NCBI GenBank assembly: GCA_009776805.1
Contig: WRNB01000001.1
Span: forward strand, 1 to 34,286
DNA: 34,286 bases
From: Candidatus Bathycorpusculum grumuli
GTDB taxonomy: Archaea > Thermoproteota > Bathyarchaeia > Bathyarchaeales > Bathycorpusculaceae
Direction: 5' to 3'
Position numbers and translations under genes: made by a program. This document shows, piece by piece, positions 1 through 34,286 of the stretch (position 1 is the stretch's first letter; the number at the start of each line of letters is the position of its first letter). The notes beneath the pieces are model-generated. The model made no database searches, had not been told where the DNA came from, and saw only the letters and a program-made list of their open reading frames with translations.

Positions 1-296
1 TTTGGTTTGGTGTTGTGTGTTTGTGGTCTAGTTTTTGTGTGTTTGGGTTTGTGTGTGGTGTTGTTATTTTGTAGTTGTGGTTTTGTGGTGTGTGTTGGTT
101 GGGGTTTTTTTGGTGTTAGTTTTGTTTGTTGTTTGTTAATTTTTTCTTTATATGCGTAATTTTTAGCATTTATGGTGATTATTTGTTTGTTTTGTATTTA
201 TGATTGTCTGTTGTTGAATTGTTATGTGTTGATGTATTTTAGAACTCGTTTTTGCGCAGTCAGAATTCTTCGCGTTCTTGTTGGGCTAATGTAAAT

Positions 297-312
297 TTGT
301 ACCGTGGTACAA
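297..312. promoter_or_regulatory. Inverted repeat, possible operator
   Basis: TTGTACC-GT-GGTACAA is a perfect 7-bp inverted repeat with a 2-nt spacer, lying about 110 bp before the TATA box of the small membrane gene at 444. The size and symmetry fit a dimeric regulator site; no function is demonstrated. Confidence 0.3.
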
Positions 313-419
313 TATTTCTCGCATCTTTTTGAGAAACTATGTCACATACACCTATTTATAAAACTCTAATTACTTACTAAATATACCCTTATCTTAAGAT
401 TGCATAAAAACTTTTAAAA

Positions 420-429
420 AGTATAAAAC
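420..429 (+). promoter_or_regulatory. TATA box of the 444 gene
   Basis: The stretch AGTATAAAAC reads as an archaeal TATA element. With the usual spacing of about 25 bp, transcription would start near 448, which would put the ATG codons at 459/462 ahead of the ATG at 444 as the true start. Confidence 0.35.
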
Positions 430-443
430 ATTAATTATTCAAT

Positions 444-758
444 ATGTTAAAGGCCATAATGATGGATTTAGTAACAGAAATAATTATTTTAACTGGTGTA
501 TGCATATGTAGTTGTTACGGTGTTGCCGCTTTTTTAGACTTTTATGTTTTGACTCCTATCGCTTCGAAATTTCTAGGTATTTTCATATTTTTGCTATTTG
601 TTAGTTACATTCACATCCAAAAACTACTCAAAAAAGGGAGAAAAAATCAAGCAATATTTTTCCTAACCCTAATCATACTAATTACAGTTTTTACAGTATA
701 CATTACATTGCCAATTCATCAAATGACTGATAAGGTAATAATCCCCGAAAACCTTTAG
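444..758 (+). CDS. Small hypothetical membrane protein
   Basis: I do not recognise this 104-residue protein. It has three hydrophobic stretches, roughly residues 8-32, 36-57 and 69-91, separated by a basic loop (KLLKKGRKN), so it is probably a three-helix integral membrane protein with a short polar C-terminus. The start is uncertain: ATG codons at 444, 459 and 462 are all in frame. AAAGG at about 449-453 precedes 459, and the TATA box at 420-429 also favours 459/462. The next gene also begins with hydrophobic helices, but 180 bp of spacer separates them and they look like separate transcription units. Confidence 0.5.
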   Translation: MLKAIMMDLVTEIIILTGVCICSCYGVAAFLDFYVLTPIASKFLGIFIFLLFVSYIHIQKLLKKGRKNQAIFFLTLIILITVFTVYITLPIHQMTDKVIIPENL

Positions 759-940
759 TTATTAATGGTCGAGGTAAGGTTGGGTAAATTTGTATGTTGT
801 AGTTGTTGTGTGTTTTTTGTTTTTGTTGATTTGAAATGTAAACTATTAGTTTTTGGAGGTTGCCATAACATTTTTTAGACATGGACTTGAACGTATATTT
901 ACAAATTACATTAACACTAAATTACATGGATTGAACTGAA

Positions 941-1798
941 ATGACACCGAATGACAAACACGTAGCCATAAAAAACATATTTATGGCCGTACTAATGGCT
1001 GGAGGGTTATTTTCAGCTATAGTATTTTTTAACAATTCTTGGATAAAAACAGTTATAGTTGCCTTAGTTATAATTAATGGTGTTGCTTGGTTAGCCTTGC
1101 ATAACTTGTTGAAACGAATAGCTAAGTATACAATATTGGCTGTGATGATTTTTGCTATAAGTTTTTCAACATTTGAAGGTTATATGCTTTGGAATGCAGG
1201 TGATTCTCCAACTTTTGGTATTTCGCAGTCGGGTGTTACTCTTTCATACCCAACTATTTTAAATGTGTCTTTAACTGAAATAGTGCAGAGTGTTAAAAAT
1301 GCGTCCACTTTTAGTTTTCTTATGTTAGAGTATCCTGGTGAAGTTAAAATTGAAACAATGACATTACATACAATTTTTGGGGGTGGGGGTGTTGAAGTGG
1401 TGTTTTGTCAGGAATCATCAAAGCTTGGTTTTAGATTTAGCACAAGTAATGGTGGTTCTTATCACGCAGCAGTTACTCGGTGGAGTGGTGTTCCATTCTC
1501 TCAGATGTATCCTCAACAACAAATATCTGATGATGTTCTTAGACAAATTGACAATTTAGGGCTTCAGTGGTATTACGATTATGTTGTAGGTATTTATCAA
1601 GATAAAACAGGGGTAGTTCCTGAAATAAATGATTTACAAGTTTCTGTGCAATGGGATAACTGTGTAAATTATCAAGGAATATCTCTTCTATTGATGGGTT
1701 CATGTGAAAATAGCGAACTCGGCCAAAGTAACAACAACGTTTTTATTGCCAATTTCCAACCAAACGGAACATTAAACTATTTTGAATGCGGCAACTAA
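941..1798 (+). CDS. Hypothetical membrane protein with C-terminal extracytoplasmic domain
   Basis: Unrecognised 285-residue protein. Three hydrophobic segments lie in the first ~85 residues (about 10-30, 36-54 and 62-82); a soluble domain of about 200 residues follows, rich in Ser, Gly, Asn and aromatic residues, with four cysteines (FCQES, DNCVN, GSCEN, FECGN). The layout suggests an anchored domain exposed outside the cell, perhaps disulfide-stabilised; that is inference. A TATA-like ACGTATATTT lies near 891-900, giving a short leader. A hairpin followed by a T-run starts 14 bp after the stop. Codon use is similar to the neighbouring core genes. Confidence 0.6.
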   Translation: MTPNDKHVAIKNIFMAVLMAGGLFSAIVFFNNSWIKTVIVALVIINGVAWLALHNLLKRIAKYTILAVMIFAISFSTFEGYMLWNAGDSPTFGISQSGVTLSYPTILNVSLTEIVQSVKNASTFSFLMLEYPGEVKIETMTLHTIFGGGGVEVVFCQESSKLGFRFSTSNGGSYHAAVTRWSGVPFSQMYPQQQISDDVLRQIDNLGLQWYYDYVVGIYQDKTGVVPEINDLQVSVQWDNCVNYQGISLLLMGSCENSELGQSNNNVFIANFQPNGTLNYFECGN

Positions 1799-1811
1799 AT
1801 AAGTGTCATGT

Positions 1812-1850
1812 ATGAGACATATTGAGGGCTTATTTTGTCTCATTTTTCTT
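1812..1850 (+). terminator. Hairpin plus T-run after the 941-1798 gene
   Basis: ATGAGACA (1812-1819) pairs perfectly with TGTCTCAT (1836-1843) across a 16-nt loop, and the stem runs into TTTTTCTTTT. It lies just after the stop codon at 1798. Confidence 0.5.
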
Positions 1851-1856
1851 TTATAG

Positions 1857-1892
1857 CAAACCAAAAATACGTGTTTTGTATGTTTAGGTTTG
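1857..1892. terminator. Second hairpin between convergent genes
   Basis: CAAACCAAAAATAC (1857-1870) pairs with GTATGTTTAGGTTTG (1878-1892) with one mismatch and one bulge across a 7-nt loop. A further short hairpin and T-run follow by about 1915. It sits between a plus-strand gene and the minus-strand threonine operon, so it may act in either direction. Confidence 0.3.
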
Positions 1893-2419
1893 TTATTTGA
1901 AATAATTTTTCCTAGTTTTCATGATTGAACTTGTTGCTATCGCTTGTTGTCTTGCGTAATAACCAAAGTTTGAATACAGTGAGTTGACAATTATTTTGCG
2001 ATGTTATTGTTTATCTAGTAAATTTGACATATTTATTTTAGTGTTTGGTGTTTATGCAGACTATGTTTAATGTCACGTTGAATTTTATGTTAACCAGCAT
2101 TGTAAATAAAAATTTCTGATCTATCATATTAATTGTCTATTGTATGATTCTGTTTAAAACATGATGCAAATTTACTGTTTAAATGGTGAAAAAATGTGTG
2201 ACTAAAAAATAGTGTAATTAGTGGCCACATACAGTGAACCAACATTCCAATTTAGATGTATTGACTGTGTTTATAGTAGTTTTTGTTTCTTGTAAACTAT
2301 TTTTGTTTTCTTAGCAATTAAGTTAATTTATTTTAAATATAGTTATGTAGTAAATAGTAATCGTATTGTATAATAAATGTATAAATTGAAAGTAATGTAA
2401 AAATTAAAAGTAAGGAAAA
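1893..2419. other. AT-rich spacer between convergent genes
   Basis: Apart from the hairpins at its left edge I see no gene, RNA or repeat. It separates the end of the 941-1798 gene from the end of the aspartate kinase gene, so both flanks are 3' ends. Confidence 0.5.
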
Positions 2420-3829
2420 TTATGCATTGCTAAGATTGAATTCTTCATGGATTGCTTTTACAACTTCTACGCCATCTTTTTCTTTAACGACAAAACTTAT
2501 GTTTAATTCTGAACTACCTTGAGCAATCATGCGAATGTTTATGCCTTTTTTGGCTACTGTAGCAAATATTTTTGATGCTAATCCTAAACTGCCTTTCATG
2601 TAAGCCCCCATAACTGCAATTACAGCAACATCATCCTCAGCGGTTACTTCACTAATCAGTCCTCCTTTTTCTAAAAGAGCAATTTCAAGATTACTGATTG
2701 CTCTGCTAAGCATGTCACGCTTGATTATAATTGAAATGTTTGCTTCAGAAACAGCTACCGATACCATCATGGCATTGATGTTGTTTCTGCCAAGCACTTC
2801 GAAAACTTTTGCGTAACTGCCTGGTGCACCAACCATTGTAACTCCGTTTACATTAAGCATGGCAACATCTTTTATCATAGCTACAGCTTTAACGATTTTT
2901 TCTGTATTTGCAACCGGGTCTTTAGTTATGAGCGTACCTATTTTTTCTGGGTAGAAAGTGTTGCGAATTATAACAGGAATGTTTTCTTTACTTACTGGTC
3001 CTAAAGCGCGTGGATGCATAGCTTTTGCGCCAAAAATAGCCATTTCAGCAGCTTCCTGATAACTAAGATGCGATAACAATTTCGCTGTAGGCACAATTTT
3101 TGGATCCGTTGTCAAAATTCCATCAACATCTGTCCATATCCAAACTTCGTCAGCGTCTAACGCAACACCAAGAATTGTTGCAGTGTAATCGCTACCCCCA
3201 CGTCCAACGGTAGTTACAACACCATCTTGGTTTGCGGCAATAAATCCTGTAACTACTGGGATTACGTTTTTTTCTAAAAGTAATTCAAGTCTTTTACGTA
3301 CCAGATGTATCGTAAAATTCATTAAAGGATTAGCTTCACCAAAATTGGAATCAGTTACAATACCTACATCTTTACCTGTAAAACATTGTGTTTCAAGTCC
3401 ATGATCTTGTATGGCACCCCAAACAATTGGTGCTGATAAACGCTCACCAAAAGATACCACATAGTCTTTTGATTTTGGTGTTAACTCGCCTACATAGCAT
3501 ATGCCTGTTAAAATTTTTCTCAATTCAACTATTATTTCATCTATTATTTGGTTAACTTTTATTTGCAAAGATTCATTTGAAATTGCAGATGTAACTGCTT
3601 CTTTATGTTTTTCTAGTAATTCTTCAGTAAAGTTTTTGACCAGTTTCTCGTCGCCTTTTTTTGCTTGACCGGCAATTTCTAATAATTTGTTTGTAATTCC
3701 TGCCAAAGCTGAAACCACCACAACTATTTGATACTCTTTAGAGTATTGTGTGACGATGTCAGCTACTTGATGAATGTTTTTACCTGTGCCAACGCTGGTT
3801 CCACCGAATTTCATTATTATTTTTTTCAT
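2420..3829 (-). CDS. lysC: Aspartate kinase
   Basis: Monofunctional aspartokinase (469 residues), catalysing ATP-dependent phosphorylation of aspartate, the first step to threonine, methionine and lysine. The amino-acid-kinase start motif KFGGTSVG is at residues 7-14, SFGERLSAP lies in the catalytic core, and VGRGGSDYTAT is the nucleotide/aspartate-binding loop. The last ~150 residues form two ACT domains (around NVNGVTMVGAPG and VAVIAVMGAYMKG), the usual site of amino-acid feedback inhibition. Length and domain order are normal. It is the last gene of a minus-strand set, 18 bp after hom. In archaea the same enzyme supplies aspartate semialdehyde for homocysteine synthesis, relevant to hcyS downstream in this window. 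Confidence 0.95.
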   Translation of the reverse strand: MKKIIMKFGGTSVGTGKNIHQVADIVTQYSKEYQIVVVVSALAGITNKLLEIAGQAKKGDEKLVKNFTEELLEKHKEAVTSAISNESLQIKVNQIIDEIIVELRKILTGICYVGELTPKSKDYVVSFGERLSAPIVWGAIQDHGLETQCFTGKDVGIVTDSNFGEANPLMNFTIHLVRKRLELLLEKNVIPVVTGFIAANQDGVVTTVGRGGSDYTATILGVALDADEVWIWTDVDGILTTDPKIVPTAKLLSHLSYQEAAEMAIFGAKAMHPRALGPVSKENIPVIIRNTFYPEKIGTLITKDPVANTEKIVKAVAMIKDVAMLNVNGVTMVGAPGSYAKVFEVLGRNNINAMMVSVAVSEANISIIIKRDMLSRAISNLEIALLEKGGLISEVTAEDDVAVIAVMGAYMKGSLGLASKIFATVAKKGINIRMIAQGSSELNISFVVKEKDGVEVVKAIHEEFNLSNA

Positions 3830-3847
3830 GCTATTTTTTCAGCTCTT

Positions 3848-4876
3848 TTACGATAATAGTTTTGAGGCTAACTTATGTCTTATGTCTAAAAGATCTCTTA
3901 AAACAGCGTTTGCTGTCTCCACTCCACCTGCACCACGCCCAATTAACGTTTGATCTGCGGCATATTCTGTTTGGAAAGTAACCGCGTTAAGAACACCGCT
4001 AACACACAACGGGTTTGTCCATGAAATTTCTATAGGTTTAACTGAAACTCCACTATCATCTATCGTGCCAACAAGTTTGATGGTGTTACATCTTTTTGCC
4101 GTGTCTTGTAACATTTCAAGTGTAATTTTTCGTATACCTGTGATATCCACGTCTTTTAGAGTTACTTTCTTACCCATAATCCAGTTAGATAAGATAACAA
4201 CTTTACAGGCAGTGTCAAACCCGTCAATGTCCATAGATGGTTCTCTTTCGGCGTAACCAAGTTTTTGTGCATTTGTTAATGCTTCTTGAAATGAAATACA
4301 ACTCTGGCCCATTTCAGATAAAATATAATTAGTTGTACCATTTAAAATACCCTTTATTGCAAGAATTTTATCACCCACAAGGCAACGTTTAGCAAATTCT
4401 AACATAGGTGTTCCCCCTCCAACTGTGCCGCTGAATCGTAAAAATACATTGTTATGTTCAGCTAGTTCTGTTAAAGCTGGCATGGCCAACGCAAGTGGGC
4501 CTTTATTTGTTGTAACTACATGTTTACCTGTTTTGAAAGCTTTGGTGATATGGGAAAGTGCTGGTTCAGCATTTTTAATGTTTACTGGTGTTAATTCGAC
4601 AACAGCTTCAGCTTCTACTTCTTCTATAACTTCAAGTGCACTCATACCTGGATTGCCAAACTCTGCATCAGTTGAAAGTTGGTAACCTTTTTGTTTGAAT
4701 GTTTCAAGTTTTTCAGAACTAAAACCTCTGGAATTAATGATTGCTCCATCAACATCTGCGATGGCAACAATCTTGGGGTTAAACCCGTAACTTGTATTTT
4801 TTTCTGTATATCTCTTGGCAAGAATTGATGTTACACCTTTACCAACAACACCATAACCAACTAGAATAATTCTCAT
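3848..4876 (-). CDS. hom: Homoserine dehydrogenase
   Basis: Reduces aspartate semialdehyde to homoserine with NAD(P)H. The Rossmann motif GYGVVGKG is at residues 7-14. Family signatures follow in order: TTNKGPLA with the catalytic-region lysine, SGTVGGGTPML, GILNGTTNYIL, and GYAEREPSMDIDGFD with the substrate-binding acidic residues. At 342 residues it is the short form without a C-terminal ACT domain, so feedback control must come from elsewhere (aspartate kinase or the ACT-domain protein upstream). The start is well supported: AGGTGA overlaps the thrC stop codon about 7 nt before the ATG. It lies 11 bp after thrC and 18 bp before aspartate kinase, consistent with one transcript. Confidence 0.95.
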   Translation of the reverse strand: MRIILVGYGVVGKGVTSILAKRYTEKNTSYGFNPKIVAIADVDGAIINSRGFSSEKLETFKQKGYQLSTDAEFGNPGMSALEVIEEVEAEAVVELTPVNIKNAEPALSHITKAFKTGKHVVTTNKGPLALAMPALTELAEHNNVFLRFSGTVGGGTPMLEFAKRCLVGDKILAIKGILNGTTNYILSEMGQSCISFQEALTNAQKLGYAEREPSMDIDGFDTACKVVILSNWIMGKKVTLKDVDITGIRKITLEMLQDTAKRCNTIKLVGTIDDSGVSVKPIEISWTNPLCVSGVLNAVTFQTEYAADQTLIGRGAGGVETANAVLRDLLDIRHKLASKLLS

Positions 4877-4887
4877 AATAAATTCAC

Positions 4888-6132
4888 CTATGTTGATATT
4901 GCTTGATTTTTAATGCCTAACGCGTTTTCGATAGCTGACATCTCTACATCAACTTCCATGGGTTTTTCACACATTTTAATAGCTGTATCAGGATCCTTTA
5001 AACCATGACCAGTAGTAATACAAACAACTCGTTCGTCTTTGTTAATTATGCCATTACGGACAAGCTTTTTAAGGCCAGCAATTGACGCGGCACTTGCAGG
5101 TTCCACAAATATACCTTCAACTTGTGCAAGTATTTTTTGTGCATTAAGAATTTCTTCATCTGTAACAGTTTCAGCAGTTCCACAAGACTCATTAATAGCA
5201 TTAATAGCTTTTTTCCAACTAACTGGTGCACCAATACGAATGGCGGTTGCAACAGTTTCTGGCTCTGTAATTGGCACAATTTTGTTACTATGCCCTTTTA
5301 TAGCATTGACAATAGGTGCCGAACCAACTGCTTGAATTCCAATCATTTTAGGCAACTTGTTTATTAAACCAAGTTTATAAAATTCACTAAACCCTTTCCA
5401 TATGGCACTAATGTTTCCTGCATTACCAACAGGAACTATCAAACGGTCTGGAGTATTGTAATTTAATTGTTCACAAATTTCGTACCCTAAAGATTTTTGT
5501 CCTTCAATGCGAAATGGATTAATAGAGTTAAGTAAGTAAATACTTTTGTGTTTTTCCGCAAGTTTTAATACAAGCTCTAAAGCTTTATCAAAATTACCTC
5601 GAACTTGTAAAACTTTAGCACCATATATCATTGCCTGTGACAGTTTACCATAAGCAATTTTACCTGAAGGAATCAAAACTGTGCAACGTATACCTGCACG
5701 AGCAGCATAAGCAGCTAAACTGGCACTTGTATTACCTGTGGAGGCACAGATTACATGTCTAGCACCCAATTCAACTGCCTTAGTTACACCAACGGTCATG
5801 CCTCTATCTTTGAAACTACCTGTAGGATTTTCACCCTCATTTTTAATCCACAAATTCGTAAGTCCTAAAACTTCGCCTAATCGCTCTGAACGATGTAGTC
5901 CGGTTCCTCCTTCACTTAAAGTAACTACGTTTGTTGTTTCATGGATTGGCATAAAATCGCGGTAATGCCAAACCGATAATTGCGTCTTTTTATAATTTCC
6001 AGATTTAATAGCTTCTTCTGCTTTCTTCAAATCAATTTTTATTTCAAGTATGTCTCCACAGTTTTTACAGAAATAAACTATTTCATCTATGTTATATTTT
6101 GTATGACAGTTTATACACTCTTGATAACTCAT
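4888..6132 (-). CDS. thrC: Threonine synthase
   Basis: PLP enzyme converting O-phosphohomoserine to threonine. The N-terminus has a zinc-ribbon-like pair of CxxC motifs (C6/C9 and C22/C25), common in archaeal ThrC. The PLP lysine lies in NPTGSFKDRG, the phosphate-binding glycine loop is VGNAGNIS, and EPASAAS lies near the C-terminus. I place the start at 6132 (MSYQEC) rather than an in-frame ATG at 6153, because this ATG overlaps the thrB stop as ATGA and has GGAG eight bases upstream inside thrB; the longer start adds only seven residues. The overlap implies translational coupling with thrB. Confidence 0.94.
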   Translation of the reverse strand: MSYQECINCHTKYNIDEIVYFCKNCGDILEIKIDLKKAEEAIKSGNYKKTQLSVWHYRDFMPIHETTNVVTLSEGGTGLHRSERLGEVLGLTNLWIKNEGENPTGSFKDRGMTVGVTKAVELGARHVICASTGNTSASLAAYAARAGIRCTVLIPSGKIAYGKLSQAMIYGAKVLQVRGNFDKALELVLKLAEKHKSIYLLNSINPFRIEGQKSLGYEICEQLNYNTPDRLIVPVGNAGNISAIWKGFSEFYKLGLINKLPKMIGIQAVGSAPIVNAIKGHSNKIVPITEPETVATAIRIGAPVSWKKAINAINESCGTAETVTDEEILNAQKILAQVEGIFVEPASAASIAGLKKLVRNGIINKDERVVCITTGHGLKDPDTAIKMCEKPMEVDVEMSAIENALGIKNQAIST

Positions 6133-7079
6133 TTTTTCATCTCCACTACACAAGCCCCTTTACCAGGTTTTGTTGCAAAAGCATTAGCATCACAACCTGC
6201 TGTCAGAAAACCTTCCCTCATTGCAGCAGCAACCTTAGTAGCATCACCTGACTTTCTATTCACAATAGCTAACATAGAAGGCCCAGCACCACTTATCGTC
6301 ACACCTAACGCACCAGCATTTAACGCGTTTTCTTTAACTTTACTATATCCTGGAACTAATGATGCTCTTGCCGGCTCAATAATATTATCAACCATAGATT
6401 GTCCAATAACATCTATATCACCTATGGCAAAACCTGCTACCATAGCAGACGCCTTACTTAAATTATAAACATGTTTATCTAAAGGTACAAGCTTAGGTAT
6501 AACTGCCCTAGCTTTTTCTGTTTTATTTGGCGGCGTAATTATTTTAGGCATAGCTACAGCCAACTCCATATCCTTAGGACACTCAAAATTAATTAACTCT
6601 AACGGATGACTTGACCTGATAAGAACAAAATTTCCACACACTGCTGCTGACACGTTATCTGCATGTTCTGAACCAGCAGATGCTACTTCACCTTTTGCTG
6701 CATACTCAATTACCTGATTATTGTTTAAACCTAAATCAAACATGCTATTAATGCCCACAGCTACTGCAGCTGCTGAGGCTGCACTACTTCCTAAACCTTT
6801 TCCAGGAAATATGCCTTTTATTATATGAATTTGTAAACCAGTTTCTATTTTAAAATCATTAATCATTGATTCAGCTACACGACCAGCAGTGTTTTTTTCT
6901 GGTATGAACGAAATTGTTTTTGCACCCATACCGCTAACTTGAATTTTTACTCCATTTTCAATAGTAGTTAATGTTACATTATCGTTTGGTTGTTCAAGTG
7001 CTATACCAAAAACGTCAAAACCTGGACCAAGGTTCGCACTTGTCGCTGGTGCTTTTACTGTTATTTGTCTTATGGACAT
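6129..7079 (-). CDS. thrB: Homoserine kinase
   Basis: GHMP-family kinase that phosphorylates homoserine for ThrC. Motif 1 is PATSANLGPGFDVFG near the N-terminus; the ATP-binding motif GKGLGSSAASAAA is central; the C-terminal motif GVTISGAGPSMLA completes the set. I choose the ATG at 7079 over an upstream in-frame TTG at 7088, because GAGTTGAT, close to an archaeal ribosome binding site, lies four bases before it. The protein is then about 316 residues, normal for the family. The stop codon overlaps the thrC start by 4 bp. A TATA-like box at about 7135-7143 gives thrBC-hom-ask a possible promoter of their own. Confidence 0.94.
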   Translation of the reverse strand: MSIRQITVKAPATSANLGPGFDVFGIALEQPNDNVTLTTIENGVKIQVSGMGAKTISFIPEKNTAGRVAESMINDFKIETGLQIHIIKGIFPGKGLGSSAASAAAVAVGINSMFDLGLNNNQVIEYAAKGEVASAGSEHADNVSAAVCGNFVLIRSSHPLELINFECPKDMELAVAMPKIITPPNKTEKARAVIPKLVPLDKHVYNLSKASAMVAGFAIGDIDVIGQSMVDNIIEPARASLVPGYSKVKENALNAGALGVTISGAGPSMLAIVNRKSGDATKVAAAMREGFLTAGCDANAFATKPGKGACVVEMKK

Positions 7080-7134
7080 TTTTATCAACTCAGTTTAGGA
7101 ACTTAACGTGTGTGAATATTATTTATTTTGTTGC

Positions 7135-7143
7135 TTATAATTA
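7135..7143 (-). promoter_or_regulatory. thrB: TATA-like box before thrB
   Basis: Minus-strand AATTATAAG lies between the ACT-domain gene and thrB. A start site about 25 bp downstream would give a leader of roughly 30 nt before the thrB ATG. The upstream gene could instead be co-transcribed, as the gap is only 68 bp. Confidence 0.3.
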
Positions 7144-7147
7144 TTAG

Positions 7148-7843
7148 TTATCCAACAATGTTTGAGAGAACTTTATAAGTTTTTAAACTATCTTTTTTTT
7201 CTACAACGATAATTGTTTCAGTCCAACATGAAATGAATTCTATCATGTTAACATTTTGTTCTGCAAGCAAAGTTGTAAGAAACGCGACAACTCCCAATGT
7301 TGCTTCTAATTCTTCTGGTGAATGTATGACAAGCATTGTACAATTTTCGTGTTTAATCAGCGTGTTTATTTGTTCTGGTAAATCTGTTTTATCTAAAAGG
7401 TATACATATTTTCCTGGTAAATCAACTTTCATACCGTTTTTAATTTGTATTTCCTTGGAAGTTATTACGATGCTTTTATGGTCATAAATTGTTATGTTAC
7501 TACGTTTAAGTAGTGCAAGAACTTTTTCTTCCCTTTTTTGTTTGCGCTTTTGTAATTCTTCTGAAAAACGGCGTAAAGCTGCTTTTATAGCCGTTGTATT
7601 GTCGGTTTTTAGTTCGATTTGTATTTGTCGTGCTAATTCACTTAGGTTAACTATGTTTTTTTCTAACGCCTCAAGTAAATATGGTTTGTTTCGTAGGTAA
7701 TCTCGTACATTTTGCGCTATTGTCATGGTAAAACATGTTGTATCAAATAGTACATTAAGTTTATTCTGCAGGTAACCTCTGGAAACCCATGTTTTACACT
7801 TTATTTCTCCAAATAAATACAGTTGATCCGGTACAATTTCCAT
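7148..7843 (-). CDS. ACT-domain-like protein, possible amino-acid sensor
   Basis: Unnamed protein of up to 231 residues. From the second in-frame ATG (7726, sequence MTIAQNVRDYL) a helical N-terminal half contains a helix-turn-helix-like stretch (NIVNLSELARQIQIEL) and a very basic helix (RKQKREEKVLALL). The C-terminal ~110 residues have the beta-alpha-beta pattern of an ACT domain (KYVYLLDKTDLPEQINTL, MLVIHSPEELEATLGVVAFL, NMIEFISCWTETIIVVEKK). ACT domains bind amino acids, so a sensor or regulator of the adjacent threonine operon is plausible but unproven. The 39-residue extension from the ATG at 7843 does not resemble the rest; AAGGG just upstream gives it some support, so the start is undecided. 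Confidence 0.65.
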   Translation of the reverse strand: MEIVPDQLYLFGEIKCKTWVSRGYLQNKLNVLFDTTCFTMTIAQNVRDYLRNKPYLLEALEKNIVNLSELARQIQIELKTDNTTAIKAALRRFSEELQKRKQKREEKVLALLKRSNITIYDHKSIVITSKEIQIKNGMKVDLPGKYVYLLDKTDLPEQINTLIKHENCTMLVIHSPEELEATLGVVAFLTTLLAEQNVNMIEFISCWTETIIVVEKKDSLKTYKVLSNIVG

Positions 7844-8382
7844 ACTTTACCCTTACTACACATTATATTGTTGATAACTAAAGGTTTTTCGAAGGCTGCC
7901 TTGGTTATTTTGTGTACGCTAAAAAACTGCAAAATTCAGATTTTGATTAAATTTAAAGGTTTTATTGAATTGTGGGGTATGTAGACAAAGATGTGTAATG
8001 TGTTAAAAATGCTAAGAGGACCGAAAACCTAAAAACTACAAAGTGAAACAAATATGTTTTAAGGTGGTATAAGGGATGTTTAAAATGTTGCATAAAGGGT
8101 GTCTTGGCTTTGTTCGAGGTAATGGTGTTCATTTTATTTTTTCAATAAAAAATTATGGTTGTCTTGTAGAGGCTGTTTTGGTCTTGTGCAAAATGCGTAT
8201 TGTGGTTGTGAAAAATATTTTCCAATTGTATGTTGTTGCAAAAGTTTTTAATGTTTTTTCGTATTTAATTAATTTTAGTCAAACAGTATTAAATGTGATG
8301 TTTTGTTTGTTCCAAAAAATTGTTAAATATGGTGTAAATTTAAAGTTAAATGTTATATTGAAAGGTATAATTAAATGTATAA
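7844..8382. other. Divergent spacer, no firm gene
   Basis: Lies between the minus-strand ACT-domain gene and the carAB region. AGGTTTTTCG (about 7880) and CGAAAACCT (about 8023) form a weak inverted pair about 150 bp apart. An open frame of 106 codons at 8076-8396 follows AAGGTGG, but its composition (Val, Leu, Phe, Lys, Asn) looks like random AT-rich sequence, so I do not call it. Confidence 0.4.
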
Positions 8383-8589
8383 ATTCGTGTAAATAGTAGA
8401 AAACTTAAGTTTAGGAAGACTTCACATATTGAAGTTAGGCAAGCTGTAAAAGAAAGGCTTAAAAGTCACTTGACCGCTGAAAAGACGGTTTTAAGCCTTA
8501 AAACTGGGCTTTCAAATGCGCCAAACACGTTGGACGCCGTTGAAGTTCGTACTCTTCACAGTAATCAAATAGGAATTGAAACTATATAA
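8383..8589 (+). other. Open frame without a start codon, coding-like
   Basis: A 68-codon frame runs from after the TAA at 8380 to a TAA at 8587-8589, with protein-like, charged composition (it includes TSHIEVRQAVKERLKSHLTAE and APNTLDAVEVRTLHSNQIG) and codon use like the neighbouring core genes. No ATG or GTG lies in frame, only an internal TTG in its middle. It may be a 5'-truncated gene remnant, a gene starting on a rare codon, or not protein-coding. It contains an 11-bp inverted repeat (8454-8499). Its stop falls inside the carA TATA box. I do not recognise the family. Confidence 0.35.
8454..8499 (+). repeat. 11-bp inverted repeat, possible structured RNA
   Basis: AAGGCTTAAAA (8454-8464) and TTTTAAGCCTT (8489-8499) are perfect reverse complements around a 24-nt loop. 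The loop holds GTCACTTGAC, itself a small hairpin, and CCG...CGG. A second short stem, AAGCC...GGCTT, overlaps the right arm, so alternative pairings are possible. It lies about 80 bp before the carA TATA box. Confidence 0.4.
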
Positions 8590-8590
8590 A
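8579..8590 (+). promoter_or_regulatory. carA: carA TATA box
   Basis: GAAACTATATAAAT is a good archaeal TATA box with a purine-rich BRE-like flank. Its centre is about 28 bp before the ATG at 8615, implying a leaderless or nearly leaderless carAB transcript. Confidence 0.6.
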
Positions 8591-8614
8591 TCAAGTTTGG
8601 AGATGCATCACAAC

Positions 8615-9742
8615 ATGACAGATAAAAATAAAAAAGCACTTCTGCTTCTTAAAGACGGGACGTTATTTATTGGGAAAGGTTTTGGTGCCACAGATAATGT
8701 AAATGGTGAAGTGGTTTTTTCAACTTCAATGGTTGGGTATCCTGAATCTTTAACTGATCCCTCATATAAAGGACAGATTTTAACTCTTACTTACCCTATG
8801 ATAGGTAATTATGGTGTTCCCTCGAACGCATCAAAATTTGGACTCCCTGCCTATTTTGAGTCAGACAGAATTCAAATTAAAGGTTTAGTTATACATGAAC
8901 TCTGCCTTGAACCATATCATTGGGCATCTGTACGTACTCTTGATAAATGGTTATCTGATGAAGGTGTTCCTGGTATTTATGGCATAGATACACGTCGGTT
9001 AACTAAAAAACTGCGAACCAATGGTACTATGCTTGGTATGTTGCAATTTTTTAACTCAAACGAAGAACCTGACATTGAAACTCTTTTAAATGATTGCCAA
9101 AATATTATTGACCCTAACCAGACTGACTTGGTAGGAGAGGTTTCAATTAAAACATCCTGTAGGTATGATATTGGTGGCAAATTGACAGTTGTTTTAATTG
9201 ATTGTGGAGTTAAATTTAGTATTATACGTTGTCTACTTGAACGTGGTATAAACGTTATTCGTGTACCATACGATATTTCAGCTGATGATGTTCTCTCTTA
9301 CAACCCTGATGGTGTTCTTGTAAGCAATGGTCCAGGCGACCCTAAACGTAACATAAAAACCATCGAAACTGTTCGTGTGTTAGCAGAAAAAATTCCATTG
9401 ATGGGTATCTGTTTAGGTACTCAAATATTAGCTTTAGCTTTTGGTGCAGATACCTATAAACTTAAATTTGGTCACAGATCTCAAAATCAACCTGCACGCG
9501 ATTTGACCAGTTCAATTTGTTATATAACTATACAAAACCATAGTTATGCAATAGACATGGAAACTCTGAAACAGACACCGCTTGAACCTTGGTTTATAAA
9601 CCCTAACGACAAAACTGTTGAAGGTATAAAACATAAAACTAAACCTGTTTTTGCTGTTCAATGGCATCCTGAAGCTACACCTGGATTACATGATACTGAA
9701 GTATTGTTTGATAAATTCAAAAAAAGTATGGAGGTAAAATAA
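8615..9742 (+). CDS. carA: Carbamoyl-phosphate synthase small chain
   Basis: Glutaminase subunit of carbamoyl-phosphate synthase, releasing ammonia from glutamine for the large chain (arginine and pyrimidine synthesis). The N-terminal CPSase small-chain domain opens with ALLLLKDGTLFIGKGFG. The class I glutamine amidotransferase domain carries the catalytic cysteine in GICLGTQ (Cys266) and the His/Glu pair in WHPEA (His351, Glu353). FGHRSQNQP and IQNHSYAID are family motifs. I prefer the ATG at 8615 over upstream in-frame TTG (8576) and ATG (8603), because the TATA box predicts transcription starting close to 8612. GGAGGT in the last codons serves carB, which begins on the base after the stop. 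Confidence 0.94.
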   Translation: MTDKNKKALLLLKDGTLFIGKGFGATDNVNGEVVFSTSMVGYPESLTDPSYKGQILTLTYPMIGNYGVPSNASKFGLPAYFESDRIQIKGLVIHELCLEPYHWASVRTLDKWLSDEGVPGIYGIDTRRLTKKLRTNGTMLGMLQFFNSNEEPDIETLLNDCQNIIDPNQTDLVGEVSIKTSCRYDIGGKLTVVLIDCGVKFSIIRCLLERGINVIRVPYDISADDVLSYNPDGVLVSNGPGDPKRNIKTIETVRVLAEKIPLMGICLGTQILALAFGADTYKLKFGHRSQNQPARDLTSSICYITIQNHSYAIDMETLKQTPLEPWFINPNDKTVEGIKHKTKPVFAVQWHPEATPGLHDTEVLFDKFKKSMEVK

Positions 9743-12700
9743 ATGCCAAAATTCGATTGGATTCATAAAGTTCTTGTTCTTGGAAGTGGCGCAATTAAAA
9801 TTGGTGAAGCTGCTGAATTTGATTACAGTGGTAGTCAATGTATAAAAGCACTGCAAGAAGAAGGTATAGATACTGTTCTTATAAATCCCAACATTGCAAC
9901 AATTCAAACTGATCCTAAACTTTCAGGCAAAGTTTATCTTTTGCCAGTTACACCCGAGTTTGTAGAAAAAGTTATAGTAAAAGAACGACCTGATGGTATT
10001 TTACTAGGGTTTGGTGGTCAAACCGCGCTTAATTGTGGTATTGAACTTGCTAGAACAGGTATTCTTGATAAGTATAACGTTAAAATTCTTGGTACTCCAA
10101 TGGCTGCGATTGAGAATACTGGAGATCGAGAACGTTTTCGGCAAGCAATGTTTGAAGCTAATGTTCCATCTTTGGAAAGTAGATCTGCAACAAGTGTAGA
10201 AGCTGGATTAAAAATTGCAGAAGAAATTGGTTACCCAGTTATTATTCGTGTAGCTTTCACTTTAGGCGGTAAAGGTAGTGGTATTGCTCATAATGTTGAT
10301 GAACTTAAAGAAATAGTTACAAGAGGTATTGCGCAGAGTCGTATTGGTCAAGTACTAATTGAAGCGTATGTTGGTCACTGGAAAGAAATCGAATACGAAG
10401 TCATGCGGGACTATGCTGACAACTGTTTAACAATATGTAACATGGAAAACTTTGACCCAATGGGTGTTCATACAGGTGATAGTATTGTTGTTGCTCCTTC
10501 ACAAACACTGACTAATCGTGAATATCATAAAATTCGTCAAATTTCTATAAATGCAATTCGACACTTAGGCATAGTTGGTGAATGTAACATACAATGGGCA
10601 CTTAATACCCAATCTGAAGAATGTCGTGTTATCGAAGTAAACTCTCGAATGTCCCGAAGTAGTGCACTTGCCAGCAAAGTCACAGGTTACCCGCTTGCTT
10701 ATATTGCAACTAAACTAGCTCTTGGTTATTTGTTACCTGAATTACTTAATAAAGTAACTGAAGTAACAACAGCCTGTTTCGAACCAGCTCTTGACTATGT
10801 TACAATTAAAATTCCACGATGGGATCTTCAAAAATTCAAAAATGCTGATCGACATGTCGGACCACAAATGCGCAGTGTAGGCGAAGTCATGGCAATTGGT
10901 CGTTGTTTTGAAGAAGTATTACAAAAAGCCGTACGTATGCTTGATATCGGAAAAATAGGTCTAGTTTGTAATCCTGAAGATTCTGAACCTGAAACAGAAA
11001 AACGCGTTCGCGATGAATTGGCAAACCCAACCGATGAACGACTCTATAAAATAAGCAAAGCTCTGCGCATGGGATTAAGTGTGTCTGAAATTTACCGTTT
11101 AAGCGGCATTGACCCATTTTTCTTAAACAAAATTAAAAACATACTTAACATGGAAGACAAACTGCGTAAACTAAATCTCGATGAACCAGAAGCTGTTGAA
11201 ATTATTAAAGAAGCTAAACGTATAGGTTTCTCAGATGAACAAATAGCTGTTTGTCAAAATACTGACGAGATGAATGTCCGTAAATTCCGTAAAAACGCTA
11301 AAATCATTCCGTCAGTAAAACAAATTGATACTTTAGCTGCAGAATATTCAGCAAAAACTAATTACCTTTACATGACTTATGGTGGAGACGAAGATGATAT
11401 TGACCTCTCTAACAACACAAGTAAAGTTATTGTGCTTGGTGCAGGTGTTTTCCGTATTGGTTCAAGTGTTGAATTCGACTGGTGCGGGGTAAACACTGTT
11501 TGGGCGTTAAAGAAAAACGGCATCAAAGAAGCTATCATGATAAACTATAATCCTGAAACCGTTAGCACCGACTATGATGTGTCGGATAAACTATATTTTG
11601 AAGAATTAACTAACGAACGTATTATGGATATTTATGATAAAGAAAACCCGCTTGGTGTGATTACAAGTGTAGGTGGACAAATTCCAAATAATTTATCTAT
11701 AAAATTGACGGAATCAGGCGCAAAAATTCTCGGCACATCAGCACAAAGTGTCGACTTAGCTGAAGACCGTAGCAAATTCAGTGCACTTCTCGATGAATTA
11801 GGTATTAGTCAACCACCTTGGAGTAAACTTGTATCTATTGATGCTGCTAAACATTCAGCAGAAAAAATAGGATACCCAGTTCTTGTTCGCCCTAGTTATG
11901 TCCTTTCTGGCAGTGCAATGCGTGTGGCTTACGATGAAATCTCACTTGAAAATTTCTTAAAACTTGCCGCAAAAGTTTCACATGACCACCCTGTAGTCAT
12001 CAGTAAATTCATAACCGGCGCAAAAGAAGTTGAAGTTGACGGAGTTTGCGATGGTAGCAATGTATTAATCGGTGCAATTATGGAGCACGTAGAAAATGCT
12101 GGTGTCCACAGCGGAGATGCAACCATGACTATTCCACCGCAAGCATTAAAAACCGAGGTTCAAAAAGTTATCGAAAACTGTACTAAACGCATTGTAACAG
12201 CTCTTAAAATCCGTGGACCATTCAACATTCAATATCTAGTAAAAAATGATGTTGTAAATGTTATCGAATGTAATCTACGCGCTTCACGATCAATGCCATT
12301 TGTCAGTAAAACACGCGGCATAAACTTGATTGATCAAGCAACCCTTGCAATGTTAGGAAAAAAAATCACTATCCAACTATCTCCTATGACAATTGCTCCA
12401 CACGTAGGCGTTAAAGTTCCACAATTTAGCTTTATGCGTTTAAGCGGTGCAGATCCAGTACTAGGCGTAGAAATGTTAAGTACAGGTGAAGTCGCATGCC
12501 TAGGCGACAACTTTTCTGACGCTTTCAGCAAAGCAATGCAAGCTGCAGAAGTCAACATACCCCCAAAAGACGGAGCAATCCTCATCAGCATCGGTGGTGA
12601 CCAAGAAAACAAAAAACGAGTCATCCCAATTGCCAAAGCCTTTCAAGAAATGAACTTCCGCATCTACGCCACAACCAACACCGCAAATGTCCTAAATGCT

Positions 12701-13015
12701 TCAGGTATAAACGTAACAATACTACACAAAGTCAAAGACGCTGAAATTAACCCAAATATTCTCGATTACTTACAACAACAAAAAATCGACCTAGTTATCA
12801 ACATACCCATTGCTAACTATCAAACAAACTATTCAGACATTCTAACCGATGGCTACATCATCAGAAGACAAGCAGTAGAATTCAACGTACCCGTTATCAC
12901 CAATCTACAACTAGCTGAAGCCCTCGTTGACGTGCTAAAGAAAAACAAACTCAATGAACAAACTATCCACAGCCTCAACGAATATATGGAAAAAATCCTC
13001 TGGAAACAATGGTAA
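9743..13015 (+). CDS. carB: Carbamoyl-phosphate synthase large chain
   Basis: Synthetase subunit (1,090 residues) making carbamoyl phosphate from bicarbonate, ammonia and two ATP. It is full length and unsplit, with two homologous ATP-grasp halves: the first starts KVLVLGSGAIKIGEAAEFDYSG and the second KVIVLGAGVFRIGSSVEFDW near residue 565. Each half has its NSRMSRSSALASK- or NLRASRSMPFVSK-type metal and nucleotide segment. The C-terminal ~150 residues form the MGS-like allosteric domain (ATTNTANVLNASGINVTILHK). Start and coupling are clear: GGAGGT at 9730-9735, ATG directly after the carA stop. A hairpin with T-run follows at 13,087. Some archaea carry split carB; this one is intact. Confidence 0.96.
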   Translation: MPKFDWIHKVLVLGSGAIKIGEAAEFDYSGSQCIKALQEEGIDTVLINPNIATIQTDPKLSGKVYLLPVTPEFVEKVIVKERPDGILLGFGGQTALNCGIELARTGILDKYNVKILGTPMAAIENTGDRERFRQAMFEANVPSLESRSATSVEAGLKIAEEIGYPVIIRVAFTLGGKGSGIAHNVDELKEIVTRGIAQSRIGQVLIEAYVGHWKEIEYEVMRDYADNCLTICNMENFDPMGVHTGDSIVVAPSQTLTNREYHKIRQISINAIRHLGIVGECNIQWALNTQSEECRVIEVNSRMSRSSALASKVTGYPLAYIATKLALGYLLPELLNKVTEVTTACFEPALDYVTIKIPRWDLQKFKNADRHVGPQMRSVGEVMAIGRCFEEVLQKAVRMLDIGKIGLVCNPEDSEPETEKRVRDELANPTDERLYKISKALRMGLSVSEIYRLSGIDPFFLNKIKNILNMEDKLRKLNLDEPEAVEIIKEAKRIGFSDEQIAVCQNTDEMNVRKFRKNAKIIPSVKQIDTLAAEYSAKTNYLYMTYGGDEDDIDLSNNTSKVIVLGAGVFRIGSSVEFDWCGVNTVWALKKNGIKEAIMINYNPETVSTDYDVSDKLYFEELTNERIMDIYDKENPLGVITSVGGQIPNNLSIKLTESGAKILGTSAQSVDLAEDRSKFSALLDELGISQPPWSKLVSIDAAKHSAEKIGYPVLVRPSYVLSGSAMRVAYDEISLENFLKLAAKVSHDHPVVISKFITGAKEVEVDGVCDGSNVLIGAIMEHVENAGVHSGDATMTIPPQALKTEVQKVIENCTKRIVTALKIRGPFNIQYLVKNDVVNVIECNLRASRSMPFVSKTRGINLIDQATLAMLGKKITIQLSPMTIAPHVGVKVPQFSFMRLSGADPVLGVEMLSTGEVACLGDNFSDAFSKAMQAAEVNIPPKDGAILISIGGDQENKKRVIPIAKAFQEMNFRIYATTNTANVLNASGINVTILHKVKDAEINPNILDYLQQQKIDLVINIPIANYQTNYSDILTDGYIIRRQAVEFNVPVITNLQLAEALVDVLKKNKLNEQTIHSLNEYMEKILWKQW

Positions 13016-13086
13016 ACAACCACTCATTTCTTTAATTAACCTATCATATAAAAACATACTTTAAATTTTAAAGACAGAAAATTGTA

Positions 13087-13111
13087 AAAACTATTTCTAG
13101 TTTTGTTTTTT
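13087..13111 (+). terminator. carAB terminator
   Basis: AAAACTA (13087-13093) pairs with TAGTTTT (13098-13104) across a 4-nt loop, followed by GTTTTTT. It lies 72 bp after the carB stop. Confidence 0.5.
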
Positions 13112-13143
13112 CACTCTGACTTTTTTATGATTATCTTTGCGTA

Positions 13144-13153
13144 AATATTATAT
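13144..13153 (+). promoter_or_regulatory. TATA-like box before hcyS
   Basis: AATATTATAT lies about 45 bp upstream of the TTG start of hcyS, predicting a leader of 10-20 nt that would include the AAGGTAAT ribosome binding site. Confidence 0.35.
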
Positions 13154-13193
13154 TGTTTGGGTTGTTTTTTGATTGGTACCAAGGTAATGTTAC

Positions 13194-14699
13194 TTGTCTA
13201 ATCACGATCAGAAAACACGTACAATTGAAGAAATTAATCAAAAAATCATCAAAGGCGATGCTCAAGTTTTAACTGCTGAAGAAATGAAAAAACTCGTAGA
13301 AAGCAGTGGAGTAGAGGTTGCTTTTAAAGAAGTAGATGTTGTAACAACGGGTACTTTTGGAGCAATGTGTTCTTCAGGCGCGGTTATTAATCTTGGTCAT
13401 TCTGACCCGCCAATTAAAATTCAACGGGCATGGCTTAATGATGTAGAAGTTTGTCATCCCGGAGCTGCCGCTGACTTATTTATTGGTGCAACAAATGCCT
13501 GTGAAAAAAAACCTTTTGAATACGGTGGCGGACACATAATTCAAGAATTGGTTTCTGGTAATGAAGTTGAATTACGTGCAACAGCATACGGCACTGACTG
13601 TTACCCTAGAACAGCACTTAACACAAATATAACTAAAGATGATCTTAACCAGTTTTTTTTACTGAATTTTCGTAACTGTTATCAACGTTACAATTGTGCA
13701 ATTAATTGCAGTGACGAAACAATTTACACTTATATGAGCAAACTTTTACCACGCATGCGTAACGCCACATTTTCTGGTGCTGGAGAAATCAGTCCACTTA
13801 TGAATGATCCTAACTATGAAACAATAGGTTTCGGCACAAAAATTTTCTTAGGAGGCGGCCAAGGTTATATCATTGGTGAAGGCACACAGCATAGCCCCAA
13901 AAATTTTAATGGAACACTTATGGTAAAAGGGGATGCTAAAAAAATGAGTCCTGAATTTTTACAGGGCGCAGCGTTTACTCGTTATGGCACATCACTGTAT
14001 GTCGGTTTAGGAATACCCATACCTATTCTTAACGAGGGATTAGTTAGAAAAACTGCTATTCGTGACACTGAGATCTTTACTGACGTAATTGATTATAGTG
14101 TTATGCGTCGAGACAGAACTAAACTGAAACAAGTTTCATATGCTGAACTTAAATCTGGCTCAATCACGGTTAATGACAAACGTGTTCGTGTTAGTTCACT
14201 ATCCAGTTTGAAAATGGCAAAAAAAGTTGCACAAACCCTCAAAAATTGGATTTCTGAAAATCAATTTACTTTAACAGCACCTATTGAGAGACTTCCACTT
14301 GATACCGTTTTTAAACCTATGCGTCAAACACACGAAATTTCATTTGTTTCTACTGTTATGCAATCTGCTGTTACCTGTATGGAAAACGAGGAAATCCGTG
14401 CTATTGCTGAACGGATAGTAACAAAATCTGTAAACCATATAGTTGTCATCAATGGTGATGGTAAATTATTAGGAATAGTTACTTCATGGGATATTACTCG
14501 CGCTATGGCTGAAGGTAAAAAAGCACTTGTTGATATTGAAACTCGCAAAGTTATAACCGCTAATCCTGATGAACCTTTAGAAAGTGCTTCAAAACGTATG
14601 GCACACCATAATATTTCAGCATTACCTGTAATTGATTCTGAACGTAAAGTCTTAGGTATAGTAACATCTGAAGATGTTTCAAAACTGTTAGGGCGGTAA
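13194..14699 (+). CDS. hcyS: Homocysteine biosynthesis protein (DUF39 + CBS pair)
   Basis: DUF39/COG1900 protein of 501 residues. The Methanosarcina homolog (MA1821), with its ferredoxin partner, is required to make homocysteine from aspartate semialdehyde and sulfide without the O-acyl-homoserine route. Visible features are the N-terminal IEEINQKIIKGDAQVLTAEE, a cysteine in AMCSSGAVINLGHS (Cys59), EVCHPGAAADLF, CAINCSDE, and the glycine-rich FLGGGQGYIIGEGTQHSP. Residues from about 385 form two CBS domains (NHIVVINGDGKLLGIVTS and NISALPVIDSERKVLGIVTS), suggesting nucleotide or SAM-type control. The start is TTG at 13194 after AAGGTAAT; no in-frame ATG is near. Five bases separate it from hcyF. 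Confidence 0.88.
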   Translation: MSNHDQKTRTIEEINQKIIKGDAQVLTAEEMKKLVESSGVEVAFKEVDVVTTGTFGAMCSSGAVINLGHSDPPIKIQRAWLNDVEVCHPGAAADLFIGATNACEKKPFEYGGGHIIQELVSGNEVELRATAYGTDCYPRTALNTNITKDDLNQFFLLNFRNCYQRYNCAINCSDETIYTYMSKLLPRMRNATFSGAGEISPLMNDPNYETIGFGTKIFLGGGQGYIIGEGTQHSPKNFNGTLMVKGDAKKMSPEFLQGAAFTRYGTSLYVGLGIPIPILNEGLVRKTAIRDTEIFTDVIDYSVMRRDRTKLKQVSYAELKSGSITVNDKRVRVSSLSSLKMAKKVAQTLKNWISENQFTLTAPIERLPLDTVFKPMRQTHEISFVSTVMQSAVTCMENEEIRAIAERIVTKSVNHIVVINGDGKLLGIVTSWDITRAMAEGKKALVDIETRKVITANPDEPLESASKRMAHHNISALPVIDSERKVLGIVTSEDVSKLLGR

Positions 14700-14703
14700 A
14701 ATT

Positions 14704-15102
14704 ATGACACGCATTCTTGTACGATTAAATGGAATCGTGGTTTCTGAACCTATTGTTTCGGAAGTCATATTGGAAAACAAAGTGTTAGTTGCAATTTTAG
14801 CAGCGCACATAAACTCAAAGGGTGGCGAAATTGTTCTCGAAGTTTTAGAGGATGATGTTGATAAAATAGTGTCAGCTTTTCGCCAGAAAGGTGCAACTGT
14901 AACTGTACCTAAACTTATTGAAGTAGATACCAACCGATGCTTTAGTTGTGGTTCTTGTGTTGCTTTGTGCCCAGTAGAGGCAATAAATGTAGCTGAAGAT
15001 CTATCTATAGAGTTTAACAAGGAGAAATGTATTGGAAGTGCATGTAATATATGTGTGGATGCTTGCCCGTTTAGAGCAATAAACTCGATTAGGCAATTAT
15101 AG
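14704..15102 (+). CDS. hcyF: NIL-domain ferredoxin of homocysteine synthesis
   Basis: 132 residues: an N-terminal NIL domain (RILVRLNGIVVSEPIVSEV to about residue 75) followed by a two-cluster ferredoxin. The homolog MA1822 works with the DUF39 protein, presumably supplying electrons for the thiolation of aspartate semialdehyde. Cluster 1 is classical: C79-x2-C82-x2-C85-x3-C89-P. Cluster 2 reads C109-x4-C114-x2-C117-x3-C121-P, so two residues are inserted between its first two cysteines relative to the classical spacing. GGGCGGT overlapping the end of hcyS is the ribosome binding site. The genes are 4 bp apart and certainly co-transcribed. Confidence 0.88.
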   Translation: MTRILVRLNGIVVSEPIVSEVILENKVLVAILAAHINSKGGEIVLEVLEDDVDKIVSAFRQKGATVTVPKLIEVDTNRCFSCGSCVALCPVEAINVAEDLSIEFNKEKCIGSACNICVDACPFRAINSIRQL

Positions 15103-15119
15103 CACTAAAAACATTAGTT

Positions 15120-15845
15120 ATGATGGATATCGGGAAAAATAAGTTGCGAAACGAGCTCTTCAAAGAAAATTATAGCTATAAAGACAGTGTTTGCCACATA
15201 ATAAGTGATACCCAGCAAGGTATAACAGTTGCTAAAGAATCAATAAATCGTAACTATCAAGAACTTGAAAACTATATACGCACGCATCAAATTTTTTTCC
15301 ACACTTTTGACCCTATTCCAGCACCTGACAAGCCTTTGGTTGCTAAATTAATGGCTTTGGCAGCGCAAAAAGCAAATGTTGGACCCATGGCGGCAGTTGC
15401 TGGTGTTATAGCAGATTTAGCAGTAAATGACATGCAAAAAACCGGTTGCAAAGTTGCAGTTGTGGAAGATGGCGGTGAAATCTTTGCCATTTCTGATAGA
15501 CCAATTGATGTAGCTTTGGCGGCGGGTAACGAGTTATTATCTAAACGTTTTGGCTTTAGACTTGACGAGTTTCCAATTGGGATAGCGACAAGTTCAGGCC
15601 GATTTAGTCACGCTTTTAGTTTTGGTGATGCTGAGGCTGCAACAGTTTTTTGCAGAGATGCAGGTTTGGCAGATGCTGCAGCTACAGCTGTTGGTAATGT
15701 TGTAACGGGAAAAACAGACATGGGAATTGAAGCTGGAATTAAACTGGGTTTAAGTATTCCAGGAGTGTTAGGCGTACTTATTCTATATCAGGGTAAAGTA
15801 GGTACAGCTGGTATCATTCCACAAATAATTAAAATTAAACTCTGA
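15120..15845 (+). CDS. COG2122 / UPF0280 protein, sulfide assimilation
   Basis: ApbE-related UPF0280 protein of about 240 residues. The Methanosarcina member MA1715 was linked genetically to efficient sulfide use for homocysteine synthesis; its biochemical activity is not settled. Family segments visible are VGPMAAVAGVIADLAV, VVEDGGEIFAISDRPIDVAL, IATSSGRFSHAFSFGDAEAA and GLADAAATAVGN. It lies 17 bp after hcyF in the same direction, so all three genes needed for this route sit together. ATG codons at 15120 and 15123 are equivalent; no good ribosome binding site precedes them, so translation may depend on coupling to hcyF. It marks the right edge of the core-gene block. Confidence 0.82.
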   Translation: MMDIGKNKLRNELFKENYSYKDSVCHIISDTQQGITVAKESINRNYQELENYIRTHQIFFHTFDPIPAPDKPLVAKLMALAAQKANVGPMAAVAGVIADLAVNDMQKTGCKVAVVEDGGEIFAISDRPIDVALAAGNELLSKRFGFRLDEFPIGIATSSGRFSHAFSFGDAEAATVFCRDAGLADAAATAVGNVVTGKTDMGIEAGIKLGLSIPGVLGVLILYQGKVGTAGIIPQIIKIKL

Positions 15846-16206
15846 AAAAATTGATTATTAACAACATAAACTCTCAAAATTTCACGTTTTTATAAATTTA
15901 TCAGCAATCAACACAAAACTATACAAAAATTATGTAAAAACATAAAACACGCGCATAACTACACAATTATTTAAACACTTTCAAAACAAAAAAGTCACCA
16001 CTCCGTTTGCAACTCCTACAATAATAACACAAACTAACTTTTCCTACCTAACACATGCCAATAATTAAAGCAACACCACCAAAACATTTAACGACCAAAA
16101 CAGAAAAACCCCCAACCCCCTAACTTAACCAACCTAATATCGTGCTCAGCCAAATTATTATAACACATTGACTTTTTATAAGCAATTACTGTAGTGTAAT
16201 TAGCGG
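15846..16206. other. A/C-rich gene-free stretch
   Basis: Strongly A/C-rich on the plus strand, the mirror image of the T/G-rich spacers elsewhere. No gene or structured element recognised. It runs from the end of the sulfide operon into the transposase relics. Confidence 0.45.
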
Positions 16207-16582
16207 ATGATTAGATTGGTTAAACCACTATCAAACGACAAACGAGCTACCATAATTAAATATATGCAAGAAGGAAAAAACAAAAAAGATATAGCAAAAT
16301 TGTTGCTTATAGCATACGAACAGTAGAGCACATCTGGAAAAATACAAAAAACAAGGCTACTGCGAACCCGAACCACTAAACTGTGGACGAAAACCCAAAG
16401 ACGACAAAACCGCCATAGACAAAATAGTAGCAAAAATTAAACAACAACCTGACATAACCCTCCAAGAACTTATCTATGAATTCAACTTATCTATAAGTCA
16501 ATTTGCACTCTGTAAACGACTATGCAAACTGGAGTTAACTTTTAAAAAAAGGCTCACCATCCAAACAAACAATAACTCCTAA
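16207..16582 (+). pseudogene. IS630-type transposase relic (N-terminal part)
   Basis: Joining three frames gives a coherent N-terminal half of an IS630/Tc1-type transposase: MIRLVKPLSNDKRATIIKY, a helix-turn-helix (KKDIAKLLLI), RTVEHIWK, then YKKQGYCEPEPLNCGRKP, IDKIVAKIKQQPDITLQEL and ending LTFKKRLTIQ, which matches the usual boundary before the DDE domain. Frameshifts lie at about 16,320 (an in-frame TAG follows) and about 16,345. The DDE catalytic domain is not recognisable downstream, so the element is dead. Confidence 0.7.
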
Positions 16583-16891
16583 AAGTGGTGGAAGTATACA
16601 CAATCTATTGATAAACGTAACAAGAACTAAGAACCTGTGTTCAGTAACGCCAACAACATATACAAATGAGGAAACATAAAACATTCTCCACATAAACGAT
16701 CTTAAGTACATAACCTTTTGATAAAATATCCAGACTAATTCACCCACCCAAAAGTCCACTCAACACCATCTTTTTCAACAAAACCGCCCACTCGACTTTC
16801 TTTTCAGAAACATCAATTATCTCACCATATTTCATCCTACAAACTCGACAAAAGTACCTCGATACTCAGCATCACCACACCCACCTACTAT
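16583..16891. other. Decayed sequence between two IS relics
   Basis: Short fragments in several plus-strand frames (e.g. KWWKYTQSIDKRN directly after the IS630 relic) could be the eroded DDE part, but stops interrupt every frame and no catalytic motif survives. Minus-strand open frames here are antisense to this decay. Confidence 0.3.
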
Positions 16892-17122
16892 CTATGAATA
16901 CTTGTTTTTGGCTGTTTGATAAACATGGTATCCACTCATTGTGTCGTGGATAGTTGCAGCGTGAACTTTTACAGCAAGCAGATTTTCCATGATGTTAGTT
17001 GCAATGTGTCTTTTGTGGTCCTTGATTTTTTTCCCGTCAATGTCGTGTTTTTCGTTTGCGTTTGTTGTTTTTGCACTTTGAGAATCTATTAGTCGATAGT
17101 TTGGTTTGTGTGTGTCTTTTGT
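16892..17122 (-). pseudogene. IS5-type transposase relic (C-terminal part)
   Basis: Minus-strand frame of 76 codons containing RLIDSQSAKTTNANEKHDID, GKKIKDHKRHIATNIMENLL and AVKVHAATIHD, the characteristic core of IS5-family DDE transposases (the second catalytic Asp lies in LIDSQS, followed by the GKKIKGRKRH-type segment). A stop precedes it, the N-terminus is absent, and it ends soon after the HAATIHD motif without the C-terminal catalytic Glu region. Truncated at both ends and inactive. Confidence 0.75.
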
Positions 17123-17193
17123 TTATGTGTATTTTTTGGGCCATTTTGTCTATTGCTTTTTCCATTTTTCACTTTTGATGGCTCGTTTTTAGA

Positions 17194-17394
17194 ATGGCCA
17201 AGTTGTGTTATGGTTTGGTAAGTTTTTGGATAATAGTTTTTATTGGTGTTTTGTTGCTTTATTTATTAAAAATGGGGGAAGAATTTATGAGAAAAACTCG
17301 ACCAGTTAGTATTGTTCCGATATTTTTCAGCATGTCGTTGTGGTTGATGCCATTGAAAAAACGTTGGTTTGTAAAAAAATTTAGCCATACATGA
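17194..17394 (+). CDS. Possible small membrane protein
   Basis: 66 codons with two hydrophobic segments (about residues 7-26 and 39-53) and a basic C-terminus (KKRWFVKKF). It ends 12 bp before the start of the next membrane gene, and the next gene's ribosome binding site overlaps its end. A shorter start at 17,287 (MRKTRPVSIV) has a better site, GGGGGAAG. No family recognised; it could be a chance frame next to the IS relics. Confidence 0.35.
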   Translation: MAKLCYGLVSFWIIVFIGVLLLYLLKMGEEFMRKTRPVSIVPIFFSMSLWLMPLKKRWFVKKFSHT

Positions 17395-17406
17395 GAGGTG
17401 AAAAAT

Positions 17407-17871
17407 ATGAATATAAATAAGAATGTTATATTTCAATTGATATTTTTGGCAGCATTTATTGTTTTTACTGTACCAATTTTTTATTTAGCATTGTATGCTG
17501 ATAATATGTTTGGAGCAGCCACATATTTCTTTGTTTATTATGTCGCCGTTCATTTGGTTAAACGTTATATTAAGCGTAAATACGCATTTGATATTTTTCC
17601 AAAATTACAAATAAACAGACATAACCTAAATACTTTAAGTATAGAGGGTAGAATAGCGATAGCGGTTGCTTTAGGTTGTTTCTTTGCTATCATAGTGGCA
17701 ATTGTTGTGAGGGAATTTAGCGGTTTGTGGGAACTTGTGGGTTTGTCTCGAACTGTTGCACCTGTATCTGATCCTTATTTTTGGGTACTTTTTGCTGTCT
17801 TATTTGTTATAGGAGCTATTCTCGGTGATACCCTTAGAAAAGCGTTACAAAGCACACGACTATCCTTCTAA
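17407..17871 (+). CDS. Hypothetical four-helix membrane protein
   Basis: About 154 residues with four hydrophobic segments: near the N-terminus (FQLIFLAAFIVFTVPIFYLAL), then AATYFFVYYVAVHLV, IAIAVALGCFFAIIVAIVV, and YFWVLFAVLFVIGAILG. A basic stretch (KRYIKRKYAF) separates the two halves. I choose the ATG at 17407 over the in-frame GTG at 17398, because GAGAGGTG sits six bases before that ATG and includes the GTG. No family recognised. It stands in a region of transposase remnants, with the small frame 17194-17394 just upstream as a possible operon partner. Confidence 0.6.
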   Translation: MNINKNVIFQLIFLAAFIVFTVPIFYLALYADNMFGAATYFFVYYVAVHLVKRYIKRKYAFDIFPKLQINRHNLNTLSIEGRIAIAVALGCFFAIIVAIVVREFSGLWELVGLSRTVAPVSDPYFWVLFAVLFVIGAILGDTLRKALQSTRLSF

Positions 17872-17996
17872 CGTGTCTTGTCCCAAAATTATTTCCTTTT
17901 TTTGTTTATCTTAATATTCACTACTAAACCACATAAACAATTCAACAACCACACCCAAACATCTTCCAAAAAATACTTTTATCACAACTAAAACAC

Positions 17997-18190
17997 ATGA
18001 CCAAAATCAAAAACGAAAAACAACCCAAATGATGCCTAAAACAACACGAACAAAACAACACAACCATAAAATACGTAGCCAACCACCTAAAAATAACCAC
18101 ACAACAATTCAAACAACTCTACACCCAATAAAAAACAACAAACACAGCCCAACAATAGGAAAAAACGTCGGTCGACCCAAAAAACATATG
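17997..18190 (+). pseudogene. IS481/integrase-type transposase relic (HTH part)
   Basis: Reading through one TGA, one TAA and a frameshift gives MTKIKNEKQPK, TTIKYVANHLKITTQQFKQL, YTQ and IGKNVGRPKK. This is the typical order of the N-terminal helix-turn-helix of archaeal IS481/rve-type transposases, where an LY.EY segment leads to a GRPKK linker. No integrase core follows; instead the sequence runs into a 190-bp inverted-repeat element. Inactive. Confidence 0.55.
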
Positions 18191-18367
18191 TCCATAACCT
18201 GCGCACAAGCATTGCGGTGTAACTTTTTTTGTGATAGCATAGTAAATATTTTTGTTACAAAAACCCTATAAACACATTATTTTTGTAGTCACGCAATAGT
18301 TTAGTTCATTGTGAAAAAGTAACCTGCAAAACATGTGCGATGGTTATGGACGTATGGTTTTTTGCGG
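18175..18367. repeat. MITE-like element, copy A
   Basis: About 190 bp with imperfect terminal inverted repeats. The left end reads CAAAAAACATATGTCCATAA then CCTGCGCACA; the right end, complemented, reads CAAAAAACCATACGTCCATA then ACCATCGCACA. The interior has no gene. Its reverse complement matches copy B (27,252-27,441) along nearly its whole length, with shared blocks GCACATGTTTTG, TTTTTCACAATGA, GTTTTTGTAAC and TTGTGCGCAG. No transposase is encoded, so it would move only with help. Confidence 0.65.
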
Positions 18368-18513
18368 TTTGGGTTAGTTCTTCTATATACCAGGGTTTGG
18401 AGAATCATAGTACTGTTTCTAAGAATTTGTTGATGTTTTCGTTGGTTTCCATGTGTTTGTCATAGTGTGAGGTGGCTTATGAATTTACCCACCTTTTTTA
18501 ACGAAGAACCAAA

Positions 18514-18525
18514 AATATATTAATA
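18514..18525 (+). promoter_or_regulatory. TATA box of the Kelch gene
   Basis: AATATATTAATA lies about 30 bp before the ATG at 18552, predicting a very short leader. Confidence 0.4.
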
Positions 18526-18551
18526 ATACTTTTTACTTGTATAAGTGATTA

Positions 18552-19805
18552 ATGATGAATATTCGGGGTAGTTATTTAGTTAAATTGTTTGTCGGCGTGT
18601 TTGTTTTTCTTTTGTTTTTGCAGGTCTTTTTAGTTTCTGCTGTTGAGGTAACTGGGGATTACTGGATAACTAAGAACGCATTGCCGGTTGAACGTGTTCC
18701 TATGAGTGGAGTGGTTACTTCTAATGGTCTGATATACGTAATTACTAGTGATGCTATTGATGTGTATAATCCTGTTACAGACACATGGACAACAAAAACG
18801 CCAATGCCCACCTCACGGGATCATTTTGGTGCTGCTGTTTATAAAAACAAAATCTATGTCATAGGGGGTTATTGTGATGAAGCTAACGATCGGCATACTG
18901 TGGCAGTTAATGAGGTTTATGATGTGGTGTCTGATACTTGGGAAACAAAAACACTAATGCCCTCTGCCAGAGGAGAATTTAGTGTTAATGTATTTAACGG
19001 TAAAATCTATGTGATAGGTGGATCAAAAAATAGGTTCGGTATTGAGGATATAGGGTTTGAGTCTAATGTTAATTTGGTTTATGATACAGCAACTGATACT
19101 TGGAGTAGTAAAACTCCTATTCCAAGGCAGTTTGTTGGTGTGGCTCCATATATTCGTGAGGGTGTGTCTGGTGTTATAGATGGTAAAATATATCTGGCTT
19201 CTTGGGGGACTACGGATATAGCTTCTTGGGGGGCTATTGAGGCTTTAACGTTAATTTATAATCCTGTAACTGACACATGGAGTTATTGTATGCCTATTTC
19301 GACTTTCGCATTAAACGCAGTTGGTGGCGTGACTACGGGTGAAATGGCACCTAAGAGGCTTTATGTTGTGGGTGGAAATTCAGATGGTACTTTGGTTCAG
19401 ATTTATGACCCTGCATCTGATACTTGGGTTATGGGGTCTTCAATGCCAACAGGCCGTAGCGGATGCGGTGCAGTCATGGTAAATGATTGTTTATATGTAA
19501 TTGGTGGCACAAATTCCAATAATACTCACGTAGTTGCTAACGAAATGTACGTCCCAGAAAGACACAGCTCACCCCCTCCACAACCCAGTGTAACCCTGTC
19601 CAACACCATTTCAAGCCCACTGCCTAATTCATCTTCCACAATCATGTATGCTTTAGTCATCATAACAGTTATTATACTGGTGATAGCAGTGACAACATTT
19701 ACGTTAAAAGGTAAAAAGAGAAAAAACGTTACTTCCATGAAAACATTTGACTGCTTTCATAGTTCTTCTAACATCGACCGCAGTCGATGGCGAAGTCTCT
19801 CATGA
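18552..19805 (+). CDS. Membrane-anchored Kelch-repeat surface protein
   Basis: 417 residues. An N-terminal signal peptide (LVKLFVGVFVFLLFLQVFLV) precedes about six Kelch blades, each with a DTW motif before a YVIGG-type strand (YNPVTDTWTTKTPMP, YDVVSDTWETKTLMP, YDTATDTWSSKTPIP, YNPVTDTWSY, YDPASDTWVMGSSMP). This is enough for one closed six-bladed beta-propeller. A Pro/Ser linker (about 345-365), a transmembrane helix (about 367-388) and a basic tail anchor it to the membrane facing outwards. Likely roles are binding or adhesion; no enzyme motif is seen. The plus strand is rich in T and G compared with the carAB genes, like the ABC cluster downstream. ATG codons at 18552 and 18555 are equivalent. 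Confidence 0.8.
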   Translation: MMNIRGSYLVKLFVGVFVFLLFLQVFLVSAVEVTGDYWITKNALPVERVPMSGVVTSNGLIYVITSDAIDVYNPVTDTWTTKTPMPTSRDHFGAAVYKNKIYVIGGYCDEANDRHTVAVNEVYDVVSDTWETKTLMPSARGEFSVNVFNGKIYVIGGSKNRFGIEDIGFESNVNLVYDTATDTWSSKTPIPRQFVGVAPYIREGVSGVIDGKIYLASWGTTDIASWGAIEALTLIYNPVTDTWSYCMPISTFALNAVGGVTTGEMAPKRLYVVGGNSDGTLVQIYDPASDTWVMGSSMPTGRSGCGAVMVNDCLYVIGGTNSNNTHVVANEMYVPERHSSPPPQPSVTLSNTISSPLPNSSSTIMYALVIITVIILVIAVTTFTLKGKKRKNVTSMKTFDCFHSSSNIDRSRWRSLS

Positions 19806-20328
19806 AAATCTGCCATAGATATCTTGCAACACACTATATTTCTGAAACCAACAACACGACAAAATCAACACTATTTAACTTTCCCAAACGCCGCCAAACA
19901 ATCAATCGAACACAACAACAAACACCACCCAAACACACGAGCTACAAAAATTGTTTCGCATACTTTTATACTTGACGTGTTGGAATCGCGATACCAATAG
20001 GTAAAACGACTATACAAATGGATTTTTAGAGTAAATCGCATACTTAAACAAAATAAGAGTAAAAAACACCAAAAAGTTCTACACAAGTTGAAGCTGAAAT
20101 GCTTGTGTGTTTTGATAAACTCTTAAAGCTGCGTTCTAGATGTTTAGTGGATTGGTTGGTTGTTGTGAATATTTTAAAGTTTATGGCCAGTTATTCGTAA
20201 TTCTCGACTTTTTTCTTACCACAATTTGCGATGTTGAACAAGAAGACAGTTGCATTAAAATAATGTTGTTATTTGTGTTTTGTAGTCAAACGGTACTATA
20301 GTTTTGATGGTTTGTACACTCGTCTTAG

Positions 20329-20462
20329 TGGTAATAAATATTTATTACCATTAACACATTAGCATGATATACTTGTTTTTATTTACGAATTTTTGTGGTT
20401 TGTGTATGTTTTGAAAAAGTTTTTACAGTTATGTATTTCGGTTTTTGTGGTAATAAATATTT
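20329..20462. repeat. 22-bp palindrome with a half-copy 119 bp away
   Basis: 20329-20350 is a perfect 22-bp palindrome built on TGGTAATAAAT and its complement. Its first 15 bases, TGGTAATAAATATTT, recur directly at 20448-20462. The spacing and AT-rich core would fit a regulator site or the edges of a lost insertion; no gene is certain nearby. Confidence 0.4.
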
Positions 20463-20983
20463 CGGGAATTACGGGTTATTGGGAGGGACTATTTTATCAT
20501 TGCGATAAAGCGATTGTTTCTATGGCTAATATTGATTTGGAGCGGTTTATCCGTTGTCTAAAGGTGATTTTTCGTAAAATTATTGGTCGTGTCTGGTTGT
20601 TATGGTTTTGTGGTTTGGTGTGTTGTTTTTGTGGTGTTGTTTGATGGTTTTTTGGGTTTTGATAAGGTGTTGGTGTTGTTTGGGTTGTTGGGTGTGATGT
20701 TTTTCGGGAGTGTTTTGGTGAGGTTTGTTTTGGTGTTGGGTGGGTTTTTGGTGTTGGTTGGGGGTTTTATGGGTTGTGTTGATGTTTTAGTGGTTTAATG
20801 GGTTAGAGTTGTTGTGTGATTGTGGCTAGTGAAGTTCGAATGTTTGTTTTTGTAGTGGTGGCTCTTTTTTGTGTTTTTGTGTGTGTTTTTTGTGGTTTTG
20901 GGTTTGAGGTTGTGTTTTGTGTTTAAGTGAGAATTTTTGTGTTGTTTGTTTTTTTAGTGGGAAATGTGTTTGAAAAACTAGTG

Positions 20984-21006
20984 GGTTATGGACATACGGT
21001 TTTTTT
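20984..21006. repeat. Solo end of the MITE-like element
   Basis: GGTTATGGACATACGG followed by seven T matches the right-hand terminal repeat of the MITE-like copy A (GGTTATGGACGTATGG plus T-run). No matching left end or interior is found within 200 bp, so this is a remnant or chance match. Confidence 0.35.
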
Positions 21007-21136
21007 AAATCTAAACACCATTTGTTTAGGAGTGTTTTGTTGCTGAGGGGGTATGTTTTTTAGTCTTGGTAGTGCTGGTTATGGTGGGTTTATGGTTTGT
21101 AAAAAAATGTGAGGTTTAGTTGTTTATTGTGGGTGT

Positions 21137-21616
21137 TTACATTACTGCGACGCAGTCAATTTGTACGTTACCTGTAGTTATGATTAACATGTAGTTGAAT
21201 GTTATAGGTGCGATACCGTAGTACCAAGCTCCATTTGAATTATTGATTGAATGTGTTACTACGTGGGGTGGATTATTTCCTGGAACGCCGTAACTGACGT
21301 ATACTGTCAGTTGTCCGTTGCCTTTTGCATAGATTCCAATGTATGAGCCTTTGGTTATGGTAGTGTTAAAATTGATGATAATTTTTCCGCTGGACGGATG
21401 TAATATTATGTAGGTAGTGTTAGTTCCTATGATATTGTTTGGATTACCGACGTTTACGTAGTCGCAAACGCTTTGTGCACAGGCTGGGTTTCGTGTTGGT
21501 GTTGTTGGTTGGTTTGTGTTTGTTGTTGTTTGTGCGGTAGCTGGTAGTATGATGCTTGCAAACATGGTGACACATAGTAAAATTGTTATGGTTATTGTTG
21601 TTATTTTTTTGTTCAT
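21137..21616 (-). CDS. Small secreted protein, tandem paralog 1
   Basis: 159 residues with a clear signal peptide (TITITILLCVTMFASIILPATAQ), a low-complexity Thr/Asn/Pro linker (TTTNTNQPTTPTRNP), then a compact, probably beta-rich domain (GSYIGIYAKGNGQLTVYVSY, NNPPHVVTHSI, GAWYYGIAPI) ending in DCVAVM. No transmembrane anchor, so likely released or loosely wall-associated. Family unknown. The start is supported by AAGGTGA seven bases before the ATG. It is a close paralog of the gene just upstream (21773-22270): two blocks are nearly identical in DNA, while the middle (about residues 56-83) differs. A TIR-like remnant lies about 130 bp past its stop. Confidence 0.65.
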   Translation of the reverse strand: MNKKITTITITILLCVTMFASIILPATAQTTTNTNQPTTPTRNPACAQSVCDYVNVGNPNNIIGTNTTYIILHPSSGKIIINFNTTITKGSYIGIYAKGNGQLTVYVSYGVPGNNPPHVVTHSINNSNGAWYYGIAPITFNYMLIITTGNVQIDCVAVM

Positions 21617-21772
21617 ATATTTTTCACCTTCTGTTCTATTTTTTAGTTTGGTTGTGTTGATTTTGGGTTGGTTTTTTTGTGTCTTGTTCGTGATAATGGT
21701 TGTTGGTGATAGTTGGGTTAAACATTGTGTGTAAATAAAAAAAGGTGGAAAGTTCGTTTGATTGTTTAGTGT

Positions 21773-22270
21773 CTACATACTTACGACGCAATCGACATCC
21801 ACATTACCTGTCTCTGATGTAACTGATATGTGGTTGAATTTTATAGGTGCGATACCGTAGTACCAAGCTCCATTTGGACTATTGATTGAATGTGTTACTA
21901 CGTGGGGTGGATTATTTCCTGGAACGCCGTAACTGACGTATACTGTCAGTTGTCCGTTGCCTTTTGCATAGATTCCAATGTATGAGCCACTATTTATGTC
22001 AGTGTTCATTGAGCAAATAACTTTTCCTTGGCTGTGAAATTGTGTGAATTTTCCGTCTGGTCCGCTGCCTAGCATGTAGGTTGGATTGCCAACATTTACG
22101 TAATTGTAAACGCTTTGTGCGTATCCGGGGTTTCGTGTTGGTGTTGTTGGTTGGTTTGTGTTTGTTGTTGTTTGTGCGGTAGCTGGTAGTGAGAGTGTTG
22201 CAAACATTGTTATGCACAGTAGAATTGCTATCGGTGTGATTATTAATTTTTTACTCATTTTTTTATTCAT
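21773..22270 (-). CDS. Small secreted protein, tandem paralog 2
   Basis: About 165 residues, with the same plan as its neighbour: a signal peptide (LIITPIAILLCITMFATLSL, then PATAQ), an identical TTTNTNQPTTPTRNP linker, then the conserved GSYIGIYAKGNGQLTVYVSY and GAWYYGIAPIKF blocks, ending DVDCVVSM. The segment after YVNVGNP (YMLGSGPDGKFTQFHSQGK) differs strongly from paralog 1. I choose the ATG at 22270, which matches the paralog's MNKK start; a GTG three codons upstream (22279) is possible, and GTGATC lies just before the ATG. The gene is divergent from the ABC permease at 22418, sharing an intergenic region with a (TA)9 run and an inverted repeat. No family recognised. Confidence 0.65.
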   Translation of the reverse strand: MNKKMSKKLIITPIAILLCITMFATLSLPATAQTTTNTNQPTTPTRNPGYAQSVYNYVNVGNPTYMLGSGPDGKFTQFHSQGKVICSMNTDINSGSYIGIYAKGNGQLTVYVSYGVPGNNPPHVVTHSINSPNGAWYYGIAPIKFNHISVTSETGNVDVDCVVSM

Positions 22271-22311
22271 ATTGATCACGTTTTTTTATTATATAATTAA
22301 ATACTAATGCC

Positions 22312-22329
22312 TATATATATATATATATA
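22312..22329. repeat. (TA)9 dinucleotide run
   Basis: Nine TA units in the 147-bp divergent promoter region between the secreted paralog and the ABC permease. It may contribute TATA-like sequence for the minus-strand gene; such runs are prone to length change. Confidence 0.5.
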
Positions 22330-22356
22330 CTTTTCGTTTTATGTTTTTTTGCAATA

Positions 22357-22375
22357 TTGCCATACTATATGGTAA
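22357..22375. promoter_or_regulatory. Inverted repeat, possible operator of the ABC cluster
   Basis: TTGCCATA-CTA-TATGGTAA is an inverted repeat with 7 of 8 positions paired, next to the palindrome GCAATATTGC (22351-22360). It lies about 25 bp before a TATA-like TTATAAA (22401-22407), where archaeal regulators often bind. Function is inferred from position only. Confidence 0.3.
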
Positions 22376-22417
22376 CAGTTAAATAGTTAATTAGCCACAA
22401 TTATAAAAGGGACATGT

Positions 22418-23863
22418 ATGGGAATTCTGTCAATGTCTGTTCGCAGTTTAATGCGAAGAAAAAACCGAACAATAATAGCAATCATTACATTAACCCTTGC
22501 CCTAACATTAATCACCATTCTACCCCCAAGCATTAACGCAAGACAAGAACTTACACAAAACGTGCTTGATAATCTAATTTTTAGTGCAGATTTTCTTAAG
22601 GATCAGGTTACATTATCAGCAACTGAAATAGAATGTAACTACCCCATAACAACAACAATATCCACGTCTAAAGGTAGCAACCTTCGAGGAGATGGTACAC
22701 TTATAGATTTGGTGTTGCAGGATATGATGAATGCGTCTTTATGTGATAGTATTGCTGCTCTTCCAGATGTTGTTGATGTTGTGCCCACACGTATAGATTG
22801 GAACACAGAAAGCCGACTATATCACATTTATGGCGTGGACGTAAATAATGGTGTTTTTCAAAAGAATCCTACTGTTTTACCTGCAAACATTACTGCTGGT
22901 CGTAATTTACAGGCTGGAGATAGCGGTGTTGTTGTTATAGATGAGATTCTTGCTAAGCAGGCTTTTCCTTATGGTGATGGTAAGTTTGAAACAAATGAGG
23001 AATACGATGCAGCTTTAGCTGAATGGCAGACTAAAGATTATGTTTATAACGTTGGAGATTTTTTTGAAGTTCTAGGCCACGAATTTACGATAGTGGGTGT
23101 TGAGGGTGGTGTTCTTACTTCTAGTACTCATGGTGTTACTATGTGTTTAGAGGATGCTCAAGCTATTACTGGTAATACTGGTAGGGTGTCGTCTCTTAAG
23201 GTGTTTGTTAATGATGTTGATAATGTGAATAGTGTGGTTGCTAGGATTAAGAGTTTGGATTCTGATTTGGTGGTTTCTTCTGGGTTTACTCAGTTAAATA
23301 CGGTTTCGCCTTTGCAGAATCAGGTTGTTTCGTTGACTTTGGTGGCTCAAAACAACCTAAATCAGGTCAGAGGGGTAGGTATAGCTGAGATTGGGGTTAG
23401 TGTGGTTGCTGTTGTAGCTGTAATTTTGTTTATGATGCTCTACAGTGTGCGTGAACGCACAAAGGAGATTGGTACGTTAAAAGCACTTGGAGCTAGTACG
23501 CGGAGGATTTTGGGACAATTCATGCTTGAAGGCATATTACTGTGCGTTATTGCATCATTAATTGCTATCGCGGTTAGCACTTTTGTGTTGCCTCAGCTCT
23601 CGAGTCTAATATTGCCTATTCCAGTACAAGAGGGGCTTAACGTAGGATTTGATGCAAATGGAGCATTAACCCTGTATAGAATGTCTAGTGGAGCTATGCC
23701 TTTTCTTCCCGGTGAGGCTCCCCGTGTTATTGGGGCTTCTTTGAGTGTTGGGTGGTTGGTGCTATGTTTTGTGTTGTCGGTGGTGTTGGGTGCGCTTGGA
23801 AGCCTATACCCCGCCCTAAAAGCTGCTAGAACTAAACCATCGGAGGCAATGAAATATGAATAA
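22418..23863 (+). CDS. ABC transporter permease, FtsX/MacB type (first)
   Basis: 481 residues. An N-terminal helix follows RSLMRRKNRT, then a large extracytoplasmic MacB-type domain (about residues 45-310), then three helices. The cytoplasmic coupling signature VRERTKEIGTLKALGAS is after the first of these, and GSLYPALKAARTKPSEAMKYE is the conserved C-terminal end. Proteins of this type do not carry substrates through a channel; they use ATP hydrolysis inside to move extracytoplasmic domains in export, lipoprotein release or signalling. The gene overlaps the ATPase gene by 8 bp. Starts at 22418 (after AAGGG) or 22433 (leaderless from TTATAAA at 22401) are both possible. It is a clear paralog of the second permease at 25850. 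Confidence 0.88.
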   Translation: MGILSMSVRSLMRRKNRTIIAIITLTLALTLITILPPSINARQELTQNVLDNLIFSADFLKDQVTLSATEIECNYPITTTISTSKGSNLRGDGTLIDLVLQDMMNASLCDSIAALPDVVDVVPTRIDWNTESRLYHIYGVDVNNGVFQKNPTVLPANITAGRNLQAGDSGVVVIDEILAKQAFPYGDGKFETNEEYDAALAEWQTKDYVYNVGDFFEVLGHEFTIVGVEGGVLTSSTHGVTMCLEDAQAITGNTGRVSSLKVFVNDVDNVNSVVARIKSLDSDLVVSSGFTQLNTVSPLQNQVVSLTLVAQNNLNQVRGVGIAEIGVSVVAVVAVILFMMLYSVRERTKEIGTLKALGASTRRILGQFMLEGILLCVIASLIAIAVSTFVLPQLSSLILPIPVQEGLNVGFDANGALTLYRMSSGAMPFLPGEAPRVIGASLSVGWLVLCFVLSVVLGALGSLYPALKAARTKPSEAMKYE

Positions 23864-24590
23864 CATCAACAAAAACAATAGTAATGATTCGATATTAAAA
23901 ATTGAGAATTTGTCTAAAATCTACAAATCAGGTAAGCGGAGTGTGCAGCCGTTGGTTGGTCTTGATTTGGAGATAGTTAAAGGTGAGTTTGTGTCTGTTA
24001 TGGGGCCATCTGGTTCAGGTAAAACTACTCTGTTAAACATTGTTGGTTGCATTGATCGTGCGACAAGTGGAAATGTGTTTTTGGATGGGGTGGATGTTGC
24101 ACGGCTGTCTGAAGATAAACTCTGCAAAATAAGACGTGACAAAATTGGGTTTGTGTTTCAAAGTTTCAACCTTGTATCCTACCTCAGTGCTAGGGAGAAT
24201 GTGGAGTTGGCCATGGAGCTTGCAGGCAAATTCAAAGGGCAACGTAAACAACGAGCTTTAGAGTTTCTTTCTTTGGTGGGTTTGTCTGGGCGTGAGTTAC
24301 ATCGTCCTTCTAGGTTGAGTCAGGGGGAGCAGCAGCGTGTGGCTATTGCTAGGGCGTTGGTTAATGATCCTGCTATTGTTTTGGCTGATGAGCCTACGGG
24401 TAATTTGGATGTAGCTAATAAGCAAGAAATTATCAAGCTGCTTTTGGAACTTAATGGGGAGAGGGGTGTGTCTGTTGTTATGGTGACTCATGATGAGGGG
24501 GTTGCTTCTCAGACAGGTCGTGTGCTTTATTTGCAGGATGGCAAAATTGTCCAAGACAAACAACAAAAAAACAGTATGATAGTAAGTTGA
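23856..24590 (+). CDS. ABC transporter ATP-binding protein (LolD/MacB type)
   Basis: 244 residues, cytoplasmic motor for the FtsX/MacB-type permeases on either side. Walker A is GPSGSGKTT (residues 50-58), the Q-loop is VFQSFNL, the signature is LSQGEQQRVA (about 154-163; Gln replaces the second Gly-side residue of LSGGQ, as is frequent in this subfamily), Walker B is AIVLADEPTGNLD, and the H-loop histidine is in VTHDEG. All catalytic positions are intact. The start codon lies inside the end of the upstream permease (8-bp overlap), so translation is coupled. Only one ATPase is encoded for two permeases, suggesting a heterodimeric transporter. The membrane-anchored beta-propeller gene starts 24 bp later. 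Confidence 0.93.
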   Translation: MNNINKNNSNDSILKIENLSKIYKSGKRSVQPLVGLDLEIVKGEFVSVMGPSGSGKTTLLNIVGCIDRATSGNVFLDGVDVARLSEDKLCKIRRDKIGFVFQSFNLVSYLSARENVELAMELAGKFKGQRKQRALEFLSLVGLSGRELHRPSRLSQGEQQRVAIARALVNDPAIVLADEPTGNLDVANKQEIIKLLLELNGERGVSVVMVTHDEGVASQTGRVLYLQDGKIVQDKQQKNSMIVS

Positions 24591-24614
24591 GGATGAGTTA
24601 AAGAGGAATATTTG

Positions 24615-25850
24615 ATGATGAATTTAAAGTTGAAAAGAATTGTTGGTTGTTTTAGTATATTTGTTTGTGTGTTTGCTTTCTTATTTGTGGGGTTTGTTGA
24701 GGCTACAAGTGTATCTACTGTGTCTGTTGGTGGGATGCCTTATGCTTTGGCGGTGACTCCTGATGGCTCGTTTGTTTATGTTCCTAATGGTGAGGATGTT
24801 GCCGTAATAGACACAGCCACTAGTAAGGTGGTGGAGAGAGTGAATGTTGGGGTTAATCCTTCTGATGTGGCAGTATCACCTAATGGTGAGTATGTTTATG
24901 TTACAAATCGTGATTTTGATGGTGAGGGGTCGGTTTCTGTTATAAGGGTGGCTACTAACACGGTAACTTCGACAATTGTGGTTGGGGGTGATCCTTTGTT
25001 TGTGGTGGTGTCGTCTGATGGTTTGTATGTTTATGTGTTGAAAAGTGAGTTTGTAGATGTTGGTGGGGGGTATTATCAGTCGTTTGGGGTGGTTTCAGTG
25101 GTGAGTACGGCTACGCATTCTGTTTTATCTAATATAACTGTTGGGAGGGGACCTTCTGGTTTGGCGGTGTCGCCTGATGGAAATCATCTTTATGTTACAA
25201 CTGTGGAGGGGTTGCTTTTTGTTGTTGACCCTTCTCTTAAGACAGAAACGGCAAGCATAACTGTTAGTGATGCTGGTCTTAGGGATGTGGTAGTGTCGCC
25301 TGATGGGAAGTATGTGTATGTGGTGGGTTTTATGGCGGTTTTTGTGGTGAGTACTGAGAGTGATGCAGTGGTTGCTGTGGTGTCTGATTTGGGAGCTCCT
25401 ATGGGTTTGGCGTTATCAACTGATGGGGATTATGTTTATGTTACTGAGAACTGGAATAATACGGTGTCAGCTATAAATACTGCTACAAATCTTGTAGATT
25501 TTTCTATAGATGCTGGTGTGGTCCCTTATGGGGTGGTGGTGTCGCCTGATGGGAAGTATTTGTATGTGTCTAATCTTGATTATGTTGCAACAGATTCTCC
25601 TGTTGTAACGTATGTTGGTACTGTTTCAGTGATTAGTACTGACCCTGACGTGTTTGTGTTTGGTTCTTCTTCTATTTGGTTGTGGGTGGTTATTGTGATG
25701 TGTGCTGTTGTTGTGGCGGCAGTTGCTTTCTTAGTGATTATACGTATAAAGTGCAAAAAAACCAAAACAGCTTTTTCCACAAACTCTAACATAAACAATA
25801 ACGTAATAACCAAACCTCAGCTAATATCTCAATTTTGTGTTTTTGTTTAG
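24615..25850 (+). CDS. Membrane-anchored YVTN-type beta-propeller protein
   Basis: 411 residues. A signal peptide (about 5-30, ending VEA) leads into about seven repeats of the YVTN type, each with an SPDGKYVYV-like motif (TPDGSFVYV, SPNGEYVYV, SSDGLYVYV, SPDGNHLYV, SPDGKYVYV, STDGDYVYV, SPDGKYLYV). They form one seven-bladed propeller outside the cell, followed by a C-terminal helix (IWLWVVIVMCAVVVAAVAFLV) and a basic tail. ATG 24615 follows GAGGA by seven bases; an in-frame TTG at 24612 is less likely. Encoded between the ATPase and the second permease, it may be the extracytoplasmic partner of the transporter. The domain plan parallels the Kelch protein at 18552 with a different propeller family. 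Confidence 0.85.
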   Translation: MMNLKLKRIVGCFSIFVCVFAFLFVGFVEATSVSTVSVGGMPYALAVTPDGSFVYVPNGEDVAVIDTATSKVVERVNVGVNPSDVAVSPNGEYVYVTNRDFDGEGSVSVIRVATNTVTSTIVVGGDPLFVVVSSDGLYVYVLKSEFVDVGGGYYQSFGVVSVVSTATHSVLSNITVGRGPSGLAVSPDGNHLYVTTVEGLLFVVDPSLKTETASITVSDAGLRDVVVSPDGKYVYVVGFMAVFVVSTESDAVVAVVSDLGAPMGLALSTDGDYVYVTENWNNTVSAINTATNLVDFSIDAGVVPYGVVVSPDGKYLYVSNLDYVATDSPVVTYVGTVSVISTDPDVFVFGSSSIWLWVVIVMCAVVVAAVAFLVIIRIKCKKTKTAFSTNSNINNNVITKPQLISQFCVFV

Positions 25851-27178
25851 TGTGTGGGGTGTTGTTTGTGTTGTTTGTGCGTAGGGCGTTTCGATCGGTT
25901 TTTAGGCGGTGGGCGCGTTCTGTTTTAGTGGTTGGGGTTTTGTGTTTTATTTTTGCTTTGTTGGTTTCTATTCCTCCTAGTTTGGAGACGAGTCGGGTGG
26001 CTACGCAGCGGTCTATTGATGTTTTGTCTGCTAATGCTATGGAGGTTAATGCTACGGTTGGGTTGGTGGCTACACAGATTAGTTGTCGGTTGCCTGAAGT
26101 TTCTGTGCCCTTGTCTGAGGATGATAATAAAACTGTGGTGGTGCAACCGTTTATGAATATGACGCAGTACACAAGCAACATTACAGAGATTCCACATGTT
26201 AAGTCTGTTTTTCCTGTGTATGAGACGGAAGTTAATGTGTCGGGGTTTGTGTTTGAGGTTTGTGGTTTGCCTGTGGAGGATTCTTCTTTGTTTAGTGTGG
26301 GTTCTCTTATGTTACCTTCCAACGTTTCTGAGGGTCGTAATTTGGAGGTTGGTGATGCTGGGGTGGTGGTGCTACAGGAGCATGTTGCCGACCATTTTAA
26401 CGTAGATGTGGGTGATGTTGTAAAAATTTTAGGCGGATCATTTCGGGTAATTGGGATTGAAGGTTACACCGCACTTAACAACACCGTGGTGTATGTGGGT
26501 CTTGGTGATGTTTGGGTGTTGACGGATAATGTGGGGAATGCTACAAGCGTTAGGGTTTTTGTTGATGATGTTTCAAATGTGGAGGAGGTTGCTAACTGTC
26601 TTAGTGTGACTTTTTCAGAGTTGTCGGTTTCTTTTTCTGCGGGGTTGGTTTATTCTGTTTTGCAGACGCAGGGTCAGACTGAGGCACAATTAACTTTGGC
26701 GCAGGAGACTTTGAGTCAGATTGAAAGCATGGGTGTAATGGAGTTGGGGATTGTGGTGGTGGTTGCTTGTTTTCTTGTATTATTTATCATGTTATATACT
26801 GTGCGAGAAAGAACAAAAGAAATTGGGACGCTGAAGGCACTGGGGGCTAGTGGTTGGTCTGTTTTGGGTCAGTTTGTGTTTGAGGGTGTTTTGCTTTGTT
26901 TTGTTGCAGGTTTGTTTAGTGTGGTGGTTAGTGTTGTTGGGGGTTCTTTTTTTGCTAATTTGCTTCTTCCTTCTCCTGTTGTTGGGGGTGAGAGTTCTTT
27001 ATCTTCAGGTGGTGTGGTTTTAGGTGAGGCTTCTTCACAAGCCATTTCAATAGTTTTAACGCCCGAGTTTGTGTTATTTGGTTTAGGTATTGCTGTATTG
27101 TTAGGTGCATTTGGCAGCTTGTATCCTGCATGGCGGGCATCAAGAACAAGACCAGCCGAAGCTATGCGCTACGAATAA
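25850..27178 (+). CDS. ABC transporter permease, FtsX/MacB type (second)
   Basis: About 442 residues, same architecture as the permease at 22418: N-terminal helix after FRRWARSVLVV, extracytoplasmic domain, then three helices with VRERTKEIGTLKALGAS and the end GSLYPAWRASRTRPAEAMRYE. The two share these signatures but have diverged extracytoplasmic domains, fitting a heterodimer driven by the single ATPase. The start is uncertain: no ATG lies near the beginning. TTG 25835 overlaps the propeller gene by 16 bp; GTG 25850 overlaps its stop by one base (TAGTG) and is my choice. The coding strand is strikingly T/G-rich compared with the core genes. No gene follows for 800 bp, so this ends the operon. 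Confidence 0.85.
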   Translation: MCGVLFVLFVRRAFRSVFRRWARSVLVVGVLCFIFALLVSIPPSLETSRVATQRSIDVLSANAMEVNATVGLVATQISCRLPEVSVPLSEDDNKTVVVQPFMNMTQYTSNITEIPHVKSVFPVYETEVNVSGFVFEVCGLPVEDSSLFSVGSLMLPSNVSEGRNLEVGDAGVVVLQEHVADHFNVDVGDVVKILGGSFRVIGIEGYTALNNTVVYVGLGDVWVLTDNVGNATSVRVFVDDVSNVEEVANCLSVTFSELSVSFSAGLVYSVLQTQGQTEAQLTLAQETLSQIESMGVMELGIVVVVACFLVLFIMLYTVRERTKEIGTLKALGASGWSVLGQFVFEGVLLCFVAGLFSVVVSVVGGSFFANLLLPSPVVGGESSLSSGGVVLGEASSQAISIVLTPEFVLFGLGIAVLLGAFGSLYPAWRASRTRPAEAMRYE

Positions 27179-27251
27179 CCCAATGTCATCAGGTTATCGT
27201 TAAATAAGAAAACTAAATTGCACAACTAAACAAAAACACAAAAACATAAAC

Positions 27252-27441
27252 AAACAAAAAACCATGAGTTCATAAGCATTGCACATGTTTTGTAGGTTGT
27301 TTTTTCACAATGATCTGAATTATTATGTGTCTATAAAAATATTTATAGTGTTTTTGTAACCAAAATGTTTGTTGTGATGTTACGAAAAAAAGTTACACTA
27401 TAATGTTTGTGCGCAGACTATAAATATATGGTTTTTTGTTT
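27252..27441. repeat. MITE-like element, copy B
   Basis: 190 bp bounded by perfect 14-bp inverted repeats: AAACAAAAAACCAT at 27252-27265 and its complement at 27428-27441. The interior matches the reverse complement of copy A (18,175-18,367), roughly three quarters identical by eye. No reading frame inside. TAAA lies near both outer flanks but I cannot fix a target duplication. Confidence 0.7.
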
Positions 27442-27501
27442 TAAATAGGTTTTGTTTTGTCATTGGTGATTTCTATTTGTTTTGTTTTATTAGTTTGTTT
27501 A

Positions 27502-27586
27502 GGTAGTCTCCGAAAGCCTTCTAAATATGGTTTGAACCGCTGATACGCCATGTTTAGGGGTAAAAGGTGGGTTTTCGGAGGTTGTC
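27502..27586. repeat. Two-part long hairpin, possible structured RNA or element
   Basis: CTCCGAAAGCC (27508-27518) pairs with GGTTTTCGGAG (27570-27580), with one G-U. Inside it CTAAATATGG (27521-27530) pairs with CCATGTTTAG (27548-27557), with one G-U, leaving a 17-nt apical loop; wobble pairing can extend the base to 27502/27586. The lower-stem right arm resembles TTTTTGGAGGTTGCC near 851-865. Confidence 0.4.
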
Positions 27587-27925
27587 TTTAGTGTTGTTTG
27601 TTTTTGTATTGCTAGTGTGTATTGTGTTGTTTTGTTGAATGTTTGTTTTTATGTTTTGTTTGGCGTGTTTGTTGTTTTGTGTGGTTTGAAGTTAGGGTGT
27701 TTGGTGTTTGTGTTTTGGTTAAGGAGCCTGCTAGGATGGTGAGTGCGATTTGTAGTAAGTTTGGTGTAGATTTGTCTTTCAGGGTTTTTGTTTGTGGTAA
27801 GAAATAATGCGGGAATTATGGTTTATGTGTTTTTTATGTTTGCTTCAACTATGATTCACAAAAACTATGTCCAAAAAAAATTGAACAGAGCGTATGAACT
27901 TTAAATTTGGTGAAAAGTTTGCTAC

Positions 27926-27936
27926 AATAATATAAG
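27926..27936 (+). promoter_or_regulatory. TATA box of the COG2403 gene
   Basis: CAATAATATAAGT lies about 45 bp before the ATG at 27977. The start site would fall near 27,958, leaving a short leader that contains GTGGAGG. Confidence 0.45.
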
Positions 27937-27976
27937 TAAGTGTGGTGTGTAAAGGTTTTAGTGGAGGAAAGATCTT

Positions 27977-29314
27977 ATGTCTCAACGAAAAATCATTATT
28001 ATTGGAGCGGCTGGACGCGATTTCCATAATTTTAATACATTTTTCCGGAATAATCTTGATTATAATGTGGTGGCGTTTACTGCTGCCCAAATTCCGGATA
28101 TAGCGAATAGAAAATACCCTGCTGAACTTGCTGGTAAGCTTTATCCTGAAGGAATTCCTATTTATGCCCAAGATGAACTTGAGTCAATCATCAAAAAATT
28201 TGATGTTGATGAATGTGTTTTTTCATATAGTGATGTTCCATACTCTGTGGTTATGGGTATTGGTGCGCAAGTAAATGCTGCTGGTGCAGATTTTTCTTTG
28301 ATGGGTTACAAAAATACTATGCTTAAAAGCACTAAACCAGTGGTTGCTGTTGGTGCGGTTCGTACAGGGTGTGGTAAAAGTCAAACTTCTCGGCGTGTTG
28401 CGGAGATATTGATGTCTTATGGGTTAAAAGTTATTGCGGTTCGTCATCCTATGCCATATGGTGATTTGGTTGCTCAGAAAGTGCAGCGTTTTGCTGATGT
28501 TGAAGATTTAAAAAAACATAATTGTACAATAGAAGAGATGGAGGAATATGAGCCTCATATTACTCGGGGGAATGTGATTTATGCTGGTGTGGATTATGAA
28601 GCGATTTTGTGTGCTGCTGAAAATGATCCAAATGGTTGTGATGTTATTTTATGGGATGGGGGTAATAACGATTTTCCATTTTTCCGTCCTGATTTGATGA
28701 TTACAGTGGTAGATCCGTTGCGGCCGGGTCATGAGCTTGCATATTATCCAGGTGAAGTGACATTACGTTTGGCTGATGTTGTGGTAATCAATAAGATTGA
28801 TAGTGCAGATTTTGATAATATTTTAACGGTTAGGAACAATATTGAGCGTGTAAATCCAAAAGCTACAGTGGTGGATGCTGCTTCAACTATTAGTGTAGAT
28901 AAACCAGATGTTATTCGAGGTAAGCGGGTGTTGGTGGTTGAAGATGGTCCAACATTGACTCATGGTGAAATGAAAATAGGTGCTGGTATTGTGGCTGCTC
29001 GTCGTTTTGGTGCTGCTGAAATTATTGATCCTAGGCCATATGCAGTTGGTAAGTTGTCTGAAACATACAGGATTTATCCAAATATTGGAAAATTGTTACC
29101 TGCCATGGGTTATGGTGAGCAACAGATGAATGATTTATCGGTAACTATTGATCGGACAGAATGTGATTCTGTTATTGTTGCAACACCAATTGACTTGGAA
29201 AGAATTATAAGAATTAATAAACCCGTTACACGTGTGAAATATAATTTACAGGAAATCGGTCACCCAAACATGGAAGACGTTTTAGAAAATTTTGTTAAAA
29301 AAATTAAAAAATGA
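27977..29314 (+). CDS. COG2403 P-loop protein, putative cyclic 2,3-diphosphoglycerate synthetase
   Basis: 445 residues. The N-terminal ~115 residues have a Rossmann-like start (KIIIIGAAGRDFHNFN); a P-loop GAVRTGCGKS follows at 126-135, then a DGGNNDFPFFRPDL segment, VVINKID (a G4-type NKxD motif) and a C-terminal region ending HPNMEDVLENF. The length fits the archaeal cyclic 2,3-diphosphoglycerate synthetase from methanogens (about 460 residues), and relatives are often given that name; others are called GTPases because of the NKID motif. The substrate cannot be decided from sequence alone. The start is firm: GTGGAGG about ten bases before the ATG. It is a single gene, followed by a T-rich tract. 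Confidence 0.75.
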   Translation: MSQRKIIIIGAAGRDFHNFNTFFRNNLDYNVVAFTAAQIPDIANRKYPAELAGKLYPEGIPIYAQDELESIIKKFDVDECVFSYSDVPYSVVMGIGAQVNAAGADFSLMGYKNTMLKSTKPVVAVGAVRTGCGKSQTSRRVAEILMSYGLKVIAVRHPMPYGDLVAQKVQRFADVEDLKKHNCTIEEMEEYEPHITRGNVIYAGVDYEAILCAAENDPNGCDVILWDGGNNDFPFFRPDLMITVVDPLRPGHELAYYPGEVTLRLADVVVINKIDSADFDNILTVRNNIERVNPKATVVDAASTISVDKPDVIRGKRVLVVEDGPTLTHGEMKIGAGIVAARRFGAAEIIDPRPYAVGKLSETYRIYPNIGKLLPAMGYGEQQMNDLSVTIDRTECDSVIVATPIDLERIIRINKPVTRVKYNLQEIGHPNMEDVLENFVKKIKK

Positions 29315-29329
29315 TTTAACCAAATTATT

Positions 29330-29392
29330 AAAAACATTTTTTAATTGTAATATTTTATTTTCTATTATTTTCTTTTTTTTATTTGTTAAACA
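29330..29392 (+). terminator. T-rich tract after the COG2403 gene
   Basis: Repeated runs of T (TTTTTT, TTTTATTTTC, CTTTTTTTTA) within 80 bp of the stop codon, the usual archaeal termination signal. No strong hairpin. Confidence 0.35.
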
Positions 29393-29528
29393 GTTTTAAT
29401 TTATTTAGGTAAAAGTCATTTTGGTTCTAACATGATTTTTAATTTGGATGTTTGTTCGTTAGAAGTTAACTGTTTAATCGATATGCTGATAAATGAAAAC
29501 GTTAACAAATATTTTAGGTAGAATTAAA

Positions 29529-30548
29529 ATGGTTAAAACTTATAATATTGCTGTCCTTAAAGGCGATGGAATTGGACCTGAAGTTACAGAGGCAACTATA
29601 AAAGTTCTTGATATGGTTCAAAACGTTTCAGCTTTTAAGCTTAATTATTTATATGGTGAAGCAGGTGCACACTGTATTGAAAAACACGGTACAAACCTTC
29701 CTGTTGAAACCGTTGAAATGATCAAAAAAACAGATGCGTGTCTTAAAGGTCCAATGACTACACTTGAGGAACCTGGCGCGCCAGTTAGTGTTGCAGTTAC
29801 TTTACGTCGAATGTTTGATTTGTATGCTAATGTTCGTCCATGTAAAAGTTTTCCAAGTATAGAATCTTTAAAGCCTGATATTGATTTAGTTGTAGTCAGG
29901 GAAAACACTGAAGGCTTATACTCAGGTCATGAAGCACTTATCGCGCCTGGAGTAAGTGTTGCTTTTCGTATAATCACTACTGAAGCATCAACCAAAGTTG
30001 CTGAATACGCTTTTAAATTGGCTATGCAACGTAAAAAACATTTAACATACATCCATAAAGGCAATATTTTACGTGTAACTGATGGTGTATTCAAAGATGC
30101 AGTGAAAGAAGTTCAAAAACGCTACCCAGAAGTCATAGTTGACGATTTACATATTGATGCTGCAACAATGCAATTAATCAAACAACCCGCTACATATGAT
30201 GTTATGGTAACCACAAACCTGTTTGGTGATATCATAAGCGATGAAGCAGCACAAGTAACTGGTAGTCTTGGTCTTGCAGCAGGTGCAAACATTGGCAAAA
30301 CGTATGGCATGTTTGAGCCTGTTCACGGAAGTGCGCCAAAATACACAGGTATGAATCGTGTAAACCCAATTGCAACTATACTTGCAGGTGCAATGATGCT
30401 TGATTATCTTGATGAAAAAGACGCGGCTAAAAAAATCGAAGCAGCAATAGTTGCAGTACTTGTTGAAGGAAAAATCCGTACAGCAGACTTGGGTGGAAAA
30501 TCAACAACAAGCGACATGACAGAAGCTATTATCAAAAAAATCAAATAG
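29529..30548 (+). CDS. Isocitrate/isopropylmalate dehydrogenase family
   Basis: 339 residues, decarboxylating beta-hydroxyacid dehydrogenase. GDGIGPEV is near the N-terminus; RENTEGLYSG carries the catalytic Tyr131; IHKGNILRVTDG carries the catalytic Lys; LHIDAATMQL and FGDIISDEAAQ hold the metal-binding aspartates. The cofactor loop reads HGSAPKYTGMNRVNP: Lys271-Tyr272 stand where NADP-isocitrate dehydrogenases have Lys-Tyr and where NAD-dependent isopropylmalate enzymes have Asp, so NADP and isocitrate are favoured, by inference. The substrate loop (APVSVAVTLRRMFDL) keeps the Ser of isocitrate dehydrogenases. I choose the ATG at 29529 after AGGTAGA; an ATG at 29493 would add 12 residues. 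The stop overlaps the end of the convergent RPA gene. Confidence 0.85.
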   Translation: MVKTYNIAVLKGDGIGPEVTEATIKVLDMVQNVSAFKLNYLYGEAGAHCIEKHGTNLPVETVEMIKKTDACLKGPMTTLEEPGAPVSVAVTLRRMFDLYANVRPCKSFPSIESLKPDIDLVVVRENTEGLYSGHEALIAPGVSVAFRIITTEASTKVAEYAFKLAMQRKKHLTYIHKGNILRVTDGVFKDAVKEVQKRYPEVIVDDLHIDAATMQLIKQPATYDVMVTTNLFGDIISDEAAQVTGSLGLAAGANIGKTYGMFEPVHGSAPKYTGMNRVNPIATILAGAMMLDYLDEKDAAKKIEAAIVAVLVEGKIRTADLGGKSTTSDMTEAIIKKIK

Positions 30549-31692
30549 CTTTAACCTTAAATTGAGTTCCACTGCGTGTGGTTAACTCTAAATTATTTCC
30601 CAACCCTTTTTTAACAAACCCATTTTCTACAACTACAGTATCACCAAGTTTCAAATCAAAAAACTGTTCAACTTGACTACGCCACACTGAAACCCTCACC
30701 GAACCCGTTTCATCCTTTAATTCAAAAGTAAACAACTTTACTTGCTCACCATTGCCCGTGGTTACCTCTTTTATAACATCAACATTTGAAACACATCCTT
30801 CAATATTAACAATGTCTCCCTCTTTCAAATCTGATATTTTAATCATGTGATGCATAATTGATTCTATTTGTACAAAACTTGACGAATCAACATGAACTTC
30901 AAAATTACCACCTTCTTTCTCTTTAACTTTACCATTAATCAAATACAGGCCAATTTTAGATTTAAGTTGTCCTTCTAACTCATCAACTTTTCCGTTCCAC
31001 ACAACAACTGTAATTTCTGCTGAATCATCTACAAGAGTGAAGCGTAAAAGTTTACCTTCTGTATTATCACCTTTAGTGAACGTTTTCGACCCAAACACCT
31101 CTTTAATAACACCAGATAAATGAACATTGTTGAAAGTGTTTGTAATCTCACTTATTTTTGTGGTAAATTTTTCTACACTTGGATAACTAATTTGTGATTC
31201 TTCATTAATTTCAATTCTACTTTTGACACCCAGATGCAATTCAACTTTACCATACTGGTCATCCTTTGTATAACCGTGTAAAAGCCTTACAATTTGTCCA
31301 ATTTGCAATTTGCCGTTTTCAACAATTTCTGTTTTTTCATTCCACAAAACAACGCGTATGATGCTATCTGTATCAACAATCATCAAATTAGCTAACTTGC
31401 CACTTTTTTCGCCACTGTTAAAACTGCGTGTTGGAAAAACAGCTACTACTTTGCCTTCAACAGAAACATCATTTAAACCAGAAAACAGGTGTCCTGATGA
31501 TAAAATTCTGGTGAATTCTATTTGTTTGGTAACTTCAATACCATGTTTTACAGCTATTAATCGTAGAATTGTTTCGTCACCTAGTAAACCGCCTGAGCGT
31601 TTTTTTTCATATGTGAGCATTTCTTGAATTTGTTGTTCAGACAGTTCTGGGTGTTTAGCAAGTATTGCTGCAATAATTTCTTCGGTTATCAT
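30541..31692 (-). CDS. rpa: RPA-like single-stranded DNA-binding protein
   Basis: 383 residues, replication protein A-like. An N-terminal helical domain of about 55 residues (LSEQQIQEMLTYEKKRSGGL, ending AVKHGIEV) precedes three OB-folds of about 100 residues: about 65-165 (VSVEGKVVAVFPTRSFNSGE, VVLWNEK), 170-265 (VHLSGVIKEVFGSKTFTKGD, VVVWNGK) and 275-383 (VNIEGCVSNVDVIKEV, VSVWRSQ). No C-terminal zinc finger. This three-OB layout is typical of archaeal RPA large-subunit proteins, which coat single-stranded DNA in replication and repair. A TATA-like box at 31,723-31,733 (minus strand) gives a short leader. The gene converges on the dehydrogenase, overlapping it by 8 bp with both stop codons inside the overlap. 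Confidence 0.88.
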   Translation of the reverse strand: MITEEIIAAILAKHPELSEQQIQEMLTYEKKRSGGLLGDETILRLIAVKHGIEVTKQIEFTRILSSGHLFSGLNDVSVEGKVVAVFPTRSFNSGEKSGKLANLMIVDTDSIIRVVLWNEKTEIVENGKLQIGQIVRLLHGYTKDDQYGKVELHLGVKSRIEINEESQISYPSVEKFTTKISEITNTFNNVHLSGVIKEVFGSKTFTKGDNTEGKLLRFTLVDDSAEITVVVWNGKVDELEGQLKSKIGLYLINGKVKEKEGGNFEVHVDSSSFVQIESIMHHMIKISDLKEGDIVNIEGCVSNVDVIKEVTTGNGEQVKLFTFELKDETGSVRVSVWRSQVEQFFDLKLGDTVVVENGFVKKGLGNNLELTTRSGTQFKVKAI

Positions 31693-31722
31693 TTTCTCTT
31701 TGTATGGAATAGTTTTTTGCTT

Positions 31723-31733
31723 GTTTATAGTTT
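31723..31733 (-). promoter_or_regulatory. rpa: TATA box of the rpa gene
   Basis: Minus-strand AAACTATAAAC lies 31-41 bp before the rpa ATG at 31692, fitting a leader of only a few bases to 15 nt. Confidence 0.4.
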
Positions 31734-32254
31734 GCGTTTAAATGGTGTGTTTTGCTTAAATTTATTAAAACTTTAAAATAACTATTTTTGGTGTGGTTGA
31801 ATTTTTTTATGTTGTATTTTGTGTTATTTCTTTTAATTTGGTAGTGTTTGGGTTAGTTGGTAGGTGTGTTGGGGTAGGGTGTGGTGTTGTGTGTTAGTAG
31901 TGTAGTGTTAATGTTTGTGGAGTGTATGTGTTGTGGAGGTGTAAAAATTGTGAAATTTGAGGGCAAGTCATAAAATGGATTAAACGATATTTTTTTGAAA
32001 AATCAAAAACTTGAATAAATCAACACCAGTTTTGTGTATAAGTAATGGTTTAGAAAGCCTAATTCTCAGTTGGTTGGGGTGGTGTTTGTTGGGGTGGTTT
32101 TGTTTGTGTTGTCTAAGATGTATGGTTGTTGAGGTTTGTGGGTGGGTGGGAGTGTTTGTGTGTTTTGCCTAAGAAGACAGGAAATCTATGATTTTTTTTG
32201 ATTTGCTTAAAATTTCATAGGGGTAACTTTGAAAAGTTACGGATATAAAGATTT
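31734..32254. other. T/G-rich gene-free stretch
   Basis: Plus strand strongly T/G-rich (31,790-32,170) with no credible gene on either strand. A 7-bp hairpin, GTAACTT-TGAA-AAGTTAC, lies at 32,223-32,240, next to GGATATAAAG, a TATA-like sequence before the decayed frame at 32,255. Confidence 0.45.
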
Positions 32255-32640
32255 TTGGAGCAACAAGGGGCTATTTTGAAAGAATATCACAAGAATGCAC
32301 TTATGATTAAATGTCAGCCCAAGCAACGCGAACCTGACGCGCCTCAAATGACCCTAAAACAGGATGACCAAAGACTTAGACTTTTTAACCTACTCGTAAA
32401 AAAGAAAGCTGAAAAAATGAGAAAAGAAGAATATGTGAAAATTAGGTGAATAAAGCCGTAGAAAATACTTATCGCGTCATAGAGCAGGAAAAACAAGATT
32501 ATTTGATGTATCGGAAGCAGAGCTAAAAATGGTGAACCCACACGCTTAAGTCTGCTGCCTCGTACAAGGAGAAATCAAACAATAAGCGGAACAGTTAGAA
32601 ACGCGTTCTCTTCAAGGCGTTACACCCTAAAAAAGTAGTA
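32255..32640 (+). pseudogene. Decayed gene of unknown family
   Basis: A TTG-initiated 64-codon frame (GAILKEYHKNALMIKCQPKQ, RLRLFNLLVKKKAEKMRKEE) stops at 32,449. Protein-like sequence then continues in another frame: SRRKYLSRHRAGKTRLFDVS, EAELKMVNPHA, then, past a stop, VCCLVQGEIKQ and AEQLETRSLQGVTP. Charged, helix-forming composition across both parts suggests one gene broken by a frameshift and stops. No family recognised; it could equally be two overlapping short frames. Confidence 0.4.
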
Positions 32641-32736
32641 CTGCCTTTGTAGGCGACAATTGACAAACAAATTACCATCTACACAAGGCGAAACAATTTT
32701 TTTCCCTTTAGTATCCTAAATTTTCTGAGATAGGCA

Positions 32737-34286
32737 TTATGTTTTATTTACCTTTATAGCAAATCTCTTTTTCAACACCACAAAAACAGCTCCTACAACT
32801 ATTAACACAATTGCAATCAATAATACATTAACCCAAAAAGACCCAAACAAATCCTGTGTACTGATGAACTCTGATTCAGTAAATAAAAGATACGGATAGC
32901 CTTCATTTGTATTGGGGACAATTGTCCAAAGAGTCTTAAAATCCCAATCAACAAACGACTGTTGATCATGCATCTCCTCATACGAAAGAGGTTTACCTGC
33001 GTCATTTATTGTATCGCCGCTTATTTTTTGGCTAGAAAGGTGATAACAGCTCTCGGTAACTATTCCACTATCACTATAGCTGGCTAAGCCACCTGCAAAA
33101 GTACCAAAAGAACCAGAAGCAGATATGTCGCCTGTGGTATAACTATTTTTTATAGCTATTTCACCAATCCAGCTATAGCCAACTAAACCGCCCACATAAA
33201 CAGGTAGAGTGCCTGTAGAGGTTGCGGTTATGTCGCCTGTGGTATAACTATTCTCTACAGCTACTCCACCATAGCCACTATAACCGACAAAGCCTCCTGC
33301 ACAAACATAATCATTACCAGAGCCATAGCCAGAAGAGGTAGCAATTATGTCACCCGTGACATAACTATTCGCCACAGTTATGCCGCCACTACCATAACCA
33401 ATTAAACCTCCCGCAAAAACACGACCAGCATAAGAAGTAGAGATAGCTGATACATCACCAACAACATAACAATTTTTTATAGATGCACCCCAGTTCCAAC
33501 CGATTAAACCACCCACAGAATCACCATTAGTTGTTACATCACCCACAACATAACAATTCATTATAGACACTTTACCACCCTGACCGATCAAGCCTCCTGC
33601 CGAGCCAGAAGCAGTTAATCCCCTAGAGCTTATGTTTACACCTACATTTTTTATTGTCACATTACTAGTTTGTCCAAATAATCCCGCTTGTTCTCTTTTG
33701 CTGCTTTTCAACACATATAGGTTATTTATGCTATGACCTTGACCATCAAAAGTACCTCTAAAATCATAAATAGGTACCCATTCACCAACAAGGTTTATGT
33801 CGTTGTCAAGCACATAATGTTTGTCTGCACTTTTCGCTCCGCCTATATCTGCAAGCTCTTCAGCCGTTTGAATGTGCACTACATTTGATTTTGTAATAAA
33901 ATCTCTAAGACGTGTATGGGCGTTATTTGTATTAGAGTCAATTTCTAAACTTGTAATTGAGCTTCTAAGATGTGGATAGCCGTTATTTGTATTAGAGTCA
34001 ATTGCCCAAATGGTGTCAAAATCCCACCCGATAAACGATTGCTGTTTTTTCATTGACGCAGATAAAAGAGGTGTACCCACATCATTTATTATAGCTCCCC
34101 TGATTTTTTGAGCAGCAAGACGATAACAACTATCTACAACTTTATTGCCAGAATTGCGACCTATTAAGCCACCAGCATAAGCATTATCAGTAGCAACCGA
34201 AGTAGTTATGTCCCCAGTAGTATAACAATTTGACAAATTTACAAAGTCTCCACTACTACCAATTAAGCCTCCTGCATAAGCAGAAG
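32737..34286 (-). CDS. GLUG-repeat membrane-anchored surface protein (5' end outside window)
   Basis: At least 515 residues; the frame is open to the window edge and the upstream codons (SAYAGGLIGSSGDF) continue the repeat, so the TTG at 34236 is not the start. It is built of GLUG repeats with GGLIG followed by an NCY..GD(V/I)T strand: two before and about seven after a linker (about residues 60-125 of the visible part) that holds HIQTAEELADIG and FRGTFDGQGHSI, the usual lead-in of these right-handed beta-helix proteins. Two copies of a capping segment (CYRLAAQKIRGAIINDVGTP, CYHLSSQKISGDTINDAGKP), each ending WDF.T.W and GYP.L, close each repeat block. A C-terminal helix (FWVNVLLIAIVLIVVGAVFV) and basic tail anchor it. 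Role: probable adhesion or substrate binding. Confidence 0.85.
   Translation of the reverse strand, partial: SAYAGGLIGSSGDFVNLSNCYTTGDITTSVATDNAYAGGLIGRNSGNKVVDSCYRLAAQKIRGAIINDVGTPLLSASMKKQQSFIGWDFDTIWAIDSNTNNGYPHLRSSITSLEIDSNTNNAHTRLRDFITKSNVVHIQTAEELADIGGAKSADKHYVLDNDINLVGEWVPIYDFRGTFDGQGHSINNLYVLKSSKREQAGLFGQTSNVTIKNVGVNISSRGLTASGSAGGLIGQGGKVSIMNCYVVGDVTTNGDSVGGLIGWNWGASIKNCYVVGDVSAISTSYAGRVFAGGLIGYGSGGITVANSYVTGDIIATSSGYGSGNDYVCAGGFVGYSGYGGVAVENSYTTGDITATSTGTLPVYVGGLVGYSWIGEIAIKNSYTTGDISASGSFGTFAGGLASYSDSGIVTESCYHLSSQKISGDTINDAGKPLSYEEMHDQQSFVDWDFKTLWTIVPNTNEGYPYLLFTESEFISTQDLFGSFWVNVLLIAIVLIVVGAVFVVLKKRFAIKVNKT

Follow-up and report, generated by a model that had tools for sequence, protein, structure and literature searches.

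Paired inverted repeats beside a surface/ABC gene block in a termite-gut Bathyarchaeia genome as probable independent insertions of one MITE family

Introduction

The window analysed here, a stretch of 34,286 bp from the genome of Candidatus Bathycorpusculum, a termite-gut archaeon, carries two similar repeats, A and B, on either side of a block of Kelch, secreted and ABC genes. Do they act as a pair that brought the block in or flips it, or did each arrive by itself? The genome comprises 2.29 Mb in 173 contigs, and the genome-wide counts given below come from searches of these contigs.

MITEs are a recognised but little-studied component of archaeal genomes, known from Sulfolobus, Halobacterium, Haloquadratum and others (reviewed in PMC10969869). 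The one open-access paper we found naming Bathycorpusculum is, by its title and abstract, taxonomic (PMC10684969), and our search of the freely accessible literature found no MITE description for Bathyarchaeia.

Results

Repeats A and B belong to a dispersed MITE family

The initial annotation had proposed an inverted pair of MITE-like elements of ~190 bp, and the comparison of the two copies bears this out: the reverse complement of A aligns end to end with all of B, and their cores are 79% identical throughout. Because a genome search with A retrieves B at E = 1.9e-38, the similarity far exceeds that of two AT-rich spacers. Aligning the copies together with their flanks gave family-wide boundaries, with similarity beginning at CC, ending at GG, and A or T runs outside; the elements placed earlier at 18,175-18,367 and 27,252-27,441 are real, but their true edges lie slightly further in (Table 1). 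The perfect 14-bp terminal inverted repeat once ascribed to B, AAACAAAAAACCAT, proved to be mostly flanking A/T tract and foreign to the family, whose real end is the 16-bp CCATAYGTCCATAACC. A retains this diagnostic end almost unchanged, and B has a degraded form of it (CCATGAGTTCATAAGC).

The initial annotation had called for a search for further copies, and the searches found them. Query B matched 38 places, the weakest of which are probably chance, and query A 28, many of them common to both; merged by position, these amount to ~25 dispersed loci, several of them broken up by other insertions or truncated at contig ends. The best copies carry CCATAYGTCCATAACC as terminal inverted repeats on both ends. 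The end pattern CCATAYGTCCATAAYC occurs in the genome at 19 exact and 26 one-mismatch sites, and allowing up to three mismatches gives 140 sites, where the reversed-pattern control gives 63. In public records, the long form of the ends was found only in Candidatus Bathycorpusculum MAGs, congeners of the window genome, and a scan of IMG/VR for the ends returned none.

With non-coding cores of 170–174 bp, many copies, and inverted ends of which 15–16 of 16 bp are identical to both ends of a transposase-bearing element (described below), A and B are members of a real and ordinary MITE family, a known kind of element in a new lineage. Like prokaryotic MITEs generally, it is 100–200 bp long, intergenic, multicopy and without a gene, and shares its ends with an IS; unlike them, its target duplication is masked by homopolymer tracts and is missing in more than a third of the two-ended copies. 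As far as could be checked, this is the first MITE family described in Bathyarchaeia. The closest relatives of A are C3:22027 (89%) and C140 (86%), and that of B is C13:5759 (85%). Since each copy is closer to others elsewhere in the genome than A is to B, the two appear to be separate insertions from different sub-lineages.

Insertion sites are A/T tracts

Empty and occupied sites could be compared inside a second dispersed element, whose end, CAATGTCATCAGRYTATC, occurs at 27 genome sites (control, 0) and also bounds an IS with an intact DDE_Tnp_1 transposase (C74:387-1783). An A-tract ~30 bp inside this end is empty in C21, C50 and C106 and filled by the MITE in other copies: the empty CTTAAAAAATAACACAAC of C21 corresponds at C3:51681 to CTTAAAAA, the MITE, and then AAAAAATAACACAAC, and at C29 and C4:25148 the MITE occupies the same tract in reverse orientation. 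The A-tract that holds B is slightly deeper within such an end (27,181), and a congener MITE copy has AAAATA/AAAATA flanks. Judged from these sites, insertion appears to go into the A-tract with duplication of ~5–8 bp.

The initial annotation had looked to empty sites for target duplications, and these can indeed be seen at the nested sites and in the congener copy but are absent at A and B. Both, and five other copies, are preceded by A6 and followed by T6, with no target duplication, so duplication is not general; across 19 two-ended copies, a copy's own flanks match barely better than those of shuffled partners (p ~0.07–0.11). The absent duplications may be due to recombination between copies or to decay.

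A partner IS shares the 16-bp ends

Our scan of public genomes returned one contig with both long kinds of end, from the congener G005 (G005:C76, locus L108). It holds an IS of 1.87 kb with intact inverted ends, CCATAYGTCCATAACCCACTAG, and T8/T8 flanks; on both sides its ends are the same 16-bp ends as in the MITE family. A transposase-bearing partner had been implied by the lack of one in A and B, and this IS now gives it a name, with its transposase broken into three frames. The binned contigs yielded no intact transposase of the partner IS.

The first part of the broken transposase matches PF10551 (MULE) at 32.6 bits (cut-off 27.6), PF00872 (Transposase_mut) at 25.7 (21), and PF01610 (DDE_Tnp_ISL3) above the Pfam gathering threshold, matches that include the catalytic domain of the MULE/Mutator-type DDE superfamily. 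Against the NCBIfam equivalogs it scores 38 bits for IS256 (cut-off 150) and 12 bits for ISL3 (cut-off 180), too low to pass the curated model of either family. Full-length homologues from another family of the same order match the same models weakly, one of them reaching 24.7 bits with the curated IS256 model, and sequence comparison with solved structures found nothing resembling the transposase. From these profiles, we place it as a MULE/Mutator-type enzyme in the IS256 / Mutator (MULE) / ISL3 group of DDE transposases. The partner resembles that group in these domain matches and in being a 1.87-kb element with inverted ends; it differs from IS256 and ISL3 in falling far under the equivalog cut-offs, in the sequence of its ends and in its poly-A/T targeting.

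Homology between the MITE and the IS is limited to the terminal 16 bp. Their interiors are unrelated, and simple descent of the MITE family by internal deletion is therefore not shown; we rejected the idea that the MITE arose from the partner IS by loss of its interior. A separate 204-bp element, G000:C22:11810-12013 (L056:1511-1714), retains both partner-IS subtermini and is apparently a direct internal-deletion derivative.

Besides the MITEs, the window genome contains longer kinds of end, beginning CCATATGTCCATAACCCACTAGTTTTTCAAACAC and CCATACGTCCATAACCCACTAGATGATTGCACAAT. Several of these sit on contigs that stop ~100 bp further in, as would be expected for a multicopy element lost in assembly. 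Contigs C74, C75, C138, C145 and C161 stop in this way within an IS end, and the ends on C74, C75 and C138 are nearly identical. Fragments of the IS occur on C85, C9, C7, C28 and C17, elsewhere in the genome, and in the window at 19,895-20,999. We also considered as partner an IS5-like transposase remnant beside an IS end at C48 and rejected it: the IS-end homology stops short of it, and other copies of the end lack the remnant.

The window contains nested mobile-element remains

The solo end reported at 20,984 is real, with one mismatch (GGTTATGGACATACGG, 20984-20999), but it is not solitary: it forms the 3' terminus of a truncated IS copy. This copy is split by a MITE of another family, with a 6-bp target duplication, GTTATT (20190-20195 / 20475-20480), for which the congener IS provides the empty site. 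A relative of the ~90-bp inverted-repeat element near B is inserted within the MITE copy C52:1578-1857. The puzzling repeats of the window can thus be explained as a layered graveyard of at least three miniature families and IS remnants, nested in one another.

Table 1. Mobile elements and remnants near the gene block, in window coordinates (L108 IS, the 1.87-kb IS of the congener).
Feature	Coordinates	Strand	Description
MITE copy A	18184..18357	-	Core of 174 bp forming a long imperfect hairpin; orientation opposite to B; flanks A6 / T6
IS remnant, first part	19895..20195	+	IS nt 1040-1341, C-terminal half of transposase; 82.5% identical to L108 IS
278-bp MITE of another family	20196..20473		Ends CGTAATTCYCGA; inside IS remnant; ~10 further copies at 81-95%
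IS remnant, second part	20475..20999	+	IS nt 1336 to 3' terminus
End of second dispersed element	27181..27255	+	CAATGTCATCAGRYTATC; B in A-tract just inside
MITE copy B	27262..27431	+	Core of 170 bp with 5-bp internal deletion and degraded ends; flanks A6 / T6
~90-bp inverted-repeat element	27500..27590		TAGGTAGTCTCCGAAA...TTTCGGAGGTTGTCTTTA; also given as CTCCGAAA...TTTCGGAG

Transposase remnants also lie at 16205-17160. They consist of an N-terminus at 16,207-16,323 (+), presumably HTH-like, and a stop-riddled fragment at ~16,760-17,160 (-), which resembles one at C48 and which we take to be IS5-like.

The gene block in congeners

In G005, 267 bp separate the orthologues of 13,194-15,845 (including 15,120-15,845) from that of 27,977-29,314, which is in the opposite relative orientation. 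Twelve kb of the window are absent at this place, and G005 has its ABC cluster on a different contig. Across the genus, this cluster varies. A second, paralogous cluster in the window genome (L226 = G000:C126:1-5024) has the order permease-ATPase-beta-propeller-permease, with 81% identity for the ATPase and 74% for the last permease, and it ends without A/B-type repeats.

In G001 and G024, gene 27,977-29,314 lies next to the orthologue of 7,148-7,843; in G004 and G024, it lies next to that of 8,576-9,742. With order and orientation around it differing among congeners, more than one rearrangement must have occurred in the genus. The gene itself is conserved, at 80–89% in 12 congeners, and the repeated change of its neighbours marks a rearrangement hot spot.

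Discussion

We consider it most probable, at about 0.88, that A and B are old, independent insertions of one MITE family, most likely mobilised in trans by an IS, and that they have no joint function. The family would consist of ~174-bp cores with CCATAYGTCCATAACC ends and no coding capacity, moved most likely by the MULE/Mutator-type DDE transposase of the 1.87-kb IS that has the same 16-bp ends and likewise sits in A/T tracts. Its targets would be poly-A/T tracts, often within the ends of other mobile elements, of which ~5–8 bp would be duplicated, and the block between A and B would not have been moved by them as a composite.

It was tempting to read the surface/ABC block as a mobile unit with A and B as its borders, and the initial annotation had suggested that the pair could mark how the block arrived. 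Such an origin, with A and B as the termini of an imported composite or transposon-like unit, would agree with the 12 kb missing from G005, where the flanking orthologues are so closely spaced, and with the variation of the ABC cluster within the genus. However, the two copies are too divergent for such a pair and each is nearer to other copies; the DNA absent from G005 begins near 15,850, 2.3 kb outside A, so that the edges do not coincide; neither copy has a target duplication; and the history of gene 27,977-29,314 involves more than one rearrangement. We regard this origin as very improbable. The related proposal that recombination between A and B would invert the block finds some encouragement in their opposite orientation and spacing of 9 kb. 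Yet recombination is unlikely because they share 79% identity and at most 14 bp of uninterrupted identity, and no flipped arrangement is found in relatives, whose block is not at this place; we give it just as little credence. The evidence does not support a bracketing function for the A–B pair, and the mobile-unit reading is removed accordingly from the interpretation of the block.

A further possibility is that the repeat is no mobile element but a regulatory hairpin or a conserved structured RNA, since A folds into a strong, near-complete hairpin (z −6.5). But this hairpin is lost in B, which folds no better than shuffles (z −0.7), the consensus fold of 15 copies is a negligible −0.58 kcal/mol with one compensatory pair, and there is no Rfam match within the window. 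We rejected this reading, which is very unlikely to be correct. Taken as independent MITE insertions, A, B and their relatives offer insertion-history markers for an uncultured termite-gut Bathyarchaeia lineage, a group whose mobilome has hardly been described.

Strand-directional substitutions

Differences among the 17 full MITE copies comprise 393 transitions and 109 transversions. The transitions are strongly one-directional per copy (e.g., 38:1 and 0:14), although these counts are inflated by sharing within sub-lineages, private substitutions alone being few (p 0.07). In MITE and IS copies, the direction is either C>T with A>G or G>A with T>C: compared to the congener IS, the copy on C85 shows 143 G>A/T>C against 29, and that on C9 shows 61 C>T/A>G against 21. 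This bias suggests strand-asymmetric deamination or subfamily drift. Direction per copy showed no correlation with local strand skew (rho 0.08–0.27, not significant).

Intergenic keto/amino skew in the window is extreme, with keto skew of +0.88 at 1-150, about +0.7 at 20,551-21,000 and −0.72 at 18,001-18,150. Skewed stretches occur throughout the window (for example 1-300, 18001-18150, 20551-21000, 27601-27750 and 31801-31950), and the skew flips sign over a few hundred bases. One speculation, which we think unlikely to hold, is that a strand-directional process of mutation in such a genome has left its record in the copies. If it did, the MITEs would be probes of local strand-asymmetric deamination, linked to transcription or replication. 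A and B both lie at AC-to-GT skew switches and, on the same premise, could mark divergent transcription boundaries.
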